The translations under genes and the position numbers were made by a program. This document shows positions 1-64,000 of a stretch of 64,000 nucleotides of DNA, in pieces. The notes below the pieces were generated by a model, which saw only the letters and a program-made list of their open reading frames with translations, had not been told where the DNA came from and ran no database searches. The stretch comes from an uncultured Clostridia bacterium. GTDB lineage: Bacteria; Bacillota; Clostridia; Christensenellales; UBA1242. How positions within the stretch are numbered: the stretch's first letter is position 1; each line of letters begins with the position of its first letter. The DNA lies in contig CALWDZ010000001.1 of NCBI GenBank assembly GCA_944376845.1, forward strand, positions 1 to 64,000, in the 5' to 3' direction.

Positions 1-31
1 TACACTCTTAGTTTGCGTTAAAATGGGAGAA

Positions 32-84
32 CCAAAGGGACATTACCACCTGCTGTATTGTCCCCTTGGGACATAACTACCTGC
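32..84. repeat. Stem-loop and overlapping direct repeat at left edge
   Basis: Bases 32-42 and 59-69 are inverted copies of each other (11 positions, one mismatch) around a 16-base loop. A 17-base motif beginning GGGACAT occurs at 37-53 and again at 68-84 with two differences. No uridine tract follows, so this is not a typical terminator. It could be the tail of an upstream gene's control region or an RNA structure. The left neighbour lies outside the window. Confidence 0.45.
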
Positions 85-112
85 ATAACAAGTAATTACA
101 TGGATATAATAA

Positions 113-156
113 TCTTACTTTTGTAAGAAGTCAAGTAAATTTCTTACATTTGTTAG
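113..156. promoter_or_regulatory. Two palindromic operator candidates before the XRE gene
   Basis: CTTAC-N4-GTAAG is a perfect palindrome at 114-127. A second copy at 143-156 has one mismatch, and the centres are 29 bp apart. A TATAAT hexamer at 105-110 lies just upstream without a convincing -35, so the first palindrome would cover the transcription start. Short paired palindromes at the promoter of an XRE-type gene fit autorepression; this is inferred from position and symmetry. Confidence 0.5.
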
Positions 157-167
157 ATAATATTTTT

Positions 168-374
168 ATGGAAAATAAATTTAAGGACAATTTAAAATTG
201 TTAAGGCAAGAAAAAGGAATTGGGCAAGTGGAACTTGCTCAAAAACTTGGCGTAAGTAAAGGCATAATAAGTTTATGGGAAAATGGGCTTAGAGAACCGA
301 CTATGAACTCACTTATTGAGATGGCAAAATTTTTTGATGTAAGTATAGATTATTTGGTAGGTTTATCAAACTAA
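168..374 (+). CDS. XRE-family helix-turn-helix repressor, 68 aa
   Basis: A single Cro/C1-type HTH domain fills the protein. The core contains GQVELAQKLGVS, then GIISLWENG (recognition-helix region) and the closing YLVGL typical of this family. Such stand-alone domains bind palindromic operators as dimers. I start it at ATG 168; an in-frame TTG at 150 would lie inside the second operator. No clear ribosome-binding site precedes either start. No toxin or phage gene sits beside it here, though the left neighbour is unseen. The gene ends at a terminator shared with clpX. Confidence 0.85.
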   Translation: MENKFKDNLKLLRQEKGIGQVELAQKLGVSKGIISLWENGLREPTMNSLIEMAKFFDVSIDYLVGLSN

Positions 375-376
375 AA

Positions 377-413
377 AAACCCACTTTGGTAATTTGACCA
401 AAGTGGGTTTTTA
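377..413. terminator. Bidirectional terminator between XRE gene and clpX
   Basis: Perfect 14-bp arms at 377-390 and 397-410, starting AAACCCACTTTGG, surround a 6-base loop. There is a T run on the plus side and a complementary A run on the left, so it can stop transcription from both converging genes. Confidence 0.9.
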
Positions 414-415
414 TA

Positions 416-1687
416 CTATTCCTGTCCAACAACTTTTTTTTCGGGCTCTGCTTCTTCGTGGATAATGGTTGGCTCAGCATTTTTTGTAATGACATCTTCA
501 TCAATAATGATTTTTGAAATCTTTTTGTCATTTGGTGCATTGTACATAAGTTCAAGCATCTTACCTTCCATTATGGTTCTAAGACCTCTTGCTCCTGTTT
601 TTAATTCAAGTGCTTTTTTGGATACTGCACGAATTGCGGCAGGTTTAACTTCAAGGTCTATATGTTCAATATCAAATAACTTTTTGTACTGCTTGATAAT
701 TGCATTTTTTGGCTTTGTCATAATCTCTACAAGTGCCTGTTCATTTAGGTCACTAAGTCCTACAACAACTGGAAGCCTACCGACAAATTCTGGTATAAGT
801 CCATATTGTATAAGGTCTTGTGGTTGAAGTTCATGAATAAGTTTTGTTGAATCTTCAGAAAATTTTGTAACTTTGGCATTGAAACCAAGTGATGATTGAT
901 TTAATCTTGATTCAACAACTTTATCAAGTCCAACAAATGCACCACCGCAAATGAAAAGTATATTTGTTGTATCAATTTGTATATTTTCTTGCTGTGGATG
1001 TTTTCTTCCACCTTGTGGTGGGACAGAAGCAACAGTACTTTCCAAAATTTTAAGGAGTGCTTGTTGAACGCCTTCTCCTGAAACATCACGTGTTATTGAA
1101 ACATTTTCACTCTTTTTTGCTATTTTATCTATTTCATCTACGTACACTATGCCACGCTCTGCTTTTTTGATGTCATAGTCTGCGTTTTGAATGAGTTTTA
1201 AAAGGATATTTTCAACATCTTCACCAACATAGCCCGCTTGTGTAAGAGTGGTTGCGTCTGCGGTTGCAAAAGGTACTTTTAATATCTTTGCAAGCGTTTT
1301 TGCAAGAAGAGTTTTTCCACAACCCGTTGGTCCAACCATTAAGATATTTGATTTATCTAGTTCAATATAATCGTCATTTTTGACATTTTTTTGGTCACTT
1401 AGATAATTTATACGCTTATAATGGTTGTAAACAGCCACTGAAAGAACTTTTTTTGCTTCGTCTTGACCTACGATATATTGGTCAAGTTGGTCTTTTATCT
1501 CTTGTGGGGTTGGAAGTTCAATAGGTTCAAAGTCACTTGATTTTACTGAATCTTTGATTATGTCACGGCAAATTTCAACACACTCATCACAAATATAGCA
1601 ATCACCTGTTGGGTTGGCTATTAGTTTTTTTGCAACTCGTTGAGATTTTCCGCAAAATGAACACACCATATCTTCATTATCTTTCAT
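416..1687 (-). CDS. clpX: ATP-dependent Clp protease ATP-binding subunit ClpX
   Basis: This AAA+ unfoldase recognises tagged proteins, unfolds them and feeds them to ClpP. The 423 residues match the family length. An N-terminal zinc-binding domain has Cys 9, 12, 33 and 36 (CSFC and CDEC). Walker A is GPTGCGKT at 119-126 and Walker B is VYVDEIDKI at 181-189. [10 protein letters not shown] segment (about 152-160) and the C-terminal GARGLR sensor-2 motif are present. The start has a strong AGGAGG site. It is third in a tig-clpP-clpX cluster, the common Firmicute order, with a hairpin repeat in the clpP-clpX gap. Confidence 0.98.
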
Positions 1688-1728
1688 AATATTCCTCCTT
1701 TTATAATTTTTAAGGATCTCAAGATGAT

Positions 1729-1765
1729 GAGATTCTCACGGCATCTAAAGATGCCTCAGAATGAC
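1729..1765. repeat. Dispersed hairpin repeat in clpP-clpX gap
   Basis: A 37-bp element begins GAGATTCTCACGG and ends CTCAGAATGAC. Its centre is a perfect hairpin, GGCATC-TAAA-GATGCC (1740-1755), with an outer ATTCT/AGAAT pair. Related elements occur at 25986-26196 and 57730-57829. Its place inside an operon gap suggests it could affect clpX mRNA stability or processing; that is inference. Confidence 0.7.
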
Positions 1766-1787
1766 TAAATGAAATGACAAACCAAGT

Positions 1788-2378
1788 TTAATCTTGCTGT
1801 CTTTTTTCTATTACCTTATCTATAATACCATATTCTTGTGCTTCGCTGGATGACATATAATTATCTCTTTCACAGTCCTTTGCGACCTTTTCAACGCTTT
1901 GTCCAGTGGTTTCACTTAGAATTTCATGAATTTTGATTTTAAGTTTTTGTAAATGTTTGGATGCAATTTCAATATCTGTTGCTTGACCTTGCATACCACT
2001 GGTTAGTGGCTGGTGAATCATAATTTCGCCATTTGGAAGCGAAAAACGCTTACCTTTTGTTCCACAAGCCAGTAAAACTGCCGCCATTGACGCACACATA
2101 CCAACACAAATTGTTGAAATATCACAACTTATATATCTCATTGTATCAAGTATTGCCATACCAGCAGAAATTGACCCACCTGGGCTATTTATATACATTG
2201 AAATATCTTTTTTAGGGTCTTTGCCTTCAAGATATATGAGCTGAGCAACAACAACATTGGCTGTGTCATCTGTAATTTCACCTGTTACAAATACAATTCT
2301 GTCTTCAAGTAGTCTTGAGTAAATATCGTATGACCTTTCGCCACGGCTGGTTTGGTCTACTACCATTGGTATTAGCAT
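1788..2378 (-). CDS. clpP: ATP-dependent Clp protease proteolytic subunit ClpP
   Basis: Serine peptidase subunit of the Clp complex, forming the tetradecameric degradation chamber. At 196 aa the length is standard. The catalytic triad is visible as Ser97 (in GMCASMAA), His122 (in MIHQP) and Asp172 (in CERDNYM). The substrate-groove motif SPGGSISAG lies around 65-73. A GGAG ribosome-binding site precedes ATG 2378. It lies 20 bp downstream of tig and about 100 bp upstream of clpX, probably as one transcript. Confidence 0.98.
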
Positions 2379-2398
2379 TTTGTGTCTCCTTTATACAA

Positions 2399-3679
2399 TT
2401 AGTTTAATGTGTTTGAATTTGTGAGAAGTGACAAAAGTTTTTGCATTAAGATGTCATTTTGAATATATGCTATGTTTCTGTCACCAAGATTTTTCTTGTA
2501 TTCTTCTAGTGTCTTACCGTATTTTTGTGCTGTTTCGGCAAGTTTTTCGTCAAGTTCTTTATCTGTAACATCAAGTTTTTCTTGTTTTACAATAGTTTCA
2601 AGTACAAGTCTAGTTTTTACAACATCTTTTGCTTGCTCACGACGTTCCTCACGAAGTTCTTCTTCTGTGACATTTGCTTGCTTTAAATAATCTTCAAGTT
2701 TATATCCTTGATAACTTAGTCGCATTGAAAAGTCTTCTATAAAACTATCAAGTTGACGCTCTACAAGTACATCTGGTATTTCAACTTCACTAGATTTGAC
2801 AATGGTTTCAATTATGTTATTTTCATCTTCGCGTTTAAGTCTTGCCTGTAAATTTTCTTCCAAATGCTTTCTTATATCTGCCTTATAGTCTGCAAGTGTT
2901 TCAAACTCTGAAACATTTGAAGCAAATTCATCATCAAGAGGTGGAAGAGTTTTTTCTTCTACCTTTTTTACAGTGACATCAAAAATTGCATCTTTGCCTT
3001 TAAGGTCTTCACTGAAATAGTCCACAGGGAAAGTTACTTTAACATCTTTCTTGTCACCCTTTTTAAGTCCAACAAGTTGGTCTTCAAAACCTTCAATGAA
3101 AGTATGAGAGCCAAGTTTTAATCTATAGTCTTGTGCTGCACCACCTTCAAATGCTTTATTGTCGGTGTATCCTGTAAAGTCGATGACAACATAGTCGCCG
3201 TCTTTGCTTTCACGCTCAACTTCAACATATCTTGCTTGACGTTCACGCGATTGATTTAACTCTTTGTCAACTTCTTCATCTGTGACAGTTCCTGTTGCTT
3301 TTTTGATGGTTAAGCCTTTATACTGACCAAGTTTTACTTCTGGCATTGACTGAACTTCTGCAATTAAAACAATACCATCTTCATCAAATTTATCTATCTT
3401 AATTTCTGGATTTGACACTGGTTCAATATCCTTGTCACTTGCAAGTGCTTCTGTGTATTCATGTGCAAAAAGGTGGTCAAGTGCGTCATCATAAAATACT
3501 GATGCACCATAGTTTTTCTCTATAATGGCTCTTGGTGCCTTGCCTTTACGAAAACCTTCGATATTGAATTTCTCTTTGTTTTCTTCATATGCGTGGTCAA
3601 CATACTTTTCCCAAGTTTGTTTGTCCGCAGTGATTGTAATTTGATATTTGTTGTTTTCTAATTTTTTAATTGTGTACAT
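2399..3679 (-). CDS. tig: Trigger factor, ribosome-associated chaperone
   Basis: Trigger factor binds the ribosomal exit tunnel and folds nascent chains. The ribosome-binding signature GFRKGKAP is at 42-49. A central FKBP-type peptidyl-prolyl isomerase domain (about 155-240, with GDYVVIDFTGY and a GFEDQL segment) is followed by a long helical C-terminal chaperone domain. At 426 aa it has the normal length. It is the first gene of the tig-clpP-clpX cluster, with an AAGGAG site and a promoter just upstream. Confidence 0.97.
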   Translation of the reverse strand: MYTIKKLENNKYQITITADKQTWEKYVDHAYEENKEKFNIEGFRKGKAPRAIIEKNYGASVFYDDALDHLFAHEYTEALASDKDIEPVSNPEIKIDKFDEDGIVLIAEVQSMPEVKLGQYKGLTIKKATGTVTDEEVDKELNQSRERQARYVEVERESKDGDYVVIDFTGYTDNKAFEGGAAQDYRLKLGSHTFIEGFEDQLVGLKKGDKKDVKVTFPVDYFSEDLKGKDAIFDVTVKKVEEKTLPPLDDEFASNVSEFETLADYKADIRKHLEENLQARLKREDENNIIETIVKSSEVEIPDVLVERQLDSFIEDFSMRLSYQGYKLEDYLKQANVTEEELREERREQAKDVVKTRLVLETIVKQEKLDVTDKELDEKLAETAQKYGKTLEEYKKNLGDRNIAYIQNDILMQKLLSLLTNSNTLN

Positions 3680-3710
3680 TTTTAATTTTCTCCTTAATGT
3701 TTTACGGCTA

Positions 3711-3738
3711 ATTATAACACATAGTACAAATTTTCCAA
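3711..3738 (-). promoter_or_regulatory. Promoter of tig-clpP-clpX
   Basis: On the minus strand, TTGGAA (3733-3738), a 16-base spacer and a perfect TATAAT (3711-3716). The predicted start lies about 25 bases before the tig start codon. Confidence 0.65.
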
Positions 3739-3748
3739 AATTTTTGCA

Positions 3749-3762
3749 CTAAAATATTTTAG
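3749..3762. promoter_or_regulatory. Perfect 14-bp palindrome upstream of tig promoter
   Basis: CTAAAATATTTTAG is exactly self-complementary and lies 10 bp upstream of the tig -35 element. It does not match the CtsR or CIRCE heat-shock operators as I know them. It could be an operator or a chance feature of AT-rich DNA. Confidence 0.35.
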
Positions 3763-3823
3763 CACACAAAAAATTTATTTAACATAAACAATATGTCTAA
3801 CTTTGTTAAATTTTGTGTGCTTA

Positions 3824-3854
3824 TAAAGAAAAGCACAAGCAAATATGCTCGTGC
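3824..3854 (-). terminator. Terminator after the 85-aa membrane protein gene
   Basis: On the minus strand, GCACGAGC pairs with GCTTGTGC (3833-3854 region) and is followed by a T-rich tract, just past the stop codon of the upstream small gene. Confidence 0.75.
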
Positions 3855-3879
3855 AATTCACTTAATGTCTTTGAGTTGT

Positions 3880-4137
3880 TTACCTAAGTATAATAAGCAA
3901 TACTACAACTACAACAGCAGCGACATATGCAACCCACCACCAAACATTGCGTTTGTTTTTGACATAGTAGAAAGCATATACCATTGTAACGATGTATGCT
4001 ATACACTCGCCAACCATTTGGAGTGCGGTTACTGCACCGGCACTTACATCTACCAAAGCCAATATCTTTGCAATAAGCAATGCGATGGCAACTACGACTA
4101 TACCGATGAACGCTAGCATATTCATAAACTTTTTCAT
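3880..4137 (-). CDS. Small hydrophobic membrane protein, 85 aa
   Basis: I do not recognise this family. The sequence shows three membrane-spanning stretches: about residues 7-28, 38-58 and 66-84. A short basic loop (VKNKRN) lies between the second and third. There is no cysteine motif and no extra domain. A good AAGGAG site precedes the ATG and a terminator follows, so it is a real, independently ended gene. Role unknown. Confidence 0.75.
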   Translation of the reverse strand: MKKFMNMLAFIGIVVVAIALLIAKILALVDVSAGAVTALQMVGECIAYIVTMVYAFYYVKNKRNVWWWVAYVAAVVVVVLLIILR

Positions 4138-4193
4138 AATCTCTCCTTTATTTACTCGACATATAGTATATTTATTTTAACAACTTTTTGCAA

Positions 4194-5102
4194 CTACTTT
4201 TTTTGCTTTTCTAAAATTATTAGCACATCTTTAAAATAATTTGGCAATTCACAAGTTACAACTATATGCTCTTTTGTTGTTGGCTGAGTAAACTCTAATT
4301 TGTATGCGTGAAGCAGTTGACCATTTAAATTAAACTTGGATTTTTTACCATACACCTCATCTCCAACAACAGCATGGTGTATGTAACTTGCATGCACGCG
4401 AATTTGGTGAGTTCTCCCCGTTTTTAAATCAAACTCAACCAAAGTGTATGAATTGAATCTTTTTAAAACCTTATAATTTGTTATGGCGAGTTTACCTTCC
4501 GTGTCTGGACATACTGCCATTTTTTTTCTATCTTTTTTACTCCTTGCAATGTGTGTTGTAATTGTCCCGCTATCTTCTTTAAACACCCCGTCACATAATG
4601 CTAGATAACAGCGTTTGCAAGTCTTATCTTGAATTTGTTTTGAAAGCGAAATGTGTGCTTTATCATTTTTTGCTATAACTAAAAGCCCTGATGTGTTTTT
4701 GTCAAGTCTATGCACAATACCAGGGCGTACTACGCCATTTATGGTACTAAGGTTTTTGATATGAAATAAAAGTGCGTTGACAAGCGTATGGTTTTCGTTT
4801 CCACATGCTGGATGAACGACAAGTCCTTGTGGCTTATTGATTACCACTAAATCATCATCTTCGTATACTATGTCAATGTATATATCTTCGGGCGATGTGT
4901 CTAACTTTTTTGTTGGCAAATCAGTATATTCAATTTCATCGCTTTCACCCACTTTGTATCCTGATTTGGTGACGATTTTACCATTCACTTTCACAAGTCC
5001 GCCGTCAATCATCTTTTTTATATGCGAGCGAGAATACTGCTTTAGGTTTTGTTGAAGAAAGACATCTAAACGTGCTTCACTAACATTTACCTTGACTTTC
5101 AT
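4194..5102 (-). CDS. rluD: RluD-family 23S rRNA pseudouridine synthase
   Basis: Converts uridines of large-subunit rRNA to pseudouridine. An N-terminal S4 RNA-binding domain (about 1-60) is followed by the RluA/RluD catalytic domain. The signature HRLDKNTSG at 131-139 places the catalytic Asp at 134. A later RTHQIRVH motif and 302-aa length fit RluD. Paralogs RluA, RluC and RluD are hard to separate by motif alone. It follows lspA by 3 bp, the usual lspA-rluD pairing in Firmicutes, so the two are very likely cotranscribed. Confidence 0.92.
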   Translation of the reverse strand: MKVKVNVSEARLDVFLQQNLKQYSRSHIKKMIDGGLVKVNGKIVTKSGYKVGESDEIEYTDLPTKKLDTSPEDIYIDIVYEDDDLVVINKPQGLVVHPACGNENHTLVNALLFHIKNLSTINGVVRPGIVHRLDKNTSGLLVIAKNDKAHISLSKQIQDKTCKRCYLALCDGVFKEDSGTITTHIARSKKDRKKMAVCPDTEGKLAITNYKVLKRFNSYTLVEFDLKTGRTHQIRVHASYIHHAVVGDEVYGKKSKFNLNGQLLHAYKLEFTQPTTKEHIVVTCELPNYFKDVLIILEKQKK

Positions 5103-5105
5103 AAA

Positions 5106-5621
5106 CTATTTCCCACCTTTGTTTTTTTGTGCTTTTCTTGTTTTAAAGCCAAAAAAATCATCAAAGAATATTAGATAAATAAGAAACATAACAACACCAA
5201 CTGTCAAGCAGGCGTCGGCAATGTTGAATGTAAAGTTAAAAAAACTAAACTTAATAAAATCACGTACATAACCCAAAAAAATTCTATCTATTAGGTTGCC
5301 AATGGCACCGCCAAGGATAAGCCCAAGACTTACGCAGTAATATATGCTTTTGTTTTTATGGAAATAGTTATATAAAAGAATAAGAGCAATCATAATAACT
5401 GAAACAACTATTAAAAGTATGGTTTGCCCCCCAAAAATGCCATATGCTGCGCCAGTGTTATGAATTGAAGAAAACCACAAAAATCCGTCAATTATAGTTA
5501 TATCAAACCCGTCAGTTATTATTTTAAAAAACAAATCCCAAAAAAGACACACGAGCACAACAAGCGTTGTGATTATCCCATAACGAATTTTATAAAAAAA
5601 TGGTTTATCTAAAAATTTCAT
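5106..5621 (-). CDS. lspA: Lipoprotein signal peptidase (signal peptidase II)
   Basis: Aspartic membrane protease that removes signal peptides from prolipoproteins after diacylglyceryl transfer. Four hydrophobic segments are visible. Conserved motifs are HNTGAAYGIF (54-63), GNLIDR (108-113) and NIADACLTVG (133-142). The likely catalytic residues are Asp121 (RDFI) and Asp136 (IADA). At 171 aa it has the typical length. Its start overlaps the sepF stop by 4 bp. The giant lipoprotein at 48168-57695 would be one of its substrates. Confidence 0.97.
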   Translation of the reverse strand: MKFLDKPFFYKIRYGIITTLVVLVCLFWDLFFKIITDGFDITIIDGFLWFSSIHNTGAAYGIFGGQTILLIVVSVIMIALILLYNYFHKNKSIYYCVSLGLILGGAIGNLIDRIFLGYVRDFIKFSFFNFTFNIADACLTVGVVMFLIYLIFFDDFFGFKTRKAQKNKGGK

Positions 5622-5974
5622 TCATTCTCCATATGACAAAACAAAAATACAGTTGTATCGCTTTGTTTTATCTTACCACCCAAGGCATACACCGCACCAC
5701 AAAAAAAGTCAAGTGAACGAGTTCTTTCTTTTGCGTCAATATTTTTAATATCTACCAAGACATCTTCACCGTCTTTGAATTTATCAACAAGGTTTTGGAC
5801 CTCAACTTGCGAAGTTGGTTCATATAGCACTGGCGCTTCTTCCATATTCTTTAAATCATACTCCGCGGTGGTCTTGTTTTTTTGCTTTAATTGCGGCTTT
5901 ATATCATTTGTGCTTTTTTGTTTTTTTTCACCTTCAAAACCGAGTGTTTTGAAAAGTCCATTTAAAAATCCCAT
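5618..5974 (-). CDS. sepF: Cell division protein SepF
   Basis: SepF binds FtsZ and the membrane and helps organise the Z-ring in Gram-positive bacteria. A short amphipathic N-terminus (MGFLNGLFKTLG) could be the membrane-targeting helix. A charged linker follows, then the SepF core (about 50-118) with VLVDIKN, RSLDFFCGAVYALGG and a FLF ending. At 118 aa it is slightly short. It overlaps lspA by 4 bp and lies downstream of the MarR gene. Confidence 0.92.
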   Translation of the reverse strand: MGFLNGLFKTLGFEGEKKQKSTNDIKPQLKQKNKTTAEYDLKNMEEAPVLYEPTSQVEVQNLVDKFKDGEDVLVDIKNIDAKERTRSLDFFCGAVYALGGKIKQSDTTVFLFCHMENE

Positions 5975-5984
5975 TTTATCCTCT

Positions 5985-6395
5985 CTAAATTAGTTTTTCT
6001 GATATACTTGCAAGCGATAGTAATTCCTGTGGTGTAATATCTTTTAACTCTGATTTTTTAAATTTGTTTATTACACCCAAAATTACTTTAAATACTTTTT
6101 CCCCCTCACTTGTTATAGATATTTTATATTTTTTTATTTTACTACCAATTTTTTCTACATATTCATGTTTTTTTAATGTTTTAATAACGCGAGTTGTAAT
6201 TGCTTTATCATTGTCTATAAATACATTTAAATCTTTAATTGTAAGAGCCCCTTTTGCTTTTAATGCCATTAAATATACAGCATGTTGAACGGTAATTTTA
6301 TAAGGTTTTAATGCAATATTTATTTCTTCATTTAGATTTTTAAATATTTTTCTATAAATTAAAAATATGTCACATATTTTCTTTGAACTAAGCAT
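5985..6395 (-). CDS. MarR-family winged-helix regulator, 136 aa
   Basis: MarR dimers repress genes and are often relieved by small ligands. The winged-helix core is visible: a KGALTIKDL helix, then NDKAITTRVIKTLKKHEYVEKI, then the wing. I start it at ATG 6395, where GGAGAT sits five bases upstream. A start at 6422 would overlap argS and lacks such a site. It follows argS by about 13 bp and precedes sepF, an unusual place for a MarR gene. No transporter or oxidoreductase target lies beside it, so the target is unknown. Confidence 0.82.
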   Translation of the reverse strand: MLSSKKICDIFLIYRKIFKNLNEEINIALKPYKITVQHAVYLMALKAKGALTIKDLNVFIDNDKAITTRVIKTLKKHEYVEKIGSKIKKYKISITSEGEKVFKVILGVINKFKKSELKDITPQELLSLASISEKLI

Positions 6396-6408
6396 TTTAT
6401 CTCCATTT

Positions 6409-8151
6409 TTACATTTTTTCAAGTGTATTTATTGCAAGTAAATCCATACATTTTTTAAGCATATTTTTTGTATAATTTGTAAGCATTATTTTTGAATATT
6501 TTTTCTCTAAATTTTCTTCATATATTATGCTAGATTTTGCATAAAATGTGTTAAATTCATTCGCTAAACTATAGGCATAATCACATATATATGAAGGTGC
6601 AGATTTTTCATATGCGTTCTTCACGGCATCGGTAAACTTAATTAAAGAAAGTGCAAGTTTTCTATCTTCCTCTAACAAGCAAAAATCTTTGGACAACTTT
6701 TCAGTCTTTGCAAGTATAGAATTTGCTCTTGTAATTGTGTACAAAATATATGGACCTGTTTTACCTTCAAAGGAACAAAATTTATCTACATCAAATATTA
6801 AGTCCTTTGTTCTAAGCACGCATAGGTCTGCAAATTTTAGTGCGGAAATTGCAACCACATTGGAGATGTTTTCAATCTCTTCTTGACTATAACCAATCTT
6901 GGATTGACTAACTTTTTCAAGGGCTTTTGACTTCACCATATCCATAAGGTCATTAAGCCCCATGGCTCTTCCGTCACGAGTTTTGTAGGGTTTACCATCT
7001 GGCCCATTCATTGTACCAAAGCCTACAAATTTAAGGTCTATGTTCTTTTTTAATATATTGGTTTTTTTGACACATCTAAACACCTGTGTAAAATGCAGTT
7101 CTTGACGATTGTCAACAACATATATTATTTCATCAACATTAAACTCCCTTTCCCTTTGCACTATTGTTGCAAGTTCGGTTGTGCTATAAAGCGCTGCGCC
7201 AGCGGAATTTAAAAGCATAAAAGGTGGAATTTCGGTTTTATCTTCTGGCAAAGATATATCCACTATGGTTGCGCCATCACTTACACGCGAGTAACCATTT
7301 TTGATTACATATTCTATCACTTCATCTTGATATTTTTTGCTATCACTTTCACCAAGCCAAAGGTCAAAGTTGGCATTTAGTTTATCATAATCTTGTTTTA
7401 TAAGTTTTTTAGAAACCTCTATTATATGTCGCCAAAGCGCAACATATCCACGCCTGCCTTGCTGTAATTGATATGTTATTTGTTTAACTTTTTCATGCAA
7501 AATTTCATCTTCTTTTGCCCTTTGGCTGATACTTGGGTACATTACTTTAAGTTCTTCCATTGAAAAAGGTGGTTCTTTTGGATATTCGCCAGTATAATTT
7601 TCGTCAAAATATACAAGGTCTGGATGTTTTTCCCAAACGGCATATATGACCATACCCATTTGAAGTCCCCAGTCCCCTAGGTGCACATCACCAATGCAAT
7701 CATCGCCCATAAACTTAGATATACGCTTGATTGCTTCACCAATATCCGCCGAGCGAAGATGCCCAACATGAAGCGGTTTTGCGCAGTTAGCACCGCCATA
7801 GTCTATAAGTACTTTCTTGTCTGTTGGTTTTCTTGGCTTTTCAACTTCTTGCAAATATTCTTCTAAATATTTTGCAAGAAAAGTATTGTCAACAAAAAAA
7901 TTTATGTAACCAGGATTGGCAACAGTTGCATTTTGTATCATATCATTTTGTGGCAAATGTGCGAGTACATCATTTGCAATAATAAAAGGTGCTTTGTGAT
8001 ATTTTTTGGCAAGAAAAAGCGGTGACTGGCATTGAAAATCACCAAATTTTTCAATAGCACACTCACCCACCTTAATTTCGCTTTCATCATATCCAGCATC
8101 ACAAAACGCCTTTGTGAATATTTTATTTAATTTATCTACTAAAAGTTCCAT
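6409..8151 (-). CDS. argS: Arginine-tRNA ligase
   Basis: Class I aminoacyl-tRNA synthetase that charges tRNA-Arg. An N-terminal Arg-tRNA-synthetase domain (about 1-95) is followed by the catalytic core. The HIGH-type motif is HVGH at 128-131 within ANCAKPLHVGHLRS. The family-typical KTRDGRAM replaces a normal KMSKS loop. A DALR anticodon-binding domain closes the protein. At 580 aa it has the normal length. It has its own promoter, and no T-box leader is visible. The MarR gene follows directly. Confidence 0.97.
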   Translation of the reverse strand: MELLVDKLNKIFTKAFCDAGYDESEIKVGECAIEKFGDFQCQSPLFLAKKYHKAPFIIANDVLAHLPQNDMIQNATVANPGYINFFVDNTFLAKYLEEYLQEVEKPRKPTDKKVLIDYGGANCAKPLHVGHLRSADIGEAIKRISKFMGDDCIGDVHLGDWGLQMGMVIYAVWEKHPDLVYFDENYTGEYPKEPPFSMEELKVMYPSISQRAKEDEILHEKVKQITYQLQQGRRGYVALWRHIIEVSKKLIKQDYDKLNANFDLWLGESDSKKYQDEVIEYVIKNGYSRVSDGATIVDISLPEDKTEIPPFMLLNSAGAALYSTTELATIVQREREFNVDEIIYVVDNRQELHFTQVFRCVKKTNILKKNIDLKFVGFGTMNGPDGKPYKTRDGRAMGLNDLMDMVKSKALEKVSQSKIGYSQEEIENISNVVAISALKFADLCVLRTKDLIFDVDKFCSFEGKTGPYILYTITRANSILAKTEKLSKDFCLLEEDRKLALSLIKFTDAVKNAYEKSAPSYICDYAYSLANEFNTFYAKSSIIYEENLEKKYSKIMLTNYTKNMLKKCMDLLAINTLEKM

Positions 8152-8165
8152 ATAAGCCTCATTGA

Positions 8166-8194
8166 ATATTACAATATTGAATTGGCTTTGTCAA
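8166..8194 (-). promoter_or_regulatory. argS promoter
   Basis: On the minus strand TTGACA (8189-8194), a 17-base spacer and TAATAT (8166-8171). The predicted start is only about eight bases before the argS ATG, so the leader is very short. Confidence 0.85.
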
Positions 8195-8204
8195 ACTTCT
8201 CATT

Positions 8205-8235
8205 GCAAAAAGAGATTTTCTAAATAAAATCTCCA
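8205..8235 (-). terminator. Terminator of the 178-aa unknown gene
   Basis: Minus-strand GAGATTTT / AAAATCTC stem (8212-8219 and 8226-8233) with a six-base loop and a T run, eight bases past the stop codon. Confidence 0.8.
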
Positions 8236-8243
8236 AATGGTCT

Positions 8244-8780
8244 TCACTGCTTTTGTTCTACATATTCCCTTATGTCATCTAATTTATTTAACGAAGCATC
8301 CCAATTTTTGTGCGGTCCTTTTTCAATATTTAACAATGTTTTGTGAAGATTATTGACGAAATCACCATCTAATGTTTCAAAACGCCAAATTTTAAGTTCT
8401 CCGCTCTTTATATATTTCTGCAACTCTTCATAAACATCTTTTATATACTCTACACTTTTTACATTGACATCTTCTTTTATTCTAACAACGTTTTGATGCC
8501 CACAATTTTTATTTTGTGAAACAACCTCAAACCCATCTTTTTCCTCTAAAATATAAACATATCCGCTAACGCCTTTGGTTGTATTTTCAAAAAAGTTTGG
8601 AATAGGTTCAATGAAAATCTCTTGTGAATTTTGCGTTGTAAACATATTTGGAATAACTCTTGCTATATAAGTGAGTGCAACCAACCTACTCGTTGTGGCA
8701 TATACATAGCCATCTTTGGATATTTCAGTCTTAAACTGTTTTATTGGAATATCGGTTCTTGTTCCATTATAATATGGCAT
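8244..8780 (-). CDS. Unknown protein, 178 aa, possible ADP-ribosyltransferase-like fold
   Basis: I do not recognise it with confidence. It begins YYNGTRTDIPIKQF and then has YVYATTSRLVALTY. A tyrosine or histidine near the start followed by a Y-x-T-x-S helix recalls the ADP-ribosyltransferase-like (DarT/KptA/DUF3990) layout. Acidic residues later (VYILEEKDGFE) could supply the glutamate, but I cannot prove the match. There is no signal peptide or membrane segment. It has its own promoter and terminator, so it is a monocistronic gene. Its nearest upstream neighbour is a GNAT gene. Confidence 0.6.
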   Translation of the reverse strand: MPYYNGTRTDIPIKQFKTEISKDGYVYATTSRLVALTYIARVIPNMFTTQNSQEIFIEPIPNFFENTTKGVSGYVYILEEKDGFEVVSQNKNCGHQNVVRIKEDVNVKSVEYIKDVYEELQKYIKSGELKIWRFETLDGDFVNNLHKTLLNIEKGPHKNWDASLNKLDDIREYVEQKQ

Positions 8781-8811
8781 ATTTTCCCCACAACAAATTT
8801 TCTTTGATTAT

Positions 8812-8840
8812 AATATATATAAATTTGAATTTTTTGTCAA
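8812..8840 (-). promoter_or_regulatory. Promoter of the 178-aa unknown gene
   Basis: Minus-strand TTGACA (8835-8840), a 17-base spacer, TATATT (8812-8817). The start site would be about 25 bases before the start codon, and a GGGG-rich ribosome-binding region follows. Confidence 0.75.
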
Positions 8841-8906
8841 TTACACTATGCATCACAAAAACTTTGCATTTTGTTAAATAAATATTACGTAATAAGTTGC
8901 CCAAAA

Positions 8907-9347
8907 TTATAACTCTTTTTTTAAATAAACCATGTCCACAAGCTTAACTCCATTTTCTATTATGGGATGGTCATAATTTTCAATAAAAAAGTTCTTAATG
9001 GTATATGCCCTTTTAAATCCACATTTTTCATAAAATGGAATAGTTAAAGGACTATCCCCAGTACCGACCTGCAACACTTTGAATATATTTTTATATTTTT
9101 TGCATACAAAATCAATTAGCATTCTGCCATAACCTTGATTTTGATATTTTGAAATCACAGCAAGATTTTTTATCTCTAAAATACTATTTCCAACATCCAA
9201 AACCAAAATTTCGCCTTTTACTCCTTCATCGTCAAGCACATACATTGTGCCTTTGTCAATGTATTTATTTACCATTTTTTCAGACTCATCCGCCAAAAGC
9301 AATAAGTCTATATACTTTTTCTTATCATCAACTTTGAAAATTTTCAT
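8907..9347 (-). CDS. GNAT-family N-acetyltransferase, 146 aa
   Basis: Acetyl-CoA-dependent transferase of unknown substrate. The acetyl-CoA binding motif Q-N-Q-G-Y-G (69-74) follows the conserved strand NLAVISKY, and FYEKCGFKRA marks the C-terminal part. At 146 aa it is a single GNAT domain. No clear ribosome-binding site precedes the ATG. Its neighbours do not suggest a substrate. Confidence 0.85.
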   Translation of the reverse strand: MKIFKVDDKKKYIDLLLLADESEKMVNKYIDKGTMYVLDDEGVKGEILVLDVGNSILEIKNLAVISKYQNQGYGRMLIDFVCKKYKNIFKVLQVGTGDSPLTIPFYEKCGFKRAYTIKNFFIENYDHPIIENGVKLVDMVYLKKEL

Positions 9348-9458
9348 ATATATTTATTCTCGCTTAAACTCGTTATTACATACAAGTTATCATAAATAAA
9401 TGAATTTTAAAAATCTTTGAAGTACAAAAAATAAAATCTAAATTCTTAAGTTGAAGCG

Positions 9459-9487
9459 TTGACAAAAAAATAAAATTTTGATAGTAT
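9459..9487 (+). promoter_or_regulatory. tRNA-Leu promoter
   Basis: TTGACA (9459-9464), a 17-base spacer, TAGTAT (9482-9487). The tRNA begins 15 bases later. Confidence 0.85.
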
Positions 9488-9502
9488 AACAAAGTTAATT
9501 AT

Positions 9503-9585
9503 GCGGATGTGGCGAAATTGGCAGACGCGCAGGACTTAGGATCCTGTGGGCAACCGTGGGGGTTCAAGTCCCTTCATCCGCACCA
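9503..9585 (+). tRNA. tRNA-Leu (anticodon TAG)
   Basis: Acceptor GCGGATG pairs perfectly with CATCCGC, and the CCA end is encoded. The anticodon stem CAGGA/TCCTG encloses loop CTTAGGA with anticodon TAG. The long variable arm expected of a class II tRNA is present. Confidence 0.97.
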
Positions 9586-9591
9586 GATAAG

Positions 9592-9634
9592 AATAAAACG
9601 AACTTTGAGAAGAATCAAGGTTCGTTTTATTTTT
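9592..9634 (+). terminator. Terminator after tRNA-Leu
   Basis: AATAAAACGAAC pairs with GTTCGTTTTAT across a loop of about 16 bases and is followed by a T run. Confidence 0.8.
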
Positions 9635-9724
9635 ACTAAGGACAGGTTTGAAATTGAAATTAATTTTTAAATATAAAAATAATATAGCTAAATTTTTATA
9701 AAGCGGAAATCTTATTTGAGCATT

Positions 9725-10282
9725 TTATGCTTCATCACCCCATCTATCCCAACCTTCGACAGTTCGTCTAGCAAATAATTCTATTTTATCAGTATTAGGA
9801 CCAAATAAACGCTCTATTCTCCGCATAATTTCATCTGGTTTAACTGAATGTCCAAGTCTAGGATGCATTAAAACTTGAGGTACTGTTTTATCAACGCTCT
9901 TGATATGTCCACGCATAGCCAATAAACATAATTCTGCATTTGCTTTTGTATAACTTCCCATACCAGATAATGGATGCCCATCTTTTTTTGTTTTAATCCA
10001 AGTAAACGCACAAGTTTTGTATTTAAAGCCCCAAGCTTCAATAACTTTAAAAACTTCAGGTAGACAGGGCATAGTACACCAAATAAATAAAGCACAATTT
10101 TTATTTCTGATTTGTTTTACATATTTACCAAGCTTACAAATTTCTTCAGTTGACATAGTTTTATAATGCTTTTCAGGGCAAAAATTCCCACCAGATTTGC
10201 CCTTACCCCAAAGATATGCCCAAGGTGGATCAGCATAAATGATGTCATACTTTCTATTTGTATTAGTTATGTCAATTTTCAT
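9725..10282 (-). CDS. MT-A70-family adenine-N6 methyltransferase
   Basis: Probable S-adenosylmethionine-dependent DNA N6-adenine methyltransferase. The MT-A70 signature DPPW is at 18-21 (IIYADPPWAY). It is followed by the family's CALFIWCTMPCLPEVFKVIEAWGFKYKT region and a GLY/ARRTVEGWDRWG-type ending. At 185 aa it is one catalytic domain with no separate target-recognition domain. It is the last gene of the restriction-modification cassette, 12 bp after the nuclease gene, so it probably protects the same or an opposite-strand site. An orphan methylase role cannot be excluded. Confidence 0.9.
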   Translation of the reverse strand: MKIDITNTNRKYDIIYADPPWAYLWGKGKSGGNFCPEKHYKTMSTEEICKLGKYVKQIRNKNCALFIWCTMPCLPEVFKVIEAWGFKYKTCAFTWIKTKKDGHPLSGMGSYTKANAELCLLAMRGHIKSVDKTVPQVLMHPRLGHSVKPDEIMRRIERLFGPNTDKIELFARRTVEGWDRWGDEA

Positions 10283-10294
10283 TAAATTCTCACA

Positions 10295-11416
10295 TTAAAA
10301 AAGTTTTATATAATAATCTCTCACATCGTTGTATTTTAAAGTCTTGAAAAACATTTTAGCAGCGATAGTTGGATTTAGTTGTTGAACTTTATTTAATTCA
10401 AACGAAACTATATCACCATTGTATGTACAATAATTTAAATACACAAAAAACAAAGGGTTTATTTTGTAACCAGAGACTTTACGATTTCCACCACGCTGTT
10501 TTCTCAAAGTTAAATTGTTTTTATTAATTGAAACAATATTATCTTTAATTATACCACCTTTTTCTTCTATAAATTTTTTTAGTGCTTTGGGTGTCCAAAC
10601 ATCGTAACGGTTTCTTCCTGCAGGTCTAATTTCTCCAACAATTTTAGCCCATAATGAAATTTGATTTACTGGTATCATTACTAAATACCCATCAACATCT
10701 TCCGTACATACTACATCTGCATATTTTTTTGTATAATTGTTTGTAACTGCAAGATTCACACTCTCAACAGTAAAATTGTTTACATTGCTTCCCATTTTAG
10801 AAAAGAAATTTAAACCTTTTTGTTCTTCAAGCATTTCCTTGAATTGTGGATATCTTTCTAAGAACTCATCTGTAATAAGTAAATTGCCATCTTCTTTATA
10901 TTTAGGTAAATCTGGTTCGCTCGTTTTAGCGCCAGGCTCTTTAAATTCAATAGTATAGATGTTTAAATCAAAGACTGTAATAAGGGCACTGTCTATACCA
11001 TTACAACCGCCAGCTTGGATAAGCATTCTTGATTTATCATTATTAGAGTATGCATATCTAGGATATAAACTATATGACTTAAGCAAACTTAATACATTAT
11101 CTGGTATAAATGAATGATTTTCCAAACAGTTTGTAAAAACTTTTAAATTAAACATATTTGCAAAAGTTTGTGCATAAACGCATTCACTAAAAACTGCTGA
11201 TTGAATATTATGCCCACTTTCGTAACTTTTCTCTATTTGATGAGCCAAGGCTGGGCAATTTTTTCTTATTTCTTCAAGATTTATATCTTGTCTAGCAGTT
11301 GTAAGCCTCCATAATTTATTCCTTTCCCTTTTATTATAAATAACTTTTAATGGAGAATAGTTGTAAAACTCTTCCATAATTTCTTTTTGTAATTTTGTCA
11401 ATGGTATATTTTTCAT
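10295..11416 (-). CDS. Probable type II restriction endonuclease, PD-(D/E)xK type
   Basis: I infer the function from motif and context. The nuclease core appears as Asp142 (NGIDSALI) and Glu157-x-Lys159 (TIEFKEP). A preceding helix carries Ser77-Glu78, as in many restriction nucleases. The rest (about 200-373) has basic and aromatic stretches, including KQRGGNRK, that could read DNA. The 373 residues show no ATPase motif. Its start overlaps the end of the N6-methylase gene by 4 bp, and an MT-A70 methylase follows by 12 bp. The specificity is unknown. Confidence 0.75.
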   Translation of the reverse strand: MKNIPLTKLQKEIMEEFYNYSPLKVIYNKRERNKLWRLTTARQDINLEEIRKNCPALAHQIEKSYESGHNIQSAVFSECVYAQTFANMFNLKVFTNCLENHSFIPDNVLSLLKSYSLYPRYAYSNNDKSRMLIQAGGCNGIDSALITVFDLNIYTIEFKEPGAKTSEPDLPKYKEDGNLLITDEFLERYPQFKEMLEEQKGLNFFSKMGSNVNNFTVESVNLAVTNNYTKKYADVVCTEDVDGYLVMIPVNQISLWAKIVGEIRPAGRNRYDVWTPKALKKFIEEKGGIIKDNIVSINKNNLTLRKQRGGNRKVSGYKINPLFFVYLNYCTYNGDIVSFELNKVQQLNPTIAAKMFFKTLKYNDVRDYYIKLF

Positions 11417-13077
11417 ACATTTATCTCCAACGCCATGTTTGAATGTACTAAATCGAATATCTTTTCATCAATATTTAGTCCAAGTATATCTAAAAGTTTT
11501 CTATTAATCTTGTCTCTAAATTCTCTAGGATATTTAATACTCTCTTGAACTCCAACATTATTCTTAGTTACTATGAAACTTGAAGCATTATTTATCATTT
11601 CATTTGCCATACTATTGAAGAATTTTCTATCTTCTTTTGTTAGTAATTCAAAAAACATTGGCATACTTAATAACAACCCTCTTGTATAAGTTATTCCTCC
11701 GTCAAACAATCGCCAATACCAATAAGTGAAAGAAGAATTTATAAAACAAAAAACAAAATTAAATACGCTTTCATCATTAAATTTTAAAACTATTTGTCCG
11801 TTTCTGTTCATAAGTCCCCTCGAAGCAGTTGTAAAGTATCTGCACGTATTTGGCATAGATAAAACGTACTGACCATACTGACTAATATATTCGCCTAATA
11901 ATCTTTTACTTTTTCCCTTCCATATATCCCAAATGTTGTCAAGTTGTTTAAAACACTTACAATATATTGAGTCATGTTTTGATACTATTTGATATCGTTC
12001 ATTTAAAAAATTTTTTAATACATCAGGCTTTAATAAATATTTGCGTTCTTTATTCTTAAATCTTATAAGAGGCGCAAGCATAAATCCTTTGTAATTTTCT
12101 TTATTTTCAACTACTGTTATTGCTGCTCGAACAGAATTTGACGTGTTTGTATTAAAAATACCATGTTTTCTACCGCAAAATATATTTCCCGGAACATTAT
12201 CAAAAGAAATAATAAATCCATTATAATTATTCATTAGTTCTCTTAAAGGATAAAATTTACTTCCACCCATAAAACTGTATGGAGAAATGATAACAGAGCT
12301 TTCACTTTGTTTAATAATCTTCTCTATAAACATAGCATATAATTCTTTAGTCTTAACAGCAATTAAAGTCTTATCCCAATCCTTTGATATTATTTTAACA
12401 TTTGAATATGGTGGATTGGATATTACTTTACAATTTTGTGGTAAAGAAATATTTTTAGACAAAAAATCACAATTAATAGCATGAATGTATTGCGAGAGTT
12501 CTTTCCCATATTTTACTAACAAGATTGTTTTACATATACTTAAAGCAGTTTCATCTAAATCATATAAGAAAAGTTTACCATTTTTAATAAGATTAATTGC
12601 ATTTTCTTTTCCTATAATATCAAGGTAAGTCAAAATTAATTTGCCAGTTCCACAACCAACATCACAAACATTTTCTCCATCTAAGTCCTTGAACCAATTT
12701 GCCATAACAACAGCAACATCATCGGGTGTATAGTATTGACCATTATTTTTTTTGTTTTCCTTACTTTCTAATGCCAAACCAATTTCGTACAACTCTGCCA
12801 GGTTTGCGATGTTTAAGAATTTGTTTTGGGTGTCAATATTGTAATTTAAAATATAATAATTGAGATTATACCAAGTTTCTTTAAGTCCTACATTAATGAC
12901 ATCCTGTTTGTATTTCTCTAAATCATATTTTTGGTATTTTTCAAAAATAAAAGCATTATCCAAAACTTTTATAGAAGGAATTTGTTTCAATTTTAAATTT
13001 TGTGCTTGCACTAAGTTATTATCTCGTTCCAACACATCAAAAAAATTAAGTTGTTTTTCCACATATAATTCTTTCAT
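11413..13077 (-). CDS. N6-adenine DNA methyltransferase of a restriction-modification system
   Basis: Modification enzyme. The HsdM/N6-methylase layout shows motif X GQYYTPDDVA (113-122), motif I DVGCGTGKL (139-147) for S-adenosylmethionine and motif IV NPPY (221-224) for catalysis. The C-terminal half (about 300-554) is probably the target-recognition part. No nuclease or helicase domain is fused. It is first in the operon, so methylation would precede nuclease production. A ribosome-binding AAGGA lies eight bases before the ATG. Confidence 0.9.
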   Translation of the reverse strand: MKELYVEKQLNFFDVLERDNNLVQAQNLKLKQIPSIKVLDNAFIFEKYQKYDLEKYKQDVINVGLKETWYNLNYYILNYNIDTQNKFLNIANLAELYEIGLALESKENKKNNGQYYTPDDVAVVMANWFKDLDGENVCDVGCGTGKLILTYLDIIGKENAINLIKNGKLFLYDLDETALSICKTILLVKYGKELSQYIHAINCDFLSKNISLPQNCKVISNPPYSNVKIISKDWDKTLIAVKTKELYAMFIEKIIKQSESSVIISPYSFMGGSKFYPLRELMNNYNGFIISFDNVPGNIFCGRKHGIFNTNTSNSVRAAITVVENKENYKGFMLAPLIRFKNKERKYLLKPDVLKNFLNERYQIVSKHDSIYCKCFKQLDNIWDIWKGKSKRLLGEYISQYGQYVLSMPNTCRYFTTASRGLMNRNGQIVLKFNDESVFNFVFCFINSSFTYWYWRLFDGGITYTRGLLLSMPMFFELLTKEDRKFFNSMANEMINNASSFIVTKNNVGVQESIKYPREFRDKINRKLLDILGLNIDEKIFDLVHSNMALEINV

Positions 13078-13104
13078 AAAAAAGTCCTTTTATCCATAGT
13101 TAGT

Positions 13105-13113
13105 AGTATAACA
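13105..13113 (-). promoter_or_regulatory. Extended -10 promoter of the restriction-modification operon
   Basis: On the minus strand TGTTATACT, an extended -10 (TGn plus TATACT) without a good -35. The start would be about 21 bases before the methylase ATG. Confidence 0.55.
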
Positions 13114-13371
13114 TAAATGTTCCTAAATTGGTATGCTTTTTAGCAGATTTTACATAAAAATTTCAAAATGATCTCCTAATGTGCATGTCTTAAAATAAGA
13201 AATCAATTCCTACGAAAACAAGTGTTTAAATATACTCAAGGTTCCAATATTACTTATTTTAATTAAAAATTGTATCAGTGTAGTTGTTCTAATCCTTTAG
13301 CAATGGTGGTAAAACAAAAAAAATCAGAGCGTTAAAATGCCCTGAATGCCTTATAAATAAAAGATTATAGT

Positions 13372-13447
13372 TGGTGGCTCACCCGGGATTCGAACCCGGG
13401 ACCCCTTGATTAAAAGTCAAGTGCTCTACCGACTGAGCTAGTGAACC
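13372..13447 (-). tRNA. tRNA-Lys (anticodon TTT)
   Basis: Acceptor GGTTCAC pairs with GTGAGCC with one G-T pair. The anticodon loop CTTTTAA carries TTT, the T arm has GTTCGAATC and CCA is encoded. Confidence 0.97.
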
Positions 13448-13452
13448 ATATT

Positions 13453-13527
13453 TGGCTGGGGTGGCAGGATTTGAACCTACGCATGCGAGAGTCAAAGTCT
13501 CGTGCCTTACCACTTGGCTACACCCCA
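13453..13527 (-). tRNA. tRNA-Gln (anticodon TTG)
   Basis: The 5' acceptor strand TGGGGTG pairs with CACCCCA. The anticodon loop holds TTG, the T-loop is GTTCAAATC and the CCA end is encoded. The tRNA-Lys follows five bases downstream, probably in the same transcript. Confidence 0.96.
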
Positions 13528-13539
13528 ATGTCGATGTTC

Positions 13540-13568
13540 ATTATATATAACTTGAACAAAAAAGTAAA
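13540..13568 (-). promoter_or_regulatory. Promoter of tRNA-Gln(TTG)-tRNA-Lys
   Basis: Minus-strand TTTACT (13563-13568), a 17-base spacer, perfect TATAAT (13540-13545), ending 12 bases before the tRNA. Confidence 0.75.
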
Positions 13569-13614
13569 GACTTTTTTTGACAAATTTTACATAATTTTAT
13601 TTTTACCCAAAAAA

Positions 13615-13689
13615 TGGCTGGGGTAGTAGGATTCGAACCTACGGATGTTGGAGTCAGAGTCCAATGCCTTACCGCTTGGCGATACCCCA
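13615..13689 (-). tRNA. tRNA-Gln (anticodon CTG)
   Basis: The acceptor stem TGGGGTA/TACCCCA is perfect. The anticodon loop holds CTG and CCA is encoded. Most of its sequence parallels the neighbouring tRNA-Gln(TTG), consistent with duplication followed by an anticodon change. Confidence 0.96.
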
Positions 13690-13710
13690 CTATTTTATGT
13701 CAACTTTGAA

Positions 13711-13739
13711 ATGCTAACAAAATTTTTTTAAAAAGTCAA
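13711..13739 (-). promoter_or_regulatory. Promoter of tRNA-Gln(CTG)
   Basis: Minus-strand TTGACT (13734-13739), a 17-base spacer, TAGCAT (13711-13716). Confidence 0.7.
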
Positions 13740-13834
13740 GTTAATTATACAAAATTAAAAATTATTATTTAAAGTATAAAATCATATAGTCCACATATTG
13801 TTGCCATTTGCCCTACATTGCAACATATAGTATA

Positions 13835-13863
13835 TTGACACAAATCGCCTATTGTGGTAGACT
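13835..13863 (+). promoter_or_regulatory. Promoter of the phosphoesterase operon
   Basis: TTGACA (13835-13840), a 17-base spacer, TAGACT (13858-13863). An AAAGGAGG ribosome-binding site and ATG follow within 25 bases. Confidence 0.85.
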
Positions 13864-13887
13864 TAATTCGGAAATAAAGGAGGAAAA

Positions 13888-15027
13888 ATGGCTTTTAAAA
13901 AAAGTGAAAATTTCACACAGGACACAAACAATCCTCGTTTGATGACTGATAGAAATGAACTTGATGCTAAAAAAGATTATATACTTGAAAGAAGTCAAGA
14001 TGAGCGTTCTGATGAAATTAGATTTATTAAAAAACAAGCCATGAATGTAAACTCACATGTGTTACTTGCAACTGTCACTGACATTCATGCCGGGGGTCAA
14101 GGTTTTGATGCTAAAAGATGTAAATTGGCAATAAATGAGGTAGCAAAATGTTTTAACGCACATATTTACATCGGTGGTGATAGTGTTGATAATGCTAATA
14201 ATAATCCAAATTGTGCAACAAACAGTTTTGGTAATCGTGTTAGACCAAGCGAATCACCAGAAGTTGTATATGACTTGCTTAATGACAGAGATGTTAAATC
14301 AAAAATTGTTGCTATTCTTGGCGGAAATCATGACGCTGAGTATGGCAATAGAAATAAACAAAATGACACTTCGATTTCTCATCATATTGCAGATGCTCTT
14401 GGCGTGGACTATGTTCCTTATGGACTTATATATAGCATACCCCTTCTCACACCTGACACACATGAAGTTAAATATCAAAACTATTTGTTTATTCATGATG
14501 CTGGAAGTTTAGATAAAGCACTTAGACTTGTCAATGTTGTCAAGGAAGAAACTGGACTACTTTTAGACGGAATTATGATAGAACACCTACACCAAGGTCA
14601 AGAGGCATTATATACTGTACCAGTTCCAGTTTATGATAAAAATGGAAAAAGGCTCGGCGACAAAAATCACGAAGTTTATATTGGCATGGGTTATTCTTTC
14701 CAAAATGGCTCAACAATATATGGCTCTCAAAATATGTTTGGTCAAAAAACAAATCTTAGAGTTTATGACCTTAGTTGGCAACTAAATCCATATTACACAC
14801 ATGACAAATCAACAGAGGAACCAAAATATAAACCATGTATAAACGCATTCAATGCCCTAGCCCAAGATGCCGATGAGCCAAGTATGTTACTTAAAATGTA
14901 TCAAAAAAAATATGCACTTGGAATTAGTAAAAATTATGAAAGTAACTGGTCAAAAAAACCTTTAGAAAAAATAACGACAGAATTAAATAAGAAAACTGAA
15001 GATTTAAACAATGGGAGGGAAATGTAA
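13888..15027 (+). CDS. Calcineurin-like metallophosphoesterase, 379 aa
   Basis: A two-metal phosphoesterase with all core motifs visible: D65-x-H67 (TDIHAGG), GGD ending at Asp98, GNHD at 146-149, His203 (FIHDAG) and H233-x-H235 (EHLHQG). Substrate unknown: this fold covers DNA nucleases of the SbcD/Mre11 type, nucleotide and protein phosphatases. There is no signal peptide, so it acts in the cytoplasm. A 50-residue charged N-terminal extension precedes the domain. It has a strong promoter and AGGAGG site and is first in an operon with a diverged homolog and a zinc ribbon. Confidence 0.88.
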   Translation: MAFKKSENFTQDTNNPRLMTDRNELDAKKDYILERSQDERSDEIRFIKKQAMNVNSHVLLATVTDIHAGGQGFDAKRCKLAINEVAKCFNAHIYIGGDSVDNANNNPNCATNSFGNRVRPSESPEVVYDLLNDRDVKSKIVAILGGNHDAEYGNRNKQNDTSISHHIADALGVDYVPYGLIYSIPLLTPDTHEVKYQNYLFIHDAGSLDKALRLVNVVKEETGLLLDGIMIEHLHQGQEALYTVPVPVYDKNGKRLGDKNHEVYIGMGYSFQNGSTIYGSQNMFGQKTNLRVYDLSWQLNPYYTHDKSTEEPKYKPCINAFNALAQDADEPSMLLKMYQKKYALGISKNYESNWSKKPLEKITTELNKKTEDLNNGREM

Positions 15028-16211
15028 TGCAAGACTTAAACCCAAAAAATAATCAGCAAAAACAAAATGACATTGTAGATTTATGGTACGCACTCACAGG
15101 TGACAAATTTGGAAAAGTCAATCTTGCAACCAATGATGAAGTAGCAAATGCCTCACCTGCCGGAACACGTGAATACATTCAACAGGTGAAACGCAAAGAC
15201 ATACCTCTCGTTTGGGACAATGACATAGTTGTACGCGGTCAGAAAAATTTGCACATAGTGTTCTTACATGATTTCAATCTTTATGATATGTCCAATCCAC
15301 AAAAAGGCGTCGAAGATATGACTTCATTTAAAGCAATTAAATCAGCACTTGGCGACAAAAATCCTAGCGATAAAACTTTAGTGTTTTTCAGCGGCGATGT
15401 TATTGGTAAGGAATTTAATATTACAAGTTTACAAAATGCATCCATAGAAAATAAAAAGATATTATTCTGGGGGCTTCAAAAGCGAATTGATAAACTTATA
15501 GATTATCTTGGTTATGTTGCAAAAAATGGTGCTGATGAAATCATACTTATGAATGGACGAGATGAACATCAAGCCAAAAGAAAACTTAATCGTGATATAC
15601 TTGAAGATGCTTTAATGGATTCTTTTAATAATGTGCTTTTAAACTATGCTGTTGAAAAAATCAATGGACAAACAAAAAAAGTTAAAATTTCATATGTCCC
15701 TGGAGTAAAAAAAGTATTTAACATAAAACGTATAACAGCGGATAAAACATATTACTATGACATCTCTGTACACACAAATTTAAAAACCACATCAAGAACA
15801 ATGCAAGGAAACAAGCGTGCAGCACAAAATCAACATGGGGAACTTGCTGAAGCAGACTATATATTTGTTCCTTCAGAAAATGCTGTTGGAAGTTACTCAA
15901 ATGTTATATTCTCTTCTGGTCTTGCTAGATACAAAGATGCAACTAAAAGTTATGTACCAACAGTTTCAACAAAAGGATACAACTCATTTACATTGGTTTT
16001 AGGTGATGCAAATCACAAAGTAGAGATCGCCCGCACAACCAACTTTACTGATCCAAAAACATATGCAGTTGAAAGAAGAATTGCTAAACAGCAACAAGAA
16101 ATACAAATTCTTGCTGACGCTGCTAAAAAAGCAATTGATGAGAAACTTGCAAAAGTATATCAAAATCAGCCAAATTACAAAAAAATATTAGATAGTGAAA
16201 AAGGAGAATAA
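15027..16211 (+). CDS. Diverged metallophosphoesterase-like protein, 394 aa
   Basis: The layout parallels the preceding protein, but the metal ligands are altered. The D-x-H site reads H81-D-F-N84 (FLHDFNL). SGD at 122-124 is kept. The GNHD site reads NGRDEH (176-181). A His is kept at 249, but the later H-x-H becomes SENAVG. It is either a catalytically weak paralog or one using a different metal set, perhaps a partner subunit of the active enzyme. The C-terminus (about 350-394) is helical and charged. Its ATG overlaps the previous stop by one base (TAATG), indicating coupled translation. Confidence 0.7.
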   Translation: MQDLNPKNNQQKQNDIVDLWYALTGDKFGKVNLATNDEVANASPAGTREYIQQVKRKDIPLVWDNDIVVRGQKNLHIVFLHDFNLYDMSNPQKGVEDMTSFKAIKSALGDKNPSDKTLVFFSGDVIGKEFNITSLQNASIENKKILFWGLQKRIDKLIDYLGYVAKNGADEIILMNGRDEHQAKRKLNRDILEDALMDSFNNVLLNYAVEKINGQTKKVKISYVPGVKKVFNIKRITADKTYYYDISVHTNLKTTSRTMQGNKRAAQNQHGELAEADYIFVPSENAVGSYSNVIFSSGLARYKDATKSYVPTVSTKGYNSFTLVLGDANHKVEIARTTNFTDPKTYAVERRIAKQQQEIQILADAAKKAIDEKLAKVYQNQPNYKKILDSEKGE

Positions 16212-16213
16212 CT

Positions 16214-16426
16214 ATGGATAAATGCCCTTTTTGCAATGCCGACATTGAAGGTGATTTCAATTTTTGCCCTTACTGCTCTGAACCGTTAACTGAAAAAGGC
16301 AGAGAAGTTGAGCACAACAAAGAAAAAAAAGCACAACTTAAATTAGTAGCAGCACTCACAAGAACTGTAAATGACGAAACAACACTAAAAATTTTAGGTC
16401 AGATTACAAATAGATTATCTAATTAA
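16214..16426 (+). CDS. Small zinc-ribbon protein, 70 aa
   Basis: An N-terminal zinc ribbon has Cys4, 7, 18 and 21 (CPFC and CPYC), followed by a basic helix and a short C-terminal helix. Such proteins bind zinc and often act as nucleic-acid or protein adaptors; the role here is unknown. It begins two bases after the phosphoesterase-like gene and ends at a terminator, so it is the last member of the three-gene operon. It could be an accessory subunit of the phosphoesterase pair. Confidence 0.8.
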   Translation: MDKCPFCNADIEGDFNFCPYCSEPLTEKGREVEHNKEKKAQLKLVAALTRTVNDETTLKILGQITNRLSN

Positions 16427-16435
16427 ATAGTTTTT

Positions 16436-16467
16436 AAAAATCACACCCTCTTGGATGTGATTTTTTT
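16436..16467 (+). terminator. Terminator of the phosphoesterase operon
   Basis: AAAATCACA...TGTGATTTT stem with a short loop followed by seven T's. Confidence 0.85.
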
Positions 16468-16485
16468 GTTTTATCTATTTTTTGT

Positions 16486-16513
16486 TTGAAAACTTTTAAT
16501 TAAATGTTATCAT
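16486..16513 (+). promoter_or_regulatory. Promoter of the 116-aa membrane protein gene
   Basis: TTGAAA (16486-16491), a 16-base spacer, TATCAT (16508-16513). An AAGGAGG ribosome-binding site follows. Confidence 0.55.
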
Positions 16514-16534
16514 AGTTTAAAAAAGGAGGCTAAT

Positions 16535-16885
16535 ATGGAAATTGCACAAGATACAAAAACCCTTAAAAAGGAAAAAACAAGCAAAGTATTATGGATTATT
16601 GGAATCGTTACAAGTATCATTTGCTTGATTTTAACAATATTTTGGGTAATTGTCGCCAGTTCTTTTTTAACAGCCGAAACAGATGAGATATTTGGGACGA
16701 CACTTGGACTTATTATTTTTATCGCGTATTTTGGTGTGCCAAGTTTATTTTTTGGTGCAGTAGCCACAATATTGACCTGTTTATCTTTAATATTTGCAAA
16801 AACACAAAGAATTTGGAAAATTATAATATTGGTTGTTACATTGTTGGCACTAATAACAAGCATAGTGTTTTTTATATTGATATAA
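16535..16885 (+). CDS. Small membrane protein, 116 aa
   Basis: I do not recognise a named family. A charged N-terminus (1-18) is followed by hydrophobic segments at about 20-46, 54-87 and 93-116, giving three or four membrane spans. A strong AAGGAGG site precedes the ATG. It converges on the NCS2 permease gene with a nine-base gap and no visible terminator between them. Confidence 0.7.
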   Translation: MEIAQDTKTLKKEKTSKVLWIIGIVTSIICLILTIFWVIVASSFLTAETDEIFGTTLGLIIFIAYFGVPSLFFGAVATILTCLSLIFAKTQRIWKIIILVVTLLALITSIVFFILI

Positions 16886-16894
16886 TTTTATACT

Positions 16895-18364
16895 TTATAT
16901 GTATTGCGTTATAAAATAAACCAAAAAGAGTATTGTAATAACATAAGTGAAGGCATTTATTTTTTTAAATTGACCAGTCATAATCATTATAAATGTATAA
17001 GCGATTAAGCCCACAGCAATTCCGATACTTATATTATTTGAAAGTGGCATAATAATTATTGTGAGTACTGCCGGAATAGCAACCGTAAGATCTTTAAAAT
17101 CAAGTTTATTTACACCATCAAACATTAAAATACCCACCAAAATTAGTGCTGGTGCTGTGGCATACACAGGTATAAGCATCACTATTGGACTTATAAACAA
17201 CGAGAGCGCAAAAAACAGGCATGTCCAAAGTCCGCTCAGCCCCGTTCTTGCACCACTCGCTATACCCGATGTACTTTCAACATAACTTGAAGCATTTGGT
17301 ATACCAAGACATGAACTTACAACCGCACCCGAACCGTCAATCATCATTGCCCTACTTTGATTTATAACATTGCCCTTTTCGTCTAAAAGATTGCCTTTTT
17401 GAGCAGTGGCAAGAAGAGTGCCAACTGTATCAAAAAGATCCATAAGCACAACGGCAAAAACCGTAAGTATTACACTAGTAATCGCTGTGAATATATTACC
17501 AGTAAATAGTCCTGCAAAATCAAATTGTAAGAAACTATATTCAAACATTTCCTTAAAAGGAGGCAAAAAACTATTTGTCCAAAGTACTTCAAAAGGATTT
17601 GTCCCTACGCAAAATTTAATAATAATATCAAGCAGTGTTCCACCCAAAATACCATAGAATATTGCGCCTTTGACCTTTTTTACATACAAAACAGCCATGA
17701 TTATAAAACTTACCACAGCCACAATAGCAGAAAATCCCGTGGCATTGCCTGAAAGCAAATCCAGTATTCCACTATTGGAAGATGAAAGCCCTACATTTAA
17801 AATAAACAAACCAACGCCAATTGGTATAGCAAGTTTGATTGAAGAAGGTATTGCATTTACTATTTTTTGTCTTAATCCAGTAATTGTAATAATTACAAAC
17901 AACACACCTGCCAAAAATGATATAGACATCGCTTGACTATATGAATACTGTCCACTTTCAATTAGCCCAACTACAAAACTGGCAACCCCGATACCAGGTG
18001 CTAAAATTATAGGAAGATTAGCCCAAAGTGCCATACAGAGTGTTGCTAAAATTGTTGTAAGAATTGTAGCAACAAATAATGCTTTCCAAAGGCCTTCAGC
18101 ACCAACACCACTAAAAAGTCCAGGAATAACAACCATGATATAACTTATAACCATGAAATTGACAAGTCCACCTAAAAATTCTTTTTTAAATGAACTTCCA
18201 CGTTCGGAAATTTTAAAAAATTTATCAACTTTTTGCAAAAAAACTGACTTTTTTTTATTATTTTTATTATTTTCTAAATTATTTTCGTCATTTTCAATAT
18301 CGATTTTTATTTCTTCATTTATTTCATCTGACTGAAAACTTTTTTCTTTTATCTCTTCTTTCAA
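16895..18364 (-). CDS. NCS2-family purine (guanine/hypoxanthine-type) permease
   Basis: Proton-coupled nucleobase importer. The AzgA/PbuG-type motif DLFDTVGTLLATAQK and an N-terminal LAPGIGVASFVVG segment are visible among about 12-14 membrane spans. At 489 aa it is longer than usual because of an acidic, Lys/Asn-rich cytoplasmic extension of about 45 residues. The start codon is TTG, supported by a GAGGT site six bases upstream. I looked for a purine riboswitch in the 75-base gap upstream and found none. Substrate choice among purines is inferred. Confidence 0.88.
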   Translation of the reverse strand: MKEEIKEKSFQSDEINEEIKIDIENDENNLENNKNNKKKSVFLQKVDKFFKISERGSSFKKEFLGGLVNFMVISYIMVVIPGLFSGVGAEGLWKALFVATILTTILATLCMALWANLPIILAPGIGVASFVVGLIESGQYSYSQAMSISFLAGVLFVIITITGLRQKIVNAIPSSIKLAIPIGVGLFILNVGLSSSNSGILDLLSGNATGFSAIVAVVSFIIMAVLYVKKVKGAIFYGILGGTLLDIIIKFCVGTNPFEVLWTNSFLPPFKEMFEYSFLQFDFAGLFTGNIFTAITSVILTVFAVVLMDLFDTVGTLLATAQKGNLLDEKGNVINQSRAMMIDGSGAVVSSCLGIPNASSYVESTSGIASGARTGLSGLWTCLFFALSLFISPIVMLIPVYATAPALILVGILMFDGVNKLDFKDLTVAIPAVLTIIIMPLSNNISIGIAVGLIAYTFIMIMTGQFKKINAFTYVITILFLVYFITQYI

Positions 18365-18392
18365 AATATTACCTCAAATTTAGTATAACAAA

Positions 18393-18431
18393 AAAATAAA
18401 AAAGCAAAAACTAAATGTTAATGCTTTTTTT
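18393..18431 (-). terminator. Weak AT-rich terminator after the 386-aa GNAT gene
   Basis: Minus-strand AAAAAAGCA and TGCTTTTTT arms, followed by a T-rich stretch. The stem is AT-rich, so efficiency is uncertain. Confidence 0.5.
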
Positions 18432-18439
18432 ATTTTTTA

Positions 18440-19600
18440 TTATTTATCTTCATTGACTTGTTCTAAAGTTGACTCTTTATCTAAACGTTTAATCCAAGAC
18501 CTACGACGTTTGTGTTGACGATGTTCAAAATGCTTCCAAAGTTGTTGAATATGTACATTGTTTTCAAGATTTAAATTAGTTTCACAAGTTTGTATACCTC
18601 GTTTAATAAAACTTGAAAGCATCTCTCTTATAATAAGTGCAGGGACACCTCGTGATTGCCATTGTGGTTTTACCGCAATAAGTGCCAAATCTAGTTCAAT
18701 TGGATGTTTAATTGCTTTGAGTAATGGGAAAATGCTTTTTAAATTTAACTTACCTTCGTATTTATTTATCACTTCACTTAAAGATGGGATACCAAAACCA
18801 AAGGCAATAACTTCATCATTTTCGTCAACAATAACGCTCATAAAGTCAAGACTTATAAACAATCTAAATTGATCAATAACTTGATCTCTTACCTTATCTG
18901 TATATGGAACAACTCCATAAAGTGGTCCATATGCTTCGTCTAAAAGATGGAATATATCTTTTCTATAACGCCTTATAAATGCACTCTTTGACTTCTTCTC
19001 TGCATTTTTTAAATGGTATTTTTTCATTACAGCGTCAGCAACGGCATTTATCTTTGGATCAATTTGCTCTGGAATTGTAAGTTTAAATTCTATCCAGTCA
19101 ATTTCTTTTGAATAGCCACAATATTCCATTAAATCTTTATAATATTCATAATTATATGCTTCCTCAAAAGTTGCGATTTCGTCAAACCCTTCAATAAGCA
19201 TACCCTCACGATCTAGGTCATTAAAGCCCATTGGCCCATGGACAATATTCATCCCCTTTTGTCTTGCCCAATTTTCAACACTTTCAAAAAGTGCCTTTGC
19301 AACTTCTTTGTCATTTATACAGTCAAAACGAGTAAAACGAACACGTTTCTCATTTACTTTTTTGTTGTAAAGTCTTTGTATTATTCCTGCGATTCTACCT
19401 ACAAGTTCACCATCTTTATACGCCAAAAAATATACCGCCTCGCAATCTTCAAACGATACATTCTTTTTAGGATTAAAAAGTTCAAGTTCACTAGACCTTA
19501 GTGGATGGACATACTGCTTTACGCCTTTATATAGTTTGGTAGGAAAATCTACAAAAAGTTTCCTTTGCTTTGCTGTTTTTACTTCTTTTATTTCTATCAT
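18440..19600 (-). CDS. GNAT-fold acetyltransferase-like protein, 386 aa
   Basis: A long GNAT-type protein known from Firmicutes and Bacteroidetes without an assigned substrate. It has an N-terminal domain with YFLAYKDGELVGRIAGI, a central GPMGFNDLDREGMLIEGFD segment typical of these proteins, and a second acetyl-CoA-like region (LALIAVKPQWQSRGVPALII). The basic tail HRQHKRRRSW is notable. Its promoter places transcription start at the ATG itself, and a palindrome covers the -35. A LysM gene stops just upstream. Confidence 0.82.
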   Translation of the reverse strand: MIEIKEVKTAKQRKLFVDFPTKLYKGVKQYVHPLRSSELELFNPKKNVSFEDCEAVYFLAYKDGELVGRIAGIIQRLYNKKVNEKRVRFTRFDCINDKEVAKALFESVENWARQKGMNIVHGPMGFNDLDREGMLIEGFDEIATFEEAYNYEYYKDLMEYCGYSKEIDWIEFKLTIPEQIDPKINAVADAVMKKYHLKNAEKKSKSAFIRRYRKDIFHLLDEAYGPLYGVVPYTDKVRDQVIDQFRLFISLDFMSVIVDENDEVIAFGFGIPSLSEVINKYEGKLNLKSIFPLLKAIKHPIELDLALIAVKPQWQSRGVPALIIREMLSSFIKRGIQTCETNLNLENNVHIQQLWKHFEHRQHKRRRSWIKRLDKESTLEQVNEDK

Positions 19601-19606
19601 ATCCTA

Positions 19607-19636
19607 AATATATATTATTTTGTTGACTAAGTCAAC
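19607..19636 (-). promoter_or_regulatory. Promoter with palindrome over -35, before the 386-aa GNAT gene
   Basis: Minus-strand TTGACT (19630-19635), a 17-base spacer, TATATT (19607-19612), six bases, then the ATG at 19600. A perfect palindrome GTTGAC-TAA-GTCAAC (19622-19636) covers the -35 box, as a repressor site could. Confidence 0.65.
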
Positions 19637-19640
19637 TATT

Positions 19641-19934
19641 TTAAAAAACAATTCTTTGTCCAATAAACATTTTTTTACCTTTTGTCACTTCTTTGATTTT
19701 TTCTACACTCACACCAAGTTCTCTTGCTATTTTTTCATAGGTGTCAAGTGGTTTTACAACATACATATGTTCATAAGATTTTGGAATTAAAATAATATCT
19801 AAGGGGTCTATTCGTGAAGTTTTATTGATAACTTTAAGTGAATATTCATCAACTTTAAATTTTTGACAAATTTGTGTCAATGTATCTCCATTTTTTACTT
19901 TATAAAACAGATTAGATTTTGTCGTAATTTGCAT
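19641..19934 (-). CDS. Small protein with two LysM domains, 97 aa
   Basis: LysM domains bind peptidoglycan glycan chains. Two tandem copies are visible: about 8-51 (YKVKNGDTLTQICQKFKVD) and 57-97 (YVVKPLDTYEKIARELGVS). No signal peptide or membrane segment is visible, so export, if any, is by another route; spore coat or forespore proteins can lack a signal. A strong AAGGAGGCG site precedes the ATG. It is divergent from the SpoVB-like gene, with only 30 bp between start codons. Confidence 0.85.
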   Translation of the reverse strand: MQITTKSNLFYKVKNGDTLTQICQKFKVDEYSLKVINKTSRIDPLDIILIPKSYEHMYVVKPLDTYEKIARELGVSVEKIKEVTKGKKMFIGQRIVF

Positions 19935-19964
19935 AAATTTCGCCTCCTTAAAATATGATATGAT

Positions 19965-21500
19965 ATGAAATCTTTATTCAAGACTGTTTTTGTAATTATA
20001 ATTTTCAGTGGTCTTACAAGACTGCTTGGCTTTATTTTCCGTATTTGGCTTTCACGCACAATTGGTGCAGAAGCACTTGGAGTTTATCAAATAAGTTTCT
20101 CTATTTTTACAGTTCTTTTGACACTTGTATCAAGTGGAATACCACTTATCGTTTCTAGAATGACCGCAAAGTGCATAACAAACAAGGACAAAAAAACTGA
20201 GAATAAAGTTGTCACAACCGCCCTTATTCTTGCACTTATTATAAGTATTGTAATTGCACTTTTAGTAATAGTACTTAACAAACCAATTTCACATATCTTT
20301 GCAGACGATAGTTGTATAATCATACTTTTAGTACTTTTGCCTGCCCTGGTATTCTCAAGCATTTATAGCACACTTAGAGGAAATTTATGGGGTAAAAATA
20401 ACTATCTTGCATGCTGTAGTAGTGAACTTTTTGAACAAGTTGTACGAATGATTGTATGTATGATATTACTTTCAGGCATCTTCCCAGCAATATCTGGCGA
20501 AATAGGAGCGGCATTATCACTTAGTATTGCTTGCGTATTCTCCAGCATTTATGTACTCATTTGGTATTTAAAAAATGGTGGAAGGTTTTATAAACCTCAA
20601 AAAACTCAGTATGTAGAAGTACTAAAAACAAGTTCTCCAATTACGTTTATGCGCGTGGCATCAAGTATGATTCAGCCTGTTATTGCTTTAATTATACCTT
20701 TAAGATTAGTTTCTAGCGGTTATACAAACGCACAAGCACTAAGTCTTTATGGAATAGCCTCTGGAATGACTATGCCACTATTGTTTATCCCTATGACCAT
20801 TATCGGTTCGCTGTCTTTTGCACTTGTACCAGACCTTGCGAGTGCATCTGCAAAAAATGATGATAAATATATCTCTTCACGCGTCACGACATCTATTGTT
20901 TTTTCAATGTTTGTTGCATTTTTGATTGCACCAATATTTATGGGCGTTGGTGAACAAATTGGAGTATTTTTCTACGATAACGCAACAAGTGGAATATTAC
21001 TTAGTGCATCGGCATGGATAATAATTCCACTATGTCTTACAAACATATCTTCATCAATTTTAAATGCTGTTGGTCTAGAACTAAAATCTTTTAAAAACTA
21101 TATTCTTGGTGCCATCATAATGCTACTATGCATATGGTTCTTACCAAAATATGTGGGCATAAATGCACTTATTTGGGCAATGGGAGGATGTTTTGCAACC
21201 TCAGCAATTTTAAATATTAGAATGATTAAAAAACAAGTATGTCCATCGCTTAAAATCAGCAAATACTTTTTTAAATTTACTCTTATTTCCATCCCGGTGA
21301 TTGCACTTTGTAGCTTCGTGGGAAGTTTGCTTGGTGCTTTTATACCACTTTTCTTTAATTTAGTCATTACATGTTCTTTAGGTGTACTATTCTTTGTGCT
21401 ACTTTGCCTTGTATTTAACATCTTTGAATTACATACCGTAATGGTCTGGGTTAAACAAAATAATCCAATAAAATTACACCATCGCAAGAAAAAAGTTTAA
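19965..21500 (+). CDS. spoVB: SpoVB-like polysaccharide/lipid flippase (MOP superfamily)
   Basis: Membrane protein of the MOP flippase family (PST, SpoVB, MurJ). About 12-14 membrane spans are visible, with the family opening of basic residue, GLTRLLGFIFR and then LGVYQISFSIF. At 511 aa the length fits SpoVB, which helps build spore cortex peptidoglycan; another lipid-linked oligosaccharide flippase is possible. No ribosome-binding site precedes the ATG. A TATGAT hexamer sits five bases before it, but the -35 is poor. Confidence 0.85.
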   Translation: MKSLFKTVFVIIIFSGLTRLLGFIFRIWLSRTIGAEALGVYQISFSIFTVLLTLVSSGIPLIVSRMTAKCITNKDKKTENKVVTTALILALIISIVIALLVIVLNKPISHIFADDSCIIILLVLLPALVFSSIYSTLRGNLWGKNNYLACCSSELFEQVVRMIVCMILLSGIFPAISGEIGAALSLSIACVFSSIYVLIWYLKNGGRFYKPQKTQYVEVLKTSSPITFMRVASSMIQPVIALIIPLRLVSSGYTNAQALSLYGIASGMTMPLLFIPMTIIGSLSFALVPDLASASAKNDDKYISSRVTTSIVFSMFVAFLIAPIFMGVGEQIGVFFYDNATSGILLSASAWIIIPLCLTNISSSILNAVGLELKSFKNYILGAIIMLLCIWFLPKYVGINALIWAMGGCFATSAILNIRMIKKQVCPSLKISKYFFKFTLISIPVIALCSFVGSLLGAFIPLFFNLVITCSLGVLFFVLLCLVFNIFELHTVMVWVKQNNPIKLHHRKKKV

Positions 21501-21528
21501 AAATATTGAAATAAGCAATAATTTTTAT

Positions 21529-22239
21529 ATGCTTACACTAATAATTAGGTCTATTATTATATATTTTGTTGTTTTGGTCGTATTTAGGCTTATGGGAAAA
21601 CGACAACTTGGACAAATGCAACCTTTTGAACTTGTCTTAACCCTTATACTTGCCGACCTTGCCACCATTCCAATGGCGGAAATGAGCGTTCCACTTGTAC
21701 ATGGAATTGTCCCACTTCTTGCTTTGCTTGTAATTCACTATGTTATTACCATTTTGTCCAAACATTTTCCTAAATTTAGTGAAGTTTTTAGTGGTAAACC
21801 AGTAATTGTAATAAACCAAAATGGAATAGACTACAAGGCAGTCCAAAAATTAAACCTATCTATTGATGATATATTGGAGTCACTTCGCTCAGCGGGATAC
21901 TTTAGCCCCGACGAAGTGCTTTTTGCCATTATGGAAACAAATGGAAAAGTAAGTGTACTCCCAAAAGCCAGTAACTCCACTGTGACCAAAGAAGATATGA
22001 ATATAAAATCTGAAGAGAATTCCATTCCAATCACAATAGTTAGCGAAGGCAAACTAATTAAAGAAAATTTTCAACAAATTAAAGTGCCGGAGCAAAAAAT
22101 TAAAGATTTTATTACCTCACTTGGTGTAAAAATGAAAAAAATTCTTATTTTGACATTAGATAACAATGGTAAAGTCTATTTTCAAGAAATGCATAAAAGA
22201 GCAAAGACTATAAATACTAATCTCAAAGGAACATCATGA
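21529..22239 (+). CDS. DUF421 (YetF-like) membrane protein
   Basis: Members of DUF421 have three N-terminal membrane spans (about 2-24, 36-56, 59-76) and a cytoplasmic YetF-type domain. The family motif MGKRQLGQMQPFELV lies around 22-36. The later FSPDEVLFAIMETNGKVSVLPK is also typical. Biochemical role unsettled; such genes are common in endospore formers. It overlaps the DUF4363 gene by 4 bp, a pairing seen in Clostridia. No clear ribosome-binding site; an AATAAT hexamer sits six bases before the ATG. Confidence 0.88.
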   Translation: MLTLIIRSIIIYFVVLVVFRLMGKRQLGQMQPFELVLTLILADLATIPMAEMSVPLVHGIVPLLALLVIHYVITILSKHFPKFSEVFSGKPVIVINQNGIDYKAVQKLNLSIDDILESLRSAGYFSPDEVLFAIMETNGKVSVLPKASNSTVTKEDMNIKSEENSIPITIVSEGKLIKENFQQIKVPEQKIKDFITSLGVKMKKILILTLDNNGKVYFQEMHKRAKTINTNLKGTS

Positions 22240-22625
22240 AAAAATTTATAACAATTTTAATTGTTGTGTTAATACTCGCAGGTGCTGTAACTTTTGAGCA
22301 AATAACAATCAACAATTATTTAAATGAAATAAAAGATATGACATATGAACTAATAACCTTAACAACTGGGACAGAAAATATACAAACTCCAGAAATAAAA
22401 GAAAAAGTAGATAACCTTAAACAAACTTGGATACATCATGAAGAAGTTTTGTGTATTTTTGCAAATCATAAAGATATGCGTGACCTTTGTATCGAAATTC
22501 AAAAACTTGAAGGAAATATAGAAGTAAATCAGTATGAAGATTTTACTGCAAGTTTAAGAGTAATATATCACCTAACTGATGACTATCATAAAATTATGGG
22601 TACAAGTTGGCAAAATATATTTTAA
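22236..22625 (+). CDS. DUF4363-family protein, 129 aa
   Basis: An N-terminal membrane anchor (about 5-23) is followed by an extracytoplasmic helical domain with WIHHEEVLCIFANH and DLCIEIQKLEGN. This pattern matches DUF4363 proteins, which usually sit beside DUF421 genes as here. The function is unknown. Translation is probably coupled to the DUF421 gene through the 4-bp overlap. Confidence 0.8.
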   Translation: MKKFITILIVVLILAGAVTFEQITINNYLNEIKDMTYELITLTTGTENIQTPEIKEKVDNLKQTWIHHEEVLCIFANHKDMRDLCIEIQKLEGNIEVNQYEDFTASLRVIYHLTDDYHKIMGTSWQNIF

Positions 22626-23116
22626 TTTCATATATAAAGAGTGTGTATGATAGACAACTTGCAATAAATTACGCAAAAAATTGGTGGGATAAAAGAAATC
22701 CTGCCTTCTATAATTTTGATAAACTTGGCGGAGATTGTACTAACTTTGTATCGCAGTGCCTTGTACTTGGAAAAATAGAAATGGACGTATCACCACTTGG
22801 TTGGTACTATTATAGTCTTAATAACCGAGCACCAGCATTTACCGGAGTTGAACAACTATTCAACTATTCTGTTTCGAATAATAAAAATGTGGGTGTAAGG
22901 TGCAAGTTAACCACTATTGACCAATTAGAAATTGGCGATATTATACAGTTGTGCCAAAGAAAGCCAGTGTTTAACCATTGTGTACTAATAACCAAAATTG
23001 ACGGTACACCAAGTTTAGAAACAATATTTGTTACTTGCCATACAAATGATGTTTATAATAAAAGATTATCAGATTATTTTTATACTAAAATTAGATTTCT
23101 AAAAATTTTAAACTAA
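22607..23116 (+). CDS. Putative amidase-domain (Amidase_6) protein
   Basis: A cysteine-peptidase-like domain with GGDCTNFVSQC (nucleophile Cys44) and a later VFNHCVLITKI that would supply the His. This matches the putative amidase domain found with spore or cell-wall functions in Clostridia. The domain fills the protein, and no signal peptide is seen. The start is uncertain: TTG 22607 overlaps DUF4363, while GTG 22643 gives a 157-aa product beginning at the domain edge. Neither has a well-spaced ribosome-binding site. Confidence 0.82.
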   Translation: MAKYILISYIKSVYDRQLAINYAKNWWDKRNPAFYNFDKLGGDCTNFVSQCLVLGKIEMDVSPLGWYYYSLNNRAPAFTGVEQLFNYSVSNNKNVGVRCKLTTIDQLEIGDIIQLCQRKPVFNHCVLITKIDGTPSLETIFVTCHTNDVYNKRLSDYFYTKIRFLKILN

Positions 23117-23129
23117 TATAAAAAAAGTG

Positions 23130-23158
23130 TTGACATAAAAAACGCATTTTGATATTAT
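23130..23158 (+). promoter_or_regulatory. tRNA-Asn promoter
   Basis: TTGACA (23130-23135), a 17-base spacer, TATTAT (23153-23158). Confidence 0.85.
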
Positions 23159-23181
23159 TATATTGCTTTTGTGAGCGATGT

Positions 23182-23256
23182 GCCTCGTTAGCTCAGCGGT
23201 AGAGCAACCGGCTGTTAACCGGTAGGTCGTCTGTTCGAACCAGACACGTGGCGCCA
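23182..23256 (+). tRNA. tRNA-Asn (anticodon GTT)
   Basis: Anticodon stem ACCGG/CCGGT encloses loop CTGTTAA with GTT. T arm GTCTG-TTCGAAC-CAGAC and encoded CCA are intact. In the acceptor stem GCCTCGT/ACGTGGC, the fourth pair is T-T, a mismatch. Confidence 0.94.
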
Positions 23257-23288
23257 AAAAACCTCTTGGAACTCCAAGAGGTTTTTTT
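23257..23288 (+). terminator. Terminator after tRNA-Asn
   Basis: AAAACCTCTTGGA pairs with TCCAAGAGGTTTT and is followed by T's. Confidence 0.9.
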
Positions 23289-23375
23289 CATAATTACACG
23301 ACATCAAAATTTATTTTCATGACAAAACATTTGCACATTTGTTCATACGAGAATATTATTTAAAAGACAATATTA

Positions 23376-23404
23376 TTGACTATTTTTTTTAGATTTTGTA
23401 TATT
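23376..23404 (+). promoter_or_regulatory. Promoter of lipid kinase gene, leaderless geometry
   Basis: TTGACT (23376-23381), a 17-base spacer, TATATT (23399-23404), six bases, then ATG at 23411. The transcript would begin at or within a base of the start codon. Confidence 0.7.
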
Positions 23405-23410
23405 TTTAGT

Positions 23411-24304
23411 ATGGAAAAATGTTTATTTGCATATAACCCACAAAGTGGGAAAGGAAAAATCGCTAAAAAAGAACAATATATTTTAGAAACTCTTTCTAAA
23501 AAATTTGACGTGACTCTACTACATTCACAATATGCTGGACACATCGGCAAATATATTCTTGAAAATGGAGAACTTTATGATAACATTGTAATCTCTGGTG
23601 GAGATGGCACGTTAAATGAAGCAATCAACAGTATTGCCCGTTTGAATAAAAAAATCACTCTCGGGTATATTCCCGCAGGAACAGTCAACGATGTGGCACA
23701 CTCACTCAATATACCAAGAAATTTAAAGAAAGCATTAAAGACAATTTTAGATGGCAATTATTTTTCGCATGATATTTTTGAAATGAATGATAAGTTTGGC
23801 ATATATGTGTGTTGTAGTGGACTATTTACCGAAGCAAGTTATGCGACTTCACAAAAATCTAAAAAGAAAGTTGGCAAACTGGCGTATGGTTTACATGGAG
23901 TCAAAAAATTATTTTCCACAAAATCTTTAAAAATCAAACTCTCTGATGATTTAAACACAATAGAAGGCACATTTGCACTTATGTTAATAATTAACTCTAA
24001 AAATGTTGCAGGTTTTCATTTAAACAAAAAAGCTACTCTCGATGATGGTTTGGTTGATGTTGTACTTGTAAAAGCAAAAAAACAACGAGTAAGATTTTGT
24101 GAAGTTTTACGCGTTGCACGATTGTTCCTATTTGGTATACCAAAAAAATCATCTAAAAATATTCAAGTTCAAAAACTTTCAAAGTTTAAAGTTGAGTTAG
24201 ATAACAATTGCATAGTCAATCTTGATGGTGAAAGTATTGGACAAGGTAGTTTTGATTTTGAAGTAATTAAACAAGGAATAAATATCTTAGTTCCAAAAAA
24301 ATAG
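23411..24304 (+). CDS. Diacylglycerol-kinase-family lipid kinase, 297 aa
   Basis: Phosphorylates diacylglycerol or a related lipid with ATP (DagK/YegS/BmrU type). The phosphate-binding opening NPQSGKG (9-15) and catalytic GGDGT (63-67) are visible, followed by GYIPAGTVNDVA. At about 300 aa the length is normal. I start at ATG 23411; a TTG at 23396 would lie between the promoter boxes and so not in the mRNA. No ribosome-binding site is present. It may supply phosphatidic acid for phospholipid recycling, near the cardiolipin synthase gene across the tRNA-Arg. Confidence 0.9.
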   Translation: MEKCLFAYNPQSGKGKIAKKEQYILETLSKKFDVTLLHSQYAGHIGKYILENGELYDNIVISGGDGTLNEAINSIARLNKKITLGYIPAGTVNDVAHSLNIPRNLKKALKTILDGNYFSHDIFEMNDKFGIYVCCSGLFTEASYATSQKSKKKVGKLAYGLHGVKKLFSTKSLKIKLSDDLNTIEGTFALMLIINSKNVAGFHLNKKATLDDGLVDVVLVKAKKQRVRFCEVLRVARLFLFGIPKKSSKNIQVQKLSKFKVELDNNCIVNLDGESIGQGSFDFEVIKQGINILVPKK

Positions 24305-24311
24305 TATATTG

Positions 24312-24340
24312 TTGCAATATTTTATGTATTGTGCTATACT
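24312..24340 (+). promoter_or_regulatory. tRNA-Arg promoter
   Basis: TTGCAA (24312-24317), a 17-base spacer, TATACT (24335-24340), ending 11 bases before the tRNA. Confidence 0.7.
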
Positions 24341-24351
24341 TTCCTTGTTTT

Positions 24352-24427
24352 GATCTCGTAGTAAAACTGGATATTACGGAGCCCTCCTAAGGCTTTGTTC
24401 TGGGTTCGAGTCCCGGCGGGGTCACCA
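24352..24427 (+). tRNA. tRNA-Arg (anticodon CCT)
   Basis: Acceptor GATCTCG pairs with CGGGGTC using two wobble pairs. The anticodon arm AGCC-CTCCTAA-GGCT carries CCT, and the T arm and encoded CCA are intact. It reads AGG codons. Confidence 0.92.
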
Positions 24428-24448
24428 ATATAAATATTTTGTAATAAA

Positions 24449-24489
24449 AAATACAAGCAAGATATTTTGGTAATTGCTTGTATTTTTTT
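24449..24489. terminator. Bidirectional terminator between tRNA-Arg and cardiolipin synthase
   Basis: AAATACAAGCA and TGCTTGTATTT arms with a loop of about 14 bases. T run on the plus side and A run on the left, so it can serve both converging units. Confidence 0.8.
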
Positions 24490-24491
24490 TA

Positions 24492-25958
24492 TTATAGTAA
24501 TGGTGAGAAAAGTCTAAGTATTGCCTGGAAAAGTTTACTTGCAAAAAACTTACGATTAAAATCTGAAAGTGTGAGAAGTTTACTATTTTTCATATCTTGT
24601 TCAAATATTTGTGCATTATAATTTACAAAATCTTTATCATACAAAAGAGTTGTAAGTTCAAAATTGAGCGCAAAAGAGCGGTTATCTGCATTGCATGTAC
24701 CTATTGAAACACAAAGGTCATCTACAAGCAGTGTCTTTGAATGCAAAAATCCGTTGTAGAAATACACCTCTATCCCTGCATCCAAAAGTTCTTTAACAAA
24801 TGAAAGCGTAACATAATAAACAGTACGTTTATCTGGTTTTGCCGGTATCATAACTTTAACATCAACACCGGTTTTTTTGGCAATAAGCAGTGCCTTTAAA
24901 AACATCTCGTCAGGAATAAAGTAAGGCGTTTGAATGTATACTCTCTTTTGAGCAAAAGAAATCATACGAATATATGCATCTTCTATGTATCTTTGGTCAC
25001 TTTCTGGTCCACTGGTGATAACTTGTGCACCAATGTTCCCTTTTTCTTTTAAGGAATCTTCCAAAAAATAACCTTCTTTAACAAGTTGTTTGGCATTTAG
25101 TCGCTCTTTTTTTACACACCTAAAATCATTAAAGAAAATATTTTGCAAATCCCAAACAACAGGTCCTTCTACGCGTATATGAGTGTCACGCCAAGGTGAA
25201 ACTTTTTTCTTTTTGCCCATATGGTCATCGCGTAAATTTATTCCGCCTGTGTATGCAATTTTACCGTCGATAACTACAATTTTTCGGTGATTGCGATAAT
25301 TTATTTTAAAATTGATTAAACGAATCCCCATAAAAGGTGGAAAAAACTCCGCAACCTCACCACCTGCTTTTTTTAACTTTCTAAAAAATCTTCTAGGTGA
25401 TTTTAAAGAACCAACGCTATCATAAATAAGTTTAACTTTGACACCACTTCGTGCCTTTTGACAAAGAATGTCCATAATTTCTTTGCCAGTTTTGTCATCG
25501 CCAAAAATATAATATTCTATATTTATATTATTTTTTGCATTTTTTAAATCATTTTTTAAACTTTCAAGTTTTGATGGCCCATCTGTAAAAACTTTTACAC
25601 TATTCCCAGTTGAAAAAACATTGTTATCATTTGATTTAACAAATTTAATAAGTTTGTATGCATAATCATATTTTTCATTTTTGGCACGAAGTTTATCAAA
25701 ATTTATACGCTGCCAAGAAACAAATTGCAAATAGTCTTGTGTGTATCTCTTTTTTCGCCTTATATATACTCGTGTACGTATACTAAGTCCACCACCAAAA
25801 AGCATATAAAGTACAAACCCACCTATAGGAAAAAGTGCCAAAACAGCAAACCAGCCAAAAACGCTTTGTGGCTGTTTGCGTTCGACAAATATCATAATAA
25901 GCAATAGTAGCAAATTTAAAGCATAACCTACTATTAAAACAATTGTCCCTACTGGCAT
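24492..25958 (-). CDS. cls: Cardiolipin synthase (phospholipase D type)
   Basis: Joins two phosphatidylglycerol molecules into cardiolipin at the membrane. Two N-terminal membrane spans (about 4-24 and 34-56) precede two phospholipase D motifs: H224-x-K226-x4-D231 and H406-x-K408-x4-D413. At 488 aa it has the usual length. A short AAAGGA site precedes the ATG. It stops just outside a shared terminator and has a repeat-rich 271-bp region upstream. Confidence 0.96.
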   Translation of the reverse strand: MPVGTIVLIVGYALNLLLLLIMIFVERKQPQSVFGWFAVLALFPIGGFVLYMLFGGGLSIRTRVYIRRKKRYTQDYLQFVSWQRINFDKLRAKNEKYDYAYKLIKFVKSNDNNVFSTGNSVKVFTDGPSKLESLKNDLKNAKNNINIEYYIFGDDKTGKEIMDILCQKARSGVKVKLIYDSVGSLKSPRRFFRKLKKAGGEVAEFFPPFMGIRLINFKINYRNHRKIVVIDGKIAYTGGINLRDDHMGKKKKVSPWRDTHIRVEGPVVWDLQNIFFNDFRCVKKERLNAKQLVKEGYFLEDSLKEKGNIGAQVITSGPESDQRYIEDAYIRMISFAQKRVYIQTPYFIPDEMFLKALLIAKKTGVDVKVMIPAKPDKRTVYYVTLSFVKELLDAGIEVYFYNGFLHSKTLLVDDLCVSIGTCNADNRSFALNFELTTLLYDKDFVNYNAQIFEQDMKNSKLLTLSDFNRKFFASKLFQAILRLFSPLL

Positions 25959-25977
25959 TTTATTTCCTTTTTTATTG

Positions 25978-26225
25978 ATAACTATGAGACTCTCACGGAG
26001 CTAACGCTCCTTTAAGTGACAAAAGCAGATAAGACTCTTACGGCACATAAAGATGCCTCAAGTAACCGAGAGATAAATAAGCCTCCACAGTACTAATCTC
26101 GTCATTCTGAGAACGGCTCGCAGAGACGGCTGACGAAGAATCTCATAAGGAAGAGATCCTTCGTATGTCCGTCAAGGAAGCAATACTCGGGATGACTTAA
26201 AATATGGTCATTCTAAGTGACAGGT
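25978..26225. repeat. Cluster of dispersed intergenic repeats
   Basis: The 271-bp gap between cls and the first giant gene holds several members of the family also seen at 1729 and 57730. One starts GAGACTCTCACGG at 25986 and has a GGAGC/GCTCC hairpin (25997-26010). A degenerate copy lies near 26030-26065. An inverted pair spans 26101-26196: GTCATTCTGAG to GAAGAATCTC, then GAGATCCTTCG to TCGGGATGAC. No ORF of significance lies here. Confidence 0.75.
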
Positions 26226-26229
26226 TTAT

Positions 26230-29200
26230 TTATTCTCCTTGCTGCTGAGTTACATTGATAGTTATAGTATTGCTATAAAGCACGATATCTTTACTTGAAC
26301 GCGAATTGAAATCAAATATTGTGATATAAAATTCAACAGTTACTGTAATTTCCGATTGCGATGAGGCGGAGTTTAGTAACAACAATGAATAATCACCATC
26401 ATCATTGACAAGTGAAACATATTGGTTATTTTCTGAAAGACGAACATAAATGTCACTCGCATCAACACCATTTATATAAGTTAGAAGCGTAAAGATGTCT
26501 GTGTATTTTGAGATTTCTGTTTCATTATTTAAAATTTCCGTAACTGCTGTTCCGGTTGTTTCGGACTTCGTGACTATTTCCTCTTTAAAGAAGAAAGTAT
26601 AGTTGTAAGAGGCACTACCCACGCCAGCAGTGTCACCATTATTGATAAGAGTTAATATCAAGATATCGTTAAAATGTGTATTACTGATATTTCCTTGTGC
26701 AAATATAATTTTAATGCCGTTTGCATCCATATCAAAGTCGAAACCAGAGATCTCGGTGTTTGAACCATTTTTATGCAATTTTATTTCATCAATATCTTCA
26801 AGTGTGGTAATACCTAGTTCTCTCATAGGAATATAAATGAAATACTGGGTTGAGTAAATTATATCCCCTTCCTCATTCTGCCCTGTCTCAATTTGTTCTG
26901 TATCATATCCATATATTGGCAAAGCACTAAAATCAATCAAATTACTATTTATAACATCATTTAGTGCATTTCCTGGAGTTAAATCTACAATTTTGCTTCC
27001 AGAAATTGTATCAACACTACTATAAACATCTACTGTAATTTTACCGTAAACAATACTATTGCTTTCATTTAAATTTTCGCCTATGGTATACTCTATTGTG
27101 GTCACAATACCTTGAGATGACACTTCTCTATAATTAACATTGTTTGAATCACTTAATGCTTCATAAGGATTGTCTAGATCTGTTTCAGAAAGGTTAAATA
27201 TAGCATTGCCACGATCTATATTACCATAAATGTTTCTTACTGCAATTGAATCAAATAATAAGTTAAAAATATCTGATTTACTAACATTTCCTTGATATTG
27301 ATAGTTTGAACTTGAAACCATGCTATTTGCTGTGTATCTGCTATCGACAAATTGAATATTTGATAAAATCAATTCATCATAATTTACACCACTTCTTGTT
27401 AGCAATACTATTAAATTGGCTGATGTAACATTATTTTGAATAATAATTCTAGGATTCTCTTTTAGATTTTGCATATCGCCAGGATTTGTTATCCAATCAT
27501 ATTCGTAAGTTCCATCCGCATTCAAACTTCGACTGGTATACAAACCTATTTCAACCCCAAATGTATCTAATATTTCTTGTCCTGTCCAAGAACTTGAATC
27601 ACTAGATATTGTTATCATTTGCAAAATATCACTTGCAAGCACATAAAATGCTACATTTTCAGTTTCTGATGTAACTTTTGGTAATCGTGATGTATTGGCG
27701 GTTATCCTTAAATTTTGATTTTCTGTTGGATCAACAAAATGAACTCTGACGGTATCAATCAACTTTTCTCCAGTATTTCCACCTTGACCATATTTACAAT
27801 AGACATCAATTAAAATATAATTTGTATCTACATCAAAGCCACCGAGTAAAATTATTGTACCAGTATCAGGATCTATGCTTACATATTGACTTCCCGCTGA
27901 TACAGTATTTATAGCAAATTTCAAATAATCACTATTACCACTAAGTGTTGTGTCGTCACCTGACACAAATGATGTTGCTGTTGTATATCCTGCAACCAAT
28001 TCAAATGGCCTGTATGTTGTACCTGCCCAATCTGAAACTAAAATATCCTCCCCTTCAACATAATTGCTAGGAAGTTCTGCACTTCTTGATTGTCCAGAAC
28101 CATACGCCAAAGTTGAGTCAACATCAATGAATTTTAAAGTTATCCATACATCTGCCTCAAAGTCTTCGCGAGTTTTTTGAGCGACGCCATTTTCATATGC
28201 ATAGTTGACGTTGACAGTTAATAAATCTTCAACATATTCAATATTTAACCCATCAGTGCTTGTTTCGAATGTTGGATTTGGCTCTTCTATATATTTAGTC
28301 ATATTATAATCGTTTTGGACTGTGTCGCCATCTTCGCTAGAACTATCCTCAAATGAAATACCTTTAAGATTTGCCCACTGAGTAACAGATAAACCTTCTA
28401 TTATGGTTTTTTCAGAGTTTGTTAAGAGTGTAACTTTTTCACCTCTTAAAGTATCAATAACACCAAGTTCACGAAGAGAATATGAAACCATAGAATTTGT
28501 ATTTGCTGAAAGACTTACTTGACGACGATCATCACTATTTTCTTGATTTACAAAGTGCACTGTTATTTGTGAATTGTTATCAACTTGGCGCATACCAATT
28601 GTAAGGGTCTGGTCTTCGATGATATAGCACTTATTAATTTGAAGAGTATACTTAGGCCAAGTTAATGGGAACTCACCTTCACCATCGTAATATGAATTTT
28701 CAAACTCAACTTCTGTTGAAGCGCCTATGTGTCCAGATGATGTTTCATATGAGATATCATAAGTCAATGTTGAATTTCCAGATTTATACGAAAAATCGTG
28801 TTGTTGTACTGTAATTCCTTCTTCTGATATATTATGGTCATCATCATATTTGTAAGTTGTAAGCATATAACCTACACGGAATTGGTAGTTGGAAATATCA
28901 CTATACCCAAATAAATCTGCAATTGAAAGATACTTTGATTCACTGTCAATTGGAACAGTTGCATAAACAGCTTGATTTGTTTGGATATTATATGCTCTAA
29001 TTCTAATTGATAGAACATTAGCAACATCACTTAGTGAAATTTGTTGATCATTTTCATCTGTTATTGCGTAATCAAGATAGATTGTGTATGAATCTTCAAT
29101 TGTTCTTTCGCCTACAATATAATTTTGGCTATTGTCAACCACGTCTATTACATCTAGTAAACTAAACGCAACTCCGTCACGTACATATGGCGTATCACTT

Positions 29201-32200
29201 GAAACCAAACTATACCTTTCGCGTATAGTCATTGGGATATCAATTGAAATTTCGCCATCATTCGAGGTGGCACTTAAACTTAATGTACCTGTTATGCTAT
29301 TGCTACCATTAAATTTTTCTGAACCAATAAAATCTATATCAAAATAATATTGATCACTTCTAGATGTCAGTTCATATTGCTCACTCCCATTTTCATATGT
29401 GAATGTTGCACTCCAATTATTGAAATTGGTTAATGAATAATCTTGAAGGCTAGTGTCACGTTTTGTAAATGCCACAGTTACAGTATGGTCATAGTCTGTT
29501 GCTGCACTACCTTGATCAACAATCCCGATACTATCACGTTCAAATGTTGTTATTGAACCTGTGTTAAATACTATATTGTACTGTGCCACAATGGTTACAT
29601 AATATCTTATTGTGTATCCATAGGCATCAGTGAGCACAATATCAACATTTTTGTCACCGAATGTTGAATCTATAAAACGGAAAGCTAAATCATAAGAAGT
29701 ACTAGTTTGAGAACGCTTTAAAACATACTCTGATCCTTGGTCATATGATACATCAAACATTGGTGCAACATTGCCCGTTTGATTTTGGGTTTCATTTGTG
29801 TGTTCTATAAAGATAAAGTTATCAGTTGGTGTTTCGCTTCCCCAAATTGCAAAATTAAGGTATGAAGTGAAATTGTAATCGCGAATATTGTTTCGATTTA
29901 TCTCTGAATTTGTTGTTCCGTCAGAATTCCTTAAAGTTTCATTTGTATAGTCATGGCTAACAATGAATGTTAATGGAATTTCCTCAGTTATTGAGTTACT
30001 ATATGTAACTGTAAGAACTAAAGATACAGTAACAGATGTTTCACGAGGCGAACCCATAGCCATAAAGTTAAAGTCATAAGTGTATTCACCAGCACCTTCC
30101 CCAGAAGTTGTAGGAGTATTTCTTAAATAACCTGTATATCTATTTACCAAAGTTTGATATTGACTATCTGTTGCCGTGTAAGTTATAGAGTCTGAATCTA
30201 TAGACAATTGCAAACTATCGGAAGAGAAATCTTCAGGAGTATAATATTCACCATTGGACCTACGTTTCATATTGAGTAGTGACAAATAGTTTGAATTCGC
30301 TGATGTACCATTATGTAAAACACTGGTATTTTGACCTGCAGTAAGAGAAACTTCTGTTTTCTCAAACTCAATGTCAAAATCATAATTCACATAGTAAGTA
30401 CCAATTTGTATTCCATCAGTAACACTATTTCCATTTCTACTATTTATTCGAATGCTCTTAGAAATTATACTACCTTGTGTTATATCTTCATTTTGTAAAG
30501 TGCAATTAGTTCCACTTAGTAATGCATATTGTTTAAAGAATTCTATGTTTTGAGTGCTTGTTGTAGCACTTCCACCTTGCGAATCAAAACTGGTAACAGT
30601 ACGATATGATAGTTGTATCCTCGACTCAAACGATACCAATATTTCTTCTACAACCGATGCACCCTCTTCATTTGTTAATGTTGATCCAATATATTCACCA
30701 TATGTGCCAAGTGCATAAACACTAAAGATTACACCTGCTTCACTTGAAACAAAGGCATTCATATCACCAACATTTAAATTGAGCAATGTAACAAATACTG
30801 AAATTTCATCGCCTTGCATACCCTCTGCTATAGTTATTAACGACGATTCTGCGTTGACACCATTTATGCTATCCACGCTTAAATATTTGGTAGTGCTTAA
30901 ATCAGCATCTTCTGGAACAGTTAAAGTTAATCGAATTTTTGTAAGAATGTCATCATTTGTCCCAATATAAATATTCTCTAGATTGTTTGAACTATTTGTT
31001 GAAATGCTAGAATTATAGTTGTATCCATGCAATTCATAAACCGTACCCAAGAAAACAACAACATTATAAACACCAACTGGAATATAATCTTCACCATTTT
31101 CTCCGTCAATCTTATAATATAAGCCAAACTGTAAACTTGTGCCATCGCTTATACTTGCTACGTCTTGACGAATTTCAAATTCTGTATCAAGAGAATAATA
31201 ATTGATTCCAACTTGTGCATTGTCTACGTAAATATATTCAGAACCAAGCCCAACTTGAACATATATATTACTTTGATGTCCTTGATCATTTAAGTCTTGC
31301 ACAACAACACGTTCTACGTCTGCCAAGTCGGCAGTATCGACAAGTGAAATGATATTTTGTGCGTTTTCAGTTGTATCAAACCAATATGATTCTGCAACAA
31401 CAACTACATCAACATTTGGAGTTGGATAGTTCGTGACTATTAAGAAATTTGGTTCAAGTGTGAAATTGAAATATGATGTCATTACAAGTGTTTCATCGCC
31501 ATCTGTTAAAGTGTTATAATAAGAAACTCTAAATGACAAATTGGTTATACTTGCAACTTCGCTTGCATCAAGTGCAATAACATAATGACCATTTTCAGCA
31601 ATTACATTTCCGCTGAAATCCCCATATACATTTTGTGTAATAAGTTCAACGGTCAAACTTCCTAAGCCATTGTTTGTTAAATTTGCATACCATGTGTCAA
31701 AATCTGAACTGCCACTAAATTCAAACAAAGCACTTAGAATATCTAAGTTGTTTCTTTTTCCTGCGGAAATGTCGCTTACAATGTCACTTATTGGATACAT
31801 ATTGTCTTGTGTAATTAGCTGACCATTAGGAGCAGTACCTACGCTTAGTGTTGAATGAATACGTAAAGTCATTGAGAAGTTATATGTAACTTGTTCTCCA
31901 TTATCTATAAATCTGAAGACAATAGAAATGTTTACATCGGTATCTTGGGTTACAAGCCCTACTTTGATAATATCTTCTCCTTCAATTTCTTGAGCAGCAA
32001 TAATTGAGTTGTCTATTGAAGTTACAATCTCTACCGTTATATCATCAAATGTTGTAAATATACTTTCTTCGTCATTTTTGATTATTTGGAAAGTACTATT
32101 TATATCTATTATGTTACCAGAGTCTATCTCATAAACTCCATAACGAGCATTATAGGTTAAGTTTGAATCGTTAGGTTCAATTAAACCAATGTCATAGTTT

Positions 32201-35200
32201 GACGAGATATATAAATTAACAACGTCCAAAACACCATATTTGGTATAGAAAACAAATTGAGTATTCCAGTTTTCTGTTGTGTCTTCGGCGTATAAAGTCA
32301 TAGTGTCATAATCTATCCAAGCACTTTGACCTTCATTACCAGTTGGTACAATATGGTATGATAGCAAGTCATTTGCATTTGTCGTACTGGATGATGATCC
32401 AATACTCATTGTTAAGTTATATTTACCATTGCCGATAGGTTCACCATTTGCCACATCTTCAAGAGATATATCCTGTATATCTGGGCTGTAAACCCCACCA
32501 CTTGTTCGTTCGGTAAAGTTTAAAGTAGGAATTTCACCAACACTTATATAGTAGTATGCTTCAAGTCCATTTTGTGTGGTCATTTGAACTTTTACTCTGA
32601 CATACTGAGCTCCACCACGGTTTATATTTATCACACTATTTCCATGAATGCCTGATGATATGCTTGCATACTGTCCTGGATTTGCTGCCGTCTGCCATCC
32701 ATAGTAATAATAAGCGACCTCACTTATTGTAAATGTTAAAGTAAGCGAAGGCAAATTTTCTTCCATTTCTATAAATGTACCATCACTAATTCTACCTATA
32801 ACAACTCTTTGAGTGCCATTTGTGGAATTTGGAATTAAATCATCAAATTTTTCTAACAAATCCACACTTGCAGTACCATTTTCAGCAAAACTAAGGTATT
32901 CCATATCAAATGTGATGTCTTGAACATTACCATAAAGTGCTGAACCGCTAAGATTGGTGTTTTGTGAAAATGCGGTTGTATAAGGATAATAGATATGAAT
33001 ATCTAGCACCTTTTTAATTTGAATAAGGTAAGGAATAACCAAACTATCGCTCGCCAAATTTAAACGTGCCTCTACAATTATAAAGGTATCACGCCCAACT
33101 GGCTGAGTTATAAGATTTGTACCTTCAAAATATGCATAGATGTTACGGTCGCTTTCATCAAGATTTCGAACACTTAGTTGCATTCCAGAAATATATCTTA
33201 TTCCATAAACGCCGTCTGTTATCTCTTCATCTGTTTCAATTAAAATGTCAGTGCCTTCAAGCCCTGCGCCTTCTAATGTATAGTATAAGCCTTCATCTAC
33301 TATATAGTCTATGTCAAGAAGGTTATATAAATCATACTCTATATCTAATGCATTTGGATAAATAACATATGGTATATCAAAAGGAAGTAACAATATATTA
33401 AATTCTATACTATCTTCATTACTCAAAGTAAGAATGCCTATTTCAGAATCGATTATGTTATTGTTGACGCCTTGAATTTGTATATTTTGACCTTGTACAA
33501 CTATATTATTTGTGCTTTCTATCTCCAATTTTTTTGTAATGGTTGTAGAACCATCATCAACAATGACAAAAGCATCCAAAATAGTGTCAAATGTGTATGT
33601 TTCGCCATTTACAAGTTTTAGATAATACTCACCTTTATACAAAACCCACATTGTGCTATCTGGATTTTTTGTTATATTTGGTCTAAGTGTGAAATTGATT
33701 TCGTAGGTTTCACCATCACTTGTCAAAACGTCTACGCCATTATACGCCATAACCAAACTAAGTGTGGTGCTACCAGTGATATTTGCAAGGCTGTAAAGTA
33801 TAAATTCATTTTCAGTACCATTACGCGTTATATAAAAACGTGTTGAGTCTCCCTCATTTACAAATCTAAAACCAACTTGAGCATAATCTATTGCAAAATC
33901 ACCAGCAACTCTTGCAATATTTAGTGGTGACTGCTGGTCTTCGCCAAGTATCACGGCTTGACCATAATAATTGTTATTATTTACATTTCCGTTTGCTACA
34001 TTTAGCAATATCTCATTTGAGTTTTGTTTTGCCCTAACATTTGGATTTATGTACAAATACAACGAACCAACTGTATCAATGGTTGTATTTTGTTCATTAT
34101 TTTTTTCTAATGCCAACATTACTCGTCTATAACCATTGTTTTCGGTAGATGATTTAAATACAATATTTGCATTATAAATATAACTTTGAACTGCACCATC
34201 GCCTCGTCCAACGGCATTGCCAGTTACTGGAGAGCCATCTGATGCTGTAAAGTTTGCTATGTATGCACTAGAATTGGTTGAGTCTGTACCTAAAGCAATA
34301 CGATTGCCTATTTGTTGACCTTCTTCGTCATATTCATATAAATATAACGAATATTGCGAGTTATCAAGTGAAAAATCATCTGAACCTGTACCAACGATAT
34401 AGTTTAGTTGAATTCTGACTTGATAAAGTGAATCTGAATAAGCACCAAGATAAGTGACATTTCCAACAGAGGAAATAGGCTCATCTGTATAATCATTTCC
34501 ATAGGAGTCTACAGAAAGATATACATTTTGTGAGATATCAAGTACTATTATTTGAGATATTCCAAGTACCGGAACTGTAACGCGGAGTTGTAAACTATAT
34601 GACCTTCCGAAATCTCGCAAAATTTGTAAACTCGATAAATTTGTGGCAGTCCCAACAAAGTCAATATAGCCTTCGAGCGTTTCCATATCTTGCTCATCTA
34701 CCAAACTGAAGTTGGCTAAACTAGTTAAAAATCCTTCACCGTTATTATAAGTGTAAGTGTATGTGATAAGGTTCAAAACACCTGCGTTTGTAGATTTTAA
34801 ATTTATAGTTGAACCACTGTAACCAACAAGTGGAATGGAAATCTGTGGGAAAGTATAATTACTCCCCGAAACACCACTATCAAACACAGTAGTAGTATTT
34901 TTGGTTGCCACTGTTCCAATTACACTTTCAACAAGGCGGTCAACTTTTGACACGTAGCCATTTTGCTGGCATGAGAAGTATAGTGTATCCTGAATTACAC
35001 CATCAGAATCTCTAAGATAAACTTCTACATCACCTGTACCATTGAAAGTAAATGTTCCATTTGCGACGGTTAATATTGAAGTATTGGAACTTTCAAGAGT
35101 GTAATCACTTGAAATAGGGGTATTGCCATATTTGTCTTGAAGCACAACTGCCAAACTGGAATAATCAATGTTTTGTCCATCGTTTTCAAACAAATACTGA

Positions 35201-37638
35201 CTTACATCGTTACCGCCAAGGGTATAAGCTGTTTGTATATTATTTATATAGCCATTTTCGCTTTGAATATTTGATGTTACTAAAATTCTATTATCTGCAC
35301 TTGATTGATAACTTCCATCTTCAGCCAAATTTATATTAAAGTCAAAAACTTCAGCAGAGCCATCATATACTTCAATACATTCAAATTGTTGTCCGTCATT
35401 GTATGTTGAAATTCTATACTCGCGTGGAGATAAAAACGCATCATTATCGTAGACTACAAAAAGTTCAATTCTTCTTTCACTTACATTGCTTGGAAGTGAA
35501 CCTATATCCATTGAGAAAACAAACTCCGTTCCGTTCTGTTGTTCTGTGCTTGAAGTGCTATAAATAAGTGAAGTTTCTGAGCCTGAATCTGCAATTTTTG
35601 CAACAATATAGATATCCCCACTAAGCACTGCATTTCTGAAAATCAGTTGTTCATTTGTCTGTTCACTCTGTCCTGCAGACGCTGGCAACGAATAGCCTAT
35701 AACAACCTCAAAAGGAGTAGTCGTGTTTTGAACATATGCTATATCATTTGTTGCATCGTTTATAATAAGTTCGTCATTTTCAAGAACTGTTTGAATGTTG
35801 GTTGTTAAACCATACAAAGTTTTATCAACATAAACTTCTAGTGTCGATATTGCATTTAATGAATCTTGACTGTATCTTTGGATTATATACCTACCCTGTT
35901 CATCAAGTTTTGGATTAGCTTGATAATCAGTTTGTATTGTCATAAAGACAACATCAAATGTTCTGCCATAAGCCTGCGTTGTGCGAGGTTGAATAATGCC
36001 ATCTTCAATTTCATACAAACTAACAATTTGAGAACCAAGTTGATAGTCTACCGCCTCACCTGTTGTGACAATCAAATCATCTACATTGAGTTCTCTTGAT
36101 GCAACTACAAAATATGCACGCCTTTGATATAGGTTTGCACTTGGAACAACAGCCAAAGACCTAACATCGAGGCTGTTTAAATCTGGTTTTTCACCGTCAA
36201 TAATAGTTAGTGTTTGATTTGTCGTAGACCAATAAATTGAACTATCTTGCACAGCATTTGTTGAGAAATTGACCGTTATAGGATCAACATCATCTGCTGT
36301 TTCACCAAAATACCTTACTTCTATACATAGGCTGTTTGAATCTACATCACTCGTAACTGCAAATTGCCAAAAATATTCATCTATGCTTTGAGTTATGTAT
36401 GGGAAATAATATGTATATGTTTCGCCGTCAACAACCACCTGCCTAGTTTCGCCATGCCCATAACTTGGAATTGTAACAACATTGTATGCACTATTTTCAT
36501 TGTTTACAGCATCATAGTATGTGTTGCCGACTCTATACAAAAACCTTATTGCAACACTTGATAATTCATGTTGAAGGGATATTGATTGGTCCAAACTTGA
36601 ATACAAACGAATACCAAGGTTTGACTTAGAAGATGTTTGTGCAATGTTTGAATTGTTTGCATAAAGAGTAAACAATGTATCTACATCTACATTACCCATT
36701 CCACCATCAAGACGCATACTATCAACTTCTACTTCTACAATCTCTATTGTTTTATTTGACTTATATGCTTGGTGTTCTTGGCCAGTGGTGTCTGATGACA
36801 TTTGTTCAAGTCTTGCGAGTACAGCCGAATATCTTGCATCTTCATCAAGATTTTGATAGCCAAGAAGTACCCTTTCCTCAATAGGAGTTGAAGCAAAAAC
36901 ATAACCAACAATTGTACTTGTGCCTATACGGTTTGTAGCGAAAACATTTGTATGACCTTGTTGTGTGATATTTTCGTCAGTGCCGAATGCTGTCATAAAA
37001 TATGTATTTTTGTATACTACTTCTCCACCATCTGAACCATCGTGGCTATATTGATATGCACTTCGTGCTGGATAAAATTTTAAACTTGCATTTATAGATG
37101 AACCAACAGCAAAAATGTCACTATTGTCATCTTGTGCACTAACACGTGTTTCAAGTTCAACTCTATAAACTGGGACATCAACATTTACATTTGCACTAAT
37201 TGAATTTATCTGCTGATTTTGTGAAGTTGCGGTAATTATACTGTGACCACCGGTTATCCATTCTTCTCCATTACATTCATCGTCATGTGCCGTTGTTTCG
37301 AGATAAACATCAAATGGTACGCCAATGGTTGCTGTTTGTGGTATAGAAATTACTCCATCAGAAATGCGTACACTGCCATCAGAAGCTGTGATAATGTTAC
37401 CATTTTGCAAACTTAAAGTTAGTGTGGTTTCTGAAACATCTTGCGTTGTTGTGGAAATAGTGATAGTAAAATCATCATCAACATTGTACTCCGCTTGGTC
37501 AAATGCCAAATCTTGAGGCATAACCTGTGGCGTACTAAAATAGCCCGCTATTGCCAAAATTCCTACGCCAATTCCGCACGCACCAATAAAGACAGCGAGT
37601 GAAATTGCAAATACTTTTAAAAATGTAGTAAATTTCAT
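26230..37638 (-). CDS. Giant membrane-anchored surface protein, 3802 aa
   Basis: I do not recognise the family. One hydrophobic segment (about 5-35, from KFTTFLKV through AIAGYF) follows the start and probably anchors the protein with the chain outside. An IGAC stretch resembles a lipobox, but hydrophobic residues continue past the Cys. The rest is thousands of residues rich in Ser, Thr, Asn and Asp, with very few Cys, alternating in a pattern that suggests stacked beta-sandwich domains. One unit (about 870-915) looks Big-like. No LPxTG, SLH or GLUG motif is seen. ATG 37638 has a GGAGA site and a near-consensus promoter, so the gene is actively expressed. A role in adhesion or as a surface scaffold is inferred. 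Confidence 0.85.
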   Translation of the reverse strand: MKFTTFLKVFAISLAVFIGACGIGVGILAIAGYFSTPQVMPQDLAFDQAEYNVDDDFTITISTTTQDVSETTLTLSLQNGNIITASDGSVRISDGVISIPQTATIGVPFDVYLETTAHDDECNGEEWITGGHSIITATSQNQQINSISANVNVDVPVYRVELETRVSAQDDNSDIFAVGSSINASLKFYPARSAYQYSHDGSDGGEVVYKNTYFMTAFGTDENITQQGHTNVFATNRIGTSTIVGYVFASTPIEERVLLGYQNLDEDARYSAVLARLEQMSSDTTGQEHQAYKSNKTIEIVEVEVDSMRLDGGMGNVDVDTLFTLYANNSNIAQTSSKSNLGIRLYSSLDQSISLQHELSSVAIRFLYRVGNTYYDAVNNENSAYNVVTIPSYGHGETRQVVVDGETYTYYFPYITQSIDEYFWQFAVTSDVDSNSLCIEVRYFGETADDVDPITVNFSTNAVQDSSIYWSTTNQTLTIIDGEKPDLNSLDVRSLAVVPSANLYQRRAYFVVASRELNVDDLIVTTGEAVDYQLGSQIVSLYEIEDGIIQPRTTQAYGRTFDVVFMTIQTDYQANPKLDEQGRYIIQRYSQDSLNAISTLEVYVDKTLYGLTTNIQTVLENDELIINDATNDIAYVQNTTTPFEVVIGYSLPASAGQSEQTNEQLIFRNAVLSGDIYIVAKIADSGSETSLIYSTSSTEQQNGTEFVFSMDIGSLPSNVSERRIELFVVYDNDAFLSPREYRISTYNDGQQFECIEVYDGSAEVFDFNINLAEDGSYQSSADNRILVTSNIQSENGYINNIQTAYTLGGNDVSQYLFENDGQNIDYSSLAVVLQDKYGNTPISSDYTLESSNTSILTVANGTFTFNGTGDVEVYLRDSDGVIQDTLYFSCQQNGYVSKVDRLVESVIGTVATKNTTTVFDSGVSGSNYTFPQISIPLVGYSGSTINLKSTNAGVLNLITYTYTYNNGEGFLTSLANFSLVDEQDMETLEGYIDFVGTATNLSSLQILRDFGRSYSLQLRVTVPVLGISQIIVLDISQNVYLSVDSYGNDYTDEPISSVGNVTYLGAYSDSLYQVRIQLNYIVGTGSDDFSLDNSQYSLYLYEYDEEGQQIGNRIALGTDSTNSSAYIANFTASDGSPVTGNAVGRGDGAVQSYIYNANIVFKSSTENNGYRRVMLALEKNNEQNTTIDTVGSLYLYINPNVRAKQNSNEILLNVANGNVNNNNYYGQAVILGEDQQSPLNIARVAGDFAIDYAQVGFRFVNEGDSTRFYITRNGTENEFILYSLANITGSTTLSLVMAYNGVDVLTSDGETYEINFTLRPNITKNPDSTMWVLYKGEYYLKLVNGETYTFDTILDAFVIVDDGSTTITKKLEIESTNNIVVQGQNIQIQGVNNNIIDSEIGILTLSNEDSIEFNILLLPFDIPYVIYPNALDIEYDLYNLLDIDYIVDEGLYYTLEGAGLEGTDILIETDEEITDGVYGIRYISGMQLSVRNLDESDRNIYAYFEGTNLITQPVGRDTFIIVEARLNLASDSLVIPYLIQIKKVLDIHIYYPYTTAFSQNTNLSGSALYGNVQDITFDMEYLSFAENGTASVDLLEKFDDLIPNSTNGTQRVVIGRISDGTFIEMEENLPSLTLTFTISEVAYYYYGWQTAANPGQYASISSGIHGNSVININRGGAQYVRVKVQMTTQNGLEAYYYISVGEIPTLNFTERTSGGVYSPDIQDISLEDVANGEPIGNGKYNLTMSIGSSSSTTNANDLLSYHIVPTGNEGQSAWIDYDTMTLYAEDTTENWNTQFVFYTKYGVLDVVNLYISSNYDIGLIEPNDSNLTYNARYGVYEIDSGNIIDINSTFQIIKNDEESIFTTFDDITVEIVTSIDNSIIAAQEIEGEDIIKVGLVTQDTDVNISIVFRFIDNGEQVTYNFSMTLRIHSTLSVGTAPNGQLITQDNMYPISDIVSDISAGKRNNLDILSALFEFSGSSDFDTWYANLTNNGLGSLTVELITQNVYGDFSGNVIAENGHYVIALDASEVASITNLSFRVSYYNTLTDGDETLVMTSYFNFTLEPNFLIVTNYPTPNVDVVVVAESYWFDTTENAQNIISLVDTADLADVERVVVQDLNDQGHQSNIYVQVGLGSEYIYVDNAQVGINYYSLDTEFEIRQDVASISDGTSLQFGLYYKIDGENGEDYIPVGVYNVVVFLGTVYELHGYNYNSSISTNSSNNLENIYIGTNDDILTKIRLTLTVPEDADLSTTKYLSVDSINGVNAESSLITIAEGMQGDEISVFVTLLNLNVGDMNAFVSSEAGVIFSVYALGTYGEYIGSTLTNEEGASVVEEILVSFESRIQLSYRTVTSFDSQGGSATTSTQNIEFFKQYALLSGTNCTLQNEDITQGSIISKSIRINSRNGNSVTDGIQIGTYYVNYDFDIEFEKTEVSLTAGQNTSVLHNGTSANSNYLSLLNMKRRSNGEYYTPEDFSSDSLQLSIDSDSITYTATDSQYQTLVNRYTGYLRNTPTTSGEGAGEYTYDFNFMAMGSPRETSVTVSLVLTVTYSNSITEEIPLTFIVSHDYTNETLRNSDGTTNSEINRNNIRDYNFTSYLNFAIWGSETPTDNFIFIEHTNETQNQTGNVAPMFDVSYDQGSEYVLKRSQTSTSYDLAFRFIDSTFGDKNVDIVLTDAYGYTIRYYVTIVAQYNIVFNTGSITTFERDSIGIVDQGSAATDYDHTVTVAFTKRDTSLQDYSLTNFNNWSATFTYENGSEQYELTSRSDQYYFDIDFIGSEKFNGSNSITGTLSLSATSNDGEISIDIPMTIRERYSLVSSDTPYVRDGVAFSLLDVIDVVDNSQNYIVGERTIEDSYTIYLDYAITDENDQQISLSDVANVLSIRIRAYNIQTNQAVYATVPIDSESKYLSIADLFGYSDISNYQFRVGYMLTTYKYDDDHNISEEGITVQQHDFSYKSGNSTLTYDISYETSSGHIGASTEVEFENSYYDGEGEFPLTWPKYTLQINKCYIIEDQTLTIGMRQVDNNSQITVHFVNQENSDDRRQVSLSANTNSMVSYSLRELGVIDTLRGEKVTLLTNSEKTIIEGLSVTQWANLKGISFEDSSSEDGDTVQNDYNMTKYIEEPNPTFETSTDGLNIEYVEDLLTVNVNYAYENGVAQKTREDFEADVWITLKFIDVDSTLAYGSGQSRSAELPSNYVEGEDILVSDWAGTTYRPFELVAGYTTATSFVSGDDTTLSGNSDYLKFAINTVSAGSQYVSIDPDTGTIILLGGFDVDTNYILIDVYCKYGQGGNTGEKLIDTVRVHFVDPTENQNLRITANTSRLPKVTSETENVAFYVLASDILQMITISSDSSSWTGQEILDTFGVEIGLYTSRSLNADGTYEYDWITNPGDMQNLKENPRIIIQNNVTSANLIVLLTRSGVNYDELILSNIQFVDSRYTANSMVSSSNYQYQGNVSKSDIFNLLFDSIAVRNIYGNIDRGNAIFNLSETDLDNPYEALSDSNNVNYREVSSQGIVTTIEYTIGENLNESNSIVYGKITVDVYSSVDTISGSKIVDLTPGNALNDVINSNLIDFSALPIYGYDTEQIETGQNEEGDIIYSTQYFIYIPMRELGITTLEDIDEIKLHKNGSNTEISGFDFDMDANGIKIIFAQGNISNTHFNDILILTLINNGDTAGVGSASYNYTFFFKEEIVTKSETTGTAVTEILNNETEISKYTDIFTLLTYINGVDASDIYVRLSENNQYVSLVNDDGDYSLLLLNSASSQSEITVTVEFYITIFDFNSRSSKDIVLYSNTITINVTQQQGE

Positions 37639-37697
37639 AATTTTTTCTCCACTTAGCAACCGACTTTAATTTATTATTTACATTATTAGTCAAAATA

Positions 37698-37726
37698 ATT
37701 ATATAGTTTACGCCTGTTTAAGTCAA
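37698..37726 (-). promoter_or_regulatory. Promoter of the 3802-aa giant gene
   Basis: Minus-strand TTGACT (37721-37726), a 17-base spacer, perfect TATAAT (37698-37703). The leader would be about 50 bases. Confidence 0.85.
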
Positions 37727-37783
37727 ACAATTTAAAATTCATTTTAAATATTTTTTATTTCGCCAAAATATTTTATCATTTTC

Positions 37784-37868
37784 AAAAATTATTTTTTTTA
37801 AAAAAATAAAAAAAATTATTAAATTTATTTAATAAAAATTTTTTTATTTAAAATTTTATTAAATTTTT
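37784..37868. other. 85-bp tract with no G or C
   Basis: Every base from 37784 to 37868 is A or T, with short A and T runs and partial inverted repeats. Such DNA is flexible or easily melted. It lies between the two divergent promoters. Confidence 0.9.
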
Positions 37869-37986
37869 CTATTTTTATTTAATTTTAAAATACACGAATT
37901 ATTTTTTTAAAAGCAAATTAACAAAATTGTCAATTTGATAAATGCCAACTGTATATCGCTACTAAGAAATTTTTAGAATACTAATA

Positions 37987-38015
37987 TTGACAAAAAGATA
38001 TTATAAGAGTATACT
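37987..38015 (+). promoter_or_regulatory. Promoter of the 813-aa protein gene
   Basis: TTGACA (37987-37992), a 17-base spacer, TATACT (38010-38015), with AGGAGG at 38033-38038. Confidence 0.9.
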
Positions 38016-38045
38016 ACAAGTAAGAATATTATAGGAGGATTAACT

Positions 38046-40487
38046 ATGCCTGATTTTAAAAATGGATTTAGTATTGATATTAAATATGATGGACGCACTG
38101 AAAAACAAAATTTCAGTATGGCAAAGGGTGACGATGCCCTTTGTCTTTATGAACAAAACTCAGACAATGCCGTTATGATGTTGGAACCGCAAAAACGCGA
38201 ATTCACAATAGATAATTCAACTCATAGATTTGATGCCATATCGAAAGAAAGTATTATAATTTTAAAAAATGTTTCAAATATACAAATCCAATACAATACT
38301 GACTTTACCATCACCGCCGACACAGAAAATGGAAAAAGAACATTTAGAATTTCGCACCATGAAGTCAGCGTTAAAATTGGCACAAGTTTTGAGCCTGTTG
38401 CCACGTTTAACAAGCCACTTGATGTAACTTTGCCAGAAAGTTTACCAGCACAAATATCTAATGGCAATATAAAAATGAACTCTTTTCCTGCCCAAATGAC
38501 AAATATGCTTGTAAATGATTATAATTATCAAACACTTACACTTAAAAATGGTTTGACTGTGCTTAAATCACCTGATGGTGAAATTTTTTATCAAGATGGC
38601 ACAAAATTATCAACATCTAGTATCGCTGACATCGTACAGGCACCTAGTGGTTTAGTGCTTAGATTTTTGCCTATGACCGAAATGTCAAAAATGGAAGAAA
38701 ATAGAGTCAGAAAAGGCATAAGAATATCAGAAGAAGATGCTATAGCATTTAGCGAATTTGTTAATCAACCTTTAGACTTAAACGGCATTCCTACCCTTGC
38801 ATCAGATGCTTCATACACAAGACTCACCAAATCTTCTCCCGCTTATCGTATCGGTAAAGAAGAAGCAGAAACACAAACAGAAGCACAAGCAGAAACACAA
38901 ACAGAAGCACAAGCAGAAGCACAAACAGAAGCACAAACAGAAGCACAGGATCAGTCTAGCGATATAGGAAATTATCAATATACAACAAATCCAAGCGATA
39001 ATAATCTAACTAGTGAATATTTTACAGTAAACACAACACCTTGGGACGACATTCAATACACCCCTGATCTTGGCATAAATGCCAATAGAAACCCAAATGA
39101 AGATTCAACAGAAAATACTACAACTACTGATGAAACACAAAAAGATGATGCCACTGAACAACCTGTAAATAATACCGAAGAAACTACTGAAAATACTGAA
39201 AATACTGAAAAAAACAATCCTGAAAATCCTGATGGCGATTCTGGCGATGGTAATGAAGGTTCAACACCTACACAAACAGAGCAACCAAAACCAGAAACAA
39301 ATCCAAATAATTCTGGCGATATCCCTGGTTTTACCGCAGGTGGCGGAAAACCTAATGAAAAAGGAAATATCCCTACCTCTCCACAAAATAACAACGGGAA
39401 AAAAGACGAAAGCAACAGTAATCAAGAAGATGAAAATAAAAAGAAGGACAAAGATAATAAAGACAAAGTTAACGAAAAAAAGTCTGCTGCAATTCAAAAA
39501 GGAATAAGAATAATACTATTGATTGTAGCTGCAAACTTATTTATGGCTGCATTTATGCTAGCAAATCCATTATTGGCACTCCTTGCTACTATGTGCGTAG
39601 CGGGCATGGCAACATCTCTAGCTGTTCAATCGTTACTCCGTCCTGGAACTTTTAGTTCAATGTTCAGCATCGGGAAAGATATAAAAGATTGGTGGAATGC
39701 AAAGGAGGCAATTAAAGAACTAACACCTCATCAAAAAAACACTTTGAAAAAATATCAAGAAAAAGTTGCGAAGGGCAAACCACTTAGTAGGTTTAAGTGG
39801 CTTGAAAAACACAAACAGAAAAAATTAGAACGCCTTTATACCCGTGCAAATGAAAATCTTTCAAATGCTGAATATAAAGCAAAATTAAAAGCAGAAAGAG
39901 TAATGGAAAAATCAATTCAAGAATTGCCTTCGTTCCATAGATTAAATGACCTTAAAGCGGCAGCCGAACAACAAAATGAAGAATTTAATACAAGTAAAGA
40001 TAATGCTATTACAAGACTTAAACAAGAGATTGCTGCTCGAGAAAAATTTTTAGAAGTTGAACAAGGCAAACTTTCGGAAGACCTAAAGAACATGATTCAA
40101 CAAGATATAAATACATTAAAAGAATATGGAAATAACCTTGATAAATTTGAAAATCCAGTTTATCAATCAAACAAAGACACTCTCGACAAAACAGAAAAAG
40201 AGTTAAGAGATGATATAGCAAAAAGACAAGAAGCCGGACAAAAACCAAATCTTTGGTTAGAACATGAACCCGAAATTGACAAGAGTGAATATAGTGAAAT
40301 TATTAAAAATAACGGGTTTGAGAAACCTGAACTCAATCTTAATATTGAACAATTAAAAGCAATAGAAGAAGAAATCTCAAAACGAGAGGAAGAAAAACAA
40401 GCAGAAAAAGACACAAAGGCGAAGGAAAAGAAAGAAGAAACTATAAAAACAGATGACGGGTCTACCCTTACTCAAACAAAAATTTAA
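38046..40487 (+). CDS. Tripartite membrane protein, 813 aa, unknown
   Basis: I do not recognise it. Residues 1-270 form a beta-rich N-terminal part with no signal peptide. Residues 272-300 are seven near-identical 4-residue units rich in Glu, Ala, Gln and Thr. Residues 300-478 are a low-complexity Pro/Asn/Glu/Thr/Asp linker. A hydrophobic region at about 485-530 has two likely membrane spans. Residues 540-813 are charged helix with coiled-coil character, rich in Lys and Glu. The promoter and AGGAGG site are strong. It faces the giant gene across a shared intergenic region. A link to surface-protein assembly is speculative. Confidence 0.75.
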   Translation: MPDFKNGFSIDIKYDGRTEKQNFSMAKGDDALCLYEQNSDNAVMMLEPQKREFTIDNSTHRFDAISKESIIILKNVSNIQIQYNTDFTITADTENGKRTFRISHHEVSVKIGTSFEPVATFNKPLDVTLPESLPAQISNGNIKMNSFPAQMTNMLVNDYNYQTLTLKNGLTVLKSPDGEIFYQDGTKLSTSSIADIVQAPSGLVLRFLPMTEMSKMEENRVRKGIRISEEDAIAFSEFVNQPLDLNGIPTLASDASYTRLTKSSPAYRIGKEEAETQTEAQAETQTEAQAEAQTEAQTEAQDQSSDIGNYQYTTNPSDNNLTSEYFTVNTTPWDDIQYTPDLGINANRNPNEDSTENTTTTDETQKDDATEQPVNNTEETTENTENTEKNNPENPDGDSGDGNEGSTPTQTEQPKPETNPNNSGDIPGFTAGGGKPNEKGNIPTSPQNNNGKKDESNSNQEDENKKKDKDNKDKVNEKKSAAIQKGIRIILLIVAANLFMAAFMLANPLLALLATMCVAGMATSLAVQSLLRPGTFSSMFSIGKDIKDWWNAKEAIKELTPHQKNTLKKYQEKVAKGKPLSRFKWLEKHKQKKLERLYTRANENLSNAEYKAKLKAERVMEKSIQELPSFHRLNDLKAAAEQQNEEFNTSKDNAITRLKQEIAAREKFLEVEQGKLSEDLKNMIQQDINTLKEYGNNLDKFENPVYQSNKDTLDKTEKELRDDIAKRQEAGQKPNLWLEHEPEIDKSEYSEIIKNNGFEKPELNLNIEQLKAIEEEISKREEEKQAEKDTKAKEKKEETIKTDDGSTLTQTKI
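38862..38945 (+). repeat. Seven 12-bp tandem repeats inside the 813-aa gene
   Basis: Seven units of 12 bp of the type CAAACAGAAGCA, differing at two positions, encode alternating TEAQ-like tetrapeptides. Copy number changes would stay in frame, so length variation among strains is expected. Confidence 0.85.
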
Positions 40488-40489
40488 TT

Positions 40490-40526
40490 AAAAAATAAGA
40501 AGTGAACATCACTTCTTATTTTTTTT
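40490..40526. terminator. Bidirectional terminator overlapping the gmk-like stop
   Basis: Long arms around AAGTGA-ACA-TCACTT with A/T runs on both sides. It ends both the 813-aa gene and the kinase gene, and the kinase stop codon (40516-40518) lies inside the right arm. Confidence 0.85.
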
Positions 40527-41091
40527 CAAACCTTTTTTGTTCAATTTTTTCATGTTTTTTAATTATTGTTTCAATTTTTTTAAGGGTTTTATTTAAATTT
40601 AAATTTTCTATTACATAATCATAATTTTTAGCATAACTAAGTTCAAACTCCATTCTGGAAATTCTAAGGTCAATATCATGGTCACCACGTGCTTTAAGAC
40701 GTTTTATAAGTTCTTCTTTTGGTGCTGTTAAAAAAATGGATAATACTTCAACCTTATTTTTTAACGCACGCTTTAGATTTATTTGCCCTAGTACACCAAT
40801 ATCTTTTATATAATGATTTTGCCTTTTTTTAACTTCTTCTAGTGATGACTTTAAAACTCCATAAAAATTGTTATGAATTTCCTCATGTTCAAAAAGTTCA
40901 CCATTTTTTATTTTATTTTCAAAGTCCTCACGCGTAACATAGATATATGGACTATGCATATCCTCATCGGTGTGTCTTGGCATACGCGTTGTACATGTCT
41001 TCATGAGTTTTATATTTGGATTATCATTTAATATCTGCGTTATTATTGTATTTTTGCCAACGCCAGCAGAACCAGAAATAATTATCAGCAT
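40516..41091 (-). CDS. gmk: Guanylate-kinase-like protein, 191 aa
   Basis: Guanylate kinase phosphorylates GMP to GDP. The P-loop reads GSAGVGKNT (7-15), with Asn where Gly or Ser is usual. TTRMPR and YVTREDFENKIKNGELFEHEEIHNNFYG follow the family's GMP-binding pattern. At 191 aa it is slightly short. It is monocistronic, not beside rpoZ as gmk often is, and the changed P-loop leaves room for a paralog. Its own promoter lies upstream. Confidence 0.82.
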   Translation of the reverse strand: MLIIISGSAGVGKNTIITQILNDNPNIKLMKTCTTRMPRHTDEDMHSPYIYVTREDFENKIKNGELFEHEEIHNNFYGVLKSSLEEVKKRQNHYIKDIGVLGQINLKRALKNKVEVLSIFLTAPKEELIKRLKARGDHDIDLRISRMEFELSYAKNYDYVIENLNLNKTLKKIETIIKKHEKIEQKRFEKK

Positions 41092-41110
41092 ATTTACCTC
41101 ATCTTATGTG

Positions 41111-41139
41111 AGTATACAATAACAAAGCAGCATTGTCAA
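41111..41139 (-). promoter_or_regulatory. Promoter of the gmk-like gene
   Basis: Minus-strand TTGACA (41134-41139), a 17-base spacer, TATACT (41111-41116). Leader about 13 bases, with GAGG. Confidence 0.85.
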
Positions 41140-41147
41140 TAATATCT

Positions 41148-42032
41148 TTACACCACAGTGAAACTTGCTTTAACATTTTCACCGGTATCGGCGTCTTGAT
41201 AAGTTATCCAGTAGCCATACTCATTTTCTTTTGTACTGTCAAGTGGTAGCCATTCTGCAAACCCGCGAAGTTCTTTTGGCGGTGCATCAGTATAAAGACC
41301 TGGCACGCCATAACATATGTATTTTACTTGGTCATTTTCATAGATTAAACCCAAAACATAGTAATCATCGCTATCCTCATTTTCAATTTTTACCCATTTT
41401 GAAAATGGTATTATTTGTGATAAAAATTCTTCTTCACTATGCGAAGAAAACAAATTTGTTATATCTTCGCTTATACTATCATAAAAACTTTCACTTTTGT
41501 TTGAAGAAGTTTCATCATCACTAAAAAATGCATAGCGATATTTGCAAGTGGTACATTTATCTCCACACGCAGACATATTTTTATCTATTTCTTCTTCTAT
41601 CTTTTCTTGGTCTTCAAGTTCAATATGATTTTTATCAAGCACATCTTTGCACTCATCAAAAGTTGTTACATCTTGCATCTGCATAACCGCCTGAGCCAAA
41701 AATTCATCTGATATTTTTGTATTTTGAGTACAACCATGCAAAAGTGCTTTCGCCTCACCTTTGTAAATATTTACAACAGCACACGAAAATTCACCAAGTT
41801 CAAGTGGTGTAGGTGTGGCAAATGTGTATTTGAAATTGCCAACTCTTGTTAAACCAATCTTCACAACCCTATCACCCTCTTTTAAGCCAAGAGTCAAAAT
41901 TCCATTAGGCTCATCGTGGAAGTTATATAATTTTACTTGTCCTTCTGTATCGCCGTTATTTTTTTCCAAACTCATAACCGCTTTTTCATTACCACCATCA
42001 ACAGATGACAGCACCAAAGTTTTCTTTAACAT
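41148..42032 (-). CDS. Unknown protein with Cys cluster, 294 aa
   Basis: I do not recognise a named family, though its C-terminal stretch (CYGVPGLYTDAPP, then GFAEWLPLD and GYWITYQDADTG) recalls uncharacterised clostridial proteins. The N-terminal half is beta-rich. A CGDKCTTC cluster (Cys156, 160, 163) may bind metal. A Ser/Asp/Glu-rich linker of about 30 residues follows. There is no signal peptide. I start at ATG 42032, six bases after an AGGAG site; an ATG at 42038 abuts that site and is less likely. Confidence 0.75.
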   Translation of the reverse strand: MLKKTLVLSSVDGGNEKAVMSLEKNNGDTEGQVKLYNFHDEPNGILTLGLKEGDRVVKIGLTRVGNFKYTFATPTPLELGEFSCAVVNIYKGEAKALLHGCTQNTKISDEFLAQAVMQMQDVTTFDECKDVLDKNHIELEDQEKIEEEIDKNMSACGDKCTTCKYRYAFFSDDETSSNKSESFYDSISEDITNLFSSHSEEEFLSQIIPFSKWVKIENEDSDDYYVLGLIYENDQVKYICYGVPGLYTDAPPKELRGFAEWLPLDSTKENEYGYWITYQDADTGENVKASFTVV

Positions 42033-42054
42033 ATACATCTCCTAAAAAAAATTA

Positions 42055-42071
42055 CACTATATATTATAGTG
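42055..42071. promoter_or_regulatory. Near-palindrome over -10 of the Cys-cluster gene
   Basis: CACTATATATTATAGTG is nearly self-complementary and contains the minus-strand TATAAT hexamer. A repressor binding here would block transcription. No strong -35 is seen. Confidence 0.4.
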
Positions 42072-42097
42072 CAAAGTGTTTTTGTTGGTGATTATAT

Positions 42098-42910
42098 TTA
42101 TGACAAATAAGGAGTGATTGTGTCGAAAGTTTTGGTTAAATTGGCATAATCTTCTACTCTTAGGTTTTCTGCCCTTGCCCTTTCATTTATATTATTTTTA
42201 GATAGCCATTCTGAAATAATATTCTTATTAACTTTGTAGCCTGCTGATAAGTTATTCAAAACTGTCTTTCTGCGCATAGCAAAACTTTTGTGAACAATAT
42301 CAGAAAATATCTTACTGTCACAAGCAGCAATCTTTGGAGATATTTTAACCACCGCAGAGTCTACATTTGGCATTGGAGTAAAACATTGCCTTTTGACCAT
42401 TCTAGTGATTTTTACATCACCATAGAAATTTAGCATAACAGTAAGTATTCCATAAGTGGATGAGTTTACATTTGCAACCATTCTCTCGGCAACTTCTTTT
42501 TGAACCATAATGGTTATGCTTTGTACTTTTTCTGATTCAATAAATTTAAAAATAAGCGGAGTAGTAATATAATAAGGAAGATTAGCAACAATATGATATT
42601 TATTTTTAAAATTATTTTCAATTTCACATAAATTGGTATTTAGTGCGTCAGCAAAAATTATTTTTACATTATCTTTATCACTAAATTTTTCATTTAAAAT
42701 ATCTTTTAAATTATTATCTATTTCATATGCAACAACATTTTTGCACGCTTTGGATAATACTTCAGTCAAAGTGCCCGCACCTGCACCTATTTCAAGCACT
42801 TCATCGTCTTTTGTAACTTCAGAATCACGAACAATTGCAGACAATAAATTTGTATCGAAAATAAAATTCTGACCGTATTTTTTATTAAATTTAAAGTTGT
42901 TTAAATCCAT
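42098..42910 (-). CDS. rsmA: 16S rRNA dimethyladenosine transferase RsmA
   Basis: Dimethylates two adjacent adenines near the 3' end of 16S rRNA during ribosome assembly. GQNFIFD opens the domain, EIGAGAGTL (40-48) binds S-adenosylmethionine and NLPYY (110-114) is the catalytic motif. At 270 aa it has the normal length. It follows tatD by 11 bp, but rnmV, often between the two in Firmicutes, is absent. Confidence 0.96.
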   Translation of the reverse strand: MDLNNFKFNKKYGQNFIFDTNLLSAIVRDSEVTKDDEVLEIGAGAGTLTEVLSKACKNVVAYEIDNNLKDILNEKFSDKDNVKIIFADALNTNLCEIENNFKNKYHIVANLPYYITTPLIFKFIESEKVQSITIMVQKEVAERMVANVNSSTYGILTVMLNFYGDVKITRMVKRQCFTPMPNVDSAVVKISPKIAACDSKIFSDIVHKSFAMRRKTVLNNLSAGYKVNKNIISEWLSKNNINERARAENLRVEDYANLTKTFDTITPYLS

Positions 42911-42921
42911 ATTTATTCCAA

Positions 42922-43686
42922 TTAAATTTTATATATTTTTTTTGTGTTTTCTTCTAATATTTTTTCAAGATTATTTATTTCAATATTTTTTATTTCGCTT
43001 ATTTTTTGAGCAATTATTGGTATATTTTTAGGTTCATTTTCTGTACCTCTGAGTGGCACTGGTGCCATATAGGGACAATCGGTTTCAGTAAGTAATCTTT
43101 CTACTGGAGTTGCCTTTACAACTTCCCTTAAACTATTTGCATTTGAAAAAGTAATTGCACCACCATAAGAAACATAAAAACCAAGTTTTATTATTTTATT
43201 AAGCACTTCAATAGAACCGTGAAAACAATGAAAAACTCCACCGTGTCTAAAATATTGTTTATATTTTTCAACAATTTCCAAAGTATCACCTATGGCATCT
43301 CGTGTGTGAATTACAACTGGAAGATTTAATCTATCTGCAAGTTTTATTTGCCTTATGAATACTTGTTTTTGAACATCTTTATTTTGTTTTGTATAATGAT
43401 AGTCTAGTCCAATTTCGCCTATTGCAATCACCTTCTTATTTTCACAAAGTTTTTCAAGTTTTTGCTCAATTTCATCATTGTATTCTTCGCAATTTTCAGG
43501 ATGCACTCCAATTGCTACAAACACGCCTTCATACTTTGTGCTTATATTTACGGCATCATAAGAAGAAGATAAGTCATAACTTGCACATATGATTTTTTGA
43601 ACATTGTTTAATTTTGCATTTTGAATCACTTCGTCAAGCCTAATTTTGAGTGCGTCTTGAAGATGTGCGTGTGTATCAATAAACAT
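42922..43686 (-). CDS. tatD: TatD-family metal-dependent DNase
   Basis: Two-metal hydrolase of the TatD/YcfH family. Metal-binding motif DTHAHL (His6 and His8) opens the protein. IGEIGLDYHY, VIHTRD and ETDCPYMAP follow in the family order. At 254 aa it has the usual length. A GGAGA site precedes the ATG, and rsmA follows in the same operon. Confidence 0.95.
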   Translation of the reverse strand: MFIDTHAHLQDALKIRLDEVIQNAKLNNVQKIICASYDLSSSYDAVNISTKYEGVFVAIGVHPENCEEYNDEIEQKLEKLCENKKVIAIGEIGLDYHYTKQNKDVQKQVFIRQIKLADRLNLPVVIHTRDAIGDTLEIVEKYKQYFRHGGVFHCFHGSIEVLNKIIKLGFYVSYGGAITFSNANSLREVVKATPVERLLTETDCPYMAPVPLRGTENEPKNIPIIAQKISEIKNIEINNLEKILEENTKKIYKI

Positions 43687-43764
43687 TTCTTGTCTCCGAA
43701 AATTATTATATATTATTTTTAAATTTAAAACAAATATTTTTTATAGTCCAGCATACATATAGAT

Positions 43765-44325
43765 ATGAGCAAAATTTGGACAGGCATAATGCTAATAAGT
43801 TTATGTGTACTTATTTTTGTAGAGCCTAATCTTATTATAAATACAATGATAGACCAATCAAAAAATGTGGTTAGTCTTTGCATAAATCTTTTGGCAATTT
43901 ACGCTGTTTGGCTTGGAATATTGGAAATTGTAGACCAAAGCGGACTTGGAGATAAACTTGCAAAACTACTCTCTCCAGTTATAAAAAAACTATTTAAGAT
44001 AAACGATGAAGAACAGATAAAGTATGTTTCTTATAACCTTTCAAGTAATCTACTTGGACTTGGCAATGCTGCGACACCAAGTGGAATAAAGGCTATTAAA
44101 AGTATGGAAAAAGATTTAAAACACACCAAGTTCGCTATGCTTATGCTTCTTGTAATAAATTCAACTGGCATTCAACTACTTCCAACCACCATAATTGGAC
44201 TAAGAGCCAGTGCTGGAAGCAGTAGTCCGTCAGATATAATCTTACCTATCATCATATCAAGTGTAGTAGCCACGACAATTTCGGTATTATTACTTTTTGC
44301 ATATAAAAAGATTAAAAAAATATGA
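43765..44325 (+). CDS. spmA: Spore maturation protein A
   Basis: Membrane protein (nucleoside-recognition/Gate domain) needed for normal dehydration of the spore core. Four hydrophobic segments are seen, with the family motif SSNLLGLGNAATPSGIKAI in the middle. The 186 aa fit SpmA. It overlaps spmB by 4 bp. No ribosome-binding site is apparent, so the leader may be very short. Together with spmB it supports a sporulating lineage. Confidence 0.93.
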   Translation: MSKIWTGIMLISLCVLIFVEPNLIINTMIDQSKNVVSLCINLLAIYAVWLGILEIVDQSGLGDKLAKLLSPVIKKLFKINDEEQIKYVSYNLSSNLLGLGNAATPSGIKAIKSMEKDLKHTKFAMLMLLVINSTGIQLLPTTIIGLRASAGSSSPSDIILPIIISSVVATTISVLLLFAYKKIKKI

Positions 44326-44825
44326 GTGCATATATTATTCCAATCATTTTAATAGTGCTAATTGTTTATGGGGTGTACAAAAAAGTCAATGTGTACTCCG
44401 CTTTCTGCCAAGGTGCAAAAAGTTCTTTTGACCTTGTAAAAGGAATTTTTCCATACATTGTTGCAATTATGATTTGTGTAGCACTTTTTCGTGCAAGCGG
44501 GCTTGGAACACTCTTGGTACAATTTTTATCTCCGTTGTTTAATGTGCTTGGTATACCAAATGAAGTATGTGAACTTGTGCTTTTGAAACCCTTTACTGGT
44601 AGTGGAAGCATTTCTATACTTGAAGATATAATTTCACGCTATGGTGCAGATAGTTATATCTCTCGCTGTGCATGTACCATAATGGGAAGTAGCGAAACGG
44701 TATTTTATGTGTCCGCAGTTTACTTTGCTGGTTCAAAACAAAAAATATCACCGGCAATTATCATTTCGCTTCTAGGCGGTGTGATGAGTGCAGTGCTTGG
44801 ATGTTTATTGTGTAGAATTATTTAA
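44322..44825 (+). CDS. spmB: Spore maturation protein B
   Basis: Partner of SpmA in spore core dehydration. Gate-domain membrane protein of 167 aa with four to five membrane spans. The motif KPFTGSGSISILEDII and then CTIMGSSETVFY are characteristic. Its end overlaps the convergent rsmI stop by 8 bp, so no terminator separates the two. Confidence 0.93.
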   Translation: MSAYIIPIILIVLIVYGVYKKVNVYSAFCQGAKSSFDLVKGIFPYIVAIMICVALFRASGLGTLLVQFLSPLFNVLGIPNEVCELVLLKPFTGSGSISILEDIISRYGADSYISRCACTIMGSSETVFYVSAVYFAGSKQKISPAIIISLLGGVMSAVLGCLLCRII

Positions 44826-45618
44826 TATTTATTGCAAATTTATATACTTCACTTTTCTTTAAATTATTATTTTTTGCAACCATTTTTATTGCTTCATTTT
44901 TTTCTATACCTTGACTTAACAACTCTTTTAACTGCTCATCAATACTTTGGTTGTTTTTTTGTTTTTGTGGTTTATTGTTTACCACAAGAACATACTCACC
45001 TTTTGGTTCAATTTCAAGAGTTGACGCAAGAGAGAAATGTAAAGTTTTTTCGTACATTTTTGTAATTTCATTTACAAGGCATGCTTCTTGGTCGCCAAGA
45101 ATTTCATAAATAGACTTTATATCATCAAAAATATTATAAGGTGAAACATAAAAAACTATTGCACCCTCAAAATTTTTTATATTTTCAAGTTCTGCTCGGC
45201 GTTTTTTATTTTGTTCATTTAAAAATCCAACGAAAGTAAATGCTCCGCCCGCAAAACCACTTAAAATTAGTGCAGAGATAACCGCACTTGCCCCAGGAAT
45301 TACTGTAAAAGGGATATTGTTTTCAATTAAACTTTTTACCAAAATTTCGCCCGGGTCAGAAATTAGTGGCGTGCCACTATCGCTTATTATTGCAATATTT
45401 TTTCCTTCTTTTGCCAAATTTATTATACCATTTGTGCTTGCTTTTTCATTGAATTTATGATAGGCAATTAGTTTTTTGTGGATATCGTAATGATTTAAAA
45501 GTTTCAGTGAATTTCTTGTATCTTCACATGCAATAACATCAACACTTTTTAAAGTTTCAATTGCACGCAGCGTTATATCTTTTAAATTTCCTATTGGTGT
45601 CGATACAAAATATATCAT
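44818..45618 (-). CDS. rsmI: 16S rRNA 2'-O-methyltransferase RsmI
   Basis: Methylates the 2'-O of cytidine 1402 in 16S rRNA (E. coli numbering). The tetrapyrrole-methylase-type fold shows STPIGNLKDIT at the start, EDTRNSLKLL, SDSGTPLISDPG and then VIPGASA. The 266 aa are typical. It is last of the holB-ricT-yabB-rsmI operon, overlapping yabB by 4 bp. Confidence 0.96.
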   Translation of the reverse strand: MIYFVSTPIGNLKDITLRAIETLKSVDVIACEDTRNSLKLLNHYDIHKKLIAYHKFNEKASTNGIINLAKEGKNIAIISDSGTPLISDPGEILVKSLIENNIPFTVIPGASAVISALILSGFAGGAFTFVGFLNEQNKKRRAELENIKNFEGAIVFYVSPYNIFDDIKSIYEILGDQEACLVNEITKMYEKTLHFSLASTLEIEPKGEYVLVVNNKPQKQKNNQSIDEQLKELLSQGIEKNEAIKMVAKNNNLKKSEVYKFAINIK

Positions 45619-46334
45619 CTTTTCACCTCATCACGATAAAGTTTTTGAATTGTTTGAACATAATTTCCGTCTAAATCATTTGTAACTAGTACAGGCATAA
45701 CTTTTACAGAAAATTTACCACCTTTTTTACACATAACATACACTGTATTTGCGTTTTTTTGTAAATTTGGCTGTGCAAAAAACATTTTCTTTGGAATGAG
45801 ATTGTATTTAACCAAAGCACAAATAAGTTCACATAGTTTTTCCGCTGGATAAACAACAAAAAAACTACCACCAAATTTTAATAATTTTGAAGACACTTTT
45901 GCAAGTTTTTCAAGCGGAAGGTATTTTTGATGCCTGCTAAGTGCAATTTCTTCATTTTGGCTTATTATTTCACCACTAAAATATGGAGGATTACAAAATA
46001 CAACATCGACTTCTGCATCTAAATATTTAGAAAAATTTTCAATATCATCATTGATTACTTCTATATTTTCAATTTTATTATATTCAATATTTTTTTTAGC
46101 AAGGTCACTATATTTTTTTTGAATTTCAAAGGCATAAATTTTTTGTGGCTGTTGTTTATGAGATACAAGTATGGATATTATTCCGCTACCTGTACCTATT
46201 TCAACGCAACGACTACATTTTTTTGTTGAAACAAAATTTGCAAGTAATACACTGTCACTTGTAAAGTTGTAGCCATCTTTGTATTGATAAATTTTAAGCC
46301 CGTCTAGCATAAGGTCATCAAGCCTTAGTTCCAT
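45615..46334 (-). CDS. yabB: tRNA1(Val)-A37 N6-methyltransferase-like protein
   Basis: S-adenosylmethionine-dependent methylase of the YabB/TrmN6 type. EIGTGSGIISIL is the cofactor-binding motif and NPPYF the catalytic motif. The N-terminal LDDLMLDGLKIYQ with YNFTSDSVLLA is typical of this family. In the Bacillus subtilis holB locus the equivalent gene lies here too. It overlaps ricT by 17 bp and rsmI by 4 bp. Target nucleotide is by analogy only. Confidence 0.9.
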   Translation of the reverse strand: MELRLDDLMLDGLKIYQYKDGYNFTSDSVLLANFVSTKKCSRCVEIGTGSGIISILVSHKQQPQKIYAFEIQKKYSDLAKKNIEYNKIENIEVINDDIENFSKYLDAEVDVVFCNPPYFSGEIISQNEEIALSRHQKYLPLEKLAKVSSKLLKFGGSFFVVYPAEKLCELICALVKYNLIPKKMFFAQPNLQKNANTVYVMCKKGGKFSVKVMPVLVTNDLDGNYVQTIQKLYRDEVKR

Positions 46335-47148
46335 CTTTATCCTCTAAAATTATTTCATCTAAGGTGAAATTTTTTATTTCAAAACTTTCACCTTTTTCAA
46401 ACCTTACATCAACCGTTTGTTTAAGTAAATTGTTGTATACAACTTTGCCAACACCATCACTTGTTTTCACCATGGAGTTTATTTTTGGCATCTTTTTCGC
46501 CACTTCGGCATAATGGTCATTTTCATAGGCAAGACAACACATAAGTCTTCCACAAAGTCCGCTTATTTTGCTAGGATTAAGGCTTAGACCTTGATTTTTT
46601 GCCATTTTGATACTTGCATGGTCAAAATCTTTTAAAAATCTACTACAACAAACTTCTCTTCCGCATGGACCAAGACCGCCAAGTAATTGTGCCTCCACTC
46701 GCCCGCCTATTTGGTGAAGTTCAATTCGACACCTAAAAATAGCAGCCAATTTTTTAACAAGTTCACGAAAATCAACTCTACCTTCTGATGTAAAGTTTAT
46801 TACAACTTTCGATTGGTCTAGATTAAGTTCTGCATTAGTAACTTTTAAATCAAGTCCAAGTTCTTCACTTAATTTTTCTGCTGTTTGTTTGATTTCTTTT
46901 TCTTTTTTCTCATTCTCTTTTTTTTGCTCAATGTCTTTTTGTGTTGCAAGCCTTAATACCTTTTTTAATTGGTCCTCGTGCTCATAATTTTCTAAATATT
47001 CAACATCTTTTGCAACATATGCAAGTTCTGCACCTCGAATGGTATCCACAATAACGACATCCCCCTTTTTCAATGGCAAACCATTTGCTAAAAATGAATA
47101 TATTTTACCATTTGGTTCATATGATACATCAACTTTATCTATCTGCAT
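46318..47148 (-). CDS. ricT: PSP1-domain protein RicT (YaaT)
   Basis: RicT is part of the RicA-RicF-RicT complex that binds iron-sulfur clusters and promotes RNase Y processing and sporulation in Bacillus. The PSP1 domain shows GGRVEAQLLGGLGPCGREVCC and GLCGRLMCCLAYE with several Cys, the presumed cluster ligands. At 276 aa it has the family length. A GGAGGT site precedes the ATG. It overlaps holB by 10 bp, the standard position after holB. Confidence 0.95.
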   Translation of the reverse strand: MQIDKVDVSYEPNGKIYSFLANGLPLKKGDVVIVDTIRGAELAYVAKDVEYLENYEHEDQLKKVLRLATQKDIEQKKENEKKEKEIKQTAEKLSEELGLDLKVTNAELNLDQSKVVINFTSEGRVDFRELVKKLAAIFRCRIELHQIGGRVEAQLLGGLGPCGREVCCSRFLKDFDHASIKMAKNQGLSLNPSKISGLCGRLMCCLAYENDHYAEVAKKMPKINSMVKTSDGVGKVVYNNLLKQTVDVRFEKGESFEIKNFTLDEIILEDKDGTKA

Positions 47149-48104
47149 AAATATTTTACCTCCAAAATGCTAGTGAGTAAACTTTCAAAAAGAAGTGATA
47201 GTGTAACATTTGAATATTGTTTTTTGTTCACTTCATTTATTCTTTTTATAATGTTTGTGAGTGCTTTCATTGAAAATTCATGTTGAATTTGTGAAAGGTC
47301 ACTTAATATTGATTTGTTTTTTACAAGTTCTTTTTTCCCCGCTTTTAAAAGCATCAAATCGCCGTACATACTTTGCATCAATGTTATTATACCATTAAAT
47401 TGGCTTTTGGTGATTTTGGGATTTATATAATTTACAATTTCGGCACTTGTTCTAAGTTTTGTAACTATATCTTTTGCCAAGTTATAGTTTGCAATAAAAT
47501 TTTCATCAGTTAAGATATGCTCCATATCTCCAACATAGCCATTTGTGTAATCTAAAGCAAGTGAAAAATCTTCCTTGTTTTTATATTCTGAAAACATTTC
47601 ACAAAGGCTTTCACTATCAAAAGGTGTAACATCAACTTTTAATAGCCTTGACCTAACCGTTGCAAGAACTTTATTTATATTTGTAGTAGACACCAAAAAT
47701 ATAGTATTTTTAGGTGGACCTTCTAAAATTTTTAATAATTTATTTTGCGATTGCTCACTTGAATTATCTAAATTTTTAATTAAAATAAGTTTATGGTTAC
47801 TTAAAATAGGCTTTTTATTAGCATCATTAATAACATCTTGTGAGTCCTGCGTGTTGAACGCATCACCTTTTGGATAAACGCATACATCGGGATGAGAACC
47901 ACATTCAATTTTTTGACATGTTGGACAATTATCCAAACCATTTTCATTGCACAAAATAATTTTTGCACCAAGCGTCAAAACTTCATTCAAAGTGACTTTG
48001 TCAGGGCAAGAGAAAAGATAACCGCTGACAAGTTTCCCTTGCGATTTTTGATGTAAAATATTCTGCATATATGGCATATTAAATAAATATTTTTGATAAT
48101 TCAC
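47139..48104 (-). CDS. holB: DNA polymerase III delta' subunit
   Basis: Clamp-loader subunit of the replisome. A small Cys cluster (CNENGLDNCPTCQKIECG) and KLLKILEGPPKNTIFLVSTTN followed by ATVRSR are characteristic of HolB. The 321 aa are normal. The start is GTG at 48104. A -10 hexamer lies exactly six bases upstream, and there is no ribosome-binding site in between. First gene of the holB-ricT-yabB-rsmI operon. Confidence 0.93.
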   Translation of the reverse strand: MNYQKYLFNMPYMQNILHQKSQGKLVSGYLFSCPDKVTLNEVLTLGAKIILCNENGLDNCPTCQKIECGSHPDVCVYPKGDAFNTQDSQDVINDANKKPILSNHKLILIKNLDNSSEQSQNKLLKILEGPPKNTIFLVSTTNINKVLATVRSRLLKVDVTPFDSESLCEMFSEYKNKEDFSLALDYTNGYVGDMEHILTDENFIANYNLAKDIVTKLRTSAEIVNYINPKITKSQFNGIITLMQSMYGDLMLLKAGKKELVKNKSILSDLSQIQHEFSMKALTNIIKRINEVNKKQYSNVTLSLLFESLLTSILEVKYLCR

Positions 48105-48110
48105 ATATTT

Positions 48111-48138
48111 ATTTTAGCACAAATATATTATTTTTCAA
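48111..48138 (-). promoter_or_regulatory. holB operon promoter, leaderless geometry
   Basis: Minus-strand TTGAAA (48133-48138), a 16-base spacer, TAAAAT (48111-48116), six bases, then GTG at 48104. Confidence 0.65.
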
Positions 48139-48150
48139 ATACTTATGCGT

Positions 48151-48182
48151 AAAAAAAACCAATGAGATTAGTCATTGGTTTC
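48151..48182 (-). terminator. Terminator of the giant lipoprotein gene, stop codon in the loop
   Basis: Arms AACCAATGA and TCATTGGTT (48157-48165 and 48172-48180) surround a six-base loop that holds the stop codon at 48168-48170. A T run follows on the minus strand. Confidence 0.85.
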
Positions 48183-51100
48183 TTCTGGAATTGAATAACT
48201 TGCATATGAACTATTTGCAGTAATTTGTTGTCCTTCAGTAGGTATACTTGAGTTCTTAATAGTGGCTTCAATAACGTCACCTTTTGCTATACCATACATG
48301 ATTGATGAAATTCTAATTTCATATTCATGTGGGAATGGAATACGTTCGCCGTTGACTTCAATTTCTCCATTTCCATTTCTAAGGTTATTAAAAGTAAGAA
48401 TCAATGATATTGTGGAATAATTTCCTGGATTAGTTACAGAACATCCGAAGTTATCAGGACTAAGATTACTATCACTACCATTATATCCTCCAACAAGTTT
48501 GGATGCATATATGGTATAGGATATTCCAGCGCTACTACCTTGAGTGCCATAGATTGTAATATCTGATGTAACATCTGCATAGATTTCAAAGCCATTTAAA
48601 TTTAGCCCATCATCGGTTGGGGTTAGTTTAACATCACTTGTCAATGCACCAATCACACCACCAACAAAACTTGAAATAGATGTTTCATCTTGTGCTGGTT
48701 TTACTGCACGAATTTCGCTCTTTAATTCATTACTTGTACCAATCTTGACATTGGTCAAATTGACATCTCCAAATGTGTTATCAAAGTAAATTTCACCAAT
48801 AAAACCACCAACGGCATTTCTACCAGTTATTAAACTGCCAGTATATTCGCAATTAGTAATAGCAACATTTTCAACAACTCTACCTACAAGTCCACCAACA
48901 CTATTTGGAATTATTGCTTGATTGAATACAATATCAATACCAACAGAGCAATCAATCAAATTATTATCTTGGGTTGCATTTCCTCTAACTATTCCAGAAA
49001 GTCCTCCTACCGCCAGTGGAACTTTTGGAGTTAAAACAAATATATAGTAACTTGTTTGTTGTTCTTCATCTTCTATTTGTGGTGCTAAAACACTTACATT
49101 TCTAAGCATGCCTTTAAGGTCACCGACGATTACACCACCATAAGCACTTGCACGAATGAAATAATTCTCAAGATTTTCATAGGTGTATGTAATATCTCTA
49201 ACTTCTGCGTTAAGACCAATTCCACCAAACATAAAGCCTGCCACCATACCGATTGAGGCTATGGCATCCTCTATGTAAGCATTTTTAAGTATACCAAGTC
49301 CACCTAAATATCCAACAATACCACCGGCATAGGATACGGTATTATAGTTAGAGCCACCTTCTTCATAAAGAATTTCATCTTGAACACTTTGCTGTGACCA
49401 CTCGGATGACGTGTTGGTTTGATATGCATTTGTTGAAATCGATGAATATATGTTTTGAATATCAAACGATGATACTGTTCTTCCAAATACGCCACCAACG
49501 ATGTTTTTACCAAGCACAACTTTTGACGAACTATCACCATTATACCCATCAACCGATAGATTATAAGCATACACTCTATTTACAGTGCCTGCCACAGTTC
49601 CAACACTGACTGCATTTGGAAGATTTATATATCTTGGTGCAAATGTTATATTTTGAATTACTGCATAGTCATTTCCGCTACCAATTTGTGAGAAATAGCC
49701 ACCTGATGTCAAACTTTCATTTGTATTTATTGAGAAGTTTGAGATAGTTAAGCCATTACCCTCAAAGTAGCCCGCAAGAACATAGTTATATAGTGAACTT
49801 ACCACCAAGTTTTCTTGTGTGTAGTCTATGTTATTTACAAGTCTAAAGTGCTGTGAATTTACATATCTTATGCTATTTGAAATAAAGTTTTCTTCAAACT
49901 CCACTGCTGAAAATACAATATGTGGATTATACATTGAGCCTTCGGTGTTTGAGCCAGGCGTTTCTGCATAGATATATAGTGTTTCTCCTGTTTCTTCAAC
50001 ATAGTCTTCAGAAAGTATATATTTTGAAGATGATGCTAAGATATTTGCTGACACCAGTTGAGGTCTGTTCTCTCTAAACTGCATACTACTTCCTTGATTT
50101 TGTAAACTTGTAGTTGTAATAAGTCTTGAGTACTGCAAGTAGTTTCTATAATCATTTGCAGAAATTGTGCTTCCAGTTTGTATATCATGAGAGTATAGAT
50201 ATGAATTATTATCAATAGCATAGAACCATACACCATTTGTGATGTCCTGATTTGAATTGATTGCAAAGTTATTAAATATCTTCTCACCAACTGTATAAGT
50301 ATTTGATGAAAGTGTGACCTCATAACCTATTGCAAACTCGATTACAAGTGTTGGTCTAAGCCCTTCACCATATTCTTCATTAGAAGAATTGATACTTGTG
50401 TTAAAGTTATCATCTTTTAAATAATAACTATCTTCAATTACACCCGGAGATGAGATATAGAATGGGTAATTTCCAGTATCTCTATCGCCAAGTCTACTTG
50501 TTGTGTATGATGAAATTATTTCGCCATTGTTTGTACATACAAAACCTGAATTTACAGATGATGAAGTCAAAGGAATGTTTGCATAGCAATTAGAAATGCT
50601 GCCATCATTTATATAAGCAAATGCACCAGCAATAGATGTCGCTCTTATCATGTAAGTTGTGTCACTAGCGTACATATATGATAGGCCTGATGAGTACTCA
50701 CCTTCAATGAAACTAGCAAATATCGTCCCGCTGTTTCTAACAACAAAGCCCGCTGTTGCATTGTTGACGTTTGTACTTGAATTTCTAATTAAACTTCGTT
50801 TTACATAACTTGAAGCAATGTGTCCATAGTTTTCTGCAACAAAGCCCGCAAGGTTTGCACCATAACTTTCAATACGTAAACTTACCCTTGAATTTGTAAT
50901 ATAACCATTATTTATTGCAACAAAAGGTGTAATGTTTGATGTGGATGTAAGCGTTACCAGTGCCGAATTGGTGACAATAAGCGAAGAAGAATCATCTTGG
51001 CTTGTAACTTTGCAGTTTGTAATTGTACCATTGTTCTCGGCACAGATAAGTCCAAAGTTGAAAGCATTCCCGTTGCTCTCATTTCGGAAATTGAATGTAG

Positions 51101-54100
51101 TATTGCGTCCAACAACGATGCTCAAATTACAAAGTACTGTATTTTCACTAACTACTGAAAATAAACCAAAGTTTTCAATATTGGTGTAATCAGAATATAT
51201 ACCACTAAATATGATGTTATAACTATTTCCGTCCAGCCTTGCAATTTCTGCATCAAGTGGAGTAAAATCCGATGTGATGGTTATGTCATTCATAAGGATA
51301 TAATAGTTGCCATCACTCATATTCATAAGGTCTTCTTGTGTATAAATTGGAAGCGGACTATCAAGTGAAGTGCTTTGATTTACGCTCACATTAAATTCGC
51401 GTATGTCAGTATCGCTTATATTTTCTTTTTGTTCATCTGTAAGTTCTATTACTTGAACATAGCCTTCAACATATTGCAACTGTGCATAAACTCCTAGCGA
51501 GAATAAGTCTTCACCAACATACTTTACTGTCAAATTATACCCGCTTAAATCAAATATATCGTTGCTAACTTCTGTTCTTGAAAGTTCTGCTGTATTTTCT
51601 GGAACTATTTGAATAAAGCCATTTTGTGTATTATATTTATAGAAATAAACACCATTTTGTTTAAGACTTTCTCTAAGGCTTGTTACCGCATTTGATGCAC
51701 TGCCAGAATATTCAACGTCGATGTTTTCAACAATTAAATCTCTTATATCGGCACTATTTCCACGATTTAAAATTATTTCGCTGTTTGTAAATACTTGATT
51801 TAAATCATCAAGATTGCCAAGAACATATTCGACTATTGTACATGTGAAAGAATTGCGTATTCCAGTTGTTGTTACTCCATCAACGGTTGTTGTCCCATAG
51901 TATGTAACAGTAAAATCATAACCCTCTTGCCCGCGTGGATAGTTTACAGTATCAGAAATACGAAGATAATATGCCCCGTTGTCATTTACAATTTGTCCAA
52001 AACTTGAAGAAGATTCAATAACAACATCAGAAATATCATATCCAACTGTATCTATATTTAATAAATAATTGTAGCCTCTTGCAACATAATAGTGGTCAGA
52101 TACTTCTCTATCTGCAATTGAAACTTGTACTGATTTATTTAAAGTTATGGTTAGCACTTTTTGTTGCTGGCTGTATACAATTTCACCAAGGCTGTTATAG
52201 AAGTTGATATTTAATGTAATAGAACTACCTTCAATAACATTAGTTGCCATTCTATACAAGACATTGAGTTCTCCGCCTTGAATGTATTGCTTCATTACAC
52301 GCATGCCAGTGCTTGTGAATATAGCATTAGAAGATATCACTGCCCCACCAGGCTCACCAGTATTTTGTGTTAATAGCCCAAATAATACAACATTTCCATT
52401 TGCTATATTGCTGTCGGCATTTGTTATTTCAACATACTCATAATCTGCAAATTGAGGGTTAATTACCACTTTTAATATATTTGGTTCACCAGCAGTTACT
52501 ATGTTTGTTTCGGTCATAGAATAACTTGTATTGTAAACATAGTAGCCATCGTCAGTGTCTATTAAAATCACTTCTTCATTTTCTGTAAAACTATAATTTC
52601 TAACAATAACATTGTTTATTGGCTGTGTTTCATAAGTTACATAAACATTTTTTGTAACAGCACCATCTGCACCGCTGAAAGTGAATATGAAACTGCCAAT
52701 TCTTAAAATATTTTCGGTATTCATTTCAAATGTATAGTCAATATAGTATCTTCCATTTTCAAGATATGGTTCTGTCGCTCTGCCAATAAAGTAGTTTTCA
52801 AAATCATCTTCGCCAAATGTCACTGTTTCGCCATTTTCTAGGTATGTTATAGATAGTTCAATTTCATCATTTATATCATCGGTAAGGTAACTTAGTTTTA
52901 TAGAGAATACATCGGTTGGTATAAGTGTAATATTGGTTTTATCACTTTCTATATTGTAAATACCTTGTGTGTATGATGTGTAAATTGTTGCGTTTGGTTC
53001 ACCTTTTGCATTTTCAATAAATTCATAAGTATCTCCAACTTGTTGTAAATACCAATTCTCTTCACCAATTTTAAGGTATACATAGAACTCTATTTCACTT
53101 GGAGTTTGAGAATTTTGTGTGCCAATGCCCTGCAAAATGACAGTTCCGGCACTTTGCATTACATCCACATAGTCATTTGATGTCACCTCAAGGCTTGCAA
53201 CATTATTTTCTACAAGTGCAATACGCATATTGCCAGCACTAGCATATGCTTCAAATCTTGGATATAAAGTAACTGAGTTTCTGTTACTTACATTTATAAC
53301 TGAATTTGAAGATAATAATGTAGAATAATCTGATGTTGAATACAAATTTAAATCAGAAATATAGTTTGTTACAACACAGGTAAGATTTTGCGTTATTGAC
53401 GCATTTAAAAGTGACGTCAGTGTAAGTATAACTGTGCCTGTTCCATGTAGACGCAACTTTCCGTCACTGGTTACAGAAACTATTGACGTTGCATTGGATG
53501 TTATAGAAACATCAGAAGTACCATTGAAAAGGTCAGAAGGAAGAAATTGAGTATTTAAGTCATTCAAATAACTCTGATTTTCGCTATCTTGTGCCTGATA
53601 ATACATCAAAACTATTGTAGTTTTAGTTAAATTTATTATATCTTTATCTTCAACTTTTGTAAACAAAGTATCATCCACTGGAACATTTGCACCGGCAACT
53701 ATTTCACCATAATATGTGTTTATATCGCCCACATTGTCCGCTTGTCCCGTGTAGTCGGTCTTCGTTCGGGTTATGTATGACACTGCATGGTTAGAAGCAT
53801 CAACTTCAATACCCTCTCTTGAATTAAATATAGGGTTTGTTGATTTAAGATCGCCACTTACAATTAATGATGCATATATTCCAATTTGCACTCTATCATC
53901 TGTCGCCTGTACAAGATTTCCAGTTATGCTACTTGCACTAAGTACATCTCCTATAAGACCTGCAACAAATGTATTGCCACGTACAAACACACGGCTTGTA
54001 TTGTTTGTAATATTTCCACCATCCATGCGACCAACAAGTCCGCCTACATTTCCAGAATTTCCTGCCGTCACTCTACCTGTGGATAAAATATTTACAATAT

Positions 54101-57100
54101 TTCCACCATTATTTTGTCCAACCGCACCGCCAATACCTGAATTTGGATTTATAGATGTTGTTTCAATGTTAAAATAAACCTGCGATGAGATGCCAAAGTT
54201 ATTGTATGTGTTGGTATTTTGTTCTTTTCTAAACTTTAATAGACCTCTATTTTCACCTACTATGCCACCGACATAACTGTTCCCGCCGCCAAGACTTACA
54301 TTGAACTCTTGTCCACTTTGCATATACACAAACATAGTGGAACTTGGCATAAGTGTTTCATAATATTGTGAAATTTGTCCAGACAAAGATGACTCTTTTC
54401 CATTATCAAAAGTATTTCCGTTTGAATTTAATTCATTAGATTTATCAAAAATTTGGTCGCCCGCTTGTTTTTCTATTATATCTACTAAAAACACTGAATT
54501 GTTTTGTCCAACAGCACCACCAATGTAAGTTGCATTTGAAGATGTTGTTGAAACTCTACTTGAACCAAGTGTAATGCTAACATTTTTTATTACACCGTTA
54601 TTTACACCCGCAACAAGTCCAATATATGCGTTCCTTGTTGTGCTAGAAATGTCAATGTTGCCACTAATACGCAAATTCATTATGTATGCACCACTTGCGA
54701 CACTTGAAAATAGTCCAAAGTATTCGCCAGCATTTGTTCCAGCAGATATTACATAAGGATTTGCTACTGTAAAGTTGGTTATACTTGAAACCGAGCCGTC
54801 ACTTGCTGTCATACCTTCAATTCCACCTGTAAGTTCACCTAGAGGTGAAATTGTTTCTCCACCAGCATCAATTGTTCCATCGATTATGTAATATTTAGAT
54901 AAATCGATATTTTTAAATTGTTCCCATGTCCCTATATGAAGTGGACTTGAAATGGAACCATCACCCACACTAATTGGAATGTCAACACAATATGAATAGT
55001 TGTTTCTATCCGAACTTAAGAATAATGAATTTGGAACAATTCTTATAACACCGCTTCCACCACCAGCGCCAGCATAACTAACTGTTATACTATGTGAGTC
55101 ATATTGTAATTGAACAATCGTTGAACTTGTTCCGTCGTTTGGCTCAAACCAAGCGGTAAAGTTTTGATTTGTTGCATTTTGAGGAAGTATGTATGGGTAG
55201 ATTATCTCCTCAGTATGTGAAGGGTCAAGATATATCTCTTCCATATAATTATAAAGCCAAACTTCTTCAACTTGAACATATTCAACAATGTTCACTGTTA
55301 CAGTTGAGGTTATAACATTGCCATATTCATACAACCTTGCCGTGATTGTGAATGTTGCAATAGGGCTTCCTACGGCATCGCACTCAAATGTTAAAGTGTT
55401 GCTATCAAAATAACCATAAACAATACTGCCAGAGTCTGTTAATTCATACACACCTTCCCCGCTTTGTGCTGCCGAAACAGAAAAAGCAAATTCAAGGTCT
55501 AAATTTTGGAGTATTGGGTCATTTATATCAATTTCAACGTTGTCAAGCATAAGTCTAAACTGCACAACAGACATTGCAGTATCAACATATCCAAGTGGTG
55601 TATTGTAGTCGTAAACATCTACACTACTTGAATTTGTATCGTCCAAATCTCCTACATTTTGTGCATCAAAAGTAAAGTTGGTTATTGGTTCAAAACATAA
55701 AACATCAAAATCAAATTGTGTGCTATCAAGAATTTCTTCATCAGAAACCAATTTAAAATTTTCAACTCTATACATTAGTATAGAAACATGTATTGTGTGT
55801 CTTGTGTTGTCGACGCTTTGGAATACAAGTGTGTTTGCATCAACTAAGATATTTTCATCATCGCTTTGATATGAAATTGAATACATGTTCTGACTAGAAA
55901 TATCACGCGGTGAAATATTGGCAGAAATTGTTACACTTCCGAGCCCACGCACAGCAATAAAATCAAGTGTGCTATTTTCTCCCGTCTGCCTATATTCTAC
56001 TTCGGCAACACTATCATCATTTGCGCCAATATAAAACCATAAATTGTCTATATCAAGTTCATCTCTGACTATTATAGTTATCCTAGTTGAAAGCCCACTT
56101 TCTAGAACCAAAGTGTAATGTGCTTCGCCTGCGGTATGTGCAGTTATATCAATTGATGCTAGTCCTTCCGCAGTCTGCGAAACTGTACAAATACCATTGG
56201 ATGCTAAATCGTTTGCTCGTGCTGTAATTATTCCAATGTAAGCGTCTGGTTCTTCAACCACAAATGTATCAAATGTTACAGTTGTACCATTTTTTACATA
56301 TATGGTTGAATTTTCGTAGACATTATCAACTCTAAAACCAGTTGCACTTTTTTGAATGGTAAATCTAAGTGTCCCAAAAACTTCTCCGTTTGTCAAATTG
56401 TCTTGAACGACAACACGAATTACAATTTCATCTCCGACATTTTCAGGTAAGACCTCTCTACCATACACTTCAAGTGGAAGTGTTAGGTCAGTTATTTGAA
56501 TACCATCATAGACCTCTTGTATTCCATAAGAAACACTAATATATTGACTTATTTGTGAATACGAAAAGTCTCTTAGTTCCCCATTCTGAGAAACATAGTA
56601 TTCCAGTGTTAAATGTGAATAATCTGAAGATTGTGGTCTAACACTAATTAAAAATTGCTTTGCATCACTAATGTTGTCATTATCAAAAAGATTTATAAGC
56701 CCGTTGTCAACTTGTCCATTTATTAGTACACTTTCTGCTTTGGAATTTGTTGTCACCCTATATTCAAGGTCAACATAGTATGCATCGTAATCAGCATACT
56801 TTACTCTTACAACCAAGACATCATCACGAAGTGCAAAATCAGTGGCTTGGATATAAACTTCCATCATATTTTGCATTGTAGGTGCCTGAGAAGTTTCAAC
56901 TGTGTTTTGTGTACTTTTGGCAAATATTTCATAAACATATGCCTCGTCATACGCTAAAGTAAGAGTTTTTTGGAAATTTTCACTATCGTTTTCTATAAGT
57001 TCAATATAACTTTCGCCGTCATCACTTATAACAGGTATTGGTGTATTATCTAAACTTAAAGTTATGTTTTGTGTGTCAATTTCATCTAAAACTCTAACAG

Positions 57101-57695
57101 TAAAACTGCAAGATATATTTTCATCATATGCACTTACCGCTGTTATAACGAGTTCGTCAGGTGTGCTGTCATCAGTGGCAATAACTCCATTTTCAATAAC
57201 TTCTGTACCCATTTGAAAAGCAACATCACGCTGAAGAGTTGAAGGTGGGTAAAAATCTAACATATCACTGCTAAGACGAAGTTCCTGCCCACGAAGGACA
57301 TACAAACTTGTCCCTTCTTTTAGGCTTATGCCTGAAACTGGTTCATAAACAGTTACTGGAATCATAATTTCTTTCGAGCCTTGAAGCAGTGTGATAGTGA
57401 GTGTTGCATTGCCTGGTGTGTGACCTGTAACTGTTATCCTAAAATGTCCATTACCAAGGTCCACAGGCTCACTCACCTGTGCTACTTGAGTGTCCAATGA
57501 AAAGTTGAAAGTTAAATTTGTATTGAAATAATTTTCAACAGTAATTTCATAATCTACACTTGTGTTTTGTTCAACCTCTATGCTTTGGCTTGAAAAACGG
57601 AGAGAAAAGTCATTATAACTTTCTCCACACGCACTAAGCGTTATTGTGCAAATTGAAATTAAAATTAAACAAAATGTTAAAAGATATTTTTTCAT
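48168..57695 (-). CDS. Giant lipoprotein with GLUG repeats, 3175 aa
   Basis: Surface lipoprotein. The start at ATG 57695, with GGAGA upstream, gives a signal peptide ending in the lipobox LSAC (Cys23), so LspA would process it. Big-like immunoglobulin-type beta domains fill much of the chain. Three clusters of GLUG repeats (GGxVG type: GGAVGQNNG, GGLVGRMDG, GGIVGYLGG) lie around 53940-54850, 50500-51300 and 48600-49900. They probably form right-handed beta-helix segments; each follows a proline-initiated lead such as PLHIGTWEQF. There is no LPxTG. Role as adhesin or surface scaffold is inferred. Confidence 0.88.
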   Translation of the reverse strand: MKKYLLTFCLILISICTITLSACGESYNDFSLRFSSQSIEVEQNTSVDYEITVENYFNTNLTFNFSLDTQVAQVSEPVDLGNGHFRITVTGHTPGNATLTITLLQGSKEIMIPVTVYEPVSGISLKEGTSLYVLRGQELRLSSDMLDFYPPSTLQRDVAFQMGTEVIENGVIATDDSTPDELVITAVSAYDENISCSFTVRVLDEIDTQNITLSLDNTPIPVISDDGESYIELIENDSENFQKTLTLAYDEAYVYEIFAKSTQNTVETSQAPTMQNMMEVYIQATDFALRDDVLVVRVKYADYDAYYVDLEYRVTTNSKAESVLINGQVDNGLINLFDNDNISDAKQFLISVRPQSSDYSHLTLEYYVSQNGELRDFSYSQISQYISVSYGIQEVYDGIQITDLTLPLEVYGREVLPENVGDEIVIRVVVQDNLTNGEVFGTLRFTIQKSATGFRVDNVYENSTIYVKNGTTVTFDTFVVEEPDAYIGIITARANDLASNGICTVSQTAEGLASIDITAHTAGEAHYTLVLESGLSTRITIIVRDELDIDNLWFYIGANDDSVAEVEYRQTGENSTLDFIAVRGLGSVTISANISPRDISSQNMYSISYQSDDENILVDANTLVFQSVDNTRHTIHVSILMYRVENFKLVSDEEILDSTQFDFDVLCFEPITNFTFDAQNVGDLDDTNSSSVDVYDYNTPLGYVDTAMSVVQFRLMLDNVEIDINDPILQNLDLEFAFSVSAAQSGEGVYELTDSGSIVYGYFDSNTLTFECDAVGSPIATFTITARLYEYGNVITSTVTVNIVEYVQVEEVWLYNYMEEIYLDPSHTEEIIYPYILPQNATNQNFTAWFEPNDGTSSTIVQLQYDSHSITVSYAGAGGGSGVIRIVPNSLFLSSDRNNYSYCVDIPISVGDGSISSPLHIGTWEQFKNIDLSKYYIIDGTIDAGGETISPLGELTGGIEGMTASDGSVSSITNFTVANPYVISAGTNAGEYFGLFSSVASGAYIMNLRISGNIDISSTTRNAYIGLVAGVNNGVIKNVSITLGSSRVSTTSSNATYIGGAVGQNNSVFLVDIIEKQAGDQIFDKSNELNSNGNTFDNGKESSLSGQISQYYETLMPSSTMFVYMQSGQEFNVSLGGGNSYVGGIVGENRGLLKFRKEQNTNTYNNFGISSQVYFNIETTSINPNSGIGGAVGQNNGGNIVNILSTGRVTAGNSGNVGGLVGRMDGGNITNNTSRVFVRGNTFVAGLIGDVLSASSITGNLVQATDDRVQIGIYASLIVSGDLKSTNPIFNSREGIEVDASNHAVSYITRTKTDYTGQADNVGDINTYYGEIVAGANVPVDDTLFTKVEDKDIINLTKTTIVLMYYQAQDSENQSYLNDLNTQFLPSDLFNGTSDVSITSNATSIVSVTSDGKLRLHGTGTVILTLTSLLNASITQNLTCVVTNYISDLNLYSTSDYSTLLSSNSVINVSNRNSVTLYPRFEAYASAGNMRIALVENNVASLEVTSNDYVDVMQSAGTVILQGIGTQNSQTPSEIEFYVYLKIGEENWYLQQVGDTYEFIENAKGEPNATIYTSYTQGIYNIESDKTNITLIPTDVFSIKLSYLTDDINDEIELSITYLENGETVTFGEDDFENYFIGRATEPYLENGRYYIDYTFEMNTENILRIGSFIFTFSGADGAVTKNVYVTYETQPINNVIVRNYSFTENEEVILIDTDDGYYVYNTSYSMTETNIVTAGEPNILKVVINPQFADYEYVEITNADSNIANGNVVLFGLLTQNTGEPGGAVISSNAIFTSTGMRVMKQYIQGGELNVLYRMATNVIEGSSITLNINFYNSLGEIVYSQQQKVLTITLNKSVQVSIADREVSDHYYVARGYNYLLNIDTVGYDISDVVIESSSSFGQIVNDNGAYYLRISDTVNYPRGQEGYDFTVTYYGTTTVDGVTTTGIRNSFTCTIVEYVLGNLDDLNQVFTNSEIILNRGNSADIRDLIVENIDVEYSGSASNAVTSLRESLKQNGVYFYKYNTQNGFIQIVPENTAELSRTEVSNDIFDLSGYNLTVKYVGEDLFSLGVYAQLQYVEGYVQVIELTDEQKENISDTDIREFNVSVNQSTSLDSPLPIYTQEDLMNMSDGNYYILMNDITITSDFTPLDAEIARLDGNSYNIIFSGIYSDYTNIENFGLFSVVSENTVLCNLSIVVGRNTTFNFRNESNGNAFNFGLICAENNGTITNCKVTSQDDSSSLIVTNSALVTLTSTSNITPFVAINNGYITNSRVSLRIESYGANLAGFVAENYGHIASSYVKRSLIRNSSTNVNNATAGFVVRNSGTIFASFIEGEYSSGLSYMYASDTTYMIRATSIAGAFAYINDGSISNCYANIPLTSSSVNSGFVCTNNGEIISSYTTSRLGDRDTGNYPFYISSPGVIEDSYYLKDDNFNTSINSSNEEYGEGLRPTLVIEFAIGYEVTLSSNTYTVGEKIFNNFAINSNQDITNGVWFYAIDNNSYLYSHDIQTGSTISANDYRNYLQYSRLITTTSLQNQGSSMQFRENRPQLVSANILASSSKYILSEDYVEETGETLYIYAETPGSNTEGSMYNPHIVFSAVEFEENFISNSIRYVNSQHFRLVNNIDYTQENLVVSSLYNYVLAGYFEGNGLTISNFSINTNESLTSGGYFSQIGSGNDYAVIQNITFAPRYINLPNAVSVGTVAGTVNRVYAYNLSVDGYNGDSSSKVVLGKNIVGGVFGRTVSSFDIQNIYSSISTNAYQTNTSSEWSQQSVQDEILYEEGGSNYNTVSYAGGIVGYLGGLGILKNAYIEDAIASIGMVAGFMFGGIGLNAEVRDITYTYENLENYFIRASAYGGVIVGDLKGMLRNVSVLAPQIEDEEQQTSYYIFVLTPKVPLAVGGLSGIVRGNATQDNNLIDCSVGIDIVFNQAIIPNSVGGLVGRVVENVAITNCEYTGSLITGRNAVGGFIGEIYFDNTFGDVNLTNVKIGTSNELKSEIRAVKPAQDETSISSFVGGVIGALTSDVKLTPTDDGLNLNGFEIYADVTSDITIYGTQGSSAGISYTIYASKLVGGYNGSDSNLSPDNFGCSVTNPGNYSTISLILTFNNLRNGNGEIEVNGERIPFPHEYEIRISSIMYGIAKGDVIEATIKNSSIPTEGQQITANSSYASYSIPEETND

Positions 57696-57729
57696 TTTCT
57701 CTCCATTTTTTCTTTTTGTTTGAGTTTTT

Positions 57730-57829
57730 GTCATGCTGACCACTCCTTCCTTGACGGAGAGGAAGCATCTCTTTTGTTTGAGATTCTTCGCTTCGCTCAG
57801 AATGACTAGTAATATGCGCTCAGAATGAC
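57730..57829. repeat. Dispersed repeats between the two GLUG giants
   Basis: GTCATGCTGACC to GAAGCATCTC (57730-57771) and a divergent GAGATTCTTCGCTTCG to CAGAATGAC (57780-57806), plus a half copy ending CAGAATGAC (57816-57829). This is the same family as at 1729 and 25986-26196. Confidence 0.75.
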
Positions 57830-57851
57830 AAGGGGTGGAATGACAAGTAAA

Positions 57852-60800
57852 TTATTGCTCTTGAATTTCATATTCTAATTCACCAAAGACGACATCTAGT
57901 TCTATAGTCCCTGAGTATGTATACTGTGTTTCTGTACCTGTCTCTGGATCCTTTTCAGTCACTGTAATTGTACCATAGTTAATTATTATTGCCGTATTTG
58001 CAAAGTGATTAATGAAGTCTGTTTTTGTTGTATCCCAACTACTGTAGCCAAGTTCAGAATATCTATTGTAATTCGTGCTTGGGCTATCAACTAGTGAATC
58101 AGCAGAATAATATTTAATTAAGTTTGTACTTGCATCAAATGACCAGTTATAAGTAAACGAAGTACTCTGTTCACCACTTTCAGTAGTTATAGTTTCGCTA
58201 AATGTTACAGTGTTTCCACTTTGAGTTACATTTCCACGAGATATGGTATCAGTAACTTCAGCCGTTTCTCCATCATAAGTCTGCTCATATGTAAATGATG
58301 CTGTAGTTGATGTCTCTAAATCACGCCACCAATCTTCTGTGACATTATATCTTACATATACATATTCTTCCACTTTAAAAGTCTCACTGCCATTTGTAAA
58401 CGATGCATTGTTTTTTAATACATATACGCCGGCAGGTACATTTACACCCAGGCTTTTATAGCCAGACAATATAATTTCAGTTCCAACCGTGCCAGTAATT
58501 TTATATCCGCTTCTTGTGTAATAGCGAGAATCTGTGCCATCCGTGAACTGTATTGCGTAGTCAGAATTAAATGGAATAAGCGAAACACTGTCAACGTCAA
58601 TATCAAGTTCAACAGAAATTGTCCGTCCGTTATACTCCCATTCAACCTTGGTATAAGATAATTGTGAACCGTTGATATATGTAGAATCATAGGCATACAT
58701 TGTATAAGGCAAAGTCTCACTTGAATAGATTGATTTAGCAGTATCTTGTGTTACTCCTCTAAATTTGTATCCATTTGATATGTCATAAACCACACCCAAA
58801 TTACCTTCGGTTTCACTATATTGATAATATAATCCAAGAGTGATTTTTTGAGAGACAGTGGAGAATTCAACACAAACAAAATCAGTTGATGCACTGGTTG
58901 ACAAATTGATTAAATCGTTATATACATCATGTCCACTCTTAAACAGTGTCCACATAGCGTTTTGGCTTACAAAGATAACTATATTGTTATCTTCATACAC
59001 ATACACTTCAGCCTCAATGTTGCCAGAAGTCGCTGTATATTTTGTCAACGCGTTCAAAGTTGTTCTTTCAAAGATTGCAATAGTCTTTTCGTTGCCCTGT
59101 TCACAAATTTCTATATAACCTGGAGTTTCAAAGTAATAATCAGTTACTGGTTTTTCATTCTCATCCAAAACTTGATATTCATTCACTTGCCAATCTTTTA
59201 TGTTGTATACAAAGTTATTTGAAATTATTGTAGGGTTATTTACATTTGTACTTGCTACAAAGTATGTAAAACCTGTTGTTATGTTTATAGTTTTTTCATT
59301 ACCGTTATACTCTATTGTGATAGATGCCGAAGTGTCTGATGTGTAAGTTTCTGTAATTGTATATACTTCTCCGTCAACACCTATAACTTCATGGGTGTAA
59401 CTTGAAAGTACAAATTGACCATTTAGGTAACTGAAAGTATAGATTTTGTTACCAAGAGTAGCGGTTAATGTGTTGTCCGTGGTGTTATATGTGATTTCAT
59501 AACCCGTGCCAGCAAGTTGCATATAGCCTACTATGTCACCATTCGTAAAGGTTATAAGTGTGTTTCCACCAATAGTTGCATAAGAAACACCATAGTCACT
59601 CTCGTCATCCTCCGTGTCAGTATTTACAACAATTTCATTTTTACCACTTGAGTCATATTCAGTGCCGGTTGCATCTTCATTGATTTCATAATATTGCAAA
59701 TTATTTTGTGAAACCAATTTAAACTCAGTGCTCTCATATACTGTGAAGCCAGTCAATATAGTATCATATGTGAATACATAAATCGTTGTTGTGGACTCTT
59801 GTGAGTTCCCTGAGCCACTGGTGCTGGTTAGAACCAAAGCATTAGGTTCTTCTTGTAAAACTGTTTCGTCATTTTCACCAACACCTTTATTATAATACAC
59901 TCTTCTATTTTCTATTGTATATGTGACAGTTGTTCCATTTTCTTTTCTTATATATGCAGATCCTGCTCCTGAGGTCGTTGTGTCGCTTGTTTCAACTGTA
60001 GAAGATACAACAAAATTGACATCAATATTATCAAGTGAATTTATGTGTATATTATCAAGTTTAATTGTATATGTTGTTTTGGTAGTTGTAATTTCTCCAT
60101 TAATTGAGTTAAGCGTATCAGCACTTGTGGCATCAATGTAATAAGATGTTTTTATATCAGTTGCTACAATATCACTTATGTTAATTTGCTCAAAACTTGT
60201 AACTTCTTGAATTTTATTTAATGGCAACAAGTTGTTCTGATAAGAGAGTATACTTTCATTAGTTGGGAAGAACATTGCATTTCGTGGTGTTCCAGGATTA
60301 TCATTTGTTCCACTCTTAAATGTAATTTTACCAATTGCCACATAACTAATATTACCAAGGTAATAAATATCTTTTTGATTATCTACTAGGTAAATATATT
60401 CTTGATACTCTGTGCCTTCCATATTTTGCAATTGTGCAAACCCATTATTCACTGATATGAATATTGCTCTATAAGTTCTATTTGAATCACCATCTACTCT
60501 CATTATTTTACTTACAGTAGTCTGAACATTGATTGAAGCAGGGTCTTGTGAATAAGTGCCATTATCTATTTCATGGCGTCCATTAGGAAGTTTAATATAA
60601 AGCTCTGAACTTTCGGTGTTTTTGATAGTGGACAAATCAAAATTATTTCCATTGTCATCTATAAATTGATTAGTTATAAGACTTGCACCAATAGAGTCTT
60701 GTCCGTCGTCATAGATTATGCCAGATTTTGGAGCGTAGATATCAATTTGATTAGGATTACCAGTAACATCCAGTGTCAATTTCCCATCAGAATTCAATGT

Positions 60801-63800
60801 AATATTTTTATATGTTATTGATTCAGTAACTATGCTTTCTGGTTGTTCCACATCACCCATAATATCACCTGGATTATCAGGATCAATTTCATCAGGATTT
60901 ATATCACCCGTGTCAACATCGACAAATGTAGTAGATGATTCAATTGTTTTATTTATTTGTACATAAGTTTCATTGCCATTGATAACTGGCTCACCATAAC
61001 CATTTGAAGATTGTACGCTACCGCTATCATCAGCTTCAGATATTGACTTATCACTCACAACAAGTATTGTAATTCCAACTGGTACAAAGTTATCACCTCT
61101 TTCGCTCATTGGAATTGGAGTACCATTCTTAATATGATTATAATATATATCACTTGTTGTGGCGAAAGTATAAGCAGTTACAAACTCTAGTGTTTGAGAG
61201 GTCACTACATCACTTGTTTCATTGGTATCCATTCTGTAACCATTTATAGTAAGCCTATAAATAGATTCCTGAATATTATGAACATCCTGTCCTTCATATA
61301 CCTTTTCAGCTATACTGCCATAAGTCAAAATGATATAGATATTCTTTTGGTAGTTATAAATTGTTTCACTTTCACCATTGATGACGGCATTTTGCATATT
61401 TTTATCTACTTGCGTTGGATATTCATAGGCATCAACTTTAAAGTAAGAAACTGAGGATGTGCTCTGTCCACCACTACTGAATACATTTTCTCCAATAGTT
61501 CCGCTTACTTGTTTTGAAGATATAGGATTTATTTCTGGTTTTTCTGTATCATTGCCAACAGATGGTTCATAACTTGGTTTTGCCATTGCAAGAACTGAAG
61601 TATTTATTGTGACAGTACCATCCCAAGAATATCCTTCTCTGTTTCCAATAAAGTTATCTGCATATGCCTTTGCTGAATATTCTGTACCACCAAGACCTGA
61701 GGTAATGATGAGTTTTGAGTCCTGTGAGCCAACATTTAATTTTGTATCTGTACTTATTGGCAATGTTTTTGCATCGTCCATATAGCCAATAACGCCAGCA
61801 GCATAGGTGGCAGTCTTAGTTACTCCCGCTGTAGCAGATATTGATGAAAGGTTTATATTTATTGTTGTTAAATTAATGTTGCCACTTCCTGTGAAATAAC
61901 CTACAAGTCCACCAGCATAAACGGTGCTTCCCGTTGTGTTTTCAACATCTATAAAACCGGCTATTGTAAGGTTTGCAGAACTTGCACCGTATTGTGTAGA
62001 TATAGAAGAATTATCCATCCTTCCAATTGCCCCACCAACTATGGTGTTTGAAGATGTGGACAATACTCCGTCACCATTGTTATTCACTAAGTCTATATTA
62101 TTTACTTGTCCTGCAATGTTTACTGTACTATTTGTCATACTTCCGACAAGTCCACCAACTGTGCCTTGATTTAAAGCATTTGTGCCTGTAAGCGCTGTAG
62201 ACAAGGTTACATTGGTTCCAGATATATTAATTGTACTGTTATTTTCTACACTTCCAATAAGTCCACCAAGATTAAGTACTTGTGTAGCATTTTGGTCAGA
62301 AACTGTCATTGTCAAATTACTGCTATTTATTGTTACATTTCCGCCTGAAACAACAGTACCAATAAATCCTCCAACATTTTTAGTTTCACCTTCAGAAAGC
62401 ACCTCTTGTTCTTGGTATGTAACTTTCAATCTTTCTATGGTTACATCTTCTCCATAGGCTACAAGCCCTATGCTTGAATTAGAATCACTATCACTAGCAA
62501 AGAAACTGTTGATTGTTGCTGAACTATAATTTGATGATGAAGTTATTGTACCGCTGAATGGATGACCTTTAACACCAAAACCTTGTACTGATGCCTTGTG
62601 GAAAGAAATTCCATTATTATTTCTAAATTCTCCTCCAAGACTTATTGTAACATTGCCACCCTTTATTGCTGTTTTAAGTCCAGTAAATTTGGCATCTGTT
62701 GATTCAATTCCCTCAATCGTATAATCGTCTTTATCATCACCAAGTATACCATTTACAATATTCACTGCACCACGATAATCTTCAAGACTATTTACTCTTA
62801 TTTTGGCAGTTGCATCTTCTTCTGAAATCGTAATGTTATTATTAAACATATCTATGTCAGAAGTAGAAGCAATTTCTGGTGAACCCGAAGGTACATAGTC
62901 GCCGTCTACATCTTCCCAACCATCCCAATTCATCGATGATGACCAAGAGTTTAATTTACCATCAACCTTATCAAGGCTTGAAATAACCTCTTCACTTGTA
63001 TCCCAAAGATAGTCATAAACACCATTATCTTTTTTGTAGGTGTCAAATTTATATAAAGTTTTTTCATTTATATCAACAGTTTCATACACGCCTTCTTGCC
63101 AAGCGACATTGGATGTAGGCGCTCCTGTTTTCTTTGGAGAACCTATTGAATGTGAGTAGACATCATAAACATATAGATTTCTGTCGCCAGCACCATTATC
63201 TTCCAAGTTATATAAATAGTTATCTTCAGTAACCCCTAAGCTAAATAATCCTAAATTATCTATTTGATTAAATGCAGATTCTGAAAATGCACTATAATCT
63301 GGAGTATATGTTACGAAATCTAACGTTTCTGATGCCACTAAATATCTATACATATTTATAGATGCCCCAACATTTGGGATAATAGAACTAATAAGGGTTG
63401 TAAAATATTCCCAACTAGTATTGGAATAATAAATTTTAGGCACTGTTTGATTTTGTCCTTCTATTGCAAAACCATTACCCTGTGCAATTTCATCATTAAA
63501 ATGATATACATCAACGCCAATTGGTTGAGTCAATTGCCAATGCACTCCCATTGCACCGCCAACCATACAAGTAATCCCAGTTGCTATTATAAATAGCCCA
63601 ACAAACTTCCCTACAAACCCTTCTATCATACAAGCAATTCCCAAATGGACCATGGTAACTCCATCATGAAACAATAGAACAAATCCATTGGTTGACCATG
63701 GCGCCCAAGCAAACACTGTAGCGTCTACATCATAATATGAATACATACGCCTTGCATCAAGTCCACCAGAAATGTTTGTGCAGTTATTCACTACTTGATT

Positions 63801-64000
63801 TACGCTATCGTAACTATTTGCAATACCTGCAACATATGCGTCTTGAGAAATTTGCATATAAACTAATTTATCATACTGCTCATAGTTACCACTGGCATAA
63901 TTGGTGTAAATGTTTGGAGTATTAGTTGTTTTTACTTCATCTTGTCGTGTAAAGTCGACATGGGTCGCATTTGCTGGCGTTGTGTCAAATGTATACTTCG
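57852..64000 (-). CDS. Giant GLUG-repeat protein, partial at the window's right edge
   Basis: At least 2049 aa. The frame has no stop from 57852 through base 64000, so the ATG at 63857 is internal and the true start lies outside. Near the visible N-terminus are one or two hydrophobic segments (around LLFHDGVTMVHLGIACMIEG and VGLFIIATGITC), an unusual place for a membrane span. A GLUG cluster (GGFIG, GGLIG, GGLVG, GGAIG, AGVIG) lies at about 61790-62640. The rest is Ser/Thr/Asn-rich beta-type sequence. No C-terminal sorting signal. Probably exported; role unknown. Confidence 0.82.
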   Translation of the reverse strand, partial: KYTFDTTPANATHVDFTRQDEVKTTNTPNIYTNYASGNYEQYDKLVYMQISQDAYVAGIANSYDSVNQVVNNCTNISGGLDARRMYSYYDVDATVFAWAPWSTNGFVLLFHDGVTMVHLGIACMIEGFVGKFVGLFIIATGITCMVGGAMGVHWQLTQPIGVDVYHFNDEIAQGNGFAIEGQNQTVPKIYYSNTSWEYFTTLISSIIPNVGASINMYRYLVASETLDFVTYTPDYSAFSESAFNQIDNLGLFSLGVTEDNYLYNLEDNGAGDRNLYVYDVYSHSIGSPKKTGAPTSNVAWQEGVYETVDINEKTLYKFDTYKKDNGVYDYLWDTSEEVISSLDKVDGKLNSWSSSMNWDGWEDVDGDYVPSGSPEIASTSDIDMFNNNITISEEDATAKIRVNSLEDYRGAVNIVNGILGDDKDDYTIEGIESTDAKFTGLKTAIKGGNVTISLGGEFRNNNGISFHKASVQGFGVKGHPFSGTITSSSNYSSATINSFFASDSDSNSSIGLVAYGEDVTIERLKVTYQEQEVLSEGETKNVGGFIGTVVSGGNVTINSSNLTMTVSDQNATQVLNLGGLIGSVENNSTINISGTNVTLSTALTGTNALNQGTVGGLVGSMTNSTVNIAGQVNNIDLVNNNGDGVLSTSSNTIVGGAIGRMDNSSISTQYGASSANLTIAGFIDVENTTGSTVYAGGLVGYFTGSGNINLTTININLSSISATAGVTKTATYAAGVIGYMDDAKTLPISTDTKLNVGSQDSKLIITSGLGGTEYSAKAYADNFIGNREGYSWDGTVTINTSVLAMAKPSYEPSVGNDTEKPEINPISSKQVSGTIGENVFSSGGQSTSSVSYFKVDAYEYPTQVDKNMQNAVINGESETIYNYQKNIYIILTYGSIAEKVYEGQDVHNIQESIYRLTINGYRMDTNETSDVVTSQTLEFVTAYTFATTSDIYYNHIKNGTPIPMSERGDNFVPVGITILVVSDKSISEADDSGSVQSSNGYGEPVINGNETYVQINKTIESSTTFVDVDTGDINPDEIDPDNPGDIMGDVEQPESIVTESITYKNITLNSDGKLTLDVTGNPNQIDIYAPKSGIIYDDGQDSIGASLITNQFIDDNGNNFDLSTIKNTESSELYIKLPNGRHEIDNGTYSQDPASINVQTTVSKIMRVDGDSNRTYRAIFISVNNGFAQLQNMEGTEYQEYIYLVDNQKDIYYLGNISYVAIGKITFKSGTNDNPGTPRNAMFFPTNESILSYQNNLLPLNKIQEVTSFEQINISDIVATDIKTSYYIDATSADTLNSINGEITTTKTTYTIKLDNIHINSLDNIDVNFVVSSTVETSDTTTSGAGSAYIRKENGTTVTYTIENRRVYYNKGVGENDETVLQEEPNALVLTSTSGSGNSQESTTTIYVFTYDTILTGFTVYESTEFKLVSQNNLQYYEINEDATGTEYDSSGKNEIVVNTDTEDDESDYGVSYATIGGNTLITFTNGDIVGYMQLAGTGYEITYNTTDNTLTATLGNKIYTFSYLNGQFVLSSYTHEVIGVDGEVYTITETYTSDTSASITIEYNGNEKTINITTGFTYFVASTNVNNPTIISNNFVYNIKDWQVNEYQVLDENEKPVTDYYFETPGYIEICEQGNEKTIAIFERTTLNALTKYTATSGNIEAEVYVYEDNNIVIFVSQNAMWTLFKSGHDVYNDLINLSTSASTDFVCVEFSTVSQKITLGLYYQYSETEGNLGVVYDISNGYKFRGVTQDTAKSIYSSETLPYTMYAYDSTYINGSQLSYTKVEWEYNGRTISVELDIDVDSVSLIPFNSDYAIQFTDGTDSRYYTRSGYKITGTVGTEIILSGYKSLGVNVPAGVYVLKNNASFTNGSETFKVEEYVYVRYNVTEDWWRDLETSTTASFTYEQTYDGETAEVTDTISRGNVTQSGNTVTFSETITTESGEQSTSFTYNWSFDASTNLIKYYSADSLVDSPSTNYNRYSELGYSSWDTTKTDFINHFANTAIIINYGTITVTEKDPETGTETQYTYSGTIELDVVFGELEYEIQEQ

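Follow-up and report, generated by a model that had tools for sequence, protein, structure and literature searches.

Very probably, about 35–45 of the roughly 810 genes (4–5.5%) in the genome studied here are transcribed from ordinary sigma-A promoters whose position makes the A of the ATG the first transcribed base. The resulting leaderless mRNAs would initiate without a Shine-Dalgarno (SD) sequence, a mode of translation that is known but uncommon, and this class of genes would have expanded in a single clade of the Christensenellales. The underlying geometry, a -10 hexamer that ends exactly six bases before the start codon (N6), is real and occurs far above chance.

Promoter geometry at gene starts

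The window, i.e., the 64,000 nucleotides analyzed as a whole, comprises bases 1–64000 of contig 1 of a genome of 1.02 Mb (19 contigs, 99.4% complete, 32.7% GC). The arrangement is exemplified by the gene for a YegS/DgkB-type lipid kinase (Table 1). The first-pass annotation had described TATATT, six bases and ATG at this gene in the absence of a ribosome-binding site, and this is what the sequence contains, together with TTGACT 17 nt upstream of the hexamer; an SD sequence is absent from the 20 nt preceding the ATG. The start codon is fixed by residues conserved from codon 3–4 on, and transcription would start at the base following TTTAGT, as judged from the usual distance between a -10 element and the start site. 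Upstream lie a tRNA-Asn gene and, 88 nt before the promoter, a strong hairpin that carries a U tract and was not listed by the consensus scan; the kinase gene therefore needs a promoter of its own.

Table 1. Positions of promoter elements and associated genes in the window.
Feature	Position	Strand	Basis or remark
-35 TTGACT, GNAT-like gene	19635-19630	-	sequence
-10 TATATT, GNAT-like gene	19612-19607	-	N17 after -35; N6 (TAGGAT) before ATG 19600
386-aa gene, termed GNAT in the first-pass annotation, predicted leaderless	18440..19600	-	no Pfam match at 1e-5
tRNA-Asn 5' of lipid kinase	23182..23256	+	hairpin between tRNA and kinase gene
Terminator-like hairpin, 14 pairs + U tract	23257..23288	+	-18.4 kcal/mol, z -7.25; would insulate the kinase promoter
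-35 TTGACT, lipid kinase	23376..23381	+	sequence; TTGAC conserved among orthologs
-10 TATATT, lipid kinase	23399..23404	+	17-nt spacer from -35; ortholog comparison
Six-base discriminator TTTAGT, lipid kinase	23405..23410	+	sequence; predicted transcription start = next base
YegS/DgkB-type lipid kinase gene, 297 aa, predicted leaderless	23411..24304	+	PF00781, PF19279; ATG 23411-23413
-35 TTGAAA, holB	48138-48133	-	16-nt spacer
Extended -10 TGC-TAAAAT, holB	48119-48111 (TAAAAT 48116-48111)	-	N6 (AAATAT) before GTG 48104
holB (DNA polymerase III delta' subunit), GTG start, predicted leaderless	47139..48104	-	PF13177

The same spacing had been noted for the GNAT-like gene and, with a GTG start, for holB, the intervals given (19607-19600 and 48111-48104) beginning with the last base of the -10 element and ending with the first of the start codon. 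Both hold, as TTGACT-N17-TATATT-N6-ATG and as TTGAAA-N16-TAAAAT-N6-GTG with an extended -10, respectively. The AGGA contained in the six bases of the GNAT-like gene was rejected as an SD sequence because at 1 nt from the ATG it is too close. The GNAT arrangement is retained in the nearest sibling (L086), and a search with a strict, GNAT-specific pattern detected no conserved copy where the GNAT gene starts in the genus members G004 and G013. With regard to holB, the homolog in G004 matches from residue 2 in an open frame of only 322 aa, so that the start must be residue 1–2. Two weaker candidates did not withstand inspection and were ruled out as leaderless genes since neither has an adequate -35 element: at the DUF421 gene (21529) AATAAT lacks the first T and no -35 is present, and at the SpoVB-like gene (19965) TATGAT-N5 is accompanied only by TTGCAT at a 19-nt spacer. 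The DUF421 gene starts 28 nt past the stop codon of SpoVB, with which it shares the strand, and is probably part of an operon. A leadered contrast to the predicted leaderless genes of the window is provided by a guanylate-kinase-like gene (40516-41139, minus strand), in which a near-perfect TTGACA-N17-TATACT is followed by about 20 nt of leader, and which has GAGG as an SD-like sequence.

For the genome-wide analysis, 1,011,657 bases (about 99% of the genome) were joined and 813 genes were called using our own gene finder, in which starts are chosen by coding potential and the type of start codon, with no regard to upstream motifs. The joined sequence did not contain a recognizable 16S 3' end. 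An SD match of at least 4 nt precedes 525 of 812 genes (65%), and 229 genes without a match of at least 3 nt constitute the non-SD set. Among these 229, TAnnnT is located exactly six bases before the start in 45 cases, all of them thus devoid of SD and with the first T at -12, as opposed to about 13 at other spacings. When at least five of the six TATAAT bases are demanded, the figures are 28 and about 5. In 200 dinucleotide shuffles the mean was 11.8 and the maximum 22, and a binomial test on a slightly larger gene set gave p = 4.5e-12. The genome-wide count of -10 hexamers at this spacing in genes lacking SD, by which the first-pass annotation had suggested judging the pattern, therefore lies far above chance (45 vs. 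about 12). For 51 genes with an unambiguous start the corresponding values are 19 at N6 and 0–9 at other spacings.

Several features that played no part in selecting the 45 genes accompany the hexamer. TTG is present at the -35 position, with a spacing of 16–18 nt, in 62% of them vs. 10% of the other non-SD genes (Fisher p = 2e-12), T occupies position -1 in 87% vs. 50%, and 44 of the 45 start with ATG. In addition, TGn precedes the -10 element in 29% vs. 3–11%. A combined score of at least 10 is reached by 36 genes at N6 and by about 2 at other spacings. A general promoter pattern applied to the whole genome was discarded because of poor contrast; TTGAC-N17..19-TAnnnT-N5-TATG, in which the T at -1 sharpened the contrast, yielded 17 matches in the genome vs. 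about 2.5 when the spacing was changed.

Conservation at the lipid kinase gene and distribution across the order

A set of 59 family-type lipid kinase orthologs was collected from the window's genus and family. In 33 of these the distance between the end of the best -35/-10 pair and the start codon is 6 nt, and in 48 it is 5–8 nt; those with a near-start promoter mostly lack SD, down to about 40% protein identity. Position -1 is T or C in all 22 of 22 selected orthologs. Where the start codon is shifted by two codons (L064, L065, L066), the promoter shifts along. This tracking of a moved start codon, together with the conservation among orthologs, indicates that selection maintains the placement, and no other single argument speaks as strongly for the arrangement being functional. 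GC-rich relatives in the order, e.g., Borkfalkia stercoripullorum (L148), precede the kinase with an SD-like leader, and the promoter, where found, is mostly located 20–38 nt upstream. In six kinase orthologs (L117, L121-L124, L129) an SD-like AAGG or GGAG is found between -35 and -10; a leaderless mRNA could not include this sequence, which may be a relic or due to chance.

The distribution of the arrangement was surveyed in 200 genomes of the order, with families given as codes, using the pattern TTGAC-N17..19-TAnnnT-N5-TATG, which detects TTGAC-type promoters only; the genomes used are draft metagenome assemblies, and survey counts were transcribed by hand from the result tables. Order-wide, 3.73 matches per Mb were obtained vs. 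1.16 for a control pattern with a spacing of 9 (paired p = 1e-25). The density is bimodal: 14 families reach 3.3–12.4 per Mb, with a spacing-9 control of 0.9–2.6, and 17 families remain at the chance level of 2 or less. The window's family has 9.2 matches per Mb. Outside the order the value is as low as 1.78 in the class (reversed-pattern control 0.78), in line with the rarity of leaderless genes in mapped Clostridia, and 0.78 in the rest of the phylum (control 0.46).

In an RpoC tree of 30 genomes, all high-density families fall into one clade with a long stem (SH-aLRT 100), and the only low lineages within it are f21 and f28, sampled by one and two genomes, respectively. The class thus marks one whole sub-lineage of the order to which Borkfalkia belongs, presumably the Christensenellales. 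On the gene level, N6 is seen in 11 of 55 non-SD genes of G203 (f15, another family; 45% GC, 400-kb sample) as against 2.7, mostly with exact TATAAT, and samples of G075, G337 and G024 gave no N6 peak at this level. The samples of G025 and G017 were too small to decide. In G017, a member of the window's family represented by 299 kb, the count of 4 vs. 2.5 is not significant, which suggests that the class may vary in size. The RpoC proteins of G025, G028 and G042 (f3, f6 and f20), open frames of 1257–1274 aa, have their match split between residues 515 and 604, which suggests a shared insertion.

It is conceivable, although we regard it as rather doubtful, that one change at the base of the clade made ribosomes or promoter spacing favor leaderless initiation, that a second class of genes was hence kept in at least 14 families, and that individual genes have since changed from SD to leaderless starts and back. 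What lets leaderless initiation spread can be asked directly by comparing sister families that have the class with those that lack it, and the two forms of the same gene.

Proposed leaderless initiation and alternative readings

In the reading that we favor, a sigma-A promoter composed of a TTGACA-like element, a spacer of 16–18 nt and a TATAAT-like hexamer, often with TGn, would be followed by a six-base discriminator, which would place the transcription start at the A of the ATG and result in an mRNA without a 5' leader. The ribosome would then need no SD pairing and would load directly on the start codon at the 5' end, a mode of ribosome loading that has been reviewed (PMC9031893), and would presumably do so as an intact 70S particle with fMet-tRNA, as in other bacteria. 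Most genes of the genome use SD, with the class having expanded within one clade of the order that includes Borkfalkia. The earlier proposal that the mRNAs begin at the start codon draws support from the genome-wide excess, the matching -35 elements and the conservation at the kinase gene, and for its promoter part it relies on sequence and conservation. Observations that speak against it are the lack of a significant peak in the G017 sample, the low densities of f21 and f28 within the clade, the failure of the strict pattern to find the GNAT geometry in two further genus members, and the SD-type orthologs that many of the genes have in other families.

That the promoters are real but transcription starts 1–4 nt further upstream or slips, such that very short leaders without a 5'-terminal AUG are formed, is improbable. 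A smaller excess at N7 (11 genes with a score of at least 10 vs. about 2.4) and the spacing of 7–8 in some kinase orthologs speak for such leaders, but the maximum at N6 is sharp and T at -1 followed by A at +1 is the usual pyrimidine-purine start dinucleotide. Longer transcripts from upstream promoters, with AT-rich unstructured leaders lacking SD as in Bacteroidetes and with a minor or unused near-start -10, are very unlikely: a promoter-like pair is present upstream of the kinase gene (23330-23359) and one of the encoded proteins has three or more S1 domains, but the exact N6, the matching -35 and the conserved hexamers would be left unexplained, and a hairpin closes the tRNA unit upstream. 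Given an AT content of 67% and the frequency of TAnnnT at every spacing, occurrence at N6 by chance in the AT-rich sequence near starts also had to be considered. This explanation is hardly credible and counts as already refuted by the binomial, shuffle and survey results: the observed 45 exceed the shuffle maximum of 22, no other spacing exhibits a comparable peak, the same signal appears in the 45% GC genome, and the arrangement is conserved in the kinase orthologs.

Known leaderless genes, gene content and further features

Of the 209 Firmicutes genomes considered in Zheng 2011 (PMC3160421), 56 are predicted to have leaderless genes, at a mean of 4.2%, with cases concentrated in Lactobacillales and Mycoplasma; a term search of the paper found no mention of Clostridia, and the present lineage is not named in the passages retrieved. 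Mapping revealed 2–3% leaderless genes in solventogenic Clostridia (PMC9045289) and 15 such genes in C. difficile (PMC7438776). The statement that systematic leaderless translation is not typical of Firmicutes is therefore borne out by the low numbers in mapped Clostridia and weakened by the predictions for 56 genomes, and with respect to the genome studied here a class is supported but "systematic" overstates a minority of this size next to 65% of genes with SD. As in mapped Clostridia, leaderless mRNAs would occur, here as a prediction.

The predicted genes resemble the TA-led class of Zheng 2011, in which the first T of TAnnnT lies about 12 nt upstream of the start codon, SD is absent and the genes are a minority beside those with SD, and they share with low-GC genomes therein the TG peak before the -10. 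They differ from the Firmicutes cases described there in belonging to a clade of Christensenellales and in that most members have a clear TTG at -35. In Deinococcus-Thermus, too, a -10 element a few bases before the open reading frame results in leaderless mRNAs (PMC12340547), as is predicted here from sequence; on the other hand, such genes are far more widespread there (phylum mean 39% in Zheng 2011), and the 4–5.5% found here, usually with a -35, stay well below the 20% of genes or more that mark a leaderless-dominated genome of the Deinococcus type. As TA-led genes are already known in bacteria including Lactobacillales and Mycoplasma, the present case constitutes a new lineage for a known mechanism. 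Our literature search retrieved passing mentions only and no paper on leaderless genes in Christensenella. A clearly bounded clade of mostly uncultured Clostridia is thus added to the bacteria with a leaderless gene class.

Of 57 scored candidates, 40 were scanned against Pfam; the candidates include AddB, PcrA/UvrD, a second UvrD-like helicase, PriA, RecD2 and HolB as well as a XerC-like recombinase, a DNA alkylation repair protein, MnmE, TruA, phosphoglycerate mutase and a P-type ATPase. A putative tRNA-dihydrouridine synthase (Dus) and a putative alanyl-tRNA synthetase were recognized among the candidates from their sequence. DNA repair and replication genes are prominent in the list, and a larger leaderless share among information-storage genes is reported in Zheng 2011 (PMC3160421). 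In the two families compared, PcrA, a radical SAM enzyme and TruA are of the leaderless type in both and other genes switch to SD; many genes of this type in the genome studied here (G000) have SD-type orthologs in other families. Gene finders that depend on SD would misplace or down-weight such starts, e.g., the GTG of holB.

About 42% of the window is taken up by genes for three very large proteins on the minus strand (26230-37659, 3809 aa; 48168-57743, 3191 aa; 57852-63857, 2001 aa), none of which has a Pfam match at 1e-5; the 3809-aa and 3191-aa proteins exhibit hydrophobic, signal-peptide-like segments near the start. RpoB, encoded upstream of RpoC on the minus strand of contig C13 of the same genome, has a rifampicin-binding region that departs at several positions from the usual SQFMDQTNPLAELTHKRR, H526 for instance being replaced by Q; one may guess at natural rifampicin resistance.
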